DNA of 64,000 bases from an uncultured Poribacteria bacterium (GTDB taxonomy: Bacteria; Poribacteria; WGA-4E; PCPOR2b): the NCBI GenBank assembly GCA_958296125.1, contig OY282444.1, positions 434,001 through 498,000 on the forward strand, written 5' to 3'. Below, one piece after another: positions 1 to 64,000 of this stretch. Every line of letters starts with the position of its first letter. Position 1 is the first letter of the stretch. A program made the position numbers and the translations under genes. A model generated the notes under the pieces. It saw nothing but the letters and a program-made list of their open reading frames with translations. It was not told where the DNA came from and did no database searches.

Positions 1-885
1 GGAAATCCCGAAATCTATAAGATGGACTCCGATGGGAGCAACCTAACGCGGCTCACGTTCAATGAAGCGGGGGATGGCTGGCCGACCTGGTCTCCCAATG
101 GACAACAGATTATGTTTGATACCGATCGGCATGGGAATGAAGAGATCTATGTGATGGACGCTGACGGGAAAAACCAACGCAACTTGACCAATCACCCCGC
201 TTTTGATATAAGACCCCACTGGCACCCCAATGATCAACGGATTGCCTTTAGTAGCGATCGGGAGCCTGCTGGCATTTATACAATGGACAATAATGGGGGA
301 AATATCCAGTTGGTAACGCAAGCTCTTTTGACTTCAGACCTGAGATGGTCACCCGACGGGGAACGGATTGCCTTTGAAGGGGTTTTCGGAGAAGGCACCC
401 GAGAAATTTATATCGTTGATGCCAATGGTGCGAACCGATGGCAGGTGTCAAAAACGGTTCCCCGGTCATCAATGCGTCTGGGGGGGTGGTCGCCGGATGG
501 GAAAAAGATTCTATATACCGTCATTGTCGCGCCCCGTGCACATGGGGTGAATTTTGAGTCTTTTATGGTCATCGCAAAGCTCCATCCGTCGCTGCGCAAA
601 GTGACGGAGTTTGATCCGGTGGAGCTACCTCCGGGGACTCTAGTGGATGTGGAGGGTGAAGGCTGGGGGCCATACGGAAAATCGCTCCTGATAGCGGGTC
701 AACTTGTCAACAATGGGAATTGGGATATTTACCGTTTTCGGGACGGTCAGGTGATAGCACTGACGGATACTCCTGCCAACGATTTCGCGGCACATGAATG
801 GAATCCGCGGTTGTCTGTCCCTCCTCAACCAGGGCTGCTGCCACGCTATTGGGGGAAGATCAAAGCCGCCTTATTACGGCACTAA
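1..885 (+). CDS. TolB-like beta-propeller protein, 5' end missing
   Basis: The reading frame is open to the first base of the window, so the true start lies upstream; a Met codon at base 22 is internal. At least four blade repeats of the PD40/WD40-like TolB type are visible, each with a W-[ST/H]-P-[ND]-[GD] turn (WSPNGQQI, WHPNDQRI, WSPDGERI, WSPDGKKI) and the companion 'EIYVMDADG'-like strand. Such propellers usually act in the periplasm or on the cell surface as protein- or ligand-binding modules; many are fused to or paired with other domains, and what preceded this fragment is unknown. It converges with the comB-like gene. The fold is clear; the role is not. Confidence 0.8.
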   Translation, partial: GNPEIYKMDSDGSNLTRLTFNEAGDGWPTWSPNGQQIMFDTDRHGNEEIYVMDADGKNQRNLTNHPAFDIRPHWHPNDQRIAFSSDREPAGIYTMDNNGGNIQLVTQALLTSDLRWSPDGERIAFEGVFGEGTREIYIVDANGANRWQVSKTVPRSSMRLGGWSPDGKKILYTVIVAPRAHGVNFESFMVIAKLHPSLRKVTEFDPVELPPGTLVDVEGEGWGPYGKSLLIAGQLVNNGNWDIYRFRDGQVIALTDTPANDFAAHEWNPRLSVPPQPGLLPRYWGKIKAALLRH

Positions 886-1101
886 AGAGGAGCTTCGTCC
901 CTTGTTGTAGTCGAGAAATACTGCGTCGGCACCGAGGGGTTCGATGAAGTATCGCTGTCCGCGCCCTCCATACGCAGTTTCACATCAATAGTTCTTTGAG
1001 TTGGGTGTAAGCGAAAGGCCCCTCCTGCTCGTGATGAGCCCGAAACACGATAGCAGGTAAATCGCTGTTTCAAGCGAAAAAGTCGAAGACTCTCGGAACG
1101 G

Positions 1102-1148
1102 AGCGGTTTCCTCACCAGCTACACGCGGTGGAGAAACCGCTAGTTTTA
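1102..1148 (+). terminator. Candidate terminator hairpin between convergent genes
   Basis: A 9-bp perfect stem (AGCGGTTTC at 1102-1110 with GAAACCGCT at 1133-1141) continues inward after two weak pairs as CACC/GGTG, giving a long imperfect hairpin. Only four T follow on the plus strand, so it is a weak intrinsic terminator for the propeller gene. Its position between two convergent genes supports the call. Confidence 0.45.
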
Positions 1149-1850
1149 GGCAGTGATCCTTCCGCCAATCTGACAGGGGACAACGTCAACGCGGTCCACT
1201 TGGGCGCAAAATTCGAGATCTTCCCCCAGTCCAATGGCTGCAAGGTATTGACCATGATAGCAATTCTTCAGCATCCCAAGCAAATCGTCACGATGTATCT
1301 GATAAAGGATTTTTGCTGCTTCGGCGGCATCAGTCAGTTGGGTTTCCCCCAATGCCGCTACACATGCCCCTGCGAAAACAGTATCTTCCGTGCAGAAACC
1401 GCCTTCTCTGCCAGAACATGCGAAGACAAGCTCCCCTTCCACTTGGGCCAGCCGGTCCACAACTGCGCGGAGATTGAGGAAAGATCCGACGAGAACCCGT
1501 TCAGCGGCACGGCAGGCTTGTAGGGTCCGGGTTCCGTTTGTTGTTGTCAAGACGATTCGTCGATCTGAAACAACCGCTTCGGTATACTCACGCGGTGAAT
1601 TTCCAAGGTCGAACCCATCAACTTTCACCCCACCACGCTCGCCGCCGATTAATGTGTTCGGTTGATCCGCGGCAAGGCGAAAGGCATCCTCAGGGGTTAG
1701 GACCGGCGTGATGGCTGTTGCACCGTTTGCCACGGCGAAGGTGATGGTGGTTGTCGCCCGCAAAAGATCAGCGACGACAACCGTTTTACCAGTGAGATCG
1801 AAAAAAGGGAGGAGGTCTGGTGTAAAAGCTACATCAATGGAAGCGGGCAT
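1146..1850 (-). CDS. comB: 2-phosphosulfolactate phosphatase family protein (ComB-like)
   Basis: The 234-residue protein has the ComB layout: an N-terminal strand followed by 'DLLRATTTI' (about residues 29-37), a central 'GERGG' loop near residue 72 and the 'TTTNGTRTL' segment near residues 102-110, all typical of the Mg-dependent 2-phosphosulfolactate phosphatase family. In methanogens ComB dephosphorylates phosphosulfolactate on the way to coenzyme M; in bacteria it is found in sulfolactate production and in many genomes without the other Com enzymes. No ComA or ComC homologue lies in the window, so the true substrate is open. It is the last of five minus-strand genes; 67 bp separate it from accC. 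Confidence 0.88.
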   Translation of the reverse strand: MPASIDVAFTPDLLPFFDLTGKTVVVADLLRATTTITFAVANGATAITPVLTPEDAFRLAADQPNTLIGGERGGVKVDGFDLGNSPREYTEAVVSDRRIVLTTTNGTRTLQACRAAERVLVGSFLNLRAVVDRLAQVEGELVFACSGREGGFCTEDTVFAGACVAALGETQLTDAAEAAKILYQIHRDDLLGMLKNCYHGQYLAAIGLGEDLEFCAQVDRVDVVPCQIGGRITA

Positions 1851-1917
1851 GGATTATACTCATGACGGAGTGGGCTGGTAGCACTACAGTTTAGGGTGAG
1901 GAGATGTAAAACGGGTT

Positions 1918-3297
1918 TTACCAAGCGAACCCCGAATCTAAAAAGTTTGTAAAGACCTGTGCGTTCAGAAAGCGTTCATCGTCCATAATCTTTCTGTGGA
2001 GCGGGATGGCTGTCTTGATGCCTTCAATAGTAAACTCACCCAAAGCCCGCCTCATCCGCGCAATCGCTTCTGCTCGATTTCTACCGTGGGCGATCAGTTT
2101 TGCGACTAAAGAATCGTAATAGGGTGGGACAATGTAGCCGGGATAGAGGTAGCCATCCACGCGGATACCAATTCCCCCCGGCGGCAGATATGCTTCAACC
2201 GTCCCTGGGGAAGGGGTGAGCCCTTTATCGGGGTCTTCCGCATTAATCCGGCACTCGATGGCATGTCCGCTCACCTCCACGTCTGATTGACTATATCCGA
2301 GTTCTTCACCCCATGCCAATCGTATCTGCTCCTTGAGCAGATCAATTCCGGTGGTCATCTCTGTTACTGTATGCTCGACTTGGATGCGGGTATTCATCTC
2401 CAAAAAGTAAAATTCCTCTTCGGGATCTACGACAAACTCAATGGTACCGACATTGTTATAGCCAATCGATTTTGCAGCTTTAGCGGCTGTCTTGCAGATT
2501 TCATGACGCGCCTTTGACGATAGGGACGCAGCCGGTGCTTCCTCAACCAGCTTTTGATGCTTGTGCTGGATGGAACATTCCCGCTCACCGAGATGGATGG
2601 CGTTCCCGTGATTATCCGCCAAAATCTGCACTTCAATGTGGCGAGCATTCTCGATCCACTTTTCAACGTAAACTTCGGTGCTGCCAAACGCAGACTGTGC
2701 CTCTGCCTTCACTGTGTGAAAAAAGTCCACCAAACTAGTGCTGTCATACGCGATTCGGATGCCACGTCCCCCGCCGCCGGCGACCGCCTTGATACCTACC
2801 GGGTAGCCAATCCTTACTGCGAGTTCGACCGCTTCTTCGGCACTTTCAATCACGCCCTTTCTGACGTTCCGCCGCAGCCGCCGACGGCTGCTGCCGCCCC
2901 CTGGGACCAACTTGAGCCCCGCTTTCGACATTGTTTCCCGTGCCTCCGCCTTATCGCCCATTGTTCTCAAATTCTCTGCCGTTGGACCGATGAAGGTCAG
3001 TTCGTGGGCTTGACAGATTTCGGCAAATTGCGCGTCCTCGGATAAAAACCCTGCACCGGGGTGAATAGCGTCAGCCCCTGTTAGTTCAGCGACGGTAATA
3101 ATGTTCGGGGGTCTGAGATAGCTTTTCGTTGCAGCGGGTGGGCCGATACAGTAGGCCTCATCCGCATACTTGACATGCAATGAATCCTTGTCGGCGGTTG
3201 AATAGACAGCAACGGTTTTGATACCCATGTCCCGGCAGGCACGGATAATCCTAAGCGCAATTTCACCACGATTTGCAATTAAGATTTTCTTAAACAT
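1918..3297 (-). CDS. accC: Biotin carboxylase (acetyl-CoA carboxylase subunit)
   Basis: This ATP-grasp enzyme carboxylates the biotin on a carrier protein using bicarbonate and ATP, the first half-reaction of acetyl-CoA or a related acyl-CoA carboxylase. It has the N-terminal 'KILIANRGEIA' fold, the glycine-rich ATP loop (GGGGRGIR, about 174-181), and the catalytic 'EMNTRIQVEH' segment (about 300-309). At 459 residues it is slightly long because an arginine-rich insertion (about residues 136-147, six Arg and one Lys) sits in the loop before the ATP-binding strand. No accB carrier gene is adjacent, which is unusual since accB usually precedes accC. Two exact 14-bp tandem repeats lie just upstream of the start. 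Confidence 0.96.
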   Translation of the reverse strand: MFKKILIANRGEIALRIIRACRDMGIKTVAVYSTADKDSLHVKYADEAYCIGPPAATKSYLRPPNIITVAELTGADAIHPGAGFLSEDAQFAEICQAHELTFIGPTAENLRTMGDKAEARETMSKAGLKLVPGGGSSRRRLRRNVRKGVIESAEEAVELAVRIGYPVGIKAVAGGGGRGIRIAYDSTSLVDFFHTVKAEAQSAFGSTEVYVEKWIENARHIEVQILADNHGNAIHLGERECSIQHKHQKLVEEAPAASLSSKARHEICKTAAKAAKSIGYNNVGTIEFVVDPEEEFYFLEMNTRIQVEHTVTEMTTGIDLLKEQIRLAWGEELGYSQSDVEVSGHAIECRINAEDPDKGLTPSPGTVEAYLPPGGIGIRVDGYLYPGYIVPPYYDSLVAKLIAHGRNRAEAIARMRRALGEFTIEGIKTAIPLHRKIMDDERFLNAQVFTNFLDSGFAW

Positions 3298-3314
3298 TTT
3301 TTGAACCTTTGGTA

Positions 3315-3342
3315 TTCTGTCAAATCAATTCTGTCAAATCAA
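3315..3342. repeat. Tandem 14-bp duplication upstream of accC
   Basis: Two perfect adjacent copies of TTCTGTCAAATCAA lie 18 bp before the accC start codon. They could be a slippage product or a double operator; the sequence alone does not decide. Confidence 0.85.
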
Positions 3343-3429
3343 TGTAGACTGCTCGATCCACCAGCCTCAGAAACTTCCAAGCACTACCTAGTGTGACGGG
3401 GAAACAATTTTATGGGCTTTCACGTCTAC

Positions 3430-5787
3430 CTATCCCATTCCCAACAAGCCACCGATCACGGCACCGTATTTCGCAATTAACCCTGCGAATACCACCGACA
3501 CCATCGACATGAGTTTGATAAGGATGTTGAGCGACGGACCCGACGTGTCCTTAAACGGGTCGCCAACGGTATCACCAACGACGGTTGCATTGTGGTGGTC
3601 AGAGCCTTTACCGCCGTATGCCCCCCCCTCGATGTATTTCTTCGCGTTATCCCACGCGCCGCCGGCATTTGCCATCATCACGGCTAGCACGAATCCGGTT
3701 GCCAAACCGCCGGCAAGCAAGCCGAGAACGCCGGCAACGTTGAAGACTAAGCCAACAATCACCGGGACGATGATAGCAATCAACGATGGCAGGATCATCT
3801 CTCTTTGCGCTCCCACGGTCGAGATGGCAACGCATCGGGCGTAGTCCGGTTTTTCTTCACGCTTCATGATGCCGGGATGCTCACGGAATTGACGACGCAC
3901 CTCCTGCACCATCGCCCCAGCGGCACGACCGACAGCCTTCATCGTTAAAGCACAGAAGTAGAACGCCATGACCGCGCCGATAAACAGACCAATTAACACT
4001 TTAGGGTTCATCAGGGTCACATTGTAGTAAGACATGAACTGGGTAATGCTGACCTTGACGGTGTCAACCATGCCTTCACCGGGGATGTCGAGTTGATTCT
4101 GGTTCGCCATGTGGATAAGCCCAAATCGAACCTCCTCAAGATAAGCGGCGAGGAGAGCAAGGGCAGTCAATGCAGCAGAACCAATAGCGAAGCCCTTCCC
4201 GGTCGCTGCGGTTGTATTTCCAAGTGCGTCGAGCTGATCTGTGCGCTGCCGGACCACCGGATCCAGTTCAGACATCTCGGCGTTACCGCCTGCATTGTCC
4301 GCAATTGGTCCATACGCGTCGGTGGCGAGTGTAATCCCGAGCGTTGCGAGCATACCCACTGCCGCGATACCGACACCGTAGAGTCCCATCAATGTATCGC
4401 TGGCTCCACCCGGCAGATAGAAACTGATAGCCACAGCAACGATAATTGTTACCACAGGGATAGCGGTGGATTCCATGCCTACAGCAATCCCTTCGATGAT
4501 AACTGTTGCGGGGCCCGTCTCAGCTTGCTTGGCGATGGCGCGTGTAGGACTATAATCGTGGGAGGTAAAGATCTCTGTCACCTTGCCGATAATCAGACCG
4601 GCGGCCAAGCCTGCCACAATGGCCCCCCAAATCTGCCATCTGTTCGGGAGGTCAAGAATCCACAATACCGGAATCGCACAGATAGCGATGCCGATTGCAC
4701 TTCCGTTGATGCCGAGGTTGAGCGAACCCATCAACTGCCGCATCGTGGCACCCTCTTTCGTGCGAACCATGTAAATTCCTAGGATCGAGAGGATTACACC
4801 AATCCCCGCAATGATCATCGGCGCGGAGAGATACTTCAGTTGAAGCGCGATGTTACCATAATCTTTCGCCGCAATCGCCGCAACACCGAGTGCAGCGGTG
4901 GCGAGGATTGACCCTGCATAAGATTCGTATAGGTCGGCCCCCATCCCTGCTACATCGCCGACATTATCGCCGACGTTATCCGCGATCACGGCGGGGTTAC
5001 GCGGGTCATCTTCAGGGATGCCGGCTTCCACCTTTCCTACGAGGTCTGCACCGACATCAGCGGCTTTGGTGTAGATGCCGCCGCCGACACGCGCAAAAAG
5101 TGCCTGCGTCGAGGCACCCATACCGAAACTCAGCATGATTACGGTAATTTGGGGCAGCGGATTTGCGCCCAAGAAGCCCGGAAAAATCTTGGGGAACAGG
5201 TAGTAAAGAATCAGAAACCAACCGGCGATGTCCAACAGGGCAAAACCGACAACCACCAACCCCATGACTGCACCGGCGCGGAAAGAGATTCGCAAGCCTG
5301 AGTTGAGGCCCTCCATCGCAGCACTCGTCGTGCGAGCCGATGCGTTAGTTGCGGTTTTCATACCAAGAAAACCACACAGTCCTGAGAAGAATCCACCCGT
5401 CAAAAACGCAAAGGGCACCACCTTGTTTTGGGCATTCAACCCGAAAGCCATGATGAGAAAGATAACGCATAGCACAGCGAAAACAATTCCCACCACTTTA
5501 TACTGCTGTTTCAGGTAAGCCATCGCCCCTTCCCGGACAGCTTGGGCGATTTCCCGCATCACATCCGTCCCTTCATTCTGCCTCATGACCGATTTATAGA
5601 AGACAAACGCGAACCCCAAAGCGACCACTGAGCCAATTGGGACAAGCCACCACGCGGTGGGTAAGGGGGGAAGGGATTCCGATTGTGCAACGGCAGAATT
5701 TGCGATTGCCATGCCCATCCATGAAATGAGAAATATTAGAGATCCACGGCTCCTTTCACGGAGCCAATTAACAACTGTTTCAATCAT
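3430..5787 (-). CDS. hppA: Membrane-bound ion-pumping pyrophosphatase (HppA type)
   Basis: An integral-membrane pump that couples pyrophosphate hydrolysis to H+ or Na+ export. The substrate-binding region is intact: 'KAADVGADLVGKVE' (about 241-254) and 'DNVGDNVGDVAGMGADLYES' (about 270-289). At the site that separates K+-dependent from K+-independent enzymes it reads GNTTAATGKG (about 523-532), with Ala where the K+-independent class has Lys, so it belongs to the K+-dependent class; whether it moves Na+ or H+ cannot be told. The 785 residues begin with a likely signal peptide (hydrophobic 15-33, AVAQ) before the first pump helix. It lies 61 bp from folC and 132 bp from accC. Confidence 0.96.
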   Translation of the reverse strand: MIETVVNWLRERSRGSLIFLISWMGMAIANSAVAQSESLPPLPTAWWLVPIGSVVALGFAFVFYKSVMRQNEGTDVMREIAQAVREGAMAYLKQQYKVVGIVFAVLCVIFLIMAFGLNAQNKVVPFAFLTGGFFSGLCGFLGMKTATNASARTTSAAMEGLNSGLRISFRAGAVMGLVVVGFALLDIAGWFLILYYLFPKIFPGFLGANPLPQITVIMLSFGMGASTQALFARVGGGIYTKAADVGADLVGKVEAGIPEDDPRNPAVIADNVGDNVGDVAGMGADLYESYAGSILATAALGVAAIAAKDYGNIALQLKYLSAPMIIAGIGVILSILGIYMVRTKEGATMRQLMGSLNLGINGSAIGIAICAIPVLWILDLPNRWQIWGAIVAGLAAGLIIGKVTEIFTSHDYSPTRAIAKQAETGPATVIIEGIAVGMESTAIPVVTIIVAVAISFYLPGGASDTLMGLYGVGIAAVGMLATLGITLATDAYGPIADNAGGNAEMSELDPVVRQRTDQLDALGNTTAATGKGFAIGSAALTALALLAAYLEEVRFGLIHMANQNQLDIPGEGMVDTVKVSITQFMSYYNVTLMNPKVLIGLFIGAVMAFYFCALTMKAVGRAAGAMVQEVRRQFREHPGIMKREEKPDYARCVAISTVGAQREMILPSLIAIIVPVIVGLVFNVAGVLGLLAGGLATGFVLAVMMANAGGAWDNAKKYIEGGAYGGKGSDHHNATVVGDTVGDPFKDTSGPSLNILIKLMSMVSVVFAGLIAKYGAVIGGLLGMG

Positions 5788-5848
5788 AAAACATCTCCTT
5801 TACAAAGTTACTGAAATAGGTAAATAGGTTCTTTGGGGACCGGTTAGT

Positions 5849-7180
5849 CTATGTTTTACATATACCAAGCACCTTCATCACTTCTCCGACGATATAGATG
5901 GAGCCCACGATACAGATTAGATCCGAGGGCGTGGCGATGGATTGCGCCAACGGTATCGCCTCACGGACGCTTGGGCAGACATGGAAATTTGCCCCGCTTG
6001 CTGACCATGCCTGTGCAATATCTTCGGCAGGCGTGACACGCGGGTTATCAAATACCTGCGTTGTAATAATTTCAGCCGCAAACGGACACAAGACTTCACC
6101 AATAGCTTGCAGGTCCTTGTCTCGCATCAAGCCCACGACAAGAATCAAACGGCGGTAGCGAAAAATCTCACGGATGGCTTTGCACAATGCCTCCGCTGAA
6201 GTTGGGGAATGTGCGCCATCCAGCAAAATGATCGGCGACCGTCCTACGACTTGCATACGCCCCGGCCAACGAACCTCCCTCAGCCCGTCATAGATACTGG
6301 TTCGGGGAACCCGGTATCCTTCCTGACGAATACGCTCGATACAAGCGATGGCGGTTGCTGCATTGAACGCCTGATGCTCACCAAGTAACGGTAAGAAGAG
6401 GTCCGGATAAGATGCCGACTGTGTTGTGAGGTCAAACGTCTGTCCGTTGATGTTCCAGTCCTTACGCTTTAGGTGAATATCGCGTCCAACCCTATCCATC
6501 GGTGCGTTCCGGTCTGCAGCGACCGCTTCAAACACCGTCTGCGCTTCAGAGAGTTGTAGGGCTAACACAACCGGGCGGTTGGATTTTATAATCTCCGCCT
6601 TTTCTTTCGCTATTGCTTCGTGGGTGTCTCCGAGTATTGCTGTGTGCTCCAAGCTAATCGGTGTGATAACACTCACAAGCGGATCTACCACGTTTGTTGC
6701 ATCTAGCCGTCCGCCAAGTCCCACTTCGACAACCGCAAAGTCAACCGCGTTGTCCGCAAAGTAGGAAAAGGCAAGGGCTGTATAAATCTCGAAGAATGAG
6801 ACACGCCCAATCGATTTCGATTCCGCCATCGCTTCAATTGACGGCTTAATCCGGTCAACGTATTGTGCAAATTCCTTCTCTGAGATGAGCCGAGAGTTGA
6901 TGCGGCACCGTTCACGCGGGGTTATCAGGTGGGGTTGTGTAAACAAGCCGGTCTTGTATCCCGCATGTATAAGGATCGAAGCAATCTGTGCTGCCGTTGA
7001 TCCTTTCCCTTTGCTGCCGGCGACATGAATGACCTTCAAGGGGCGATGTGGATTTCCCAAGTGCGCTAGCAGGCGGGAGATACGTTCAAGGTTATAAAAA
7101 CGTGCCTGCCTTGAAAAGTCAGGACTTTTCTCGGAGTTAATAAATGTATCAATATAGGCGAGAGCGGCTTTGTAGTTCAA
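5849..7180 (-). CDS. folC: Folylpolyglutamate synthase / dihydrofolate synthase
   Basis: A 443-residue Mur-ligase-type enzyme that adds glutamate to dihydropteroate and/or reduced folates. The P-loop is GSKGKGST (about 55-62), followed by the 'YKTGLFTQPHL' segment; 'VEVGLGGRLDATN' supplies the Mg/ATP site and 'LLDGAHSPTSAEAL' the C-terminal folate-side motif. The start lies only 7 bp downstream of the glyA stop, so the two are almost certainly co-transcribed, a sensible pairing since SHMT makes the methylene-folate whose polyglutamated form FolC stores. Confidence 0.96.
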   Translation of the reverse strand: MNYKAALAYIDTFINSEKSPDFSRQARFYNLERISRLLAHLGNPHRPLKVIHVAGSKGKGSTAAQIASILIHAGYKTGLFTQPHLITPRERCRINSRLISEKEFAQYVDRIKPSIEAMAESKSIGRVSFFEIYTALAFSYFADNAVDFAVVEVGLGGRLDATNVVDPLVSVITPISLEHTAILGDTHEAIAKEKAEIIKSNRPVVLALQLSEAQTVFEAVAADRNAPMDRVGRDIHLKRKDWNINGQTFDLTTQSASYPDLFLPLLGEHQAFNAATAIACIERIRQEGYRVPRTSIYDGLREVRWPGRMQVVGRSPIILLDGAHSPTSAEALCKAIREIFRYRRLILVVGLMRDKDLQAIGEVLCPFAAEIITTQVFDNPRVTPAEDIAQAWSASGANFHVCPSVREAIPLAQSIATPSDLICIVGSIYIVGEVMKVLGICKT

Positions 7181-7187
7181 TTTTAGT

Positions 7188-8450
7188 TCATGTCCATAGA
7201 TTCAAATCTTCGTAAATTGGAAATTGCTCACAAAGATCTCGAACTTTCGCCCTCACCCGTTGCTTGGTTTGCGCCCTTCTGCGCCCCTCCAGGGTCTCCT
7301 TTATGAAATCGGCAATCAACTGCATCTCTCCCTCTTTCATGCCGCGCCCTGTTATCATCGGTGTTCCAAGACGGATGCCACTCGTTGTGGTCGCAGAGCG
7401 TTTATCCAACGGAATCGTATTTTTGTTGACAATAATCCCCGCGTCCTCAAGGTGGTCTGCGGCTTGCCGTCCACTCAACTGCTTATATGTCGCAGTTAAA
7501 TCAATCAACATGAGGTGGTTGTCCGTGCCGCCGCTTACCAAGCGAAATCGGTTGCCCATCAGTGCTTCGGCGAGTGCTTTGGCGTTCTTCACCACCTGTT
7601 TCTGATATGTTTTGAAGTCGGGCTCCATCGCTTCTTTGAAGGCAACCGCCTTCGCTGCGATCGTGTGCATAAAGGGGCCGCCTTGGATCCCCGGAAATAC
7701 TGCGCGATCGATTGCTTCAGCCAGTTCAGCCCGACACATGATGATTGCGCCGCGCGGGCCGCGCAGCGTTTTATGGGTCGTTGTGGTAATCACGTCGCAG
7801 TAAGGCACCGGATCCGGATGTGCGTCTGCGACAATGAGTCCGGCAATATGGGCGATGTCCGCCATCAGATACGCATCGACAGAATCAGCAACTTCGCGCC
7901 ATTGTGCAAAATCGAACCAGCATGGGTAAGCACTACCACCCACGATAATTAGCTGGGGCTGGTGCGTCTTCGCAAGTTCAGCTATCGTATTGATATCAAT
8001 CTGTTCTGTCTCCGAGTCAACCCCGTAAGACACTACGTTGTAATATTGACCTGAGAAATTCTGGGGAAGCCCATGACTCAGATGACCGCCGTGATCCAGT
8101 TTCATCGACAGAATTGTATCGCCCGGCTCAAGCAGTGCTTGGTACGCTGCCATATTGGCTAAATTGCCCGCGTGCGGCTGGACGTTGACATGCTCAACAC
8201 CGAAAAGCTCCTTCGCACGCTCGATCGCGAGGTTTTCCACACCATCTGCGAATGCACAACCGTTGTAATAGCGGGCACCGGGTGTCCCTTCAGCATATTT
8301 ACTGGTCAGGACGCTTGCTTGCATCTGCATGACCGCCTGACTGACATAATTTTCCGAAGGGATTAATGTCAAGCAATTTTGCAGCCGGTCCAGATCTTGA
8401 AGCATAATCTGGACAATCTGTGGGTCAACTTCACTCAGCGATCTATTCAT
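7188..8450 (-). CDS. glyA: Serine hydroxymethyltransferase
   Basis: PLP enzyme interconverting serine and glycine with tetrahydrofolate. The PLP lysine is in TTTTHKTLRGPRG (Lys227), and 'KYAEGTPGARYY' matches the substrate loop; the C-terminal arginine of the 'ITGRG' segment is kept. It is somewhat divergent: the phosphate-binding 'QPHSGS' of standard enzymes reads QPHAGN and 'YYGG' reads YYNG. Length (420) is normal. The ATG is preceded by GAGGAT. It leads the minus-strand block glyA-folC-hppA-accC-comB. A tandem 11-bp duplication lies in its leader. Confidence 0.95.
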   Translation of the reverse strand: MNRSLSEVDPQIVQIMLQDLDRLQNCLTLIPSENYVSQAVMQMQASVLTSKYAEGTPGARYYNGCAFADGVENLAIERAKELFGVEHVNVQPHAGNLANMAAYQALLEPGDTILSMKLDHGGHLSHGLPQNFSGQYYNVVSYGVDSETEQIDINTIAELAKTHQPQLIIVGGSAYPCWFDFAQWREVADSVDAYLMADIAHIAGLIVADAHPDPVPYCDVITTTTHKTLRGPRGAIIMCRAELAEAIDRAVFPGIQGGPFMHTIAAKAVAFKEAMEPDFKTYQKQVVKNAKALAEALMGNRFRLVSGGTDNHLMLIDLTATYKQLSGRQAADHLEDAGIIVNKNTIPLDKRSATTTSGIRLGTPMITGRGMKEGEMQLIADFIKETLEGRRRAQTKQRVRAKVRDLCEQFPIYEDLNLWT

Positions 8451-9098
8451 TGTATAACCATCCTCATTCCAACCTTATTCCAACCTTTGGGATTTTAACA
8501 CCTCCGATTTCATTGGGATTCACTTCTGATTTGGAAACTCTGTTTGACATACTCCCAATCCTTTAGGTGTCGAATTGTGGTATCAACACGGATAGCGAAC
8601 CGCAGTCGGTCTTACGTCCGCTACTCCAAAGCCCTGTTAACAGGAATTTCAGATTGTAACACAGATATTAGGCAGTTTCAAGAGAAATTATCGCACAAAG
8701 CATCAGTATCAACCTGTGGCTATGTCTCATTTCCGCGTTTGAAATCGCGTTAGGGGCTTAGCTTTTGGCATCTTTAACCAGCTCATTTTCGAGGTAGAAA
8801 TGCGTTGACGGAAAATCCGAGAGGGTTTATAATATTATGGCAGATTTTACACAACTTTTACAGATAGGGACTTTAGCCCGTAAAGCCCAAATCCCGATCG
8901 GAATTAAGAAACATTTATGCTTGGGACATAAGCCGTGCTTTAGCTGTTTTTCGCTTGTCCTCTTGTATTGATACGTTTTTTGCAGTATAATTCCGCTATC
9001 CGTTTCGGGGCTAATGATAACCCCCGGTCATGAGCATAAAGCAGGGAAACGGACAATCCCATGAATAAGATTGATTAACAGTATTATATCGGTTTATT
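8451..9098. other. Non-coding gap between divergent genes
   Basis: The gap separates glyA (minus) from the deacetylase-like gene (plus). It holds a perfect tandem 11-bp duplication (ATTCCAACCTT at 8466-8476 and 8477-8487) 15 bp from the glyA start. A short open frame at 8544-8753 has no ribosome site and a composition unlike the genes. I see no RNA gene or convincing promoter in the rest. Confidence 0.5.
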
Positions 9099-10367
9099 AT
9101 GTTGACTTATTCCCTGGTTAGCACTGCAATCGCTGAAGATCGAAGGACGTTGAGGCAGGGGATGCGTTTCCTTGCCGAAGTTGCTCATAAACACGGTATT
9201 CCTATCACATGGGGGATTGAGGCAACTTCGGCGCGAGCCTTCGCTAAAGATCTAACTGAATGGCACGCCTCCCACGGCGGCGAAGTAACGCTGATGGTCG
9301 ATATTGCGCCAATTTGGGGATCGGGAACGGATTCCAGCGACTTAATCAAATCCGCGGAGCATATCGTGACGATGCGCGAAAAGCTGCCGGATTATATCTC
9401 GTCCGAAAAAGATAGACTCCAAAGGGCAATCGAGTGGGCGAATCCAATTGTCGCGGGGGGTATGCAGAAAAATCACGTTCTGCTTTACGCTTTAGCACAG
9501 GTCGGTTTTGCGGGGCTGTGGGGGTATGGTTGGGGCGATAGAGCGGATGACGGTTGTCCGTTTGGGTGCTTCTTTCCGTCGGTAGACCGCCACAATTTCT
9601 GCGGTGCTTCCACAAGTCGAATTGTCGGCATACCCCATACCTCTCTCCTCCCTCCCCAGACCCCTCTTGGGCCTAAAGAAACGGAAGATACCGATTTTCA
9701 GGCCCAAGTCTTAAACGGAACGGCGCAGCAGGCATTCGATTGTTATGCGGCAAACGCAGGGTGGAACCGTTGGTTGGCTTATATCCAGCGAATTGATGCT
9801 GTGGAGGTCGCATCACTGACATCGGAACAACTCAATCGGTTGGATACATATCTGGCGTATGTGAGCGAGGCACCGGAGACACAGATTATGTCGCTTCCTG
9901 ATGTTGTTCGTTCGCGCCAAGCGATTGGCGAGCAGACGCAGCCAACTTTCCTGCTCACTGATACTGAGATGGAAGGTGAGGAGGAAGTATCAACCACTTC
10001 GGACAAATCAATCCTCTCCTATTACGATACGGAATGTCAGTTAGTCTTTGAAGAAGGCAGGATGGAGCCAATTCGGGTGACAAACTACATCTCACCGCCG
10101 ATCAGTTCACGTAACGGGGCGGAGGTGAACCTACCGCAAATTGAACAGTTTCGTCCCTCGCGATCGCGCAGCCAACTGCGGATGCAGTTTACGTTGGAAT
10201 CCACAAAAGCGATGCCGTATGGGTTAGCTGTCTGGGGCAATCACGCGGGACTCACGCTGGCAGCCTCGAACGCACAGGAAGTAACATGGTTAGACAATCA
10301 GTTGTTATTTGTTCGGGTCAACCTGCAAGCGGGAAAAAACGAAATCGAGGTTGTGTTGACAATTTAA
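9099..10367 (+). CDS. Uncharacterised protein, N-terminal half resembles a polysaccharide-deacetylase-like barrel
   Basis: A 422-residue protein with no signal peptide. The first 190 residues read as alternating strands and helices ('HKHGIPITWGIEATSA', 'HGGEVTLMVDIAP', 'NHVLLYALAQVGFAGLWGYGWG', 'SRIVGIPHTSLLPP') in the manner of NodB-like or related beta/alpha-barrel carbohydrate enzymes, but I cannot point to the full D-H-H metal set, so the link is weak. The last 120 residues look like an all-beta accessory domain ending in 'AGKNEIEVVLTI'. No strong ribosome site precedes the ATG. The NTF2-like gene follows 20 bp downstream with its own good ribosome site. Confidence 0.55.
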   Translation: MLTYSLVSTAIAEDRRTLRQGMRFLAEVAHKHGIPITWGIEATSARAFAKDLTEWHASHGGEVTLMVDIAPIWGSGTDSSDLIKSAEHIVTMREKLPDYISSEKDRLQRAIEWANPIVAGGMQKNHVLLYALAQVGFAGLWGYGWGDRADDGCPFGCFFPSVDRHNFCGASTSRIVGIPHTSLLPPQTPLGPKETEDTDFQAQVLNGTAQQAFDCYAANAGWNRWLAYIQRIDAVEVASLTSEQLNRLDTYLAYVSEAPETQIMSLPDVVRSRQAIGEQTQPTFLLTDTEMEGEEEVSTTSDKSILSYYDTECQLVFEEGRMEPIRVTNYISPPISSRNGAEVNLPQIEQFRPSRSRSQLRMQFTLESTKAMPYGLAVWGNHAGLTLAASNAQEVTWLDNQLLFVRVNLQAGKNEIEVVLTI

Positions 10368-10387
10368 ATAAAGGAGGATTAACAGTC

Positions 10388-10768
10388 GTGAATGCCTACC
10401 AAACGGTTAAAGCCTACTTTGACGCACTCATCGTAGGAGACACAGACCGGCTCATCAAGACGATGTCTTTGGTTGACCACTACGTGAAAATTGGTACGGA
10501 GCCGGGTGAGCATATTGAAGGCGGTAAAAACGCGAGGGATTACTATCAGAGAATTATCACGAATGCAGCGGATATTACGATTGAGTATGAACATCTTGAC
10601 CTTCAGGAGCGGGGAGATGTAGCGTGGTTCTACACCCGCCAGATATGGCGACTCAAGTGGCACGGCGTGCCCGAAGAATTAGCGGTACGATTGACGGGGG
10701 TGCTTGAAAAAGAGGACGGGACATGGAAGTTCGTGCAGATCCACGCTTCGGTCGGCGTTCCTGCATAG
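10388..10768 (+). CDS. NTF2/SnoaL-like small protein
   Basis: The GTG at 10388 is chosen because AAGGAGG lies 10 bases before it; an upstream in-frame ATG would overlap the previous gene and adds a non-conserved tail. The 126-residue product ('VNAYQTVKAYFDALIVGDTDRLIKTM ...' opening, 'ISVEYEHLDLQERGDVAWFYTRQIWR'-like centre, 'EDGTWKFVQIHASV' close) has the alpha-helix plus curved-sheet pattern of the SnoaL / DUF4440 branch of the NTF2 superfamily. These are small-molecule-binding or isomerase-like folds; no catalytic assignment is possible. The closing 'W-K-[FI]-x-Q-x-H-x-S' strand is the most characteristic mark. Confidence 0.75.
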   Translation: MNAYQTVKAYFDALIVGDTDRLIKTMSLVDHYVKIGTEPGEHIEGGKNARDYYQRIITNAADITIEYEHLDLQERGDVAWFYTRQIWRLKWHGVPEELAVRLTGVLEKEDGTWKFVQIHASVGVPA

Positions 10769-10898
10769 CGGCGAGGTATAGAACCATTGCACTGTCATAT
10801 AAATTCTTGACAGATACGTTTAATCTCTCAGACTACTTTTTCTGTTAATCAAGCATGAAGTTTTCCAACTATCCGAGGGCACTAAAAAGGAGATGCTT

Positions 10899-12845
10899 AT
10901 GTCTAAAAAAATCTACGCCTACGGGATGGATGGCTTTATCGTCCCGATGATGAAAAAATTTGTTTCTGAAGGGTGTTTACCGAACTTTGAACGGATGCTC
11001 AAAAATGGTACGGTAAACCAGACCTTTCCGTCTTTCCCGGTCTGGACACCGACGAATTGGGCGACCCTTTCTACCGGTGCTCACACCGGGACCCATGGTG
11101 TCACCCGTTGGCGTGTGGAGGTTGCCCCCGGTGAACGGATTAACAGCTTCGATGGTCGTGCCCCGAATGCCGATCGGATTTGGAATGCCTTAGAACTCGC
11201 TGGCAAAACAAGCGTTGCGGTCCACTACCCGGCAGCCCATCCATCAGGCATCAAATCCGGTTTCGTTGTGGATGGTTTTGGTCACCCCGGGCACGCCAGC
11301 ACCGACTATGAGGTGGCATCGTGTCAAGCCTATACTACGAGCGACGAGATCACTACCGTCGAGATGGACCATGATGGCACGGCTGTCCGTCGGACGCAGC
11401 GCAGCGTTCAACCGATTCCAACTTTATGTCCCGCGGTCGGTTGGGAAAATCTCCCGCCGAGCCAACTGCCTCCCCTTGAATCCGTAATCGAAATCCACGC
11501 ACGTCTCGGCGGTGATGTCAATACCTTCCACCTCCTTGTGGTCGACAGTCGTGGGAGAGGATATGATCGTGTACAGATCTGCAGGGAGAAGGATGGAACC
11601 ACACGAATCGCCGAGACAGCGGTCGGCCAATGGAGTGATTGGGCACGTGAACCCTTCCAGATCGATAACCGAAAACAGGATGCGTCGATTCGGTTTAAGT
11701 TGATGGAACTCACGCCCGACGGGAAAAACTTGAAACTCTACCGTTCACAGGTCACATACGCGAACGGATTCACCTATCCAGATGACCTCGCTGCGGAGCT
11801 AATTGAACGTTTTGGCCCCTATCAGGAGCACGCCTCAATGACCCCTTACACGTCGGGTATGGCAGATTTTGACACCGCCCTTGAGGAGTGTGAATATCAG
11901 GGCATCTGGTTTGCTGATGTTGCTAACTACATGCTGCGTGAGCGTGGGTGCTCGTTTTTTATCTGCCATTGGCATCTCTACGATTATTTGAACCACATCC
12001 ATCTCAACGATGTGGACCCCGTCTGTCCGGGCTACAACCCAAACAATGCGGACAAAGCGATGGACTACTTCCGTCGGGCGTATCAGGTAGGCGACCAGAT
12101 TTTGGGACGCATCTGGGAGGCTGCCGACGATGAAACTTGCGTCGGTGTCCTCGGTGACCATGGGGCTTACCCCGACATTCGGATCGCTAACATCCGGAAG
12201 TTCCTCGTCGATCAGGGGTTCACTGTCCTTAAAGACGGTGCGGCAGGTGTTGAGCGCGATGAGGTGCTAGAGCAAGACATAGATTGGAAGCAGACCCGTG
12301 CCCATCTCAAGGATGACAAAGGCTTTGACATATACATCAACGCCAAACCGGGCCCGACGTTTGACGAAATTGAGCGCGAGCTTCTATTGGCATTGCGGAC
12401 TTGGGTTGATGAAGGGGTTGGACGTACGCCTATCGCCATTGCGCTGCCGAAGCGGGATGCTTATCTCCTCGGTCAGTGGGGGGATCAGTGTGGCGATGTC
12501 ATCTTCGCTTGGGACCATGGTTACGTCAGCGGTTACTACGGTCAGTGGAAGGGAATCGTCGGTGGTGGTGCGGTCGGTGCGCCCGAAGTGTATGGCGCCC
12601 ATCACGGTGGCTTCCTCCCCACCCGAAACGAGGACATCTCCTCTAGCTTTGGAACATTTTTATTGGCTGGGCCGGGGATTAAAAAAGGGTATGAGCGTGA
12701 TTATGATTCACACGGTTACATCCACGCCGCTGATGTTGTTCCCACCTTTTGTCATATTCTCGACACCGCTCCACCGGCGCAAAGCCAAGGTGCCATTGCT
12801 CACGACCTGTTTGAAGGTCACAAGATAGCTCGACAGCGAAAATGA
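10899..12845 (+). CDS. Alkaline-phosphatase-superfamily hydrolase (type I phosphodiesterase / nucleotide pyrophosphatase-like)
   Basis: The second ATG is preferred: AAAAAGGAG ends at 10892, six bases before it, while the first ATG touches the ribosome site. The protein (648 residues) opens with 'YAYGMDGF' and 'PVWTPTNWATLSTGAHTGTHGV', giving the metal-binding Asp and the nucleophile Thr region of the phosphodiesterase/phosphopentomutase-like branch. Later metal ligands are in 'VLGDHGAYPDI' and 'YGAHHGGFLPT'. No signal peptide is seen, so it probably acts in the cytoplasm. Relatives hydrolyse phosphodiesters, phosphonates or nucleotides; the substrate is unknown. A long insertion between metal sites (about residues 130-300) is probably a cap domain. 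Confidence 0.85.
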   Translation: MSKKIYAYGMDGFIVPMMKKFVSEGCLPNFERMLKNGTVNQTFPSFPVWTPTNWATLSTGAHTGTHGVTRWRVEVAPGERINSFDGRAPNADRIWNALELAGKTSVAVHYPAAHPSGIKSGFVVDGFGHPGHASTDYEVASCQAYTTSDEITTVEMDHDGTAVRRTQRSVQPIPTLCPAVGWENLPPSQLPPLESVIEIHARLGGDVNTFHLLVVDSRGRGYDRVQICREKDGTTRIAETAVGQWSDWAREPFQIDNRKQDASIRFKLMELTPDGKNLKLYRSQVTYANGFTYPDDLAAELIERFGPYQEHASMTPYTSGMADFDTALEECEYQGIWFADVANYMLRERGCSFFICHWHLYDYLNHIHLNDVDPVCPGYNPNNADKAMDYFRRAYQVGDQILGRIWEAADDETCVGVLGDHGAYPDIRIANIRKFLVDQGFTVLKDGAAGVERDEVLEQDIDWKQTRAHLKDDKGFDIYINAKPGPTFDEIERELLLALRTWVDEGVGRTPIAIALPKRDAYLLGQWGDQCGDVIFAWDHGYVSGYYGQWKGIVGGGAVGAPEVYGAHHGGFLPTRNEDISSSFGTFLLAGPGIKKGYERDYDSHGYIHAADVVPTFCHILDTAPPAQSQGAIAHDLFEGHKIARQRK

Positions 12846-14747
<1,902 letters not shown>

Positions 14748-14915
14748 AACCGTTTAGGGCATGTTGAAGAAACATCTGCCAGCTAGGATGCGGTGGACAA
14801 TCCACTGTTTGATATTTCCAAAGCAGTAGGATTGCCTGTCCATGGGTGATCATTCAACCATGATGCCCGTCATTCTGAGTTCTATCTGAGTCACCTATCC
14901 GATTTGAGTTACGAT

Positions 14916-15782
14916 ATGAATACCTTTTCAGAGAAGACATTGGTTCACCCTAGCATACATGATTGCAAACCAACCTTATCAGACACAGAGATACTTGAGT
15001 TTCTAAAAAATGGGTATCTCAGGCTTGACGGAGTGGTCCCTGATGATATTAACCAACATGTTCTGAAGTATTGTGATGCAAACCCTGACCTGCTCTATAT
15101 GAATGACATCTTATATGAGGAATGGTTTGTTGAGGAGGTGATGAAGAATACTGAAGTTGCAGGTGCTGTGCGGTCATTGTTGGGCAAAGATTTCCACCTG
15201 CCTGTCCAGATGGTGAACCATCGTGTTGAATGCCCTATCGCATCCGTTGCAGGTTGGCATATTGATGGGAACTACAACTATACCCATGAGTTAAACTTCC
15301 TTCAAGTGTTCTATTATCCACAGGACACACCCATAGAGATGGGACCGACGCAACTTGTACCCGGCACACATCTTGTAAGGCAGAAGTCGAGGTTCATGGG
15401 GCATTTAGGGAATATCAAGAATACAGTATCAACTGATGCGCCAGCAGGTTCTGTGTTCATCACAATTTATCATATCTGGCATCGTCGCCCGTCATCAACT
15501 ATAACTGCAACCCGTAACTTGTTGAAATATTTCTATTGGAGAACCCGTCCACCTAAAAGGGATTGGGCGGTTGACCCTAACTTCGATTTTGCCACTGCTG
15601 ACTATGACAGCCCTGCCGCGAACCTTGTTGAGCAATTCCAAAGTGCAGTGAAAGTGGCAGAGGCATTTCTATGGTTATGCGGTAAACATGAGATATTCCA
15701 AAACTTAGGGGGGCAGAGCTTTCCATTACCTGTCCCCCGAACGGATTTGCCCTATGGGTTTCCTGAAGGGTTAAAAAAGTAG
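14916..15782 (+). CDS. Phytanoyl-CoA dioxygenase family (PhyH) oxygenase
   Basis: A probable Fe(II)/2-oxoglutarate oxygenase of 288 residues. The iron-binding pair is in 'AGWHIDGNYN' (His-x-Asp) and the distal His in 'IYHIWHRR', with a following Arg for 2-oxoglutarate; 'PTQLVPGTH' is the usual family turn. An upstream TTG at 14904 is also in frame; neither start has a clear ribosome site, and I prefer the ATG. It is more AT-rich than guaB next door and separate from the four PhyH genes at 24-28 kb. The substrate cannot be told from sequence. Confidence 0.85.
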   Translation: MNTFSEKTLVHPSIHDCKPTLSDTEILEFLKNGYLRLDGVVPDDINQHVLKYCDANPDLLYMNDILYEEWFVEEVMKNTEVAGAVRSLLGKDFHLPVQMVNHRVECPIASVAGWHIDGNYNYTHELNFLQVFYYPQDTPIEMGPTQLVPGTHLVRQKSRFMGHLGNIKNTVSTDAPAGSVFITIYHIWHRRPSSTITATRNLLKYFYWRTRPPKRDWAVDPNFDFATADYDSPAANLVEQFQSAVKVAEAFLWLCGKHEIFQNLGGQSFPLPVPRTDLPYGFPEGLKK

Positions 15783-15887
15783 TATCTATGAGAGTATGTT
15801 CCATAGGGGGGTCGGATTGCGGTGCCACGTTCGGAATTGATGTAAAAAGGCTGCCACCTATGCGGGAACAATTGTAAAAAATAGTTG

Positions 15888-15916
15888 TTGCATTAATATT
15901 GAAATTGTGCTACTAT
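15888..15916 (+). promoter_or_regulatory. Possible extended -10 promoter before nuoI
   Basis: TTGCAT, a 17-bp spacer and TGC-TACTAT form an extended -10 promoter candidate about 90 bp before the nuoI start. The -35 match is weak (three of six). Confidence 0.35.
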
Positions 15917-16001
15917 TCGATTTGAATTTTAATATCGAAAGGAGAACGGCTTTTCAGCAGAGATTTTTACGCTCAATCATCAAAGCCGCGACACCGTTTG
16001 T

Positions 16002-16547
16002 ATGAAAGTAAATGAAGAGATGTCGTTTTGGGACAGGCTTTATCTCCCTGGACTTATTAAAGGTATGTTTACGACCCTGAAACATATTCCGAAAAAGAAG
16101 TTTACTTATCAGTACCCTGAAGACCCACGTAGTGTTGAAGAGCGCAATGACCGCTATCGTGGTGTTCATAAGCTGCCATTAGACCCGGAGGAAAATGTCA
16201 AATGTGTGGCTTGCTTTATGTGTGCAACAGCCTGTCCGGCAGATTGTATCACCATTAAAGGCGGACCCGCGCCCGAAGGCTGGAAAACGAAAGAAGGTTA
16301 TCAACGCGAAAAATACCCGGAAGTTTTTGAAATCAATATGCTGCGCTGCATCTTCTGTGGATACTGTGTCGAAGCGTGTCCAGAGGATGCGATTCAGATG
16401 ACAGGGATTACACTCCCTCAATACTTTAGAGAAAGACAAAAAGAGGGTGAAGTGCTGGGCGGCTCACGGAAAGATTTCATCTTTGATCGAGACATGCTGA
16501 TAGCTAACAATGATATTCCCGAACAGGGACTGCACCCTGATTCATAG
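16002..16547 (+). CDS. nuoI: NADH-quinone oxidoreductase subunit I-like ferredoxin protein
   Basis: A 181-residue protein with two [4Fe-4S] motifs: CVACFMCATACPADC (about 66-80) and CIFCGYCVEACPED (about 114-127), spaced as in NuoI, the subunit that carries clusters N6a and N6b in complex I. The N-terminal 'LPGLIKGMFTTLKHI' and 'YPEDPRSVEERNDRYRGVHKL' are also NuoI-like. It is cut off from any other nuo gene in this window, so complex I genes must be scattered, or this copy serves another hydrogenase-like or quinone-linked complex. An internal ATG at 16020 (MSFWDRL) is an alternative start. Confidence 0.9.
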   Translation: MKVNEEMSFWDRLYLPGLIKGMFTTLKHIPKKKFTYQYPEDPRSVEERNDRYRGVHKLPLDPEENVKCVACFMCATACPADCITIKGGPAPEGWKTKEGYQREKYPEVFEINMLRCIFCGYCVEACPEDAIQMTGITLPQYFRERQKEGEVLGGSRKDFIFDRDMLIANNDIPEQGLHPDS

Positions 16548-16571
16548 CACCCAAACAATAGCACCCAAACA
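16545..16571. repeat. Tandem 13-bp duplication at the nuoI stop codon
   Basis: TAGCACCCAAACA occurs twice with a period of 14 bp; the first copy begins with the nuoI stop codon, so the second brings a second stop-like TAG just downstream. Confidence 0.8.
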
Positions 16572-16682
16572 TGAGTTTCCCTTCGGTGGGCGTGTGGTGG
16601 GGTAGACTCCACCCGACAGAATGTGCAGAAATTTTTTCAGATACTTAAACAGAAAATACGCACATCTCGACATGAACTTTTA

Positions 16683-16740
16683 GGGCAAGGCTTCCCATAC
16701 CTCTGAGATACAGTACGGGACAGAATTGCCCATTTTTTTA
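16683..16740 (+). terminator. Candidate intrinsic terminator downstream of nuoI
   Basis: GGGCAA (16683-16688) pairs with TTGCCC (16726-16731), directly followed by seven T. The loop is long (37 nt) but includes a further CCC/GGG pairing. It ends 17 bp before the next start codon, so it could work as an attenuator for the 961-residue gene as well as a terminator. Confidence 0.4.
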
Positions 16741-16756
16741 TTAGATACGTTAGGAA

Positions 16757-19642
16757 ATGACTTTGGACAAAGACCAACCGAATCAAATTCAAGACCTATC
16801 CCTAAATTTTAGTTCAGATTCTCTTTTCGCTTTAACAGATAAGATAAAAGCGAGCGTTGAAGGACGACTGAGTTGGGGCGACACCTTTGGGATGGGACTT
16901 GGCGCGAAGAATGACAAATACTTGCTCATCTGGACGCCGAAAAAATCGTCCGAAGGGCAGATTCTCCCTGGATTCGACTCGGAAGACGGACAGCTCACCC
17001 TGAAAATGAAACCGCGACCTGGGGCTTGGATTTCTTGGATTGACGAGCTCAAAGTTGCGACGGAAGCGAAAGATGACCATGACCGCGTCCGCAGAAGTGT
17101 GCAAGAGTTGGAGCGTAACACACGCCAAGTGACGGACTTCGCCGATGGGGTTCTCAAAGATATCACCACCGTACATCTAGGTAAATCTCTCACGTTGTCG
17201 GAGATGGTGCAAGAGGTTTTGAAGGTTGAGTTCACAATACCAACCACTGTCAAAACCGGCGGCTATGTCCTCGCATCGTCTCAAGGAACCGCACCCGGAT
17301 TAGCGAAGGTCATTATTCCAGAACAGACGAATATTCATGGTGTGCATCTGAACGAGGATGAACTGCTCGATTCAATCGCCAAAAGTGACTACGATCAGCT
17401 CTTGGTCATTCACCGTACGCATATCAAGCCCTATCCTGATCTGCTTGATATTAACTACTGTTTAAGGCTTAGTGAGTACCTCCAAGGTAAATCGACACCG
17501 GCAGAGGAGGGACAGAGCAAACCGCCTCATCCTGTACAAGGCTTAAGACCGATAGCGGTATTTCCAACAGCAGCTATCTATAATCCGCTGTCTCCGGACA
17601 GTATCGAATTCGTAGTCACCACACTCACTGGTGATTACGAAGCGATTCGTGAAGCCGTTACCGAATCCTCCTCGATCATTGATGAATACGCGGCGCAGGC
17701 AAACCAGCGCGCACACGAAATCATGACGAATTTCCAAGGGCGCATCGACAGTCGGCTTCAAGCACTTACGCTCCAACCGGGGCAACGGATTTATGAAAGG
17801 GTCTGGGACGACTTAGCGATTAACGAACTGCGGAATCAGTTATTTGAATTTAGCGATTTTTTTGGTAGGTATATTGGTGAACACTTGGATGAAGCTAATG
17901 TGGAATCCAAGAAAGCGTCGCTTAGGCGCAGTATTGATTCAATCATTGAAACATGGCAGCTACAAGATTCGCGTCAAACTACTATCAGATACCTCATTTT
18001 ATCTGGCTACAAATTGGCGAATCAGGTGCTAGATCAAGCGACTGGACTTTTCTACGACCTTGTATTTGAAAAGCACTTTATCGAGTCCGGGCTGCTTAGT
18101 ACCGTTGAGTTGATGCTGCTTGAGGACGGGGAACTTCTGGAGGAAATTCGCTTGCCAGAATGGACAGACAAGACGGTGCAAGAACGACTCCACCGCCTCG
18201 CGTTGAATCCGACCATCCATCCCAAACAGACTGAAAGACTTCGGAACTTATGGATAGAATTGCTGGAGATTGCGAATTTTGCGAGCAGGTATCAACAGCA
18301 ATTTGAATCCATTCTTAGACCGCTATCTGATGTTCTGTTGATGCCTAAGCACCCCCAAGCCGATACGTCTTCGGGGGGAAATTCGAGGTCACGTCACATC
18401 TCGCTCCGGAGGGGAAATACTTTTGAAGGATTTGGGATTCCCGAAAAAATGTTTGAGGGCGTTCTGAGTCGCTTCCACGACAATTTCCCCGTGATTAAAC
18501 GTTGGATTCAGAATACTCCGGCAGAACGGAGCGAACATGAACCGTATTATAGGACACTGTGGGCGATACTCACTGAGGGGATGGTTCGAGAGTATCTCTG
18601 CGACGATTTCCAGCCAATTTTCGACATTAATCTGAGTCTCCCGTTAGAAACGAAGCGATTGATGGATCTCGTGCTTGGCGGGAAAATCGTTATACGCAAC
18701 GAGAAAGATTTAAATACCCTTAAACGGAATCTTGACCGCGCCTTACAAGCGAAAATTGGTCGTGGGTTACAGGAAATTAGCACACCCACCATGCTGAATA
18801 TTCATAGCGATACCACCCTATGTACACTTCGTGAGGAATTGCTAACATACCAGCAGACGCTTGATAAACAACTGGTTCGCGCAACGAATCCTAAAACCCA
18901 GAAGAAGCGAGGCAAAGCGAAAAAGGGGCGGAGAAAGGGTCAATCTCCCGAATCCGCCGCAAAGGTGATAGCGGCGATCGAAGAGGAAAAACCGAAGATT
19001 GCCGAACTGATAGAGTTCCTGAATTCCTATACCGATGCGCCGTTAACGCTGCTAGAGACAGCAATCACTCCGCATTCTCAGCAACTCAATCAGATACGGG
19101 AGCATCAGGTACTGAATTTCGATCTGCAATCGCTGCCGCCCATTGAAGATACATGGCTGGAGAACGTGAAATCGCCTGATGAGTACCCGAACTTACGCGC
19201 ATTCCTGTTTGAAAATAAGCTGCCTATTTCTACCACCGGGCGGGCGTTGACGAAGCTGAGAAGGATTTTTCCTGGCCCCACCGATGCGGGGGATTCTTCG
19301 GTGAATGTGTTTAATATCGCCGTGGACCTACTCCAGGAGTTAAAAGCCCTTCAAGACATCGGCTATGAAGGCGATGTCCTGAAACGATATGCAAGCTACA
19401 TTTCTGAAAAGTTATGGCGGTGGGAACTGACGCAGATTACAAAGACAGAGTTACCCATCCTGATCAAAGAAAAGGTGTTATCCTCGATAATCTGCTACGA
19501 GAAGGAGGTCGAAGTACTCCTAGAGTACGTTGAACGCTACGAGCGGTTATTAGAAACAAAGCTTGCCCCTGAATCTGAGATGGATAAACAGCGTGAATTG
19601 CTAGAAGAAAACTTCCAGACGCTCGCTGAAACGCTTTTATGA
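16757..19642 (+). CDS. Large uncharacterised protein, 961 residues
   Basis: I do not recognise this protein. It has no signal peptide or membrane segment. The N-terminal 200 residues are mixed ('RLSWGDTFGMGLGAKNDKYLLIWTPKK' looks like paired strands); from about 290 onward it is mostly charged, helical and rich in Glu, Leu and Arg. A very basic linker (about 712-728, KKRGKAKKGRRKGQ) divides the last quarter and could bind nucleic acid or another acidic partner. Codon use looks like that of the neighbours. The 'TAGGAA' before the ATG sits too close for a normal ribosome site. The next gene begins 46 bp downstream. Confidence 0.75.
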   Translation: MTLDKDQPNQIQDLSLNFSSDSLFALTDKIKASVEGRLSWGDTFGMGLGAKNDKYLLIWTPKKSSEGQILPGFDSEDGQLTLKMKPRPGAWISWIDELKVATEAKDDHDRVRRSVQELERNTRQVTDFADGVLKDITTVHLGKSLTLSEMVQEVLKVEFTIPTTVKTGGYVLASSQGTAPGLAKVIIPEQTNIHGVHLNEDELLDSIAKSDYDQLLVIHRTHIKPYPDLLDINYCLRLSEYLQGKSTPAEEGQSKPPHPVQGLRPIAVFPTAAIYNPLSPDSIEFVVTTLTGDYEAIREAVTESSSIIDEYAAQANQRAHEIMTNFQGRIDSRLQALTLQPGQRIYERVWDDLAINELRNQLFEFSDFFGRYIGEHLDEANVESKKASLRRSIDSIIETWQLQDSRQTTIRYLILSGYKLANQVLDQATGLFYDLVFEKHFIESGLLSTVELMLLEDGELLEEIRLPEWTDKTVQERLHRLALNPTIHPKQTERLRNLWIELLEIANFASRYQQQFESILRPLSDVLLMPKHPQADTSSGGNSRSRHISLRRGNTFEGFGIPEKMFEGVLSRFHDNFPVIKRWIQNTPAERSEHEPYYRTLWAILTEGMVREYLCDDFQPIFDINLSLPLETKRLMDLVLGGKIVIRNEKDLNTLKRNLDRALQAKIGRGLQEISTPTMLNIHSDTTLCTLREELLTYQQTLDKQLVRATNPKTQKKRGKAKKGRRKGQSPESAAKVIAAIEEEKPKIAELIEFLNSYTDAPLTLLETAITPHSQQLNQIREHQVLNFDLQSLPPIEDTWLENVKSPDEYPNLRAFLFENKLPISTTGRALTKLRRIFPGPTDAGDSSVNVFNIAVDLLQELKALQDIGYEGDVLKRYASYISEKLWRWELTQITKTELPILIKEKVLSSIICYEKEVEVLLEYVERYERLLETKLAPESEMDKQRELLEENFQTLAETLL

Positions 19643-19688
19643 ACCCGCTGGCTGAAGGTTTCAAGCCCCAACTGTTGGATGGTTAGAA

Positions 19689-20573
19689 ATGAAGATAAGC
19701 CTCCTCGGAGGGGGAAGTTGTATTGCTCCTATTGCATCAACAATTGGTCACTTAAACCTCTTGTCTGAGGTTGTTTGGGTAGACGACAGACCGGGGTTAC
19801 TCCGCGATAGCCTACAAGACCTGAAACAAGCACTTGCCATCGGAGGGTCTGACACTGAGTTGCGCGTGACTCAAGAATGGTCGGCACTGGCAGATTCCCA
19901 GATTGTGATTCTACTTCCCCACACATCACGCCCTATTCAAACGCAACGCCGATCAAATGCCTCGCTAGCTCGACAGTTTGCTCGGCACATCAAACGGTAT
20001 GCGTCGAGTGCGCGGGTCATCGTCGCAATGCCTTCGGCATGTTCACTCGCTTTTTATGTTGATTGTGAACTTGAGGCGGAAGCAAGCCAAGTGATCGGGC
20101 TTTCTGGCGGGATAGGGTGCGCGTATCTGAAAACTCAGATTGCCCATCAACTGAGCGTTTCTGTGCAAGATGTTGCGGTGCTTGCCATCGGGAATGATGA
20201 GACAATCTACCCGCTTCCGCAATACTGCCGTGTAAATGGCATACCACTGGATGAGTTATTAGGCGCAAGGCAGATTGATGCGTTGACGGAGACGGTGAAG
20301 GATATACATAAAAAATCGAGCACCATAGATACGCCATATACGCTTGCTGCTTGGATTTCACAAATTGTCACAGCAATTGCCTTGGACAAGAAGCGAATCA
20401 TGTGCGTCAGCTCCCTGATTCAATCGAGCGCGGCGCGAGTTTACCTCAATGTTCCGACGCAGATTAGCCGGAATGGGGCTGAATCGATACTTCAACTCGA
20501 TTTGACTGACACCCAGCGCGAACAGTTTACCCAACTGGTAGCGAAAAGCGTTAAAGAACAAAGATCATTTTAG
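19689..20573 (+). CDS. Malate/lactate dehydrogenase-fold protein lacking the catalytic Asp-His relay
   Basis: A 294-residue protein whose C-terminal half follows malate dehydrogenase closely: 'PQYCRVNGIPLDELL' and the final 'VPTQISRNGAESILQLDLTDTQREQF' match the family. The N-terminal nucleotide loop is GGGSCI in place of GAGNVG. In the active-site loop an Arg-x5-Arg pair (81 and 87) is kept with the family spacing. The catalytic His motif GGHGD is replaced by AIGND (166-170), the Asp/third Arg segment LDSARF by LSGGIG, and the NPVD turn by MPSA. It is therefore unlikely to oxidise malate in the usual way; a sensor or repurposed enzyme is an inference. It sits 22 bp before an XdhC-like gene. 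Confidence 0.75.
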   Translation: MKISLLGGGSCIAPIASTIGHLNLLSEVVWVDDRPGLLRDSLQDLKQALAIGGSDTELRVTQEWSALADSQIVILLPHTSRPIQTQRRSNASLARQFARHIKRYASSARVIVAMPSACSLAFYVDCELEAEASQVIGLSGGIGCAYLKTQIAHQLSVSVQDVAVLAIGNDETIYPLPQYCRVNGIPLDELLGARQIDALTETVKDIHKKSSTIDTPYTLAAWISQIVTAIALDKKRIMCVSSLIQSSAARVYLNVPTQISRNGAESILQLDLTDTQREQFTQLVAKSVKEQRSF

Positions 20574-20595
20574 CTGACCTGATGCGAGGGAAAAA

Positions 20596-21705
20596 ATGCG
20601 AGAGATATATCAGAAAGTCGTCGAACTGATTGAATCCGAAGATATTGGTGCTTATTGCACTGTCGTTGAAACGAAAGGATCCACCCCACAAAAGCCGGGG
20701 TCCAAGTTGTTGATTTTACCAGACCTACGCAATGTCGGGACGCTCGGCGGCGGGTGCGTGGAGGCAGAGGCACGGCGACAGGCGATCGGCTTAATGCAGG
20801 GCGGTGGCCCACGCCTGCTTGATTTTCAGTTGGACAGTGACTACGGGTGGGACGATGGCCTCATCTGCGGCGGAAATATGAAGATTTTCATTGACCTGCC
20901 CAGAACCGAAGAAGAATCATTTATATTAACCCGATTGCAGGAACTCTCGGAGGCAAAAATTCCCCTCGTCGCTACAACAGTTGTTAAAAGTGAGATAGAC
21001 CATATCCAAGTCGGCGCGAAGATGCTGTTCGCAGCTAATGGCGAAACCGTCGGTTCATTAGGAGATGCGGCGTTAGAGACAGCACTCCAAGATGAATTGA
21101 CCGAGGTCTTGGCGCAGGATGCTCCCGGTGTGTTTCGGTGGCAGGAGGGGGCGGTTTGGGTCTTTATGGATGCGGTGCAGCCGCGTCCCACGCTGCTCAT
21201 TGCTGGCGCAGGACATGTTGGGCAAGCCCTATGCCATATTGGAAAATGGCTCGGTTTTGACATCGCAATCGTTGATGACCGTGTTGATTTTGCCTCTGAA
21301 GAACGTCTCCCTGAAGCCGACCAGATCATCATCGGCGATATTGCGGAGGAGTTGCGTAAGTATCCTGTTGACCATTTGACTTACGCCGTCGTTGTCACAC
21401 GGGGACACCAGCATGATGAGGAGGCACTCCACAGCGTCATTGAGTCGAATGCGCGTTATGTAGGTCTGATTGGCAGCCGTCGGAAGATTAAACTGATCTA
21501 TGACGATTTGAGAGAAATAGGTATCCCCGAAGAGCGACTGGCGCGAGTGTATGCCCCGATTGGATTGGATATCAACTCCAAAACCGTGCCGGAGATTGCT
21601 GTGAGTATCGCTGCACAACTCATCCAAGTCCGCAATAGCACAAAGCCAGAGGTTCACTTTGATGCACAGCCGGCGAGAATGCCCACGATCAAGGTCGGCA
21701 CCTAA
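20596..21705 (+). CDS. XdhC/CoxI family protein
   Basis: A 369-residue protein with the family's N-terminal part ('TLGGGCVEAEARRQ', about 50-63, and 'GLICGGNMKIFID') and a C-terminal Rossmann domain ('LLIAGAGHVGQALCHIGKWLG', about 197-217; 'VVVTRGHQHDEEAL'; 'YVGLIGSRRK'). XdhC proteins bind sulfurated molybdenum cofactor and insert it into xanthine dehydrogenase or CO dehydrogenase-type enzymes. No molybdoenzyme gene is present in the window, so its client is elsewhere. Close spacing suggests co-transcription with the malate-dehydrogenase-like gene. Confidence 0.9.
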   Translation: MREIYQKVVELIESEDIGAYCTVVETKGSTPQKPGSKLLILPDLRNVGTLGGGCVEAEARRQAIGLMQGGGPRLLDFQLDSDYGWDDGLICGGNMKIFIDLPRTEEESFILTRLQELSEAKIPLVATTVVKSEIDHIQVGAKMLFAANGETVGSLGDAALETALQDELTEVLAQDAPGVFRWQEGAVWVFMDAVQPRPTLLIAGAGHVGQALCHIGKWLGFDIAIVDDRVDFASEERLPEADQIIIGDIAEELRKYPVDHLTYAVVVTRGHQHDEEALHSVIESNARYVGLIGSRRKIKLIYDDLREIGIPEERLARVYAPIGLDINSKTVPEIAVSIAAQLIQVRNSTKPEVHFDAQPARMPTIKVGT

Positions 21706-21723
21706 CCGCCACGAGTCAGAGCA

Positions 21724-22059
21724 ATGGTGACAATTCAGTTAGATAGTGACGGGAGCTACACCGCAAAAGAGGCCACTGAATTCGCGAAGCTTGCCCTAGA
21801 TTTTATCGGGGAACAGGGGTCTGATAGCGATCTCCAGTATGCTGCGTCAGATGTCTACTGGATATTGCGAAACCTACTTGACTATGTGAACAGACAGGCG
21901 GGTGGAGAATTTACCCTCAAACGTCTCAGAAAAGGTTCATGGGGCCTTGAGTACAACGATAAAAAGGCAGCAAAACGCAAAGCCGATGCCGCTGCTCGTC
22001 GAGAGATTAAACGCACAGCGGAATATCTCGAAAAACTGAAAACTCGCCGTTCAACGTAG
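21724..22059 (+). CDS. Small uncharacterised protein, 111 residues
   Basis: No family recognised. The first half is acidic and helical ('ATEFAKLALDFIGEQGSDSDLQYAASDVYWILRNLL'), and the C-terminal 40 residues are strongly basic and helical ('KKAAKRKADAAARREIKR'), like a nucleic-acid or ribosome-contacting tail. It begins 18 bp after the XdhC-like gene and shares its strand, so is probably in the same unit. It converges with recQ. Confidence 0.6.
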   Translation: MVTIQLDSDGSYTAKEATEFAKLALDFIGEQGSDSDLQYAASDVYWILRNLLDYVNRQAGGEFTLKRLRKGSWGLEYNDKKAAKRKADAAARREIKRTAEYLEKLKTRRST

Positions 22060-22209
22060 AGATAAATCATCCCCCCATTCCCCACGGTTAACGAAATCTA
22101 CCCCCGTAGGCGGGGCGGTGCATGTTTGCGGTAGAGGGTGAAGTGTTGTTATACAGATTCACTGATAGATGATAAAGCAAATCCCACTTGCCACCCATCA
22201 TAGATAACC

Positions 22210-23985
22210 CTACCGATTTTCTTCGATAAGTGAATTGTAAGCATCAAGGAGGCTCGGATCGCAGATGTCACAGATTTTGCATCGATAATCGCTATTGACC
22301 CGTTCCCCGAAATACTGGCGCACCACCTGCCCCCGGCACTTATCCGTTCTCGCATAGCGAATCATCTGGTCAAGTTGATGCCGCTTGTTTTGGGTGTACT
22401 GCTTCACGCCTATCTCGTCCTCGGATATATTCTCAAACAGTTTGCTCCCATGATGCAACTCAATCAACATCGTATCCTCTGCACCGGAGAATCTTAAATA
22501 CCCATCGCTTTGCAGGTCGGTCAACTCCTCTATCAATTCATTTGGATGTAGGTCGTGCTCTTGGCAGAAATCTATTACCCGGATTTTTGGCTCATCCCTT
22601 AGACGGTCCAGTGCCCGCGACTCACCGTTTGAATCTTTGATAAGATTCACAGATATACTTGATGGGATGTTATACCTCCTTTGGAGGAAACCGAGCTTTT
22701 CGAGATAACCAATCCCCACCCGAATCTTGCTCTCACCAACACTACTTGCGGACTCCATCCCCTGCACATTGACCAGCCGGAACTTGCCGACCGATGGCGA
22801 GTCCTCGATTAACTTTAGCAATTCTAAGAGGTCTGGCTTGTTCGGTGCGCTCTTCTGTGTAAAATATTCCTGCAAACCCCGATCGGCTGAACAGAAGAAC
22901 AGGATACACTTTGAATCCTTACCGTCCCGTCCTGCGCGGCCCGCTTCCTGATAATAGGATTCGAGCGACCCCGCAACTGTCCAATGGATAACATACCGGA
23001 TGTCGAGCTTATCAATCCCCATCCCGAATGCGTTGGTCGCGACAACGATTTCGACCCCAGCCGCTGTATCGTCGAAAAATGCGTCTTGCACCCGCGCTCG
23101 TTCCGATGCTTCCCGAGCCCCATGATAGAAATCGACACGGTATCCCTGCTTTTTGAGATATTCTGCAACCTCCTCAGTCTGCCGCCGAGTGCCGGCATAC
23201 ACAATTCCTTTCCCGGTGAGTTGTTCTAGCTGCTTCGTTAGTAACTGATACTTCTCCGGTTCGCCCGGCACCTCACAGACACTGAACTTTAGATTGGGAC
23301 GCTCTACGCTCTGGGTTAAGATTTCACACTTCCTGACTTGGAGCTGGTTTACGATGTCCATCCTCACCTCCGGTGTTGCGGTCGCTGTAAATAGCGCAAC
23401 TGAACCGGGCTTCACCGCTTGGATAGCAGTCCGAAGCGCGAGGTAGTCTGGTCGAAAATCGTGCCCCCACTGAGAGATGCAATGTGCTTCATCAACCACG
23501 AACAGCAAAACCTCGTGGGATTTTAAGGTGTTCAGGAACCGACGGATCCGAAATCGTTCGGGGGACACATACAACAGCTTAATTTTACCGTTCTCTAACC
23601 GCTCCAGTTCCTGTTGATATTCTTCAGGGGTCAAGCTACTATTCAGCAAGCCTACGGAGTCAATTCCCCGGCCTCGCAAGGCATCCACTTGGTCTTTCAT
23701 CAACGAGATTAACGGCGAAATAATCACCGTAAGCCCCGGTAACATCAAACCCGGTAACTGATAACAGATAGATTTCCCAAACGCAGTTGGAAACGCACCG
23801 AGCAGATTCTTGCCGGCTAGAAGTTTCTCAACTACCTCACGCTGGCCTTCGCGGAAGTCGTCATACCCGAACTGCTCCTTCAACACTACGCGTGGGACTG
23901 GAAGGTTATCTGGAGCATTATTCGGAACTGCGTTGCCTCGATTAAACAAGCTGTCAATTATTTTAGAGATAGCTTTGATAATCAA
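22210..23985 (-). CDS. recQ: RecQ-family ATP-dependent DNA helicase with a C-terminal zinc module
   Basis: A 3'-5' DNA helicase for recombination and repair. It carries Walker A (FPTAFGKSICYQLP), the DEAH box (VVDEAHCISQWGHDFRPDY), 'VATNAFGMGIDK' and the Arg-finger 'QEAGRAGRDG'. In standard RecQ the Zn-binding cysteines follow the helicase core and precede a winged helix and HRDC domain. Here a winged-helix-like stretch follows the core and the four-Cys module (CRGQVVRQYFGE ... CKICDIC) is at the very end, about residues 555-580, with no HRDC. It is transcribed away from the PhyH cluster. Confidence 0.92.
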   Translation of the reverse strand: MIIKAISKIIDSLFNRGNAVPNNAPDNLPVPRVVLKEQFGYDDFREGQREVVEKLLAGKNLLGAFPTAFGKSICYQLPGLMLPGLTVIISPLISLMKDQVDALRGRGIDSVGLLNSSLTPEEYQQELERLENGKIKLLYVSPERFRIRRFLNTLKSHEVLLFVVDEAHCISQWGHDFRPDYLALRTAIQAVKPGSVALFTATATPEVRMDIVNQLQVRKCEILTQSVERPNLKFSVCEVPGEPEKYQLLTKQLEQLTGKGIVYAGTRRQTEEVAEYLKKQGYRVDFYHGAREASERARVQDAFFDDTAAGVEIVVATNAFGMGIDKLDIRYVIHWTVAGSLESYYQEAGRAGRDGKDSKCILFFCSADRGLQEYFTQKSAPNKPDLLELLKLIEDSPSVGKFRLVNVQGMESASSVGESKIRVGIGYLEKLGFLQRRYNIPSSISVNLIKDSNGESRALDRLRDEPKIRVIDFCQEHDLHPNELIEELTDLQSDGYLRFSGAEDTMLIELHHGSKLFENISEDEIGVKQYTQNKRHQLDQMIRYARTDKCRGQVVRQYFGERVNSDYRCKICDICDPSLLDAYNSLIEENR

Positions 23986-24096
23986 GAGGAAACTCCTTTC
24001 TTCGGATAAACGGGCGATGGATCACTCAAATACGTCCGGGGCAATTAAAATGCCACAAAATCAGTGAAAAATCAACGCTTTTTTGGCGAGAGAAAA

Positions 24097-24128
24097 TTTG
24101 TAACACATCTTATTTGTAACACATCTTA
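24097..24128. repeat. Two exact 16-bp tandem repeats upstream of the PhyH cluster
   Basis: TTTGTAACACATCTTA occurs twice, end to end. It lies in the divergent region between recQ and the first PhyH gene, about 70 bp upstream of the best promoter, a position suited to a regulator site. Confidence 0.85.
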
Positions 24129-24200
24129 ATGAGGAATTGGTATAATATCGGCAAGTGTTTACAATTATTCCCACCAACTTGAAACGCTGCAATCGAAATT

Positions 24201-24229
24201 TTGACAACTTAAGGTGGGTATGCTATGCT
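24201..24229 (+). promoter_or_regulatory. Sigma-70-type promoter for the PhyH cluster
   Basis: TTGACA, a 17-bp spacer and TATGCT (four of six) would start transcription about 35 bp before the first PhyH start codon. It may also feed the following genes, since the downstream gaps are short. Confidence 0.6.
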
Positions 24230-24272
24230 CTTAATGTGATTCGTATCCTCGCTTTAATATGGAGATTCACCC

Positions 24273-25163
24273 ATGGCAACAGACTCAGCTGTAACCGTTG
24301 AAGATATTGAAGTATTTGCGGACGGCCTAGACCCCCAAGCGGCTGCGGAAACATTTAAGAAGCACGGCGCGCTTGTCGTCCGTGGGTTGATGAAACCCTA
24401 CATTGATGAAATCCACCGAGACATTGAAGCGGCTGCCGCGGAGTCAATCGCTTCACTTGATTGTGCGGAAAAAATTGTGGAGGGTTGGCGAACGCCAAAC
24501 GGTACACTTTTCCTACCCGCACCGCCCGGCTACTCCCGTGATAAACAGATTATGGTCTTGGCAATCAACTACTTTACCAGTGCTGCGTTTTTCCGATCTG
24601 CACTTGATGAGTGTGCGTTGGACATTGTTGAGGCGATGCTGGGGCAGGATGTCGAGGTTTACGGCAATGGGCAGTGTCTCTATAAAGAGCCGGTTGGCGG
24701 GCATCCGAAACATCTGCATCAGGATTCCGCCTACTTTGAACACCGCTATGGCGGTCCTGTGGGGATTCTGAACTATGTGGTGGATACAGATCTGGTAAAT
24801 GGAGCGCTGCATGTCGTCCCCGGTTCACATCGCCTGGGTCAACTCAAGCATATTGATACCTTTTCGCATCTCGGCTTAGATGATGATGAATGGCCCTGGG
24901 AGCGTGCCCTGCCGATTGTTGGTCAAGCGGGGGACTCCATCTTTTTCCACGTCAAGATGATTCACGGTTCCAAGCAGAATCACTCGGACAAGCCGCGCCC
25001 GGTGTTCATTAACCGTTACCGGCGGGTAGACGATTACGTTGTTATTGGTGGGACCACCACCACAAATCGCGCCGAAGCGGAGAAACGCGCTGCCGAAGCG
25101 AAGAAAACGAATGAACAGCGTGGACTGATGGTTCGCGGCTTCCGTCCCTACACCGAAGCATAG
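24273..25163 (+). CDS. PhyH-family oxygenase, first of four in a row
   Basis: A 296-residue Fe(II)/2-oxoglutarate oxygenase-like protein. The metal site is 'KHLHQDSAYF' (His-Gln-Asp) and 'KMIHGSKQNHSDKPRPVFINRY' (distal His and 2-oxoglutarate Arg); 'GALHVVPGSHRLG' is the conserved core turn. It is the most divergent of the four neighbours. The C-terminal tail is rich in Ala, Glu and Lys. PhyH relatives hydroxylate acyl-CoA, ectoine, quorum signals and secondary metabolites, so the substrate stays open. The gap to the next gene is 115 bp. Confidence 0.9.
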   Translation: MATDSAVTVEDIEVFADGLDPQAAAETFKKHGALVVRGLMKPYIDEIHRDIEAAAAESIASLDCAEKIVEGWRTPNGTLFLPAPPGYSRDKQIMVLAINYFTSAAFFRSALDECALDIVEAMLGQDVEVYGNGQCLYKEPVGGHPKHLHQDSAYFEHRYGGPVGILNYVVDTDLVNGALHVVPGSHRLGQLKHIDTFSHLGLDDDEWPWERALPIVGQAGDSIFFHVKMIHGSKQNHSDKPRPVFINRYRRVDDYVVIGGTTTTNRAEAEKRAAEAKKTNEQRGLMVRGFRPYTEA

Positions 25164-25278
25164 TGGAAAAGGAGCCAATCCGTCTCGTCCACACCAAAAC
25201 GGCTCCTATCGTCGAGAGCCTCGCAGGACCGGAAGGCGTGCAGGCAATCTTAAACTAATGTAGATGAAGGAGAGAACT

Positions 25279-26085
25279 ATGGCAATGACTGAAGAGGAAC
25301 GTTTCCGTTTCGATTTGACCGGTTTTCTGATACGTCCGGCTATCCTTACATCGGAGGAGATTACTGCAATTAGAGATCAGATATACCATATCAGGCACGA
25401 TCCGGAATCATTGCCTCCAGAACATCGCGCGGTGCCAAGTGGTCCGTCAAGTGCACTAATCGATCACCCAGAGGTCATTGACGTGCTGCACGAAATTATC
25501 GGCCCCGATATTCGGCTTGAGAATAGCTACTGTGTCTGGCGGCAGAAGGGAGAGGCACACGGGGATCTTCACGGAGGTGGGCCCCAACAGGCCGACCCTA
25601 TCTTTGGCTACCGTGTCAGGCATGGACGGATTCACGCGGGTATGGTGCGCGTTGTCTTTGAATTGACCGATGTTGGCAAAGAAGATGGGGGAACGCATTT
25701 CATTGTCGGCAGCCACAAGGCGAATTTTCCGATGCACCCGGATCACCTATCTTTGGAACCGGGGAAGCGAAGCCCGTTCTTGATGAGTTACGACTGTCCA
25801 GCCGGTAGTGCGGTCTTTTTCACGGAAAACCTCTGTCACGCCGGCCCCGTGTGGCAACGGGAAGAACCGCGCGTAACGGTGCTCAACGCTTACGCCCATC
25901 TTGCCACCCATTGGCATCGGCTTACCATTCCGCCGGAGGTTTTGACAGCACTTCCGCGCGAGAAGCAAGCCTACTTTCGTCCACCGTGGGTCGCCGATTT
26001 TCGGACCCGCCCGGCAACCCACAACACGATCGAGCGTTTCTTGGACAACGAAGAGCCTGTGGTAGATACGGATCATCGTCCCTGA
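25279..26085 (+). CDS. PhyH-family oxygenase, tandem duplicate A
   Basis: The ATG at 25279 is chosen because an upstream in-frame ATG at 25264 lies before the GAAGGAGAG ribosome site; this also gives the same MAMTEEERFRFDL start and the same 268-residue length as its neighbour. The metal pair reads AHGDLHGG (His-Gly-Asp), the distal His is in 'FFTENLCHAGPVW', and 'HFIVGSHKANFPMHPDH' is the core turn. The closest relative is the next gene, so the two come from a local duplication. Confidence 0.9.
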   Translation: MAMTEEERFRFDLTGFLIRPAILTSEEITAIRDQIYHIRHDPESLPPEHRAVPSGPSSALIDHPEVIDVLHEIIGPDIRLENSYCVWRQKGEAHGDLHGGGPQQADPIFGYRVRHGRIHAGMVRVVFELTDVGKEDGGTHFIVGSHKANFPMHPDHLSLEPGKRSPFLMSYDCPAGSAVFFTENLCHAGPVWQREEPRVTVLNAYAHLATHWHRLTIPPEVLTALPREKQAYFRPPWVADFRTRPATHNTIERFLDNEEPVVDTDHRP

Positions 26086-26132
26086 ACCCGAAAACGCGGA
26101 TCAGGTATCTTGAGAACATGGAGGATAGCGGT

Positions 26133-26939
26133 ATGGCAATGACCGAAGAAGAACGTTTCCGGTTTGACTTAGCCGGTTTTTTAGTCCGTCCGGCAATCTT
26201 AACGCCCGATGAAGTTGCTGCAATTGTTGACCAAGCCGACCGGATTCGGCATAATCCGGAGTCTCTCCCGCCGGAGCATCAGGCAATTCCGGGAGGGCCC
26301 GCGAGTCTGCTGATTGATCACCCAAAGGTGATTGAAGTGTTACACGAAATCATCGGGCCCGATGTCCGACTGGAGGCTTGTGGATTGACTTGGCGATTGA
26401 AAGGGGAGTCGCACGGCGAGCTGCACGGCGGTGGACGCGGACAGGCAGATCCCATCTTCGGCTATCGGGTCCAGAACGATCGGATTCATGCGGGGATGGT
26501 GCGGGTCGTCTTTGAACTGACCGATGTGAAGAAAGAGGATGGGGCAACCTGTTTCATCGTCGGCAGCCATAAGGCAAACTTCCCAATGCACCCAGATCAT
26601 ATGTCGTGGGAGGACGGAAAAGAGAGCGAGTTTTTGGTGCGTTATGAATGCCCGGCAGGCAGTGCCATCTTTTTTACGGAAAACCTCTGTCATGCGGGCC
26701 CAATCTGGAAGCGAGACACGCCGCGTATCGCCATTCTCCACGCTTACGCGCATCTTGCTACCCATTGGCATCGCCTGAAGATTCCACCGGAGGTGATGGC
26801 AGGCTTGCCGCGTGAAAAGCAGGCTTATTTCCGTGATCCGTGGATTGCTGATTTCCGAACCTCTCCTGCAACTATTAATACGATTGAACGTTTTATGGGT
26901 AGCGATGAACCGCCGGTAAATACAGATCATCAACCTTGA
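26133..26939 (+). CDS. PhyH-family oxygenase, tandem duplicate B (His-x-Glu variant)
   Basis: The start at 26133 follows a GAGGAT site and matches the start of duplicate A; a frame extension upstream overlaps duplicate A and is rejected. It is 268 residues like A and similar over its full length, with A's features 'FIVGSHKANFPMHPDH' and 'FFTENLCHAGPIW'. The metal pair reads SHGELHGG, so Glu stands where A has Asp. His-x-Glu is known in clavaminate synthase, so activity is possible. Substrate or product may differ from A. Confidence 0.9.
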   Translation: MAMTEEERFRFDLAGFLVRPAILTPDEVAAIVDQADRIRHNPESLPPEHQAIPGGPASLLIDHPKVIEVLHEIIGPDVRLEACGLTWRLKGESHGELHGGGRGQADPIFGYRVQNDRIHAGMVRVVFELTDVKKEDGATCFIVGSHKANFPMHPDHMSWEDGKESEFLVRYECPAGSAIFFTENLCHAGPIWKRDTPRIAILHAYAHLATHWHRLKIPPEVMAGLPREKQAYFRDPWIADFRTSPATINTIERFMGSDEPPVNTDHQP

Positions 26940-26983
26940 ATCGAAAAGGCATGATGCGTGGAACGTGATATAAGGAGATATTG

Positions 26984-27721
26984 ATGCTTACAGACGCAGA
27001 AAAAGCCCACCTTGATGAACACGGCTTTCTACTTTTGAAAAATGCTATCACAACCGCTGAAGCAGACGCACTGCGCCAACGATCGATAGCTCTCGCTGAG
27101 CAGGAGCGAGAGGTGTTAAAAGAACATGTCTATCTAGATGACAAGGGGCAACGGGTTTGGAATCTGGTGGACAAAGGCGATTTGTTTGAAAACGCAATTC
27201 AATACCCGCCCGTGCTCAACGCAATAGAGTATCTGCTCGGTGAGGACTGCACGCTCAGTTCGTTCACTGTGAATGTTATCGGACCCGGTGCGCCGGATGG
27301 GGGTCTGCACATTGATCATCCGTTGAGCGGAATGCCGACCCCTCGTCCGAGCTTTGCGCTTTCTGCCAATAGTGTTTGGTTTCTCGATGATTTTACACTA
27401 GAGAACGGAGCAACCCGTTGTGTTCCCGGCAGTCACCTCAGACTCGAATCCCGTCCCGAACCGGGTGTCAGTTACGATGACGAAGCGCAGATCACCGGTC
27501 CAAAGGGTTCTGTGATGATTATCAACGGATCCCTGTGGCACGCCTCATCTGCGAACCACACCGATCGCGCTCGCGTCTGTCTGCTCGGTTTCTTCTGTCG
27601 TGCTTTTATGAAGCCGCAGCAAGATCAGCAGAAAATTGTTTCCAAAGAAGTTATTGCCCGTGCGACACCGACATTGAAGCGGTTGCTCGGCTTTGATTCC
27701 ATGCCGAATACCAACGCGTAA
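26984..27721 (+). CDS. PhyH-family oxygenase, fourth of the cluster
   Basis: A 245-residue oxygenase-like protein starting at the ATG six bases after TAAGGAG; the TTG just before it is not needed. It has 'EHGFLLLKNAIT' at the N-terminus, 'LHIDHPLS' (His-Ile-Asp) and 'LWHASSANHTDRARVCLLGFF' (distal His and Arg). It is less similar to the duplicates than they are to each other. Only 22 bp separate it from the helicase gene of the defence island, so read-through into that island is likely. Confidence 0.9.
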   Translation: MLTDAEKAHLDEHGFLLLKNAITTAEADALRQRSIALAEQEREVLKEHVYLDDKGQRVWNLVDKGDLFENAIQYPPVLNAIEYLLGEDCTLSSFTVNVIGPGAPDGGLHIDHPLSGMPTPRPSFALSANSVWFLDDFTLENGATRCVPGSHLRLESRPEPGVSYDDEAQITGPKGSVMIINGSLWHASSANHTDRARVCLLGFFCRAFMKPQQDQQKIVSKEVIARATPTLKRLLGFDSMPNTNA

Positions 27722-27743
27722 ACCCGACAGGGTAGATTTTAAT

Positions 27744-30700
27744 ATGAACATTAAAAGTGGAGATATTATACAATCCAATCGATGGCCGGAACCTGTGGAA
27801 ATTGATCTCGTGGAAGATATAGGGGAATATGTCCGTCTGGTTGGCTCCACCATTCATTCGCGGGGACATATCGACGACATACTCCCCCGCGACGAAGCGA
27901 ATAGGCTGCGGGGCGGGAAACTTGCACTGGACTTCACAGCGGAAGCCCGTCACGTTTTCCTCAGTCTTGAGGCGCGACGATACCGATATGCCTCCCTCTA
28001 CGATACACTGTTTGCTGTCAACGCCTCGAAGGTTGATCCCTTGCCCCATCAGGTGGAGGCGGTCTACGGTCACGTTCTCAAACTGCCGCGAATCCGTTTT
28101 TTGATTGCTGATGACCCCGGCGCGGGCAAAACGATTATGGCGGGACTTATCATCAAGGAATTGAAACTCCGTCATCTAGTGAGTCGAATCTTAATTGTTG
28201 TGCCGGGGCACCTCAAAGACCAATGGCGAAGGGAGTTAAAGGAGCGGTTTGAGGAAAACTTTATCATTATGGAGCGAGGATTTCTCGATTCACAACCCGG
28301 TGAGAACCTCTGGGCGCGTGAGTCTCACCTGATTACTTCCATCGATTTTGCCAAACGTGATGACGTTATGCCCTCCATCGCGTCGGCGCGGTTCGATCTG
28401 GTCATTGTGGACGAGGCACACAAAATGGCAGCTTACCGGTATGGGGACAAACTGGACAAAACCAGTCGCTATCGGTTAGGGGAAACGCTATCGGGGATCT
28501 CAACCCACCTATTATTCCTGACTGCGACCCCGCACAAGGGCGATCCAGAGAATTTCAGATTGTTCTTGGATCTCCTTGAACCGGGATTCTTTGCAAATAG
28601 TGAGATGCTCCGTGAATCTATCGCGGCAAGAGACAACCCGCTCTTTATCCGTCGCGTGAAAGAAGATTTGAAGGATTTTGAAGGAAAACCGCTATTTCTG
28701 CCTCGGCATGTTCAAACGCTCTCGTTTGATCTCGGTATCGATTCACCGCAGGAGAAGGAACTCTACAACCAGCTTTCCGAATATGTCAACAGTCAATATA
28801 ACAGGGCACTGACGAAAGACAAAAAAAATAATGTTGCGTTTGCCCTCGTCATCCTGCAACGCCGACTGGCATCCAGCACCTATGCCTTACGCAAGTCACT
28901 GGAGCGTCGAAAAGCACGTCTCTCTGAATTGTTGGCAAGTGCGGAAGAAAAAAAACCAACGGAGACAAATATTGATTTTGAGACGATCGAGGATTTGAGT
29001 GAGAAGGAACGATGGGAGAAGGAGGAAATTTGGGAAACACTTTCAGTTGCGGAGAATCGAGAGGAGCTGAGACGTGAAATCGCAACCCTTGAAACATTGG
29101 AGGAGATGGCTAGAGCGATTATCGAGAATGAGACCGAAATCAAGGTCCGAGAATTGAAGAATACGCTTGACAAATTGGAGCAAGATTTCCCCGGCGAAAA
29201 GGTGCTAATTTTCACCGAGTCGCGGGATACGCTTGAATATCTTCAGAAGAAAAGCACGGGGTGGGGGTATACTGTCACGGTGATTCATGGAGGCTTGACA
29301 CCCGAAGAGCGGATCGCAGCAGAAAGTGAGTTCAAAAACCGCACCCAGATTCTAATTGCGACGGAGGCCGCCGGTGAAGGGATTAACCTACAATTCTGCC
29401 ACCTGATGATTAATTATGACCTACCGTGGAATCCGAATCGGCTCGAACAGCGGATGGGACGCATCCATCGGTATGGACAAACGCGAGAGGTCTTTGTCTA
29501 CAATCTCGTTGCGGAGGACACGCGAGAGGGAAAGGTGTTGACAGCACTGTTCGATAAGATTGAAGAAATCAAAAGTGCCTTAGGCAGCGATAAGGTGTTC
29601 GACGTATTGAACGAAGTTCTGTATGGGGTGAATCTCTCTCAACTGTTGCTAGAAGCGGCGGCCAACGCAAAGAACCTTGATGCGATTCTAGCGGAAATTG
29701 ATATTGAAGTCGATCCGGACTACATCATCCAAGTGAAAGAAAACTTGGGCGAAAGCCTCGCGACCCATTACATCGATTATACCCGCCTCCATGAAATGGC
29801 GGAGCGCGCTCGTGAACGCCGTCTCATTCCAGAATATATTGATGCCTTTTTCCGAAAAGCCTTCACAACCCTCGGTGGAAGGTTACAAGAACGTAAAGAC
29901 GGCTTTCTCGCGATTGAGAGTCTTCCGTTCCCTATCCGCAGACTTACCGATGCAGATACCTTTAAGCGGAAGCACGGTTCCATATCCAGAACCTATCCGA
30001 AAGCCACTTTTGACAAAGAGGTTGCCTTCAGAAACCCGGACACCGAATTCATTTCTTTTGGACATCCCTTGTTTGAAGCTGTTCTCAGTTGGGTTGAAGC
30101 TGAACTCACCGACTGTCTAAAACAGGGAGCGGTCTTTGAAGACCCCGATGGAAAACTGGACGGGGTGATTCTGTTCTATGAAGGCGAAATTCGGGATGGT
30201 TTGGGGCAGGTTGCCGGGACGCGGCTGTTTGCCTTCTACGTCTCAACGGATACAGAAACCGTTGAACCGATCGACCCCGCGACCATCTGGGATGTGGTAG
30301 AAAGCGCGCAGCAGACAGCACCCGTAGACATTGAAGCGTTGAAGAGGTCGGTTATGACACAGTTGATGCCTGTCCTTGAGGATTACAAGAAGGAACTTGC
30401 GGTTGAACGGGAACGACAGGTGAAAATTAAACAGAAGTATGGACTCTCCTCGCTTGAGCATCTCATCCTTCAGTTGGACAGTGAACTGATTCAACTCTAC
30501 GACCGTCAAGACAGAGGTGAGAAGGTTGATCTGGCAATACACAACAAAGGAGAGAATAAGCAAAATTACGAAGATGCCCTCAAAAAATTGGAAGCAACCA
30601 TCGCTCAGGAGAATGAACTCACCATGAAGATGCCCAACTACCTCGGTGCCGTTAGAGTGTTGCCCTCAACGGTGGAAGTTGCGATCATACCGAGCACAAA

Positions 30701-31088
30701 CGAGATTGAACGGATCGGCATGGAAACCACGATGCGTTACGAGTGTGAACAAGGACGCATACCCGAAGATGTTTCCGCTGAGAATCTCGGCTTTGATGTC
30801 CGTTCAACCGATACAGCAGGGGTGAAGCGGTATATCGAAGTCAAAGCGAGATCAGAGCTTGGGCCAGTAACTTTAACACAAAACGAGTGGTTCAAAGCCA
30901 AACAGTTCAGATCGGACTATTTCCTTTATGTTGTCCTCAACGCTGCGACACATCCCGATCTCCATATTATTCAGAATCCAGCGGAGCAAACACAGCCAGC
31001 AGAAAGGATTGAAGCGCGGTATCTGATCTCTTTGGGCGAAATTCGGGAAAGAGGAGCGGCGTATTCTAGCGATAGCCAGGGTTCGTAG
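27744..31088 (+). CDS. SNF2-family helicase with C-terminal DUF3883 nuclease-like domain (BrxHII/DrmD-like)
   Basis: The ATG at 27744 ([10 protein letters not shown]) avoids overlap with the previous gene; the protein is 1114 residues. The helicase core has Walker A DDPGAGKT (about 122-129), DEAH (about 223-226) and '[21 protein letters not shown]' in the second lobe, cut by a charged coiled-coil insertion (about 370-470). The last 120 residues are a DUF3883/NOV_C-type domain: '[11 protein letters not shown]' then 'YIEVKARS' supplies the D...E-x-K signature of PD-(D/E)xK nucleases. COG0553-type helicases of this shape occur in BREX type 3 and DISARM. It begins the defence island. Confidence 0.92.
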   Translation: [1114 protein letters not shown]

Positions 31089-31113
31089 TGGTGCGTTTAT
31101 TGCGCGGCACCAC
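31088..31113 (+). other. Hairpin directly after the helicase gene
   Basis: GTGGTGC (31088-31094) and GCACCAC (31107-31113) form a 7-bp stem over a 12-nt loop, starting at the last base of the stop codon. No T-run follows, so it is not a standard terminator. It lies 28 bp upstream of the left direct repeat. Confidence 0.5.
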
Positions 31114-31141
31114 GAGCGATAAATAGCACGACCACAAACCA

Positions 31142-31173
31142 AATGCGTAAATCCTATGATGAAAGCAAATATC
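31142..31173. repeat. Left copy of 32-bp direct repeat flanking the PARIS-like pair
   Basis: This sequence (AATGCGTAAATCCTATGATG and 12 more bases) matches 33383-33414 at 30 of 32 positions. It holds the first six codons of the DUF2281 gene (Met-Met-Lys-Ala-Asn-Ile), after which the frame ends at TGA (31177-31179). It reads as a remnant or target duplication left by insertion of the two genes between the copies. Confidence 0.9.
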
Positions 31174-31179
31174 GTATGA
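31156..31179 (+). pseudogene. Truncated start of the DUF2281 gene
   Basis: ATGATGAAAGCAAATATC is followed by GTA and TGA, giving a 7-codon frame identical in its first six residues to the intact DUF2281 protein at 33397. It is not expected to be functional; it marks where the operon was interrupted. Confidence 0.7.
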
Positions 31180-31219
31180 GTGCCAGAGGTTTTATTTCCA
31201 AACAGAGGGAGATAAGGTG

Positions 31220-32551
31220 ATGAACAGCTATTTTATTGAATCCTTTAAGATAACCAAGTTGTGGGGTTATCGAGACATTGACCTAAATTTTAACAAGGAT
31301 GTGAATATACTGATAGGCCCAAATGCTTCCGGTAAAACCACTATTTTGAACCTCCTTCATTCTATCTTAACGTTTGATTTACGAAGTGTCTTAGACGTTA
31401 ATTTTGACCAAGCAGTGATTAAGTTGAGGAGTTTCAAAGGCAGGTTTGAACGCACCATTAAAGTTGACGCTGCTAATATGAAACTCAGTATAGGACGGCA
31501 AAAAATTGACATCAATCTGATCCCTATCCCTGATCGAAGATTCCCCGGATCCTACATGTCCCTTGAAGAAGCTAACATGATTAGTGGAGCGGCAATTCGA
31601 GGGGCTTTCAGAGAGAGAATAAGACTACAGGAACTTTATAAGAAAGTACATAAGGAATTAAAGGAATTAGCTGCCTTGGTTCCTATTGTTTGGCTCCCCG
31701 TCAGTCGTCGTTTACCTGTAACAGAGGATGAGGAAGAACGATATACAAGAACAGATCCTATAGAATCGGTAGACTCACGGCTTGATGAATTGTTAGATGG
31801 GCTTTCTGACTATCACTCTGGCTTAAACGCACAACTTTCTAAACGTTATAAGGAGTTTGAGCAGCAGGTTTTATCGGTGATACTTTATAGTAAAGACGAC
31901 GATCAACTTGAGTGGCTGCCCGCTTCAGTGCTAACAGAAGCGGAAAAAGATCAATTAATGAGAGCTTTTGAGGCTGCTGGGCTTTTAAACGAACAAATGC
32001 AAAAGAGAATTGATGAGCATTTCGCTGCAGCAAAGGACGCACTGGAACGGAGGCGCGAAAGTGAAAACGTTGATTTGGCTTTGAAGGATATCTTTGTGCT
32101 TCCGCTTATCGGTCGAACGCAAGCTATGGTGAAATATGCCGATGAACTTGAAAAAGATAGAGAACGTATTTTTGCATCCTTACAACTTTATGAAGAAACC
32201 GTTAATTCATTTTTGAATGAAAAATCCGTTAAGGTTGATGACAGTGGTAAGTTAAAAATTGAATCTTCTTCACTATCGGAATTGAATCTGCCAGAATTGA
32301 ATCCGCGCCTCCTTTCTTCGGGTGAAAAACAGATTTTGATTTTACTAAGCCAAGCCCTTTTGAGGGTTGATGATCCGGTGGTTTATATCGCAGATGAACC
32401 AGAGCTGTCGCTTCATGTTTCTTGGCAGGAAAAGCTTTTGGAGTCTTTGGTAAAGCTTGGTGGACAAATACAGGTAATTGTTGCAACGCATTCCCCCGAT
32501 ATTGTTGGGAAATTTATGGATAACGTCGTAGATTTGGGGAGGAAAAACTAA
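31220..32551 (+). CDS. ariA: AAA-family ATPase, AriA-like component of a PARIS-type defence pair
   Basis: A 443-residue ABC/SMC-like ATPase of the AAA_15/AAA_21 type. Walker A is GPNASGKTT (about 33-41), the signature LSSGEKQIL (about 364), Walker B YIADEPELSLH (about 390-400) and the switch His in ATHSPDIV. Between them is a helical region, as in OLD-like and AriA ATPases. It overlaps by one base (TAATG) with a DUF4435 gene, the exact order of PARIS, in which AriA forms a scaffold that holds AriB until an anti-restriction protein appears. It is more AT-rich than the helicase and methylase genes. A generic OLD-like ATPase is the alternative. Confidence 0.8.
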   Translation: MNSYFIESFKITKLWGYRDIDLNFNKDVNILIGPNASGKTTILNLLHSILTFDLRSVLDVNFDQAVIKLRSFKGRFERTIKVDAANMKLSIGRQKIDINLIPIPDRRFPGSYMSLEEANMISGAAIRGAFRERIRLQELYKKVHKELKELAALVPIVWLPVSRRLPVTEDEEERYTRTDPIESVDSRLDELLDGLSDYHSGLNAQLSKRYKEFEQQVLSVILYSKDDDQLEWLPASVLTEAEKDQLMRAFEAAGLLNEQMQKRIDEHFAAAKDALERRRESENVDLALKDIFVLPLIGRTQAMVKYADELEKDRERIFASLQLYEETVNSFLNEKSVKVDDSGKLKIESSSLSELNLPELNPRLLSSGEKQILILLSQALLRVDDPVVYIADEPELSLHVSWQEKLLESLVKLGGQIQVIVATHSPDIVGKFMDNVVDLGRKN

Positions 32552-33384
32552 TGTCGTTTTCCCGAACCGACTCGGGGTCAGCAGCAGAGTATTTGTTCTA
32601 TGAAGAAATTCTTGTTTATGTCGAGGGTTATACGGATATCCTTTTCTATGACACAGTGCTTCAAAACTATAATTGCCGCATAAAAGCAAAAAATGGAAGA
32701 GAGGAGTGCGAGAAAGCAGCGGCAATTCTTGTAGAAGGTGACAATCCCTATGTTGTTATTCTGGATGGAGATTATGAGATTTTAGAGCGCACTCGAAGTG
32801 AACATAGACGAATTATTCTGCTTCATCGACATTCATTTGAAAACTATCTTTTTGAGGAAAAGCCAATAAAGCAGTTTTGCAGGGACCGCACTCATATAGA
32901 AGATAGCTTAGAAAAACTACCCAGCAAGTTTAAGACAGTCGTTGAAGATACTGAACTAAAATTTAAGGAGTTAATCGTATTGGACGTAGCGCATCAGCGG
33001 TCATCCACCGGCTATGATGTGCTTCCCAACAAGCCAGGCCGATTTTTAAAGCCAGGGAAGAGCATAAAATTCCGAGATGATGAAATACGACAAAGATATG
33101 CGGAAGCAGTTCAGGGCATTGACAGCCAAAGCATTGAGGCTGCGAGAACCTTGGTTGAAAAATTTTTAAGAAAGCACCGTTTCATTGACTTACTTCCCGG
33201 ACACTTCGCCTTTGGTATTATGAGGCGTTTGATAATTCATAAGATAGACAGACCTATTTCAGATGAAAATGTTAGAGTACCTCTTTCAAGAGGAGTGTGG
33301 AGACTGGTGGAAACTGACGATCATAATAGTTTGAAAAGGCGATTACGCCGCGCTGTTCGGGAAGCCCAACAGATCCGAGGGTAA
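32551..33384 (+). CDS. ariB: DUF4435 TOPRIM-like protein, AriB-like effector of a PARIS-type pair
   Basis: A 277-residue DUF4435 protein. The TOPRIM-like motif set is visible: 'YVEGYTDILFYD' with Glu25, 'VVILDGDYEI' with Asp72 and Asp74, and 'HRHSFENYLFE' (about 92-102), the hallmark of DUF4435. In PARIS, AriB is the released nuclease that stops translation (tRNA cleavage in the studied E. coli system) once AriA senses a phage anti-restriction protein. The start overlaps the ariA-like stop. Its own stop codon lies at the edge of the right direct repeat. Other DUF4435 partners of ATPases exist, so the PARIS label needs phylogeny. Confidence 0.8.
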   Translation: MSFSRTDSGSAAEYLFYEEILVYVEGYTDILFYDTVLQNYNCRIKAKNGREECEKAAAILVEGDNPYVVILDGDYEILERTRSEHRRIILLHRHSFENYLFEEKPIKQFCRDRTHIEDSLEKLPSKFKTVVEDTELKFKELIVLDVAHQRSSTGYDVLPNKPGRFLKPGKSIKFRDDEIRQRYAEAVQGIDSQSIEAARTLVEKFLRKHRFIDLLPGHFAFGIMRRLIIHKIDRPISDENVRVPLSRGVWRLVETDDHNSLKRRLRRAVREAQQIRG

Positions 33385-33414
33385 TGTGTAAATCCTATGA
33401 TGAAAGCGAATATC
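33383..33414. repeat. Right copy of the 32-bp direct repeat
   Basis: This copy starts inside the ariB-like stop codon and runs into the sixth codon of the intact DUF2281 gene. It differs from the left copy at two positions. Removing one copy with everything between would join the helicase gene to the DUF2281-methylase-DUF499 genes without a break. Confidence 0.9.
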
Positions 33415-33663
33415 ATTGAAAAATTCAATCAACTGCCACCTGATCTCCAGGAAAAGGTGATCAAGTATATAGAGTCCCTGCTAGCCCAAGCGGAATTGCG
33501 GCGAAATAAGAAACTGCAATTCAATTGGATTGGCGGCTTAAAAGAATATCGGGACCAGTATACCGCCCTTGAGCTGCAGAAAGAAGCGTTAAACTGGCGG
33601 GAGAAATCAACGCGCAGTAAAACAGATAGAAAACAAAAGGAGCCTGTCAAAGGACTAAAATGA
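33397..33663 (+). CDS. DUF2281-type small protein
   Basis: An 88-residue protein of two parts: 'IIEKFNQLPPDLQEKVIKYIESLL' is the helical domain of DUF2281, a fold frequent among antitoxin-like proteins, and 'FNWIGGLKEYRDQYTALELQKEALNW' is the second half often seen with it; a basic tail follows. The stop overlaps the methylase start (ATGA), so the two are translationally coupled. It may control or assist the methylase, or be an antitoxin relic; this is inference. No toxin gene lies beside it. Confidence 0.75.
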   Translation: MMKANIIEKFNQLPPDLQEKVIKYIESLLAQAELRRNKKLQFNWIGGLKEYRDQYTALELQKEALNWREKSTRSKTDRKQKEPVKGLK

Positions 33664-36356
33664 AACGCCTTATTGAAGAAACCTTCCCCGCCAAAGAGGT
33701 CAGCGAGGAAGCCGCCCACGAGAAAAATATACGACACGGGCACATCTCCACGCTCCATATCTGGTGGGCGCGAAAACCGCTTGCGTCTTCACGCTCCACT
33801 GCTTACGCCGCCCTGATCCCCCCAACGGAGAACACCGAGGCGTGGAACCGCAAACGGGGTTTTATTGAGGACCTATCGAAATGGGATAACTCCCTGAATC
33901 CCCACCTCATTGAACGGGCAAGGCAGGACATCCTTGATGCCAATGGCGGCGTGCCCCCGAAGGTGCTCGATCCCTTTGGGGGGGGTGGGTCGATTCCGCT
34001 GGAGGCTCTTCGGCTTGGGTGTGAAACTTATTCCAACGACCTCAATCCCGTCGCTGTCCTGATTCAGAAGTGCACGCTTGAATACCCACAGAAATACGGT
34101 AGACCGACGGAGGGTGTCACTAATGGACCACTCTTTGGGGAAACTACCGAAAATTCCCTGCTCGAAGATGTCAAAAAATGGGGAGCGTGGATCCTTGCGG
34201 AGGCGAAAAAAGAACTGGAGCGTTTTTATCCCCAAGAGAAGGACGGTTCCATCCCAATCGGCTATATTTGGGCGCGGACAATACCGTGCCAGAATCCGTC
34301 CTGTAGGACTGAAATTCCGCTTATGCGTCAATTCTGGCTGGCGAGGAAGGCGAGAAAGAAGGTTGCCCTTTATCCTTTCGCTGAAAAGGGGCGGGTGAAT
34401 TTTAAGATCGTCGGCGACGGGTATGCACCGATGCCGGGCGGTTTTGATCCCACCAAGGGCACCGTCTCGCGCGCTGTAGCGGTGTGCCCGCTCTGCGGTG
34501 GAACCGTGGAAGCAAAGTTGACGCGCAAATTGTTTCAGGAGGGTAAAGCAGGGGAGCGGCTAGTCGCTGTTGTAACACACACGCCGGACATACCAGGCAA
34601 GCGTTATCGTGTCAAGCGTTATCGTGTGGCAACGGATGCCGACCTTGCTGTCTTTCGAGAAGCCGAGGTGTGCCTTACCGAAAAGCGGGAGAAGTTGACG
34701 TTAGAATGGGGGATGGATGCGGTGCCTGATGAACCTCTGCCACCGAAAGGCACATTAGGTTTTCGAGTCCAAGGCTATGGTATACTGAAATGGGGCGAAC
34801 TCTTCAATACAAGGCAGAAATTGGCGTTGATTACGTTTCTGGAGAAGGTGAAAGCAGTATATCAAAAGATGCTGGCAGAAGAAGTAGATGCGGAGTATGC
34901 GAAGGCCGTGATGAGTTACTTGTGTTTAATTTTAAGCCGTCATTCAAGTTATAATGCGACTTTGTGTTGGTGGGAACCCTTGGGGGAAAGAAGCTTCAAT
35001 GTTTTTGGCCTGCAGGCACTTCCTATGGTTTTTGATTACTCAGAGCAGAATCCTTATGGTATTTTGACAGGGCATTGGTCAAGTCAAGTTGAGATTACCT
35101 CCGAAATTATTTCACATCTTAGTTCAACCCTTTTCCTACAAAGTGCTACTGTTACCCAATCTTCAGCTACTAATCTACCTCATCCCGACAACTTCTTTGA
35201 TGCCGTTTTCACCGATCCGCCATACTACGACAACGTGCCGTATTCCTATCTCTCCGATTTCTTCTACGTTTGGCTCAAGCGCACGTTGGCTGATGTCTAT
35301 CCCGAACTCTTCTCCACACCGTTAACACCTAAGAACAACGAGATTGTCGCCTATTCGCACGGCGCAGGTGGTTTTGAGGCAGGGAAGCGGTTCTTTGAGG
35401 AGTCGCTCAAGCGGTCTTTTCAAGAAATCCACCGCGTATTGAAACTGAACGGCATTGCCATTATTGTCTATGCACACAAATCTGCCGAAGGCTGGGAAAC
35501 GTTGATCAACTCTCTCCTTGATTCGGGCCTGATTATGACCGGTGCGTGGCCACTTGATACAGAGATGAAAACGCGTCTCCGTGCTCAAGAAGCCGCCGCC
35601 CTTGCATCCTCCATCTACATCGTCGCCCGAAAAATGGAACGCGCCCCCACTGGCTTCTATAATGAAGTCAAATCGGAGTTGACAACGCATCTTAATACCA
35701 AACTCCATCGACTGTGGCAAGAGGGCCTCGGTGGGGCGGACTTCTTCATCGCCGCTATCGGTTCCGCTATTGAGGTTTTCGGCAAATACGAAAAGGTGAT
35801 GGATCTTGAAGGGGAGATTATCCGTGCGGATCGGCTGCTTGACGATGTGCGGGAGATTGCCACCGATTACGCAGTGCGACAGATTCTGCGCAATGGATTT
35901 GCCGGTGAAATTTCCGACCTCACCCGCTTTTACGTGCTTTGGCGGTGGGAATACAAGGAGACGCGGGTCCCTTTTGATGAAGCGCGGAAGTTGGCACAGT
36001 CCTGTGGGGTTGACCTCGCCCAAGAGTGGGGTGGAAAGAGCGTTATTGTCAAAGAGAAGGCGTTTATTCGCGTCCTCGGTCCACAGCTCCGAAAGGTAGA
36101 CGACCTTGAAAACGCCGAAGAATTGATTGACGTATTACACCATGTGCTGTTGTTATGGGAACAGAGTCAGCGGGATGAAATGCTTCGTATTCTCGCACAG
36201 AGCGGCTATGGAGATAGCGATGCGTTCTATCGCGTGGCACAAGCCATCTCTGAGACGCTGTCTATTGAGAGCCGGGAGAAGCAGTTGTTGGACGGTTTCC
36301 TCGCCGGTCGTGAAAAGGTCAGAGGCGAGGTGAGACAGGGGAGGTTGTTTCATTAG
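33660..36356 (+). CDS. pglXI: DUF1156 adenine-specific DNA methyltransferase (PglXI-like)
   Basis: An 898-residue COG1743 methyltransferase. The N-terminal 'HGHISTLHIWWARKPLASSRS' is the DUF1156 signature; the AdoMet loop is DPFGGGGSIPLEAL (about 104-117); the catalytic motif is DPPYYD (from residue 519). Cysteine pairs (C-x4-C near residue 220 and CPLCGG near 279) suggest a zinc ribbon. In BREX type 3 this protein methylates host DNA as the self mark. A 15-bp tandem duplication encodes KRYRV twice (34599-34628). The stretch at about 34830-35190, just before DPPY, is more AT-rich than the rest. An own ribosome site is lacking; it is coupled to DUF2281. Confidence 0.93.
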   Translation: MKRLIEETFPAKEVSEEAAHEKNIRHGHISTLHIWWARKPLASSRSTAYAALIPPTENTEAWNRKRGFIEDLSKWDNSLNPHLIERARQDILDANGGVPPKVLDPFGGGGSIPLEALRLGCETYSNDLNPVAVLIQKCTLEYPQKYGRPTEGVTNGPLFGETTENSLLEDVKKWGAWILAEAKKELERFYPQEKDGSIPIGYIWARTIPCQNPSCRTEIPLMRQFWLARKARKKVALYPFAEKGRVNFKIVGDGYAPMPGGFDPTKGTVSRAVAVCPLCGGTVEAKLTRKLFQEGKAGERLVAVVTHTPDIPGKRYRVKRYRVATDADLAVFREAEVCLTEKREKLTLEWGMDAVPDEPLPPKGTLGFRVQGYGILKWGELFNTRQKLALITFLEKVKAVYQKMLAEEVDAEYAKAVMSYLCLILSRHSSYNATLCWWEPLGERSFNVFGLQALPMVFDYSEQNPYGILTGHWSSQVEITSEIISHLSSTLFLQSATVTQSSATNLPHPDNFFDAVFTDPPYYDNVPYSYLSDFFYVWLKRTLADVYPELFSTPLTPKNNEIVAYSHGAGGFEAGKRFFEESLKRSFQEIHRVLKLNGIAIIVYAHKSAEGWETLINSLLDSGLIMTGAWPLDTEMKTRLRAQEAAALASSIYIVARKMERAPTGFYNEVKSELTTHLNTKLHRLWQEGLGGADFFIAAIGSAIEVFGKYEKVMDLEGEIIRADRLLDDVREIATDYAVRQILRNGFAGEISDLTRFYVLWRWEYKETRVPFDEARKLAQSCGVDLAQEWGGKSVIVKEKAFIRVLGPQLRKVDDLENAEELIDVLHHVLLLWEQSQRDEMLRILAQSGYGDSDAFYRVAQAISETLSIESREKQLLDGFLAGREKVRGEVRQGRLFH

Positions 36357-36393
36357 GTTTAAGCATTTTATTTAAGGATAAGGAGAAAAGCGA

Positions 36394-38928
36394 GTGATTC
36401 CATTTCACACAATTGCTGTGCCTCACCATGACATCTTAGCAGGCAAAATCAAGATGGAAGTATTTGCGGCAGATCTGTGGGAAGCGTTCAAAGGCACGGC
36501 ACCAGACGAATATAAGGACCCCACACAATTCTTCCAGAAAACCTACCAGACCGATGGACTCAAAAACCTGCTTTCAATTGTTGAAGAGCGGCTAAATGGG
36601 CGCGGCGGCGATCCGGTGATTCAGCTCCAGACCCCCTTCGGGGGCGGTAAAACCCACGCGCTGATTGCGATGTATCACAAAGCCAACGAGTGGAACGCGC
36701 AAAAAGTGGGGCTTGTTGGGACACCGATGGGGCCATCCGATACGTTATGGGGGGGATTGGAAAAACAGTTAACGGGCAAGGTTGCACATTTTGATGGGTT
36801 GACTTCGCCCGGTCGGGATAGACTCCAGCAAATACTTTCACAAAACCAACCCGTGCTCATCCTGATGGACGAGGTGCTGGAATATATGACCAAAGCCGCT
36901 GGCGTTCCGGTAGGGGACAGCACACTTGCATCACAGACGCTTGCCTTTATGCAGGAGCTGACCGAAGCCGCTGCCATTTTAGAACGGGTCGCCCTGGTCA
37001 TCACCCTGCCATCGGGGTATGACCAAGGGGCGGCACAGCTATTGAGCCAACTCAGACATGTTGCCGGGCGGGTGAAGAAGCTTTATACACCTGTGCATGA
37101 TCATGAAATTGCTCAGGTCATCAGACGACGGCTTTTTTCACAGATTGATAGCAAGGGCGCGGGTGGAGTGATTCGGGATTTTATGGATTACGCCGACAGG
37201 GAATCCATTCTGCCGCCCGGGACAGAGCCCTCAGAATACCGAAAACGGTTTGAAGCCGCTTATCCGTTTCAACCCGAAGTGATTGAGGTGCTCTATCAGC
37301 GGTGGGGCAGTTTCCCTAGTTTCCAACGGACACGGGGTGTGTTGCGGCTCCTGTCGTTCGTAATTCATTCCCTTAAACAGAGTGCAATTCCCTATATCAG
37401 TCTGGCAGATTTTGATCTGAGCGTTCAGGGAATTCGACAAGAGTTGTTAGAGCACATCGGTCTCGAATATGAAAGCATCATCTCCGCAGACATTACAGGT
37501 GAAAACGCCGGTGCGAAAAAGGTTGATGTCAGTCTCGGAGCTGCCTATAATGGATTGAAGTTAGGCAGCCGAGCTGCGACGACCGTTTTTCTTTACTCAT
37601 TTTCGGGCGGGACCGAGAACGGGGCGAATCTCGAAGAAATTAAACGAAGCGCGACGACTACGGGGCATCCGTCAAGCGTCCTCACGGAAGCAGTTGAGGG
37701 GTTGCAGGAAAAGCTGTTTTACCTGCAGCACGAAAGCGGAAGAGCTCATTTCACCAACCAGCCTAATCTTAACAGTATTCTGCTAACCCGAATGGAGAAT
37801 ATCAACGAACGGGCAATTAATGAGTTTGAGGAAGCAGAACTGAAAAAGAACCTCTCTGGAGGAAAACTTAAGACCTTCGTTTGGCCCAAGGATGGATCGG
37901 ACATTCCGGACAGCACCGATCTGAAGCTAATTATCCTTAAAGAACGTGACGACCGCCTGATGAAAGATATACTGGAAATGAAGGGGAAGGCACCTCGGGT
38001 GAACCGAAACACGCTTTTCTTTCTGACTCCATTGGACCATGAGGCGGCTGGGTTTTATCGTCAACTGCGGAAGATCATCGCCTACGAGGGTATCGGGAAA
38101 GACAAAACACTGAACCTCTCTGCCAAACAACAGCGGGAGGTTCGGACGGAGTTGAGAAAGGCGACAGCTGAACTCAATGATGGGTTTCGTCGATATTACC
38201 GAACCGTGTTCATTCCGGCAAAAAATAATCTCAAAGCGAGCGATTTGGGACTGCCAACCTACGGTGTGTCGAAGAAACTGGACGAAGGCGTATATGACAA
38301 ATTGCGTTTAGACGGGGAGATTCTTGAAAGCGTTCATCCATTGGTGGTTAAGGAAAAGTATCTCGAAACCGACGAATCTGTTTCCACGGAACAACTCTAT
38401 CAGTTGGGTGCGAAGACACCGGGCGAGACACGGGTTGTCGGTCAAGGGTGGGAGTTGGGAATTTGTGACGGGGTGGAACAGGGATTATTTGGTCTCGGTG
38501 AGCTGGACGCTGGGAAACCGGTCTGCCGATACTTCAAGGAGCGTCCATCCTCAATTGCCTTTTCTGGGTCTGAAGTAATTATCCAAGAGGATATCTGTAT
38601 CGCCCAGGAAGAACCAACACCAGAACCGCCGGGGCCTATCCCTCGCCCACCGGAGCCTGTCGATCCTCCCGGTGGAGATGGCGAAGGGGAAATCGAAGAT
38701 CCACCAGCCCCGGAGCCACCACCAGACGGACGCGACACGGTTCGACTGAAATTTACAATTCCGAAAGGGAAGGTATCAGGGCTTATGGGCGTGATGAACC
38801 TGCTGCAATCAAATTTCGACAACCTTCAAATTGAGCTGCAGGCGACAGGGGGTCAGATGTCAGATCAGGATTATGAAGATAAAATCAAAGAGACGTTTAT
38901 GCAATTAGGAATCGATCTGGAGGAATAG
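36394..38928 (+). CDS. DUF499 AAA+ ATPase (BrxC/PglY-like)
   Basis: An 844-residue protein starting at GTG after AAGGAGA. 'QTPFGGGKTHALIAMYH' (about 79-95) is the Walker A of DUF499, and 'VLILMDEVLEYM' (about 154-165) Walker B. A proline-rich linker (about 739-779) leads to a small C-terminal domain ('RLKFTIPKGKVSGLMGVMNLL'). DUF499 ATPases are the central factor (BrxC or PglY) of BREX and also accompany DUF1156 methylases in related archaeal and bacterial defence sets. It is the last gene of the island; no PglZ, BrxA, BrxB or BrxL follows. Confidence 0.93.
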   Translation: MIPFHTIAVPHHDILAGKIKMEVFAADLWEAFKGTAPDEYKDPTQFFQKTYQTDGLKNLLSIVEERLNGRGGDPVIQLQTPFGGGKTHALIAMYHKANEWNAQKVGLVGTPMGPSDTLWGGLEKQLTGKVAHFDGLTSPGRDRLQQILSQNQPVLILMDEVLEYMTKAAGVPVGDSTLASQTLAFMQELTEAAAILERVALVITLPSGYDQGAAQLLSQLRHVAGRVKKLYTPVHDHEIAQVIRRRLFSQIDSKGAGGVIRDFMDYADRESILPPGTEPSEYRKRFEAAYPFQPEVIEVLYQRWGSFPSFQRTRGVLRLLSFVIHSLKQSAIPYISLADFDLSVQGIRQELLEHIGLEYESIISADITGENAGAKKVDVSLGAAYNGLKLGSRAATTVFLYSFSGGTENGANLEEIKRSATTTGHPSSVLTEAVEGLQEKLFYLQHESGRAHFTNQPNLNSILLTRMENINERAINEFEEAELKKNLSGGKLKTFVWPKDGSDIPDSTDLKLIILKERDDRLMKDILEMKGKAPRVNRNTLFFLTPLDHEAAGFYRQLRKIIAYEGIGKDKTLNLSAKQQREVRTELRKATAELNDGFRRYYRTVFIPAKNNLKASDLGLPTYGVSKKLDEGVYDKLRLDGEILESVHPLVVKEKYLETDESVSTEQLYQLGAKTPGETRVVGQGWELGICDGVEQGLFGLGELDAGKPVCRYFKERPSSIAFSGSEVIIQEDICIAQEEPTPEPPGPIPRPPEPVDPPGGDGEGEIEDPPAPEPPPDGRDTVRLKFTIPKGKVSGLMGVMNLLQSNFDNLQIELQATGGQMSDQDYEDKIKETFMQLGIDLEE

Positions 38929-38983
38929 AAATTTAGAGATCTGTTTCCGAGAGCGCATCCGGAAAAAGCAGTGTAGTTTTTTA

Positions 38984-39012
38984 TTGCATCCATAGTAAAA
39001 ATGTCATATAAT
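38984..39012 (+). promoter_or_regulatory. Promoter for the ABC binding-protein gene
   Basis: TTGCAT and a perfect TATAAT are separated by 17 bp, about 85 bp before the start codon. It marks the end of the defence unit and a new transcription unit. Confidence 0.6.
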
Positions 39013-39096
39013 TACATTATACGCTCCTGAAACAGTATTTTGAAAGAATGTGTTGTGCCCCATAGTTTTTTCACTTCAAAACCAGGGAGATTCAAA

Positions 39097-40263
39097 ATGA
39101 ACATCAGAAGGTTCACCAAATTCGCGTCTGTCCTGGCGATTGTCGCCCTGATGGTCGGGTTTTCCGCCTGTGACCAAATCCAGCAGCTTCTCCTCCCCGC
39201 GTCCCCTCAGATAGAAGGGGTTAGTGGAGAAGTTATCATCGGCCTCGACTTGGCTCTGACCGGCCCATACGCCGATTCGTATGGCTTACCGATGCAACGC
39301 GGCTTTGAACTGGCGCGTGAAGAGATTAACCAGCTCGACGGCCCACAAATCACCTTCATCACTGCGGACGATCGGAGCACCGCGGAGGGTGCCGTTGAAG
39401 CCTTCAATACACTGATTCACCAACACGGCGTGTCTATTATCACCGGTCTCGCTATCTCAACTCTGGCGAGAGAGGCGTTTCCGGTTGCACAAGAGAATGG
39501 AGTTGTCGTTCTTAGCTCGGTCCCCGCCGCCTCCGGTCTGAGCGCGATAGGCGATTTTATCTTCCGCGCGGCTCTCGCCACAGATGTGCTGAATCCAAAT
39601 GGGGTCCGGATAACTCAGGAGAAGCTCGGCTATACAAAGGTGGCAACCATATATGATGAAAGCGATCTCTACTCCACCGATGGTAACACCGTGTTGACGG
39701 AAGTCCTCACCGCTAACGGCATCGAGATTGTGGCGACAGAGCCCTTCCAAGGTAGCGATGACGACCTTTCTGCCCAATTAACTCGGATAATGGAGGCAAA
39801 CCCTGACACCATTTTTGTCTCCGCCTTATCCGCAGAGATAACTAAGATTCTGATTCAAGGGCGTGCGGTTGGTATCCCCACCTCTGTTCCCTTCATTATT
39901 CCCGGCCTGACTAGACACGAAGTGCAAGCCGCCGGCGATGCCGCCGAGGGTGCGATTTCTTTTGTGGATTGGTCTAGCACGGCTGATACACCCGGCAATC
40001 AAGCCTTCGTCGAAAATTACCGGGCGAAGTATGGCATTGAACCTGAGCCCTGGGCCGCGCTCTCGCATGCTACCCTCTACATTCTCGTTGAGGCGATTGC
40101 GGAGGCGCAATCCACCGATTCAATGGCAGTTCGGGACGCGCTGGCGAATATCATGGATCTCGATACCATTTTAGGTCAGTTCTCTTTTAACGCTGACGGA
40201 GACGCAGTTCACGACCCGGTTGTGCTGATTGCCGAAGACGGCGAACTTAAGGTCTTTGAGTAA
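39097..40263 (+). CDS. Branched-chain-amino-acid-type ABC transporter substrate-binding lipoprotein
   Basis: The ATG at 39097 follows AGGGAGA and gives a clean lipoprotein signal: basic N-terminus, hydrophobic stretch and lipobox GFSAC. The mature domain is a type I periplasmic binding fold of the LivK/Peripla_BP_6 group: 'VIIGLDLALTGPYADSYGLPMQRGFELA' and 'ADDRSTAEGAVEAFNTLI'. It would bind an amino acid, amide or similar ligand outside the cell. No LivHMGF permease or ATPase is nearby, so it is an orphan receptor or uses a transporter coded elsewhere. Confidence 0.9.
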   Translation: MNIRRFTKFASVLAIVALMVGFSACDQIQQLLLPASPQIEGVSGEVIIGLDLALTGPYADSYGLPMQRGFELAREEINQLDGPQITFITADDRSTAEGAVEAFNTLIHQHGVSIITGLAISTLAREAFPVAQENGVVVLSSVPAASGLSAIGDFIFRAALATDVLNPNGVRITQEKLGYTKVATIYDESDLYSTDGNTVLTEVLTANGIEIVATEPFQGSDDDLSAQLTRIMEANPDTIFVSALSAEITKILIQGRAVGIPTSVPFIIPGLTRHEVQAAGDAAEGAISFVDWSSTADTPGNQAFVENYRAKYGIEPEPWAALSHATLYILVEAIAEAQSTDSMAVRDALANIMDLDTILGQFSFNADGDAVHDPVVLIAEDGELKVFE

Positions 40264-40432
40264 GCCGCTAGTTGTGCATAACCGGCCCCTGTTATCAACC
40301 GTCCTCGGGGCAACCATCTACGTTTTTCTATTCTTAGTCACAGTTATAGGACTTACGCAATTTGTAGAATTAATAGTGATAGCACCCATCCCGTAATTCT
40401 AAAGATATATACTGAGGTGAGGTAAGGTTACT

Positions 40433-42253
40433 ATGGCTACCATCAAGAACCCATCCGAAAAGAAGGATTCGAGAAATTCCCTTGAGGCGATGCAAGATCG
40501 GACCAATCTATCCGCACCGTCCTCTGAGCGGGTTTCTTCCGAAAGAAAGATTCGTGAGCTAACATTCACCATCGAGTCGTTAGAGAGTGAAATTGATGAT
40601 TTAAGAAGACGCTTAAACGCTGCGCCTTCCGACGATGTAGAAGTTCGCCTCTACGAAATGACCCGCGACTTAATGCACGCACACCGCAGAAATCGAAAGT
40701 TGACTAGCACCCTTCAAGAAGCGAAAGAGCGGCTGGAGCAGTTGAAGGAGAAGGTTGAACAACTCAGTGCCCCACCGAACAACTACGGCGTTTACCTTCA
40801 ATCAAACAATGATGGAACGCTGGATATCGACCTTGGTGGCAAAAGGTGGCGTGTCAATGCAGATCCGGAGATTAACACCGATCAGCTCCAAAAAGGTCAA
40901 GAGGTCATTGTCAACGGCGTGATGAACGTTGTGAGCGTGAGGGAATTTGAGCGGCAAGGTGAAGTGGTCAAGATTAAGGAGATGCTTGACGATAACCGCG
41001 TGCTTGTGAATCTACGGGCCGATGAGGAGCGAGTTGTAGAAATATCGGATCCGCTTAACGAGGAGGAACTTAAGTTTGGGGATAACGTCATGCTGAACCC
41101 GATCACCGGGATGGTTATGGAGAAACTGCCCAAACTTGAAGTTGAAGACCTGCTGCTCGAAGAGGTGCCCGACATTAAATATTCGGATATTGGTGGATTA
41201 AATGAGCAGATTGAGGCGATTCGAGACGCTATTGAGACCCCTTACCTCTATCCCAATGAATACAAGGAATTCCAGTTAAAGCCGCCGAAAGGGGTGCTCC
41301 TCTATGGCCCCCCCGGCTGCGGAAAAACTTTAATCGCTAAGGCAGTCGCCAATAGTCTAGCATCCAGAGTTCGAGAACGAACGGGTAGAGACAATGTAGA
41401 AAGCTATTTTATCAATATCAAGGGGCCGGAGCTACTCAATAAGTATGTTGGCGAAACGGAGCGAAAGATTCGAGAAGTCTTCCAAAAAGCCAAGGACAAA
41501 TCCAAAGAGGGGGTTCCGGTCATCATCTTCTTTGATGAGATGGATTCGCTTTTCCGATCCAGGGGCATGGGGATTTCATCCGATATGGAGTCAACGGTGG
41601 TGCCTCAATTCCTCGCTGAAATCGATGGTGTCGAGGGGCTCAGGGATGTGGTTGTCATTGGTGCCAGCAACCGCCAAGATCTCCTGGATCCCGCCGTTTT
41701 ACGGCCCGGTCGATTGGACATCAAGATTAAAGTTGACCGCCCTGAAGCTGAAGGCGCGAAGGATATTTTCGCCATCTACCTGACCCCTGACCTGCCGATT
41801 GACCCTTCAGTGTTGGAAGCGTTCACTGGTGATCGGGAAAAAGCGGTTCAAGGGCTCGTGGATCAGGCAATCGAGAAGATGTATGCAACCACCGATGAAA
41901 ACAAATTCATTGAGGTGACTTACAATCGTGGGGAACGTGAGACGCTCTACTTCAAGGATTTTGCAAGTGGTGCGATGATTGAAAACATCGTGGATCGTGC
42001 CAAGAAGATGGCAATCAAACGGCTGATCGATTCTGAAGGGAAAGAGAAGGGCATCACCCTTGATGACCTCGATAAGGCGATCCAAGAAGAATATAAAGAG
42101 AATGAAGATCTGCCCAACACCACCAACCCGGACGATTGGGCGAAGATATCGGGGCGGAAAGGCGATAGAATCGTCAATATTAAGGCATTGACCCACGAAC
42201 CGGAGCGGAAAAGGCGGGATGTAAGAACCGTCAAAGGTGGCGCTTACCTTTAA
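40433..42253 (+). CDS. arc: Proteasome-associated ATPase (ARC/Mpa)
   Basis: A 606-residue hexameric unfoldase that captures Pup-tagged proteins and feeds the 20S core. Order of parts: disordered N-terminus; coiled coil (about 35-115) that binds Pup; two OB folds (about 120-245); AAA+ domain with GPPGCGKT (about 291-298) and FFDEMDS (Walker B). The C-terminus KGGAYL has the penultimate Tyr needed for docking into the proteasome alpha ring (Mpa ends QYL). The start has a purine-rich ribosome site. It heads the cluster; dop follows after 19 bp. Confidence 0.96.
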   Translation: MATIKNPSEKKDSRNSLEAMQDRTNLSAPSSERVSSERKIRELTFTIESLESEIDDLRRRLNAAPSDDVEVRLYEMTRDLMHAHRRNRKLTSTLQEAKERLEQLKEKVEQLSAPPNNYGVYLQSNNDGTLDIDLGGKRWRVNADPEINTDQLQKGQEVIVNGVMNVVSVREFERQGEVVKIKEMLDDNRVLVNLRADEERVVEISDPLNEEELKFGDNVMLNPITGMVMEKLPKLEVEDLLLEEVPDIKYSDIGGLNEQIEAIRDAIETPYLYPNEYKEFQLKPPKGVLLYGPPGCGKTLIAKAVANSLASRVRERTGRDNVESYFINIKGPELLNKYVGETERKIREVFQKAKDKSKEGVPVIIFFDEMDSLFRSRGMGISSDMESTVVPQFLAEIDGVEGLRDVVVIGASNRQDLLDPAVLRPGRLDIKIKVDRPEAEGAKDIFAIYLTPDLPIDPSVLEAFTGDREKAVQGLVDQAIEKMYATTDENKFIEVTYNRGERETLYFKDFASGAMIENIVDRAKKMAIKRLIDSEGKEKGITLDDLDKAIQEEYKENEDLPNTTNPDDWAKISGRKGDRIVNIKALTHEPERKRRDVRTVKGGAYL

Positions 42254-42272
42254 GGTTGAATAACAGCAGATT

Positions 42273-43763
42273 ATGATCATACCAACGATTATGGGGACCG
42301 AAACCGAATATGGGATTTCGGTCAAAAATGCGCGAGATCCAGACCCTGTTGCGGCCTCAACGCTTGTCGTCAATATTTATAAAGACCGTGGGATCAAGCG
42401 AATCATTTGGGACTATGATCAGGAGAGTCCGTTGATGGACGCTAGAGGGTTCGTCTCTGAAGGGGAAACTGACATTCCGGATCAGGAAAATAATAGCCTC
42501 ATCAATGATGTCCTCGCTAATGGTGGACGCTACTATGTTGATCACGCCCATCCGGAGTATTGTACCCCGGAATGCACAAATGCGCGCGATTTGGTCAAAT
42601 ATGAGAAGGCGGGGGAATTGATATTAGATTTGAGTCGTCTGGCTGCCCAAGAGTTGTTGCCCACGAATCAAGAGATTATTATTTACAAGAACAACAGCGA
42701 TTATAAAGGTCACAGCTACGGGGCGCATGAAAATTATCTGATGTCTCGGAGTGTCCCCTTCCAAGATATCGTCGATGGATTAACACCTTTCCTCGTGACG
42801 CGACAGCCCATCACGGGAAGTGGTAAGGTTGGTGCTGAAAATGGCGCAGCGGAAACGGATTATCAAATCTCTCAGCGTGCTGATTTTTTCGAGACTGAAG
42901 TTGGATTGAGCACAATGGTGGCGCGTCCAATTATCAATACGCGAGATGAACCCCACGCCGATGAGATGTTATACCGTCGGCTGCACGTCATTGTCGGCGA
43001 TTCCAACATGTCTGAGTTTTCTATCTATTTAAAGGTGGGAATTACGTCCATTGTGCTGCAACTCATCGAAAAGGGGGTTGTGACGGATAAGTTCAGACTC
43101 TCCGACCCTGTTTCGGCGATTCAAACGGTGTCGCGCGATCTCTCCTGTCAAGAAGCTTTAGCTTTAGAAGATGGGCGGAAATGGACACCCATTGAGATTC
43201 AGCGCGAATATCTTGAGTTGGCTCACAAACATATTCCCACAGCGGATTTGTCTGAGGTGGTGCGCGATGTGATGACGACATGGGATTTTGTTCTCGACCG
43301 CCTCGACGAGGATCCGATGAGCCTGGATCGACACCTCGATTGGGTGATTAAGAAACGACTGATTGATGCCTACCGGCGCCGTCACCGTTTAGCCCATTCA
43401 GATCACCAGGTTCGGATGTTAGATTTGCAATATCACGACCTCCGCCCAAATAAGGGGCTCTACGCGAGGTTGCTGAAAAATGGACGTATTGAACGCCTCC
43501 TCAAACAGGAGGAGATTGTTCACGCGATTAACAATCCACCCGTTGATACACGTGCCTATTTTCGGGGTATGTGTTTACAAAAATTTCCCAACGAGATTCA
43601 CAGCGCAAGCTGGAATTCAATGATTTTTTGTACTGACGATTCTTCTTTAGATAAAATTTTAATGGATCGCCCGCACTTCGGGACGCAGGAGATGACCGGC
43701 GATCTGTTGAGAGACTGCACGGCTGCAGAACTTGTTCAAGCTATTCTCACATCCAACCATTAG
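42273..43763 (+). CDS. dop: Depupylase / Pup deamidase family protein (Dop)
   Basis: A 496-residue glutamine-synthetase-fold enzyme. 'IMGTETEYGIS' is the Dop form of the ATP/Mg site, and 'WDYDQESPLMDARGF' the Dop loop that PafA lacks. 'VDHAHPEY' carries the catalytic Asp region and 'INTRDEPHAD' the Pup/ATP-binding strand. Dop removes Pup from substrates and, where Pup ends in Gln, deamidates it. Here Pup already ends in Glu, so only the depupylase function should matter. It precedes pup by 13 bp. Confidence 0.95.
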   Translation: MIIPTIMGTETEYGISVKNARDPDPVAASTLVVNIYKDRGIKRIIWDYDQESPLMDARGFVSEGETDIPDQENNSLINDVLANGGRYYVDHAHPEYCTPECTNARDLVKYEKAGELILDLSRLAAQELLPTNQEIIIYKNNSDYKGHSYGAHENYLMSRSVPFQDIVDGLTPFLVTRQPITGSGKVGAENGAAETDYQISQRADFFETEVGLSTMVARPIINTRDEPHADEMLYRRLHVIVGDSNMSEFSIYLKVGITSIVLQLIEKGVVTDKFRLSDPVSAIQTVSRDLSCQEALALEDGRKWTPIEIQREYLELAHKHIPTADLSEVVRDVMTTWDFVLDRLDEDPMSLDRHLDWVIKKRLIDAYRRRHRLAHSDHQVRMLDLQYHDLRPNKGLYARLLKNGRIERLLKQEEIVHAINNPPVDTRAYFRGMCLQKFPNEIHSASWNSMIFCTDDSSLDKILMDRPHFGTQEMTGDLLRDCTAAELVQAILTSNH

Positions 43764-43776
43764 AAGGAGAAACAAC

Positions 43777-43974
43777 ATGCCGGCCGAAAAGCAACAGGAC
43801 CAAAGAGACAAACGGACTCAGGATACTGAGGAAGTTCAACCGGATCAGGAAGTCGTAGAGCAGGGCGAAGAGATTAAAGAGGATCTCGATCAACTCCTTG
43901 ATGAAATCGACGAAATCTTGGAAGAAGATTCAGAAGAGTTTGTCGAAAATTACATTCAACGGGGAGGAGAGTAG
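43777..43974 (+). CDS. pup: Prokaryotic ubiquitin-like protein Pup, C-terminal GGE
   Basis: The ATG at 43777 follows GAAGGAGA; an upstream in-frame ATG inside dop is rejected. The 65-residue product is intrinsically disordered and acidic (Gln/Asp/Glu-rich) with a helix-forming centre ('LDQLLDEIDEILEEDSEEF') that would dock on ARC coiled coils, and ends 'ENYIQRGGE'. The C-terminal Glu is the residue PafA joins to substrate lysines. Most actinobacterial Pups are made as GGQ and need Dop; this one is made in ready form. Its stop overlaps the prcB start. Confidence 0.95.
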   Translation: MPAEKQQDQRDKRTQDTEEVQPDQEVVEQGEEIKEDLDQLLDEIDEILEEDSEEFVENYIQRGGE

Positions 43975-44813
43975 TGGTCTTTAGCCGCGCCGATCATAGG
44001 ACTTCCGATTTCCTTGAGGTCTTGCAAAGGGAAAGGCCAGAGCTTCTATCAAGGTTCGGCACACCGCCTCTGCTAGACTCACCCCCTGCAAACTGGAAAG
44101 GGCAGCGTATGCCAACGTCCAGTTTGACGGATCTTTACGATAACCTCCTTGAAGGCACAACCATATTAGCCGCCGTTTACAACGAGGGGGTTATCATCGC
44201 CGGTGATCGCCAGGCAACGGCGGGCTTTCAAGTGGGGGAACGACGTATCCGGAAAGTCTATGAGGTGGATGCCTATTCAGCTATCGCGATTGCTGGTGTC
44301 GCCGGACCGGCCATGGAAATGGCGAAGCTCTTCCAGGTCCAGGTGGAGTTCTATGAAAAAATAGAAGGCTCACCGTTAAGCCTAGAAGGCAAAGCCAATT
44401 CCCTGTCAAACATGGTCAAATCCAATTTGCCGATGGCGTTGCAAGGATTGGTGGTCGTTCCGATTTTCACGGGGTATGACCTCAAACGGAAACAAGGGAG
44501 GATCTTCAAATACGACGCAATAGGGGGGCAATACGAAGAAAGCGAATACTATGCGACCGGATCCGGTGGTAAGGATGCACAAACAACGCTGAAAAAGCTG
44601 TATAGCCCCGATATCTCCCGCGAGGGGGTCCTGAAGATAGTTGTCGAGGCACTCTGGGATGCCGCTGATGAAGATGTGGCTACGGGGGGACCTGATTTTA
44701 TTCGGGAGATTTTCCCGACAATTAAGGTTATTGATTCGACGGGAATCTCAGATATACCGGATTCGGAAACCAAGGCACTCTATACTGAGCTACTTGAAAG
44801 ACTCCATAGCTGA
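43974..44813 (+). CDS. prcB: Proteasome beta subunit (catalytic)
   Basis: The GTG overlaps the pup stop codon by one base and follows GGGGAGGA. The 279-residue precursor has a 61-residue propeptide that is cut at Gly61-Thr62 (LLEG-TTILA), so Thr62 becomes the catalytic N-terminal Thr1. 'VIIAGDRQATAG' contains the Asp17-equivalent, and 'IRKVY' the Lys33-equivalent. Seven such subunits form each inner ring of the 20S core. The propeptide keeps the enzyme silent until assembly. Good match to actinobacterial PrcB. Confidence 0.96.
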   Translation: MVFSRADHRTSDFLEVLQRERPELLSRFGTPPLLDSPPANWKGQRMPTSSLTDLYDNLLEGTTILAAVYNEGVIIAGDRQATAGFQVGERRIRKVYEVDAYSAIAIAGVAGPAMEMAKLFQVQVEFYEKIEGSPLSLEGKANSLSNMVKSNLPMALQGLVVVPIFTGYDLKRKQGRIFKYDAIGGQYEESEYYATGSGGKDAQTTLKKLYSPDISREGVLKIVVEALWDAADEDVATGGPDFIREIFPTIKVIDSTGISDIPDSETKALYTELLERLHS

Positions 44814-44874
44814 AGCTTGGCAATCGGTCATCCGAAAATGCGCCCGTCAATTTAAGGATTTAAGGGAGGAGTAG

Positions 44875-45585
44875 ATGCCCGCACCGTATTACGTGTCGCC
44901 TGAGCAAATCATGCAGGAGAAAGAGGATTTTGCTCGGAAGGGGATCGAGAAGGCGAAAGAGGTTATTGTTCTAGAATACCGAGATGGTATTCTGATGGTT
45001 GCAGAAAATCCGCTGACGACGGTTTTCAAGATTTCGGAAATCTATGATCGTATTGCGCTTGCAGCGACCGGGCTCTATCCGGACTACGAAGCCCTCCGAT
45101 ATGCCGGGATTCAGGGTGCCGAAGTCAAAGGGTTTACCTTCAACCGCGAAGATGTTACGGCGAGATGGCTCGCCAATCAGTATTCACAGCAGATTGGGGC
45201 CATCTATCGCCAACCGGATGCAAAACCGCTTGAGGTGGAGCTGCTCCTCTGCGAAATCCGCGAGGATTCCTCATCGAACAACAGAATCTATCATCTGTCT
45301 TTTGATGGCACGTTTTGGGAAGACAATGAATACACCGTCATTGGCGGGAGAGCCGATGAAATCGCAGGTATCCTTGAAGCTGAGTATAGCGAGGGTTTAG
45401 ATTTGAGCGGTGCTTTGCAGCTCGCGGCAAGGACTTTTGAAACCATTGAAACGGAAGTCGATGAAGTGGATCGATACCAAGTGACGGCTGAGACAATAGA
45501 AGCAGCTGTGCTGGACGAAACCCGAAATCGGCGCAAATTTAAACGTTTGCTTCCCGATGAACTGAGTGAGATTTTGAGCGCATGA
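44875..45585 (+). CDS. prcA: Proteasome alpha subunit
   Basis: A 236-residue 20S alpha subunit. It starts 'PAPYYVSPEQIMQEKEDFARKGIEKA', the H0 helix and gating tail of alpha subunits, and continues with the beta-sandwich ('VIVLEYRDGILMVAENP'). It has no N-terminal Thr and so is not catalytic; its rings gate entry and bind the C-termini of ARC. GGGAGGAG precedes the ATG. The stop overlaps the pafA start (ATGA). Confidence 0.95.
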   Translation: MPAPYYVSPEQIMQEKEDFARKGIEKAKEVIVLEYRDGILMVAENPLTTVFKISEIYDRIALAATGLYPDYEALRYAGIQGAEVKGFTFNREDVTARWLANQYSQQIGAIYRQPDAKPLEVELLLCEIREDSSSNNRIYHLSFDGTFWEDNEYTVIGGRADEIAGILEAEYSEGLDLSGALQLAARTFETIETEVDEVDRYQVTAETIEAAVLDETRNRRKFKRLLPDELSEILSA

Positions 45586-46940
45586 ACCGAAGGATTTATG
45601 GTCTGGAAAACGAATATGGGATTATCTGCACGTCGGATCGGCGAGGCGGGAAAGCACTATCGATCCAAAATGCGGTGATGTATCTCTTTCGGGAGATTAT
45701 TTCTGGACGGATGTATCCGGATGTTTTTCTAGAGAATGGGGCTCGATTTTATCAGGACATCGGTTGCCACCCCGAATATGCGACCCCTGAATGCGATGAT
45801 GTGACCGACCTCGTCACCCACGACAAAGCCGGTGAACGGATCATCGAAAGGCTTTCTATTGCCGCAGAGCGAAAGATGCAAGTCGATGGATTTCTTGGAC
45901 GGATTTCGGTCTTCAAGAATAATACCGATACGCCCGGCAACACATACGGCTGCCATGAGAACTATCTGATGGATCGTCGCGTGAGTTTTCGCCAACTTGC
46001 CTCGCAACTGATTCCCTTCTTTGTGACGCGTCAAGTCTTTGCCGGGGCGGGGAAGGTCAAATCCACCAACCGAGGCGGATACGCAATCTCCCAACGGGCG
46101 CAGCATATTCGTGAAGAAATTTCAATTGCAACGACAACAGCGCGAGGCATCATCAACACGCGCGATGAGCCACATGCGGACCGAGAAAAATATCGCCGCC
46201 TGCACGTCATCGTCGGTGACTCCAACATGTCGGAGTTTGCTACCTACCTCAAGATCGGCACGACAGCAATCGTCTTGCGGATGATCGAAGATAACTTTAT
46301 TAAGCAGCGGCTCGCGTTACGCGATTCTGTCCGAGCGATTCAGCAGATCTCGGAGGATATCACCTGCACCCGGAAAATCGAATTGGAAAACGGCAAGCGG
46401 CTGTCAGGTGTCGAGATGCAGTGGGAGTATCTGGAATGTGCCAAGCAGTATTTCGAGCAAGCCGAATCGGATCCAATCACCGATCAGATTATGGCGCGAT
46501 GGGAATATGTGCTGACCTGTTTGGAAACCGATCCGATGCAGCTGGATCGAGAACTCGATTGGGTCATCAAGAAGAAATTGATTGAGACCTATGTAGCGAG
46601 CCGACAACTCAAGTGGAATTCCGCCAAGGTTATGATGCTCGATCTACAGTACCACAATATTCGGCCGGAGTTTGGGTTGTATTACAAGCTCGAAAAAGAG
46701 GGGCTCGTTGAACGCATTGCCACCGATGACGCGGTTGAACATGCGATGCATCACCCCCCTGAAACGACCCGTGCGAAGTTCCGCGGCCGTTTTGTAAAGC
46801 TGGCAAACGAGCGAAAGATTCTTTGTGGCGTTAATTGGAGCTATATCCAACTTTACGAACCCTACCAAAAGCTCTTCCTTTCCACGGATCCCTTGCAAGC
46901 CGAATATGAAGAAGCCAGCCGGATGATTTATTCGATTTAG
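45582..46940 (+). CDS. pafA: Pup-protein ligase PafA
   Basis: A 452-residue paralogue of Dop without the Dop loop. 'RIYGLENEYGI' is the ATP/Mg site (Thr of the usual ETE replaced by Asn), 'CHPEYATPECDDVTDLVTHDKAGE' holds the catalytic Asp segment and 'INTRDEPHAD' the shared strand; 'YGCHENYLM' is typical of PafA. It joins the Pup C-terminal Glu gamma-carboxylate to substrate lysines with ATP. The ATGA overlap with prcA shows one transcript for the whole cluster. Confidence 0.95.
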   Translation: MNRRIYGLENEYGIICTSDRRGGKALSIQNAVMYLFREIISGRMYPDVFLENGARFYQDIGCHPEYATPECDDVTDLVTHDKAGERIIERLSIAAERKMQVDGFLGRISVFKNNTDTPGNTYGCHENYLMDRRVSFRQLASQLIPFFVTRQVFAGAGKVKSTNRGGYAISQRAQHIREEISIATTTARGIINTRDEPHADREKYRRLHVIVGDSNMSEFATYLKIGTTAIVLRMIEDNFIKQRLALRDSVRAIQQISEDITCTRKIELENGKRLSGVEMQWEYLECAKQYFEQAESDPITDQIMARWEYVLTCLETDPMQLDRELDWVIKKKLIETYVASRQLKWNSAKVMMLDLQYHNIRPEFGLYYKLEKEGLVERIATDDAVEHAMHHPPETTRAKFRGRFVKLANERKILCGVNWSYIQLYEPYQKLFLSTDPLQAEYEEASRMIYSI

Positions 46941-47114
46941 CGTGCGGTTTGGCTGAATGACCGATTGCCCCACTAGTCCAAAAAAGGGAATGTCAACCTT
47001 CAGAAACGACATCACCTACCCCAACAAGTTTTTCTCAGATACGTTGGCAACCTGTTAAATCTGTTATGTATGCCAACCGATCGTTAATAGCTTTCTTTTT
47101 ATGGAGGTGAGGAA

Positions 47115-47534
47115 ATGCCCCCTAGGTATACAGTAAAAATAGGAAGATGGTTCTTACTCGTCGCCGGACTCATGTTTTGTATCTTTGGATGTGGAAGTGC
47201 TATCAAGGAGCTGGGCTTGGTATTTGACGACCCTGCATCTGCTGGTAGACCGAGTCCCTCTTTTAACACCGATATTGCGCCAATCCTTACCAATCGATGC
47301 GCCACTGCAGAGTGCCATGTCGCTGGAGGACCGCACGATATCGATCTCCGCACGTATGACAGTCTCAAAGCGGGGGGAGATGATGGGGCTATCGTTATCG
47401 CAGGCGATGCGAGAGAGAGCGAAATAGTCGAAGAAATTGCGGAAGGCAAGATGCCCCCGGAGGGACCACCTTTGGAGGCGGCACAAATCCAACTTATTAT
47501 CGATTGGATTAATGAAGGTGCCAATAACAACTAA
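47115..47534 (+). CDS. Cytochrome-c-like lipoprotein with a CX4CH site
   Basis: A 139-residue protein with a lipoprotein-type signal (WFLLVAGLMFCIFGC lipobox) and a domain of the kind found at the ends of planctomycete and myxobacterial cytochromes: 'IAPILTNRCATAECHVAGGP', 'IDLRTYDSLKAGG', 'GKMPPEGPPL', 'IQLIIDWINEGA'. The heme-type site is C-x4-C-H in place of CXXCH, a spacing seen in these domains; the distal Met is likely in GKMPP. It probably sits on the outer face of a membrane as a redox or sensing module. GGAGGTGAGG precedes the start. Confidence 0.8.
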   Translation: MPPRYTVKIGRWFLLVAGLMFCIFGCGSAIKELGLVFDDPASAGRPSPSFNTDIAPILTNRCATAECHVAGGPHDIDLRTYDSLKAGGDDGAIVIAGDARESEIVEEIAEGKMPPEGPPLEAAQIQLIIDWINEGANNN

Positions 47535-47543
47535 AGTTTGACC

Positions 47544-47672
47544 GGGAGCATAGAATCGGTTTGGTCCGATGCGCCCTCCCACATTTTCTAATAACGGTGA
47601 ACCGAGGGGTTCGCCGAACCGATGTGCAGGTAGGTTCAATCCTACCAAGTATCCCTCCCTTCGCGGAGGGAT
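47544..47672 (+). ncRNA. Candidate structured RNA ending in a terminator
   Basis: Four hairpins follow one another: GGGAG/CTCCC around ATCGG/CCGAT (47544-47580); CGGTGAAC/GTTCGCCG (47595-47616, one G-U); GGTAGG/CCTACC (47629-47646); and the terminator. In addition ATCGGTT (47555-47561) can pair with AACCGAT (47617-47623), which would exclude the first inner stem. This could be a 3' regulatory element of the cytochrome gene, or a small RNA; no known family fits. The third hairpin resembles a tRNA T-arm but the rest of a tRNA is missing. Confidence 0.4.
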
Positions 47673-47680
47673 TTTCTTTG
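47651..47680 (+). terminator. Intrinsic terminator
   Basis: ATCCCTCC and GGAGGGAT form a perfect 8-bp stem around a 6-nt CTTCGC loop, followed by TTTTCTTTG. It ends the cytochrome-like gene's transcript or the candidate RNA. Confidence 0.85.
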
Positions 47681-48080
47681 TTCAACTTTTTGTGTTAATC
47701 ACATTACTAATACATTGTCAGATAACTTATGCTGGTGTATTAGGATAAAATCGGTCGAACTTCTGCCGCGCCTGATTGAGACTAAACTGCCAATAAAAAC
47801 TCACCGATGCGTCGGGAAAGACACTGTTTGGAAAGCACAGAGCGTTCAATCTCCACCACATTTAATCCCGACCCCTTTTTCACCGTAGATCTGAGTCGGA
47901 GGATACCATACCGACATCAGAATTGAACACTTGTCTACCAGGGCCCCTATGCTAGTTATGAACTTACACCCCCAAGCTTATTTGGCAGTGGGCTAGCGAA
48001 GCGAGATCCCCACTCAGGGATCGGGAGAGCCTGCTTTATCGGGCAAATGAGCGAATCGCCGGATGCGAGGAGAGAAATTG
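47681..48080. other. Non-coding gap before dnaJ
   Basis: After the terminator this stretch has no convincing gene. It carries GATCCC/GGGATC inverted repeats near 48021-48039 and 'TAGTTATGAACTTACACCCC' near 47950, which resembles a part of the gap at 53000-53140; both look like dispersed repeat remnants. Confidence 0.45.
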
Positions 48081-49181
48081 GTGAGGAAGAAAGACTACTA
48101 TCAAATCCTTGGTGTGAGTCGGAATGCAACCCTCGACGAAATAAAGAAAGCCTATCGAAAAATTGCGATGCGATATCATCCCGACAAAAATCCGGGGGAT
48201 AAACGAGCAGAGGAAAGATTCAAGGAAGCATCGATGGCTTACCAGACATTGAGCGAGCTTAGGCTGCAACACATCGGCGATCAAGCGTCAGGAACGGATA
48301 CAGGAAGTCAAGGAGGTGGAGGCTCTAGACGTTCTGGTGATAGCGACTCCAAAATTAATGACCTCTTCGATGACCTGTTTAGATCCGGATCTCAAACGAA
48401 GCGAAAAACAAAAACAAGGCGAACAGTTAAAGCAAAAGGAATACGGGGTTCCAACATAAGAACCGGTCTAACCCTCCCGTTTACCGAAGCCATGCTGGGA
48501 ACGGAGCGGTCCATCCGTATTCACCGTAACGAGGAGTGCTACAGTTGTGATGGTACAGGTATGCAAAAAGACTCGCCCCAATCAACTTGTCCTAACTGTA
48601 TGGGAAATAGCGAAATCTTCAACCAGTTGCTGCGGGGTGATGCGGCGCACAATAGATTGTGTGAACGCTGCCGAGGAACTGGGGTCCTAATTCACGAACC
48701 GTGTCAGACCTGTCGCGGGACAGGTGCCACCCGCAAGGAGCGCTCGTTACTGGTGAAGATGCCTCCGGGGATTGAGAGTGGAAAATCGTTACGCTTACCC
48801 GGTCAGGGAGAATGTGGTTTACATGGGGGACCTTATGGCGATCTGTTCGTAGATGTTGTTGTCAAGTCACACCCGGTCCTACAGCGCGATGGGTATGATT
48901 TGCGATGTCAGATTCCAGTTGGCTTTGCGATCGCGGCATTGGGCGGAGAAATTTATGTCCCGACGCTTACTGACCCCATCGCATTGAACCTCCCCCGAGG
49001 CACACAGTCCAATCAGACTTTCCGACTAATCGGGCGGGGGATTGAAAAATCTGAAAACGAGAGGGGAGATCTCTTTGTCACTATGGTTATTGAAATCCCT
49101 ACCACCCTGACGAAGAAACAGGAGCAGCTGCTGAAGAAGTATGTCGATTTGGAGAAAAAAACATTCTCACGGAAACCTTGA
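48081..49181 (+). CDS. DnaJ-type co-chaperone with zinc domain
   Basis: The GTG at 48081 sits after GAGGAGAG and gives VRKKDYYQILGV, the usual J-domain start; an ATG 18 bp earlier includes the ribosome site. J domain with HPD ('MRYHPDKNPGD'), a Gly/Ser-rich linker, then four Zn modules (CYSCDGTG, CPNCMGNS, CERCRGTG, CQTCRGTG) and a C-terminal substrate-binding part. It stimulates DnaK ATPase and delivers clients. The second module lacks the final Gly-x-Gly form (MGNS). No dnaK or grpE is adjacent, and the G/F region is Ser/Arg-rich, so it may be a specialised paralogue. Confidence 0.9.
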   Translation: MRKKDYYQILGVSRNATLDEIKKAYRKIAMRYHPDKNPGDKRAEERFKEASMAYQTLSELRLQHIGDQASGTDTGSQGGGGSRRSGDSDSKINDLFDDLFRSGSQTKRKTKTRRTVKAKGIRGSNIRTGLTLPFTEAMLGTERSIRIHRNEECYSCDGTGMQKDSPQSTCPNCMGNSEIFNQLLRGDAAHNRLCERCRGTGVLIHEPCQTCRGTGATRKERSLLVKMPPGIESGKSLRLPGQGECGLHGGPYGDLFVDVVVKSHPVLQRDGYDLRCQIPVGFAIAALGGEIYVPTLTDPIALNLPRGTQSNQTFRLIGRGIEKSENERGDLFVTMVIEIPTTLTKKQEQLLKKYVDLEKKTFSRKP

Positions 49182-49311
49182 CAAACAGTAACCTCGATGC
49201 TCTCCAATGCACGGATTGGGACAGGTTAATCGGGCTTCAAAACACCTTGATTCCCAGACTCGCTTTTTGGTTCACTGGTTCACTGATTCATTAACGAATG
49301 AATAAACTAAA

Positions 49312-49914
49312 ATGAACGAATGCACTAATGAACTTATCACCGTGGTGTCTGGCCTCCCCCGGTCTGGCACCTCAATGCTGATGCAGATGCTATATGCCAC
49401 CGGCTATCCGTGCCTGACCGACGGGGTAAGGAAGGCGGATGCCGACAACCCGCGCGGCTATTTTGAATACGAAAAGGTCAAACGGCTTCGGCGAGATTGG
49501 GCGTGGCTGCCCGAAGCAGAAGGCAAAGCGGTGAAAATCATCGCCCAACTGATTCCGTTTCTGCCGCCCCAATTCAGCTATCGGGTTATCTTCATGGAGC
49601 GCGACATCAACGAAGTGCTTGCCTCTCAGCGCAGGATGCTCCAGCGTCAGGGCAGCAGCGGTGGCAACCTGTCCGATACACAGCTTCACGGAATCTTTGA
49701 ACGTCAGGTCCGCGAGGTGAAGCAGGGGCTCGATCAGCGCAATATCCCAACGCTCAATGTTGCGTACCCGGATACCCTTCAACGCCCGGTGGAGATTTCA
49801 GAGCAGATCCGAGAGTTCTTCGGCGAGGATCTGGCTGTGTGTGCCATGGCTGCGGTGGTTGATCCTAACCTCTATCGTCAGCGGTGTGGGCAATCATGGC
49901 TCCTCAAATCTTGA
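49312..49914 (+). CDS. Sulfotransferase-like P-loop protein
   Basis: A 200-residue protein with the PAPS-binding P-loop 'VSGLPRSGTSMLMQMLYATG' near the N-terminus and 'YRVIFMERDINEVLASQRRML', the second PAPS-contacting segment of sulfotransferases (Arg/Ser). 'DADNPRGYFEYE' is a typical acceptor-side loop. It is short compared with full sulfotransferases, but this group ('sulfotransferase family' in marine bacteria) often is. It would move a sulfate from PAPS onto a carbohydrate or metabolite; note the sulfatases 9 kb away. Upstream is an octamer-like repeat run. Confidence 0.8.
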   Translation: MNECTNELITVVSGLPRSGTSMLMQMLYATGYPCLTDGVRKADADNPRGYFEYEKVKRLRRDWAWLPEAEGKAVKIIAQLIPFLPPQFSYRVIFMERDINEVLASQRRMLQRQGSSGGNLSDTQLHGIFERQVREVKQGLDQRNIPTLNVAYPDTLQRPVEISEQIREFFGEDLAVCAMAAVVDPNLYRQRCGQSWLLKS

Positions 49915-49936
49915 ATTCTCGAAATTAGGAGAGAAA

Positions 49937-51121
49937 ATGCACGCTACCACAACAAAACCGCTCACGGCTGAGGAGGCACGGGTATGCGTCACCGGCTGGG
50001 ATTTCAATCGTCCTGATCCATTCCCTGGACTCGGTGACTTCATTGGATGGGCTGGAGCACTTGAGCGAATGCCCAATGGAAATCTGCTGCTTGCCCACTC
50101 CGCCGGTTACTGGCACGCTTCGTTTGCGTCACCAAGATTGTTTGAGAAAGAGACACGAGAACGCTATGCTGCTGAAGGTTGGCCCGTGGATTTTGTCGCA
50201 CCCACAGGTGGACGCTCAATGGCAGTCCATTCCACCGATGAAGGTCGTTCATGGAGCAAACCCGTCGGACTGACGGACATTCCTTTAGACGATGGGCCCG
50301 TTACGCTGTTTGTCTGCCAAGATGATACCGTGCTTTGTTTCATCAATGTGCAGGCATCTTGGTATGGATTCTCAGAGGCACCCCCGGCTTTCCGCAAGGA
50401 ACTGAATGGATTGAATACCCAGCAGTGCGTGATCAGATCAACCGATAGCGGGGCAACGTGGAGTGAACCGATTTGGTTGGATAGTCACGGCTCATTTTAC
50501 GAAAGGAGTCACGGTCAGGCATTCCAACTCCCCGATGGGGGTATCCTTTGGCCAACTTACTGTGCAAGTCAGATTGCTTTGAATCCCGATCCTATCGGGG
50601 GCGAGAATCATCTCTTTGGTGCCATTCGCCGCTCCGATGATGCCGGAAAGACATGGCGCACTGTCTCTACTATCCGCCGCAAAGGGAAGGATGTGGACGA
50701 ACCTGCCATCGCTCGTTTTGACAGCGGGCATCTCGTCATGGTGTCCCGCCCCGATGGCGGCATCTTTTTCTCAGATGACGATGGCGCAAGTTGGCGCGAG
50801 TCTGGGAAAATTGTCCAAAATGGGACGCTCAAAGCCCCGCGATTGTTCGTGCTTGAGGATGGCACCCTCGTCTGTGTCGCAACCTACCAAGGTGGGCTAT
50901 ATGTTTTCTTGAGCCGGGACGGAGGGGTGGATTGGACACCGGAACTTCCCCTTGATGTGTCTTGCTACGGCTACCCCGGCGGGCTCCAGATGGAAGATGG
51001 ATCGCTGCTGATCTCGTATTGTGAAAGCGGTAAAGCCCCGAACCGCGTATATGTGATTCGCTTCCAAGTCAACTCCACACGGGATGGTATAGAACTACTG
51101 GACATTGGAAGGTCTCCATAG
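49937..51121 (+). CDS. Sialidase-like protein with five Asp-box repeats
   Basis: The ATG at 49937 follows AGGAGAG; a frame extension upstream overlaps the sulfotransferase gene. The 394-residue six-bladed propeller has five Asp boxes (STDEGRSW, STDSGATW, SDDAGKTW, SDDDGASW, SRDGGVDW), the mark of sialidases and BNR-repeat proteins. An Arg triad is not confirmable by eye. There is no signal peptide, so it acts in the cytoplasm, on small or imported sugars. It may be an exo-alpha-sialidase or a propeller with another sugar target. Confidence 0.8.
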   Translation: MHATTTKPLTAEEARVCVTGWDFNRPDPFPGLGDFIGWAGALERMPNGNLLLAHSAGYWHASFASPRLFEKETRERYAAEGWPVDFVAPTGGRSMAVHSTDEGRSWSKPVGLTDIPLDDGPVTLFVCQDDTVLCFINVQASWYGFSEAPPAFRKELNGLNTQQCVIRSTDSGATWSEPIWLDSHGSFYERSHGQAFQLPDGGILWPTYCASQIALNPDPIGGENHLFGAIRRSDDAGKTWRTVSTIRRKGKDVDEPAIARFDSGHLVMVSRPDGGIFFSDDDGASWRESGKIVQNGTLKAPRLFVLEDGTLVCVATYQGGLYVFLSRDGGVDWTPELPLDVSCYGYPGGLQMEDGSLLISYCESGKAPNRVYVIRFQVNSTRDGIELLDIGRSP

Positions 51122-51185
51122 CAAACGGAAGCCCCTTCTTGATCAAGGTAGCAACTTAGGTTATTTCTGGGATTGGAGGTATGAG

Positions 51186-51875
51186 TTGGACATCGAGCAG
51201 AAAATAGAATTAATTTCGGATGCTTTAGAAGAACTTTACGGTGCCCCCGAACCGGATACGGAAGAAAACGTCCTCGATTGTTTGATGCTTACAGTCTTGT
51301 CACAGAACACAAACGATGTCAATCGTGATAAGGGATTCGCGAGCCTCAAGGAACGCTTCTCGACATGGGAGGATGTGCTCGGTGCTGATGTGGAGGAGAT
51401 CGGGGACGCGATCAAGATTGCAGGCCTGAGCGGACAAAAAAGCCGCACAATCAAGAATTTCCTGACATGGCTCAAGGCAGAATATGGCGAGCTCGATCTG
51501 GAGTTCATCCGCGAAATGGAGACCAAAGCCGCAATACAACTGCTGTCTCAGCACAAAGGCATCGGTATCAAGACGGTGTCCGTTACACTTGCCTTTGCTT
51601 GTGGGCGCGATGTGTTCCCTGTGGATACACATGTCCTGCGGATCAGCAAACGGCTTGGATTCGTGCCATCCAACTGCACTGCGGAAAAAGCGCATGAATT
51701 GATGCCACAGATTATCCCTGAAGGCAAAGCTTACCCATTTCACATGAACCTTATTGCCTTTGGGCGACGGATCTGTGATGCACGTAAGCCGAAATGCGAT
51801 CGGTGTCCCATCACGGGGCATTGTCTCTATTATCGGGGGGAGTTGGAACTCGTGAGAGGTAATAACTTACGTTAA
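51186..51875 (+). CDS. nth: Endonuclease III-like DNA glycosylase
   Basis: The TTG at 51186 is preferred since GGAGG ends six bases before it; an upstream ATG overlaps the sialidase gene by 17 bp and would add 27 residues of unconserved sequence. The 229-residue enzyme has the helix-hairpin-helix 'LSQHKGIGIKTVSV' with the catalytic Lys, the catalytic Asp in 'FPVDTHVLRI', and the [4Fe-4S] site C-x6-C-x2-C-x5-C ('CDARKPKCDRCPITGHC'). It cuts at oxidised pyrimidines or is a related glycosylase of the Nth group. It converges with the SUMF1-domain gene. Confidence 0.9.
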   Translation: MDIEQKIELISDALEELYGAPEPDTEENVLDCLMLTVLSQNTNDVNRDKGFASLKERFSTWEDVLGADVEEIGDAIKIAGLSGQKSRTIKNFLTWLKAEYGELDLEFIREMETKAAIQLLSQHKGIGIKTVSVTLAFACGRDVFPVDTHVLRISKRLGFVPSNCTAEKAHELMPQIIPEGKAYPFHMNLIAFGRRICDARKPKCDRCPITGHCLYYRGELELVRGNNLR

Positions 51876-51932
51876 ATAGGTATACTTATCTTAACAAATC
51901 ACGCTGATGAAAAGAGGTAAAGATTCAAGGAG

Positions 51933-52889
51933 TTACTGAGCCCGCGCACAACGAAACCCGTCGTTGCTGTTCGTGCCCGTAGGGTTAAGCCTTAAGCGAG
52001 TAGCGACCCGCAGGGCCTCCGGACTATCGTCCCACGAACCGCCGCGCAACACGCGAGGTGTCGTAACATTTGTGAAATTATTCATAACATCTTCCACACT
52101 GTTCGCACCAGAAAGCGGATTCTCACGCGGTGAAATAGAATAGAAATCTGGATTATACTCATCCAAACACCACTCCCACACATTGCCCACCATGTCATAC
52201 AAACCGTATCCGTTCGGCGGATACTGCCCCACCGTTGTCTCCCCAGTCTCCCCAAAATCATCATCAAAATCATCATCAAAATCATCATCAAAATCATCAT
52301 CAAAATCATCATCATCATAGTTCGCCTTACCGGTATCAATGACATCTCCCCACGGATACGCTTGACCCGACAACCCACCCCGCGCCGCATACTCCCACTC
52401 CGCTTCTGTCGGCAGCCGCTTCCCCACCCATTTCGCATAGGCAACCGCCGCATACCAACTCACATGATTCACAGGGTGATTCGCTTTCCCAACGGGATAG
52501 TCATTCCCACTCCAGTGTTCCAAGTAAAACCCATAGTTGAACTTGTTATCAATCCCATCTTTACTCCAGTCCGGGTTGGCAAGCACGAACTTCTGATAAT
52601 CCAAGTTTGTTACCTCATATTCGTCCATAAAGAACGCATCAAGGTAGACCGTATGCACCGGCTGTTCATTGGTATACGCCTCTGGTTCGTTGCTCCCCAT
52701 CTGAAACTCGCCTGCGGGGATCAGCACCATCCCCTCCGGAGGGGGAACGGGTTCGCTATTGGTTATGTCGCTATTGGTTATGTCTGGGGAGTCTTCTTCT
52801 GGGGAGTCTTCGCGGGTACAGCTCACCACAGAAAGCAGCCCTAGCATCACTAAAATGTAAACACGAAACATAGTTTTCATAGTTTTCAT
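51933..52889 (-). CDS. SUMF1/FGE-fold lipoprotein with a DDDF repeat
   Basis: A 318-residue exported lipoprotein (LLSVVSCTRED lipobox). The SUMF1 (formylglycine-generating enzyme) fold is clear: 'MVLIPAGEFQMGS', 'EVTNLDYQKFV', 'RLPTEAEWEYAARGG', 'NVWEWCLDEY', 'RVLRGGSW'. However, the copper-binding Cys pair of true FGE, near the last motif, is missing (RGGSWDDSPEALR), so it is not expected to make formylglycine. An acidic (DDDF)6 tract from five exact 12-bp repeats plus a partial one sits in a loop. The first codons repeat MKT, and N-terminal residues repeat DITNS and EDSPE. Good AAGGAG site. Confidence 0.9.
   Translation of the reverse strand: MKTMKTMFRVYILVMLGLLSVVSCTREDSPEEDSPDITNSDITNSEPVPPPEGMVLIPAGEFQMGSNEPEAYTNEQPVHTVYLDAFFMDEYEVTNLDYQKFVLANPDWSKDGIDNKFNYGFYLEHWSGNDYPVGKANHPVNHVSWYAAVAYAKWVGKRLPTEAEWEYAARGGLSGQAYPWGDVIDTGKANYDDDDFDDDFDDDFDDDFDDDFGETGETTVGQYPPNGYGLYDMVGNVWEWCLDEYNPDFYSISPRENPLSGANSVEDVMNNFTNVTTPRVLRGGSWDDSPEALRVATRLRLNPTGTNSNDGFRCARAQ
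52254..52313. repeat. 12-bp tandem repeat x5 inside the SUMF1 lipoprotein gene
   Basis: AAAATCATCATC is repeated five times without error and encodes Asp-Asp-Asp-Phe on the minus strand. Each unit is a whole number of codons, so copy-number change keeps the frame and would vary the length of an acidic loop. Confidence 0.95.
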
Positions 52890-53172
52890 AAAAAATCTCC
52901 TTATTTTGGTTGATTTTTAGAGGCTTCAGAAGTGCCTGAAACCCCCGCTATAACTGAATCTCATCCCTTAGATGGTTGCGTATGTTTTCGGATTGGTCGC
53001 TGTAGGAGGGATCTCCCGATCCCGATAATCCCACAAGTTGAGTGTAGTGAAACTCCGATAAAATCGGGCTTGCTTAGTTATGGGCTTACATACCCCATTG
53101 GTGTAAGTAGAATGGGGGTGCTCCCCATAACACCCCCGATTAGAATTGCCTATACAGTAGAATCGTTTAAAA

Positions 53173-53454
53173 CTAACCTAACAATCGTCTAATTAGTGGT
53201 ACTACAACCTCTATAAGCCCAGGTGTATTCTTGAGAAGCTTCACTTTTTGATTGTTCGATTGTGAAGCGTCATCCACAATACTAATCAACCTGGATAGAT
53301 TCTCCGGATCAACGCTCGCTTCTTCAATTATCGAGGTAATTTCCCCTCTGGTTAGTCTTATAATGCTGGATGCCTCCGTTGCATACTCTTTCAGTGCGAT
53401 TGTTAGTGCTTTTTTTCGCAATGCTTCCCATTCTCGACATTCTTGAGTAGTCAT
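53173..53454 (-). CDS. Small uncharacterised helical protein, 93 residues
   Basis: A real gene on its signals: AAAGGAG precedes the ATG and its ATGA overlaps the stop of a frame that follows the lipoprotein gene upstream. The product is mainly helical ('EWEALRKKALTIALKEYATEASSII', 'ITSIIEEASVDPENLSRLISIVDDAS') with a hydrophobic end ('GLIEVVVPLIRRLLG'). No family recognised. It shares an operon with the 208-residue lipoprotein, so they may act together at the envelope. Confidence 0.65.
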   Translation of the reverse strand: MTTQECREWEALRKKALTIALKEYATEASSIIRLTRGEITSIIEEASVDPENLSRLISIVDDASQSNNQKVKLLKNTPGLIEVVVPLIRRLLG

Positions 53455-53523
53455 TCCTTATACTCCTTTCTCTTCAATATCGCTTCCAGTTTTTCGACCA
53501 GCTTGATAAGCTTGTCTGCCTTT

Positions 53524-54150
53524 TTACCGTATGGAATCGTATAATTCCGACAACGCCCCGTCTAAATCAATTTCCCCGCCAGTAACCTCAGAAAGCTTCT
53601 TGTAGGATTCTGACGTTGCTTCCTTTACGTCTACAGCAGATTGCAATAGACCCGTAATGGAAGAATTAGCCTGATTGAGCCTCAAGTAGTTTTCATTTAG
53701 CTGCTTTATCAATAACAGCCTCTCTTTCTCCAGCTCTTCTTTGGCGACCTGGTTATCTTTACTAATTGACATTACATCCGCTGCCACACCGCCCAGTTGC
53801 TCTCTGCCCAATTCAATTGAATCATTGGGCGTTAGAGATTCAAAATACTTATCTAGTTTGCGGCGCATGGCTTCATCTAACATTTTTCGCCTAACAGAAA
53901 AACAAATGTTAACAAGATCAATCTGAGACTGGTATTGTTTTTGTAGACCAACGCCTACTTCACGGCTCAAATCAACCGATCCCTTTGGAATCGTTGCTCC
54001 GCATGCAGTAAGCAGAGACACAAGGGCCACTAATATAAATATCTGGATGCTTATTATAATCTTTCTGAAATCGTAGCTCTGTAGATTATATTTAGCATTG
54101 AGCAATCCTTTGACCTCGGTGTTGATTGCTGATGGATGGGCGCTTGACAT
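53524..54150 (-). CDS. Uncharacterised coiled-coil lipoprotein, possibly frameshifted at its end
   Basis: A 208-residue protein with a long N-terminal part before a hydrophobic segment and lipobox (VALVSLLTACG, about 40-50). The rest is helical and heptad-rich ('NQVAKEELEKERLLLIKQLNENYLRLNQANSSI'). AAAGGA precedes the start. Just after its stop (CGG TAA) the +1 frame continues for 24 codons with protein-like, amphipathic sequence ('KADKLIKLVEKLEAILKRKE') to a TGA that overlaps the ATG of the 93-residue gene. So the true product may be about 235 residues through a +1 shift, sequence error or mutation. Confidence 0.7.
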   Translation of the reverse strand: MSSAHPSAINTEVKGLLNAKYNLQSYDFRKIIISIQIFILVALVSLLTACGATIPKGSVDLSREVGVGLQKQYQSQIDLVNICFSVRRKMLDEAMRRKLDKYFESLTPNDSIELGREQLGGVAADVMSISKDNQVAKEELEKERLLLIKQLNENYLRLNQANSSITGLLQSAVDVKEATSESYKKLSEVTGGEIDLDGALSELYDSIR

Positions 54151-54320
54151 AATAATTCCTTTCTTTGTTAAGTACGGGCTATCAATTGAATTGACACATT
54201 GCTATAGACCTATCGCTCCACTAGAGCGAAGGAGGCCCCACAATCAAAGCATTGTTAAATCAAAAAAAGTCGATCCGCTCACGCGGGTGAAAAGGGGTAA
54301 AGAGGTAAAGATTCAAGGGG

Positions 54321-55445
54321 TTACTGAGCCCTCACACAACGAAACCCGACGTCGGAGTTCGTGTACGTCGGCGTAGTAACCCTGAGGCGATCAGCGACCC
54401 GCAGGAACTCCGGATTACCGTACCACGAACCGCCGCGCAACACGCGCTCTGTTTTAAAAATTATGAAATTATCCATAATCCATTCCACACTGTGTGCACC
54501 AGATAGCGGGTTCCTGCGCGGGGAACTAAAATAAAAATCATGGTTGTACTCATCCAAACACCACTCCCACACATTGCCCGCCATATCATACAGACCGTAT
54601 CCATTCGGCGGATACCTCCCCACCGCTGTCGTATCCCCAATATTTCTCCCGTAGTTCGCCTTACCGGTATCGATGACATTCCCCCACGGATACACTTTAC
54701 CCGACAAACCACCCCGCGCCGCTTTTTCCCATTCTGCCTCCGTCGGCAGCCGCTTCCCCACCCATTTCGCATAGGCAGCCGCCGCATACCAACTCACATA
54801 TACAACCGGGTGATTCGCTTTCCCACCGGGATAGTCATTCCCACTCCAGTGTTTCAAGTAATCCTCATCGTGGATATTGCTATCAATCCGATCTTTACGC
54901 CAGAGCGGGTTGGCAAGCACGAACTGCTTATACTCTAAGTTTGTTACCTCATATTCGTCCATAAAGAACGCATCAAGGTAGACCGTGTGCACAGGTTGTT
55001 CATCGTTCTCTGCCTCCGGGGCGTTGCTCCCCATCTGAAACTCGCCCGCGGGAATCAGGACCATCCCCTCCGGTGCAACGGGGGTTGGGGGCTCTACCGT
55101 GTGCACAACGGGGGTTGGGGGCTCTACGGTGTAGTTCAGCACACGGAACCCATCAGCCCAAGCGAGGCCCAAGCTCAGCAAACCCGCATCAAACGGACCG
55201 GAGATGGTCACTGTTTGACCGGTGGTGATCGCAGCACCTCGATTCACGACGACATTACCGGGGGCAGCGTCAAAAGTCACGGTTATGGTTGCGTCCGGCT
55301 CAATGGTGCTACCGCTGGGTGGGGTCGCAGCAACAAACTCGACAAGGGCGGGGGGAGCAGGATTATCGTCGCCACCGCAGCCCGCCATAAAAACGGAGAG
55401 CACCCCTATCATCACTAAGCTGTAAACACGAAACGCTTTGCTCAT
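54321..55445 (-). CDS. SUMF1/FGE-fold lipoprotein with an N-terminal Ig-like domain
   Basis: The start at 55445 follows AAGGAGG and gives a lipoprotein signal (SVFMAGCGG); the longer frame upstream is rejected. Residues about 30-120 form a bacterial Ig-like domain ('PPSGSTIEPDATITVTFDAAPGNV'), then a proline linker duplicated by a 30-bp repeat, then a SUMF1 fold ('MVLIPAGEFQMGS', 'EVTNLEYKQFV', 'NVWEWCLDEY', 'RVLRGGSW'). As in its paralogue at 51933 the Cys pair of true FGE is missing (RGGSWYGNPEFLR). The two genes share their 3' end and flanking DNA, so one is a segmental copy. Confidence 0.9.
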   Translation of the reverse strand: MSKAFRVYSLVMIGVLSVFMAGCGGDDNPAPPALVEFVAATPPSGSTIEPDATITVTFDAAPGNVVVNRGAAITTGQTVTISGPFDAGLLSLGLAWADGFRVLNYTVEPPTPVVHTVEPPTPVAPEGMVLIPAGEFQMGSNAPEAENDEQPVHTVYLDAFFMDEYEVTNLEYKQFVLANPLWRKDRIDSNIHDEDYLKHWSGNDYPGGKANHPVVYVSWYAAAAYAKWVGKRLPTEAEWEKAARGGLSGKVYPWGNVIDTGKANYGRNIGDTTAVGRYPPNGYGLYDMAGNVWEWCLDEYNHDFYFSSPRRNPLSGAHSVEWIMDNFIIFKTERVLRGGSWYGNPEFLRVADRLRVTTPTYTNSDVGFRCVRAQ

Positions 55446-55922
55446 AAAAAAACCTCCTTCGCTTGACATATTTTTACGGATTTCAGAAGTGCCTGAAACC
55501 CGCATTGCATTATGACTAAATTCTAAACCTCCTAACGATCGCACATTCCATGCCATTTGTCAAGAAAAAAAATGCCTTTTTTGCCATTGCCTCATAATTT
55601 TTTTTACTTTTTTTAGGATTTACGCCGTTGACACCTTGTCGTTCTGTCGTTCGGTGACTGATCAAATAAAATGCCATGACTAGTGTGCCATAGTTGAGAA
55701 TCTGAAACGTGAAAACAATTTGTTCATCGGTGTTGGTATCTTCACCTCCCTTGATGCCCAATGAGTCGGGCAACTACAACCTAAAGAGCGTCAAGGACCG
55801 CTCGCATTTTTTCCTTGATTATTGCCTCAAAATCGTCTATCATCCCTGAAAAGGGATAGATTAAATCTGTCGGTTCAAGGACAAGTTCTTCTAAAGATTT
55901 CATTTGTATCCGAGGTGATTGA
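55446..55922. other. AT-rich non-coding gap
   Basis: It separates the SUMF1 gene (minus) from the flavoprotein gene (plus) and has several A- and T-runs near 55562-55615. An open frame of 85 codons on the minus strand begins at TTG with no ribosome site and is not accepted. No RNA gene or firm promoter seen. Confidence 0.5.
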
Positions 55923-57233
55923 TTGCCGAATATAGAGCATCATACCGTAATTATTGTGGGCGGGGGCCCTGCTGGCCTTCCGCTCGCTGTGGTGTTGGGA
56001 GGTTGGCACCCTTACTTCTGTGGAAGTCGTATGTTCAGCCTGCGCTATCCACAGCTGGCTGCGGGGCTGCAGCAAATTAAGGGGCCCCTTCTGGGATTAG
56101 ATTTCAAAGGGTTGTCCAGAAACGTCCCGCCTGTAGACCTCTTTCGGCTCCTCCATCACCCCAGACAGTTATTTGAAGAACTTGCACAAATCGCGATGGA
56201 ATTTCGCCAAGAGACACCGATAGATTACCTGCTCATTACGCAGGAGGAGGTCGGCGGCCTGTGGAACAATGTCCCCCAAAATCTCTTGACCCTTTCCCCA
56301 GGGCAATGGATGGAGTTCCCGTTCTATCCGCTGGCGCAACACATCGCAGAACAGGGGATTGACCTAAACGTCAATGACCTGATAATCAAGGGCGACCTGC
56401 TGCGTTACTATCACAGCATTCCCGCGCGATTTGGACAAACCGACCGCATCCATACCGGCGAAAAGGTGGTCCGTATTGCGCCGCATGAACGCGGCTTTCT
56501 GGTGACGAGCAAAGATGTGGGAAGGGAAACAACCCATCAATATACCGCCAAGTACCTCGTTTACGCCGTTGGGCAGCGGTGCATCCTTAGGCGACTCGAT
56601 GTGCCCGGGGAAGAGCTCCCATTTGTGGCGAAAAGTTACGATCGACCGGAGGATTTCTCTGGTGAGCGGGCGGTTGTCGTTGGTGGCGGTAGATCGGCGG
56701 ATTGGGCGGCAACGGAGCTTTACGATGCGGGCAAACAGGTCTATTATGTAATGCGCCAGCCGTTTGAGAAGCACTGGCGGTTGATCAGCGATAGCCGCTA
56801 CGGGCTGCCTTATTACGCTCGGCTTGCCGAGATTATGGAGAGCCGAGACTCCCGCTTTCAGACATTATACCAGAGCCACATCCGCGGGATTGAGGAAGGA
56901 GTATCGGCCGGTCTGGTGACAATAGACCATCAGGGAGCAGAACAGGTCATCGAAGTTGAACATGTTATCTTGGAGATCGGGGGTATCGCAGACTATTCTC
57001 CCTTTGAGGGATTTGAACCGCTGCAACAGGCCGAAAAATATGACAACTATCGTTTCCAGTTGCATCAGGTGATGACGCATCCACATAACTATGAGGCGAT
57101 CAATATCCCGAACCTCTATATGGGCGGTTACCTCGCATCGGGCATTGGATTGGTGGTCATTGCCATGCACGGGACAACTTACGCGATTGCTGGGGATATC
57201 CTTCAAAAAGAGGGACTTATCAGTGAGACGTGA
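55923..57233 (+). CDS. FAD/NAD(P)-dependent oxidoreductase
   Basis: A 436-residue flavoprotein of the two-dinucleotide-binding type. The N-terminal FAD loop is 'VIIVGGGPAGLPLAV' and a second Rossmann loop is 'AVVVGGGRSADWAATELYDAG', for NAD(P)H; 'YLVYAVGQRCILRRLDVPGE' is the central strand of the family. Relatives include N-hydroxylating monooxygenases, thioredoxin-reductase-like and putative quinone oxidoreductases; I cannot choose. TTG is the likely start after GAGGTGA. It stands 95 bp before a Gfo/Idh/MocA gene. Confidence 0.85.
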   Translation: MPNIEHHTVIIVGGGPAGLPLAVVLGGWHPYFCGSRMFSLRYPQLAAGLQQIKGPLLGLDFKGLSRNVPPVDLFRLLHHPRQLFEELAQIAMEFRQETPIDYLLITQEEVGGLWNNVPQNLLTLSPGQWMEFPFYPLAQHIAEQGIDLNVNDLIIKGDLLRYYHSIPARFGQTDRIHTGEKVVRIAPHERGFLVTSKDVGRETTHQYTAKYLVYAVGQRCILRRLDVPGEELPFVAKSYDRPEDFSGERAVVVGGGRSADWAATELYDAGKQVYYVMRQPFEKHWRLISDSRYGLPYYARLAEIMESRDSRFQTLYQSHIRGIEEGVSAGLVTIDHQGAEQVIEVEHVILEIGGIADYSPFEGFEPLQQAEKYDNYRFQLHQVMTHPHNYEAINIPNLYMGGYLASGIGLVVIAMHGTTYAIAGDILQKEGLISET

Positions 57234-57328
57234 TGCGTGAAAACAATGAGTTCATGGGTTCGTAAATGGACAAATGAACAAATGAACTAATGCACAAATG
57301 CACTCTTGAATAAGGCTTGGAGCAAGAC

Positions 57329-58333
57329 ATGACACGTATTGGCGTTATCGGTACAGGAGGCATGGGCAGTAGCCATTGCAGTTCGCTGCCCCAAGTTGAA
57401 AATTGTGAATTTGTCGGTGTTGCGGACCTCCGGTTGGAGGCGGCACAAGCTATCGCGGAACAGCACCAAATCCGTGCATTTCAAGACTACCGTGAGCTTC
57501 TAGAGATTGTGGATGCCGTCGTGGTTGCAACGCCGCCGATGGCACATCGAGAGGTTGTCGTTGCGGCGGCGGAGGCGGGTATCCACGCCTTTTGCGAGAA
57601 ACCCCTGTCCCTGACCCTCGGCGATGCAGACGCGATGATCGCGGCTGCAGACAAAGCAGGGACGCACCTGATGGTTGGTCAAGTCCTCCGTTTCTACCCC
57701 GTGCATGTTCTCGGCAAACAATTAATAGATGACGGTGAGATTGGGGATGTGACCTATATTGAAACAGATTATAGCGGTCCCTATCGGGGTCCGCGAGAAC
57801 GTCCATCAACTTGGTACGGGAGTGTCGGTGGGCTTCTGGAGAACGGCATCCACAAATCCGATCTCATCAACTGGTTTGGCGGGACCGCTCTGACGGTTGC
57901 GGCGGAAGTGGATAGCTTTTCCGGACACGAAGATTGGGAAGATTACACCGTCTCACTCATTCGGTATGATACGAAAAGTGCTTTGAACCCCGATCGAAGC
58001 GGGGCGGTGGGTATATTACGATGGGGTGGGTTCATGGGGGCACGCGGCACAAGCGACACCATCATTGACGGATCAAAAGGCTCGCTGCGGCTCGACATGG
58101 GAGCCGACATTGCATACCTCAAGAAGATTGGCGAATCGGAGTGGAAGCCGCTCATCCCTGATCGCACAGTGCCGCACGGTGTCGTCGGTGAACTGACCCA
58201 TTTTGTCGACTGTATCCGTGAAGATAAAACACCCTTGGTTGATGGCAGGGCGGGACGGCATGCTGTTGAGGTTGTTTTGGCGACCTACCGTTCAGCAAAG
58301 GAAAAGATTAAAGTCAGCTTGCCGATCTCCTAG
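57329..58333 (+). CDS. Gfo/Idh/MocA family oxidoreductase
   Basis: The ATG at 57329 follows GGAG by six bases. The 334-residue protein has the NAD(P) loop 'GVIGTGGMGSSH', the conserved 'FCEKPLSLT' (Lys of EKP in the active site), and the C-terminal sheet domain with 'GGLLENGIHKSDLINWFGG' (His/Asp pair). These enzymes oxidise or reduce sugars and inositols with NAD(P). With sulfatases downstream and a flavoprotein upstream it suits a sugar catabolic unit; the sugar is unknown. Confidence 0.92.
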   Translation: MTRIGVIGTGGMGSSHCSSLPQVENCEFVGVADLRLEAAQAIAEQHQIRAFQDYRELLEIVDAVVVATPPMAHREVVVAAAEAGIHAFCEKPLSLTLGDADAMIAAADKAGTHLMVGQVLRFYPVHVLGKQLIDDGEIGDVTYIETDYSGPYRGPRERPSTWYGSVGGLLENGIHKSDLINWFGGTALTVAAEVDSFSGHEDWEDYTVSLIRYDTKSALNPDRSGAVGILRWGGFMGARGTSDTIIDGSKGSLRLDMGADIAYLKKIGESEWKPLIPDRTVPHGVVGELTHFVDCIREDKTPLVDGRAGRHAVEVVLATYRSAKEKIKVSLPIS

Positions 58334-58370
58334 AGAAACTTAACTTGATACAATTTTGAAGAGGGCCAAC

Positions 58371-59873
58371 ATGCCTATGGACGACGAACAAAAAAATGAA
58401 ACCCTGCGTCCGAATATCCTCTGGATCTGCACGGATCAGCAGCGTTACGACACAGTTGGTGCGTTGGGCAACCAGTATGTCTCAACCCCGAACATCAATC
58501 GGTTGGTTGAGGAGGGGGTTGCTTTTACCCACGCCTATTGCCAAAGCCCGATCTGCACACCTAGTCGGGGAAGTTTTCTCACAGGGATGTATCCGAGTGC
58601 GGTGCACGTCAATGGAAACGGTAACGAATACTTCCCGGACAATCCACCCCTTGTGACGCGCCTGCTCGCAGCAGCCGGGTACGATTGCGGACTGATTGGC
58701 AAGCTGCACCTCGCTAGTGCTTATGGTCGCATTGAACCCCGTGTGAACGACGGATACCGATATTGGCAGTATAGCCATGCCCCCCGCGATGACTGGGAAC
58801 AGGGGCACGACTACGCAGACTGGGTGCGATCCAAAGGGCATATTCTGGGAGAGTTGACCAAAAGTGTTGAGGGTGTGCCCGCTGAACTCCATCAAACCAC
58901 TTGGTGTGCGGAAAAGACGATTGAATTTATTCGACAGGAACGGAATGTGCCATGGCTAGCGAGTGTGAACATCTACGACCCTCACCCGCCCTTCAACCCG
59001 CCCAAAACTTACAGGGATATGTTCGATCCGGCGGATATGCCGGGTCCCCTTTTCCGGGAGAGCGATCTGGAACAGCAGCGGAAATTGGAAGCTGTCGATT
59101 TCCAATCAAAGGGGCGATCTCCAGAGGAGTTGGATATCCGCGCCCCGATTTTGCCGCAGTCTCCGGGGGCGACTGAAGTAGCTTCAGGCTCGATAAGATC
59201 GGGATTCAGAGCAACAGGGGGCCGCGATGCCAAAACCTTGCAAGCAGCCTATTACGCGATGATTAAGCTAATCGACGATGCATTGGGACGCATTTTGGAG
59301 ACACTGGAGGAAACCGGACAGCGTGAACAGACGGTGATTATCTTCACCAGCGATCACGGAGAAACGCTCGGCGATCACGGGTTGATCCAGAAGGGGTGTC
59401 GGTTCTACGAAGGACTCGTCCGTGTGCCGTTAATTTTCTCTTTGCCCGGGCACTTTGAACAAGGTTTGAGAAGCGATGCATTGGTAGGGCTTCTGGATAA
59501 AGCACCGACTTTGCTGGACTTGGCTGGCTTGGAAATCCCTGACCGTATGCAAGGTATGTCGTTGCTGCCAATCCTCAAGGGAGAGGTTTCTCCCACTCAT
59601 CACCGGGATTTCGTCCGATGCGAATTCTATGATGCCTTAGATCAGCCGGACGGAACCTTTGCCACGATGTACCGGGATAGGCGGTATAAGCTGATAATGT
59701 ACCATGGTCATACGCACGGAGAACTCTATGACCTTGCAGCAGATCCAGAGGAGTTTGAAAACTTGTGGGATGCGTCGAGCGCACAAAGCCTCAAGTTGGA
59801 GTTGATGAAGCGAAGTTATGATGCTTCGATGCTGGCGATGGACCGGGGCCCTCAACGAATCGGCCCGATGTAG
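58371..59873 (+). CDS. Formylglycine-dependent sulfatase A
   Basis: The start after GAAGAGGG gives a 500-residue protein without signal peptide, so it works in the cytoplasm. 'PNILWICTDQQRYDTVGALG' holds the metal Asp pair; the modified residue is Cys62 in CTPSR (SPICTPSRGSFLTG), the classic FGly motif; 'IIFTSDHGETLGDHG' carries the other metal ligands. It removes sulfate from a sulfated sugar or similar ester. The Cys must be turned to formylglycine by an enzyme not seen here, as the two SUMF1 proteins lack the needed cysteines. Confidence 0.95.
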   Translation: MPMDDEQKNETLRPNILWICTDQQRYDTVGALGNQYVSTPNINRLVEEGVAFTHAYCQSPICTPSRGSFLTGMYPSAVHVNGNGNEYFPDNPPLVTRLLAAAGYDCGLIGKLHLASAYGRIEPRVNDGYRYWQYSHAPRDDWEQGHDYADWVRSKGHILGELTKSVEGVPAELHQTTWCAEKTIEFIRQERNVPWLASVNIYDPHPPFNPPKTYRDMFDPADMPGPLFRESDLEQQRKLEAVDFQSKGRSPEELDIRAPILPQSPGATEVASGSIRSGFRATGGRDAKTLQAAYYAMIKLIDDALGRILETLEETGQREQTVIIFTSDHGETLGDHGLIQKGCRFYEGLVRVPLIFSLPGHFEQGLRSDALVGLLDKAPTLLDLAGLEIPDRMQGMSLLPILKGEVSPTHHRDFVRCEFYDALDQPDGTFATMYRDRRYKLIMYHGHTHGELYDLAADPEEFENLWDASSAQSLKLELMKRSYDASMLAMDRGPQRIGPM

Positions 59874-59912
59874 TAATACCCTTGGGTGCTAGTGTCGTCG
59901 GTTGGGTTGAAC

Positions 59913-59959
59913 GGGCTAGGAAACCCAACTCCGTAGCCGTGGATTGGGCCTCCTAGCCC
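59913..59959 (+). repeat. Long imperfect hairpin between two sulfatase genes
   Basis: GGGCTAGGA / TCCTAGCCC (9 bp), CCCAA / TTGGG (5 bp) and TCC / GGA (3 bp) stack into one stem with an internal mismatch and a one-base bulge over an 8-nt loop. An upstream GTTGGGTT (59901-59908) can pair with AACCCAAC (59922-59929), which would compete with it. No T-run follows. It resembles a REP/MITE-like dispersed element or a transcript processing site. Confidence 0.6.
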
Positions 59960-60094
59960 ATCTTTCTGAGAGACAGCGAGTCTTTTTCCCTCGCGTCCCC
60001 GCTCACTCTCAAAACTTCCATCGGTGCAACTTACGCATTACGTTTCACACATCACGTTTCACTTACACCATTGCAACGAAAAGGGGCACAAGTT

Positions 60095-61579
60095 ATGTCT
60101 AATTCCAATAGCCGCCAGCCCAATGTAATCTTTATTCTGACCGATGATCAGGGGCCCTGGGCGGCGGGCTGCTGTGGAAACGATGAAGTTCGGACACCAA
60201 ACATAGATCGACTTGCGGAAACGGGTGTTCGTTTCGAGAACTTTTTCTGTACCTCTCCCGTCTGTTCTCCGGCGCGCGCTAGCCTGATGACCGGACGGAT
60301 TCCGTCAGCACACGGCGTGCACGACTGGATTCGGGATGGGAATATGCCACCGAATTCCGCGAGGTATCTTGAAGGTTCCGATTCTGTCTTACGGAATCGA
60401 GAATCCTCGACAAGTCGGGACTTGACCTGCTACACCGACGTGCTAGGTGCCAACGGCTACACCGTCGGACTCAGTGGAAAATGGCATCTCGGCGATAGCA
60501 TGACACCGCAGCACGGTTTCAGTCACTGGTTTGCGATGCCACTCGGCGGTAGTCAATATAACGACGCAGAGATGATTCGGGACGGGGTTGTGGAGGTGCA
60601 GCCCGGCTACGTTACCGATATCATCACAGACGATGCCTTGCAGTTTATTGAGGCAAACAAAAATCAACCGTTCTATCTCAGCGTCCATTACAACGCACCT
60701 CACACACCGTTCGACGGACACCCGCAGGATATTGTGGATTCTTACGATGATTGTCCATTCAAAACGTGTCCTCAAGAAGCGGCACACCCGTGGGCAGTCC
60801 CCGGTGCTCGCATACATTTGGGAAACAGAGAATCGTTAAAAGGCTACTTTGCGGCGATTACGGCGATGGATTTGAACGTCGGTCGCATTCTGGAGAAACT
60901 TGAGGGGCTTGGCTTGCGAGAAAACACACTGGTCATCTTCAGTAGCGATAACGGCTATTCCTGCGGGCATCACGGTTTCTGGCATAAGGGGAATGGCACC
61001 TTCCCACTGAATATGTACGAGAACTCCGTCAAAGTTCCCTTTATTATGAGTCATCCCGGTCCCGATGGTATGCCACAAGGGCGCGTTACCACAGCGATGG
61101 CGAGTCAGTACGATTTTATGCCCACCCTGCTTGATTACCTCGGCTTGGAAACGCCAGCGGATCCACTACGTCCCGGGCGGAGTTTCCAATCGGCTTTGCT
61201 CGGTGAAACGGATGCTGCACAGGATCAGGTTGTCATCTTTGACGAGTATGGGCCCGTCCGGATGATTCGGACGCAGGAGTGGAAATATGTGCACCGCTAC
61301 CCTTATGGTCCCCATGAACTCTATGATCTGGCAAACGACCCAGACGAGCGGAAAAACCTCGTGGATGAGAAATCGAAGGGCCCACTGGTGAAGGAGATGC
61401 GTCAACAACTCGCGTCTTGGTTCAGCCGATATGTTCTGCCGGAACTTGATGGGACCCGATTCCAAGTCACAGGTCTAGGTCATGCTGCCAAGATTGAGCC
61501 GGGGTCCTGTGGCGAAGGTGCTTTCCATCCGCTGCCAGAGGACTGGCACGAAGCCCGACAGCGGTTATTCAAGCCATAG
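60095..61579 (+). CDS. Formylglycine-dependent sulfatase B
   Basis: The ATG at 60095 follows AAAAGGGG; 494 residues, no signal peptide. 'PNVIFILTDDQGPWAAGCCG' gives the metal Asp pair, Cys57 in CSPAR (SPVCSPARASLMTG) is the FGly residue, 'LVIFSSDNGYSCGHHG' the second metal half. It is a distant paralogue of sulfatase A (different FGly motif, CSPAR against CTPSR), so substrate likely differs. It precedes the aminotransferase by 32 bp. Confidence 0.95.
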   Translation: MSNSNSRQPNVIFILTDDQGPWAAGCCGNDEVRTPNIDRLAETGVRFENFFCTSPVCSPARASLMTGRIPSAHGVHDWIRDGNMPPNSARYLEGSDSVLRNRESSTSRDLTCYTDVLGANGYTVGLSGKWHLGDSMTPQHGFSHWFAMPLGGSQYNDAEMIRDGVVEVQPGYVTDIITDDALQFIEANKNQPFYLSVHYNAPHTPFDGHPQDIVDSYDDCPFKTCPQEAAHPWAVPGARIHLGNRESLKGYFAAITAMDLNVGRILEKLEGLGLRENTLVIFSSDNGYSCGHHGFWHKGNGTFPLNMYENSVKVPFIMSHPGPDGMPQGRVTTAMASQYDFMPTLLDYLGLETPADPLRPGRSFQSALLGETDAAQDQVVIFDEYGPVRMIRTQEWKYVHRYPYGPHELYDLANDPDERKNLVDEKSKGPLVKEMRQQLASWFSRYVLPELDGTRFQVTGLGHAAKIEPGSCGEGAFHPLPEDWHEARQRLFKP

Positions 61580-61611
61580 GGGTTTCAAAACAGATTTTAC
61601 AGGAGATTGCA

Positions 61612-62952
61612 ATGGAAAACCGAGCTACTAAAGATGCTACAGCTATGCTGGAGGAAAACTATAGAGGGCGCACCCCACGGTCGCAGGAACTCTTTGAACG
61701 GGCGCGAAAGACGATGCCCGGTGGGGCGAAAGGTGCCTACTTTCATCAGCCGTATCCCCTCACAATGGAGCGCGGCGAGGGGTGTTACCTATACGATGTC
61801 GAAGGACGGCGATATGTGGATTTCGCCAACCATCACACCGCACAGGTGCTAGGTCATAACCACCCAGCGGTCATAGCTGCGGTGGAAAAACAAATGGCAA
61901 GGGGCATTGCGTTAGGCGCGCCGGTCGGTGTCGAAGCAGAGTTATGCGAGGAGATGTGTCACCGAGTGGCATCGCTAGACCGGATCCGATTCTGCAACTC
62001 CGGAACCGAAGCGACGTTACACGCCATACGGCTGGCGCGAGGTATCAGTGGACGGGCTAAAATCGCTAAGTTCGAGGGCGGTTATCACGGCAGCCACGAT
62101 GTCGTCGAAATCAGTTCCGCACCATCCTTGGACAAAGTAGGCTCCGAAACAGCTCCCAACCCGGTCCCCTCAACAAGTGGGTTGTCTCCACACGCAGCAG
62201 AGGAGGTGATCGTCCTCCCCTACAACGATGAAGCCTCAGTTGAACGCCTTGTAACGCAGCACCGGGATGAGTTGGCGTGTATTATTTTTGATACCAAAGC
62301 GGGCATCCTGCCGCAGCGCAGGGAGTTCGTGCAGTTCGTCCGGGAGATAGCGCAGAAACACGACCTACTGTTTATTTTGGACGAAATTGTTGGCTTCCGA
62401 GTGGGGATGGGCGGGTTGCAGGAATACTACGGCATTGCGCCCGACTTGACCGCCTATGGCAAGATTGTCGGCGGCGGCTTCCCTGTTGGTGCTTTTGGTG
62501 GGCGAGCGGATATTATGGATTTGCTGGACGGCACGCGCGGCAGCACAGGTTTCTTCCAGAGCGGCACATTCAGTGCACATCCCATCACGATGGCCGCTGG
62601 CTTAGCAACCTTGAGACAGCTTACACCTGAAGCGTTTGCACACCTGAACGGATTAAGCGACCGGCTATGCGCCGGCCTGAACGAACTGTTCGCCTGTGAA
62701 AATATCGCAGCGAAAGCGGTCAACACTGGCTCAGTGTTCAGCGTTCACTTTACCAGCGAAGATCTTGTTAACTATCGCAGCCTCGCCCGCACCGACAAGG
62801 TGATGGCGCATCGCGTTTTCCTCGCGCTGTTGGCGGAAGGTTATTTCCTGAGTCATGGGTTGTCTATGAACGCAATCTCGCTGCCAACTGAGACCAGCCA
62901 TGTGGACGGGTTGATAGAGGCGGTGGGACATGCTATCAGGCAATCGAAGTGA
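61612..62952 (+). CDS. Class III (GSA-aminomutase-like) aminotransferase
   Basis: A 446-residue PLP enzyme of the glutamate-1-semialdehyde aminomutase branch. 'GGYHGSHD' binds the cofactor phosphate, 'LFILDEIVGFRVGMGG' the PLP ring Asp, and Lys284 in YGKIVGGGFPVGAFGG makes the Schiff base. AGGAGATT precedes the ATG. Its place beside sulfatases and an amidohydrolase, not haem genes, suggests an omega-transaminase in catabolism of an amino compound; hemL is possible but less likely. Confidence 0.9.
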   Translation: MENRATKDATAMLEENYRGRTPRSQELFERARKTMPGGAKGAYFHQPYPLTMERGEGCYLYDVEGRRYVDFANHHTAQVLGHNHPAVIAAVEKQMARGIALGAPVGVEAELCEEMCHRVASLDRIRFCNSGTEATLHAIRLARGISGRAKIAKFEGGYHGSHDVVEISSAPSLDKVGSETAPNPVPSTSGLSPHAAEEVIVLPYNDEASVERLVTQHRDELACIIFDTKAGILPQRREFVQFVREIAQKHDLLFILDEIVGFRVGMGGLQEYYGIAPDLTAYGKIVGGGFPVGAFGGRADIMDLLDGTRGSTGFFQSGTFSAHPITMAAGLATLRQLTPEAFAHLNGLSDRLCAGLNELFACENIAAKAVNTGSVFSVHFTSEDLVNYRSLARTDKVMAHRVFLALLAEGYFLSHGLSMNAISLPTETSHVDGLIEAVGHAIRQSK

Positions 62953-62970
62953 GCAACAGGAGGAATAGTT

Positions 62971-64000
62971 ATGCATCACACTGATACCCATGCCTATGAT
63001 CTCCACCTCCGCGCTGGGCGCGTTGTATGTCCGGCAACTGGGTTGGATGGTCCGGGGGGAGTCGCGGTTCGCGGCGATCGCATCGTCGCTGTTGGTGATC
63101 AGATCGACGAATCGGCGCGGGAGACACTGGATTTCCCAGATGCCATGCTGCTTCCGGGGTTGGTGGATATGCACGCCCACCCCGCACGTGAAGGCTCAAA
63201 ATACGGTGTTGACCCCGACGTTCACTTCCTCCCCCGTGGAGCGACGACCGTGCTTTCCCAAGGGGATGCAGGTGCCGGTAATTGGGCCCGATACCGTGAA
63301 TCTATCATCGAAGGTGCACGAACACGCGTCCGGTTGGCTATCAATCTCTCCGTTACGGGGGAATCGAACCCGACGAGCGGCTGTTTCGAGAATTTGGACG
63401 ATGTGGATGTGGATGCCTGTGTGGCAGCGATTGAAGATGGGGGTGAGGCAATCTGGGGTATTGCTGCTAACATAGCCAAATCCTGCGCCGGTGATAATGA
63501 TCCCCGCGAGATTCTGAACCGTGCATTGGCAGCCGGCAATCAAACGGATCGGCCCCTGCTCCTGGGCACGCGACGGGAGGCAGATTTCCCTTTGGACGAA
63601 CAACTAGAACTGTTACGCCCGGGAGATGTAATCACTTACTGTTTTCAGAGCGATCTGGATTGCCTCCTCAAGGATGGGCGTATCAAGGATGAGGTTTGGG
63701 AAGCTCGCGAGAGAGGGATACTGTTCGATATCGGGCACGGTATGAACTCATTCCACTTTGATGTAGCGGAGGTAGCAATCGCAAACGGGTTCCTTCCAGA
63801 CACCATCTCGACGGACCAATATATTCGGCATGTGGATAGCAACCCACAACATGATCTACCCCGCACCCTCTCCAAGCTGATCGCCGCTGGCATGTCCGAA
63901 GCGGACGCTTTAGCGCGGGTGACGGTGCGTCCCGCAGAATTTCTTGGGTTGTCCGGGGAGGTTGGGACGTTATCCCCGGGTGCCTGTGCAGACCTCGCCG
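62971..64000 (+). CDS. Amidohydrolase-superfamily protein, 3' end beyond the window
   Basis: The ATG at 62971 follows AGGAGGAA, 18 bp after the aminotransferase stop; the frame is open for 343 codons to the window edge. It reads as the deacetylase/dihydroorotase-like type: 'LLPGLVDMHAHPAREG' with the H-x-H pair, 'FDIGHGMNSFHFDVAEVAI', 'DTISTDQYIRHV' with the C-terminal metal Asp, and 'RVTVRPAEFLGLSGEVGTLSPG'. The positions usually filled by the carboxylated Lys and the two other His are changed (GIAAN, LLLGT, VITYCF). It may be mononuclear or inactive. Substrates of relatives include N-acyl-D-amino acids and cyclic amides. Confidence 0.88.
   Translation, partial: MHHTDTHAYDLHLRAGRVVCPATGLDGPGGVAVRGDRIVAVGDQIDESARETLDFPDAMLLPGLVDMHAHPAREGSKYGVDPDVHFLPRGATTVLSQGDAGAGNWARYRESIIEGARTRVRLAINLSVTGESNPTSGCFENLDDVDVDACVAAIEDGGEAIWGIAANIAKSCAGDNDPREILNRALAAGNQTDRPLLLGTRREADFPLDEQLELLRPGDVITYCFQSDLDCLLKDGRIKDEVWEARERGILFDIGHGMNSFHFDVAEVAIANGFLPDTISTDQYIRHVDSNPQHDLPRTLSKLIAAGMSEADALARVTVRPAEFLGLSGEVGTLSPGACADLA

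Follow-up and report, generated by a model that had tools for sequence, protein, structure and literature searches.

The window analyzed here is a 64,000-nucleotide stretch of DNA from an uncultured Poribacteria bacterium, corresponding to positions 434001-498000 of a single contig of 5,156,246 bases (genome completeness 98.85). Between positions 40433 and 46940 of the window (+ strand), six ORFs encoding ARC, Dop, Pup, PrcB, PrcA and PafA are arranged in a single row:

40433..42253, + strand: ARC/Mpa, 606 aa, proteasomal ATPase of the AAA+ type, hexameric, tail GGAYL (TIGR03689, PF16450/PF17758)
42273..43763, + strand: Dop, 496 aa, depupylase and Pup deamidase carrying the Dop-loop WDYDQESPLMDARGF... 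(TIGR03688, 4b0r)
43777..43974, + strand: Pup, 65 aa, C-terminus ...FVENYIQRGGE (PF05639, TIGR03687, alignment with Mtb Pup 3m91)
43974..44813, + strand: PrcB, catalytic beta subunit of the proteasome, starting with GTG and carrying a 61-aa propeptide (TIGR03690, 1q5q_H)
44875..45585, + strand: PrcA, alpha subunit of the proteasome, with PYYVSPEQ as its N-terminal gate segment (TIGR03691, 1q5q_A)
45582..46940, + strand: PafA, Pup ligase, 452 aa, without a Dop-loop (TIGR03686, PF03136, PafA_Pup clade)

The sequence-only reading of this DNA had placed a complete six-gene Pup-proteasome row at this site, and all six genes are indeed present there, each matching a curated family. The same reading had described the genes as having overlapping starts and stops; this holds for two of the five junctions, with 1 nt shared by pup and prcB and 4 nt by prcA and pafA, and not for the other three, at which the genes are separated by gaps (ARC-dop, 19 nt; dop-pup, 13 nt; prcB-prcA, 61 nt). 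A ribosome-binding-like AGAAGGAG is located upstream of pup. Promoter and terminator scans of the cluster region gave fewer sites than the same scans of shuffled sequences, and an Rfam search of the window yielded no matches.

The scores obtained with family models identified the encoded proteins as follows. ARC, which contains the AAA and OB domains (PF16450/PF17758), scored 727 bits with TIGR03689 (cut-off 504.75), and Dop 572 bits with TIGR03688 (cut-off 492). The closest relative of the latter in the PDB is the A. cellulolyticus Dop (4b0r, 500 bits), and in the tree it belongs to the clade Dop_Pup (support 97). Pup was recognized by PF05639 (63.5 bits, cut-off 27) and TIGR03687 (48.8 bits, cut-off 41.45), PrcB by TIGR03690 (293 bits, cut-off 192), and PrcA by TIGR03691 (257 bits, cut-off 139) and by its similarity to 1q5q_A (183 bits). 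PafA reached 532 bits with TIGR03686, which is 19 below the NCBIfam cut-off of 551, as well as 524 bits with PF03136 and only 425 bits with the Dop model; in the tree it was placed in the PafA_Pup clade (support 100). The window ligase is PafA, as judged from its tree position and from the better fit than that of the Dop model, despite the sub-cut-off score. Because of these model scores, a chance origin of the six assignments is not a serious alternative. The 65-aa modifier matched the Pup models only, and not those of UBact (PF20513/NF033388); the window cluster is therefore Pup-type, not UBact.

The residues and motifs previously proposed to be intact (Thr62 of PrcB, the AYL tail of ARC, the GGE end of Pup and the Dop loop) were all confirmed. 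When PrcB was aligned with the actinobacterial beta subunit 1q5q_H, Thr62 fell on residue 1 of the mature chain, and the sequence also contains Asp17 and Lys33 (numbered from Thr62). ARC carries the Walker A (GPPGCGKT) and Walker B (IIFFDE) motifs in addition to its C-terminal GGAYL, and the Dop-loop is present in Dop (loop region aligned) and absent from PafA. The locus thus combines a Pup ending in GG[EQ], a PafA of the glutamine-synthetase fold, a Dop with the Dop-loop, an ARC with OB domains and a penultimate-Tyr tail, and 20S alpha and beta subunits, the latter with the catalytic Thr following a propeptide. Among the poribacterial relatives, Pup terminates with GGE in some cases and with GGQ in others. 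If actinobacteria are a guide, deamidation of Pup would be needed in some species and dispensable in this one, because its Pup already ends in GGE.

The suggestion that the host is a Poribacteria-like organism was borne out by ARC, whose nearest named relatives are encoded by 'Candidatus Poribacteria' MAGs (67-72% identity; all others listed, 51-59%). Within the phylum, ARC exceeded the cut-off in 79/85 genomes and Pup in 78/85; the two genomes from outside the class (G001 and G002) have neither Pup nor UBact. The gene order of the window recurs in other Poribacteria as well as in relatives from acidimicrobial genomes.

Two explanations would deprive the cluster of its significance for Poribacteria. 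Fusion of an actinobacterial fragment with a poribacterial contig, by chimeric assembly or contamination, has nothing in its favor other than the general fragmentation of many MAGs, and can be ruled out for all practical purposes. An actinobacterial binning of the contig or a chimeric join at 39-47 kb had been named as findings that would overturn the initial reading, and both were looked for; the single 5.16-Mb contig and the flat GC content (0.485-0.524 over 34-52 kb of the window, with no step) speak against them, as do the Pup orthologs in so many independent genomes and the non-actinobacterial position of the cluster in the tree. The recommended phylogenetic check was carried out with ARC and with PrcA/PrcB. 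In the ARC tree (51 rows), Poribacteria form one clade (98/97) lying outside that of Actinobacteria (100/99), within which a single acidobacterial MAG (L078) is nested among acidimicrobial rows. The other explanation, a recent acquisition of the cluster from an actinobacterium, which would leave it with little bearing on Poribacteria, is in line with the literature, in which Actinobacteria are the preferred source of non-actinobacterial proteasomes (PMC3511204, PMC5666114) and Acidimicrobiales have been proposed as donors of the Leptospirillum proteasome (PMC3511204); the position of L078 also speaks in its favor. It is nevertheless largely refuted, and we consider it very improbable: constraining poribacterial ARC with the acidimicrobial-like rows was rejected (p-AU 0.0004), and with it an acidimicrobial origin of this protein, the system is nearly universal in the class, and the tree of the poribacterial Pup system tracks the host families. 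An ancient transfer, predating the ancestor of the class, may have occurred, since the deepest Pup branches are ordered with weak support (80/66 and 78/63). By its frequency in the phylum and the support of its clade, the locus qualifies as a native poribacterial one.

Gene content, intact active-site residues, host and vertical history within the phylum, as read from the sequences, are as a whole best explained if the Poribacterium carries a canonical Pup-proteasome operon that is intact and has long been resident, an interpretation in which we have high confidence. For conjugation, docking and degradation the actinobacterial enzymes serve as the model. PafA would attach Pup, through its C-terminal glutamate, to lysines of the targets, and Dop would strip Pup off again. 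The ARC hexamer would capture Pup and unfold the target, dock via its ...YL tails, and thread the target into the 20S barrel formed by PrcA and PrcB, the products of adjacent genes. Pupylation in Corynebacterium occurs without a proteasome, and by this precedent the modification might also be mainly non-degradative here. Proteasome-lacking members have been described (PMC3511204). We regard such a role as very improbable for the window system, in which prcB and prcA are intact, including the catalytic residues, and are flanked by pup and pafA within the operon.

The host genome was searched by protein family and by region. This revealed four genes of the Pup-ligase family, not two, and five of the proteasome family (two alpha/beta pairs and one HslV-like gene). 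A second complete cluster of identical gene order is present 4 Mb from the first one, at about C1:4481900-4488520 (near 4.48 Mb), corresponding to positions 7901-14521 of region L041:

7901-9655: ARC2
9668-11188: Dop2
11224-11421: UBact modifier, C-terminus RQRTGE (NF033388, PF20513)
11425-12234: PrcB2
12224-13018: PrcA2
13061-14521: PafA2

The modifier scored 73.7 bits with NF033388 (cut-off 35) and 67.5 bits with PF20513 (cut-off 27.8) and is accompanied by a separate ARC, a second Dop/PafA pair and further 20S subunits, which identifies the cluster as a UBact system. PrcB2 retains the catalytic Thr, Asp and Lys (by eye). PrcA2 reached only 71 bits with the alpha-subunit model, far under the cut-off of 139; its predicted structure (pLDDT 90.4), with the Mtb proteasome as the best solved match (E 9e-17), confirmed a proteasome fold at the level of the model. 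ARC1 and ARC2 are 39% identical. A recent duplication inside Poribacteria was rejected as the origin of the second cluster, because the poribacterial UBact-type proteins group with their Nitrospirota UBact-type counterparts and not with the poribacterial Pup-type proteins.

In the trees, the proteins sort by system before host. The Pup-type and UBact-type ARC are split with support of 100/100. Four groups were obtained for Dop/PafA, in a tree that pairs the enzymes by system, UBact with UBact and Pup with Pup (98); a clade of all Dop proteins was not rejected (p-AU 0.17), so that Dop and PafA may have split once or separately in each system. Four groups were also obtained for PrcA/PrcB, with the fewest possible changes and with the Pup-type beta group not forming one side of a branch. 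The C-termini of ARC differ correspondingly in two phyla: among the rows inspected, all Pup-type proteins save two (one YV, one FF) end in [YF]L, and UBact-type proteins end in VI, II, AI, IV or IE, never with a penultimate Tyr.

Both systems are frequent in the phylum Poribacteria, with Pup detected in 78/85 genomes, UBact in 76/85 and the two together in 71/85; in the genomes inspected, each system has its own full set of parts. The corresponding numbers for Nitrospirota are 114/246, 85/246 and 78/246, the last of which compares with approximately 39 expected if the systems were independent (a rough yardstick, as genomes share ancestry). In the Methylomirabilota group Pup was found in 83/95 genomes and UBact in 0/95, and none of 296 Actinomycetota genomes had UBact over the cut-off. 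The two modifier genes share one chromosome-sized contig in two Poribacteria genomes (G046 and G083) and in two of Nitrospirota (G255, 4.32 Mb; G324, 4.23 Mb). It follows from these counts that UBact has not simply taken the place of Pup; the two are often kept together.

The UBact cluster encodes an ATPase and a 20S core separate from those of the Pup cluster, and the two systems appear to run in parallel in the same cell and to be largely insulated from each other, as suggested by sequence divergence, the ARC tails and the separate subunits. On balance, and with some reservation, we favor the view that the class of Poribacteria, as well as many Nitrospirota, possess two complete tagging-proteasome systems per cell, which would constitute parallel, insulated and orthogonal routes for different substrates and would have been kept side by side from before the diversification of the class. 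The opposite situation, in which Pup and UBact rely on a common ATPase or a common 20S core, or mixed 20S barrels are formed, is a less probable but realistic alternative. Homologous subunits share one cytoplasm, the alpha-subunit lysine that receives the ATPase tails was seen in both types of PrcA (by eye), so that the tails may dock across systems, and some genomes contain one modifier gene only (e.g. G030 and G024, Pup only). Set against this are the many genomes that keep both modifiers, the full part sets of each system in the genomes inspected, the grouping of alpha and beta subunits by system, the system-specific ARC tails and the different N-terminal gate segments of PrcA (PYYVSPEQ in the Pup-type, EPYRW-EA in the UBact-type).

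The cluster had been expected to add a lineage to an Actinobacteria/Nitrospirae-centred distribution. The native poribacterial member is indeed an addition, but that picture of the distribution is outdated, in view of the frequency of Pup in the Methylomirabilota group and of the earlier report of Pup in nitrospirae, verrucomicrobia, deltaproteobacteria and planctomycetes (Iyer 2008; PMC2588565). According to Hecht 2020 (PMC7947786), Pup is conserved in Actinobacteria and Nitrospirae and occurs sporadically elsewhere, transferred from Actinobacteria. The nearly class-wide presence of Pup in Poribacteria, with ARC placed outside Actinobacteria, weakens this view of sporadic imports. In a 2017 study of Anbu, proteasome subunits from armatimonadetes, nitrospirae and verrucomicrobia made up a second, Gram-negative cluster (PMC5666114), which we identify largely with the UBact-type set. 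Our literature search found no paper linking Poribacteria with Pup and none on Pup and UBact in one genome; it did not extend to the founding UBact paper, in which the coexistence may already be on record. That paper (Lehmann, 2017) is said to list several candidate phyla, possibly including Poribacteria.

The window cluster belongs to a well-known type of system, its novelty being that of a native and well-supported member from Poribacteria. The wider interest lies in the pairing of two full systems, Pup and UBact, in one genome. Two ubiquitin-like tagging systems appear to operate in parallel in a single bacterium, which makes it possible to test whether two such modifiers split the proteome between two proteasomes, a test that a Pup-only organism, e.g. 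Mycobacterium, cannot offer.

With the actinobacterial (Mycobacterium) Pup system the window cluster shares all six parts, the catalytic Thr, the Dop-loop, the YL tail of ARC and the GG[EQ] end of Pup, and its gene order is identical to that of acidimicrobial relatives such as L065 and L094. It differs in that its ARC (55% identical to Mtb Mpa) lies outside Actinobacteria in the tree, its host is of a different phylum, and a UBact system is present in the same genome. The Pup system of Nitrospirota consists of the same parts and likewise co-occurs with UBact; however, in the Nitrospira genomes inspected pup is located apart from the other five genes, whereas the window pup lies between dop and prcB. 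The UBact system of Gram-negative bacteria (Lehmann et al. 2017, doi 10.1016/j.bbrc.2017.01.037) has the same architecture and gene order as the window cluster, but its modifier ends in RQRTG[EQ] instead of the QRGG[EQ] of Pup, its ATPase terminates with VI/II/IE, and both its enzymes and its 20S subunits group apart from those of the Pup type.

The genome from which the window derives (G000) carries, besides the Pup-type cluster, a complete second cluster encoding the sister-type modifier UBact, which is flanked by radC on one side and by era on the other. A further proteasome-family gene, which belongs to neither cluster, is taken to be HslV.

G000:C1:4481900-4488520 (locus region L041, 7901-14521), ARC2-Dop2-UBact-PrcB2-PrcA2-PafA2
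G000:C1:120337-120852, proteasome-family gene of 180 codons

In three genomes of the Poribacteria family f7, the UBact cluster lies on two contigs, with ARC2-Dop2 apart from UBact-PrcB2-PrcA2-PafA2 (locus regions L042, L044 and L049, with L176, L178 and L177). At L181 (G006:C3, also f7), Dop2 and PafA2 are split over several reading frames, which reflects either a UBact cluster in decay or sequencing errors.

The Pup cluster itself is immediately preceded by a defence region, and two genes follow pafA:

Window 27693-38928, defence region including a helicase, a methylase and an ATPase that resemble HmaA, HmaB and HmaC (671, 427 and 393 bits)
Window 31217-33384, AriA/AriB-like (PARIS) pair nested inside the Hma-like region
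Window 47115-47534, immediately 3′ of pafA, a small protein whose cytochrome c domain is of the planctomycete type (PSCyt1)
Window 48063-49181, DnaJ, next after the PSCyt1 protein

In the Dop/PafA tree, deligases and ligases cluster according to system (support 98*), a grouping which hints that ligase and deligase may have arisen by separate duplications in each system, but the AU test does not reject a clade of all Dop sequences (p-AU 0.17).

In one Nitrospira genome, the row ARC-dop-prcB-prcA-pafA (L090) has no pup in the dop-prcB interval, solitary pup genes stand next to unrelated ones in the Nitrospirota genomes of L163, L165 and L175, and members of the Methylomirabilota group (G399, G414, G448, G450 and others) carry two or three Pup genes per genome.
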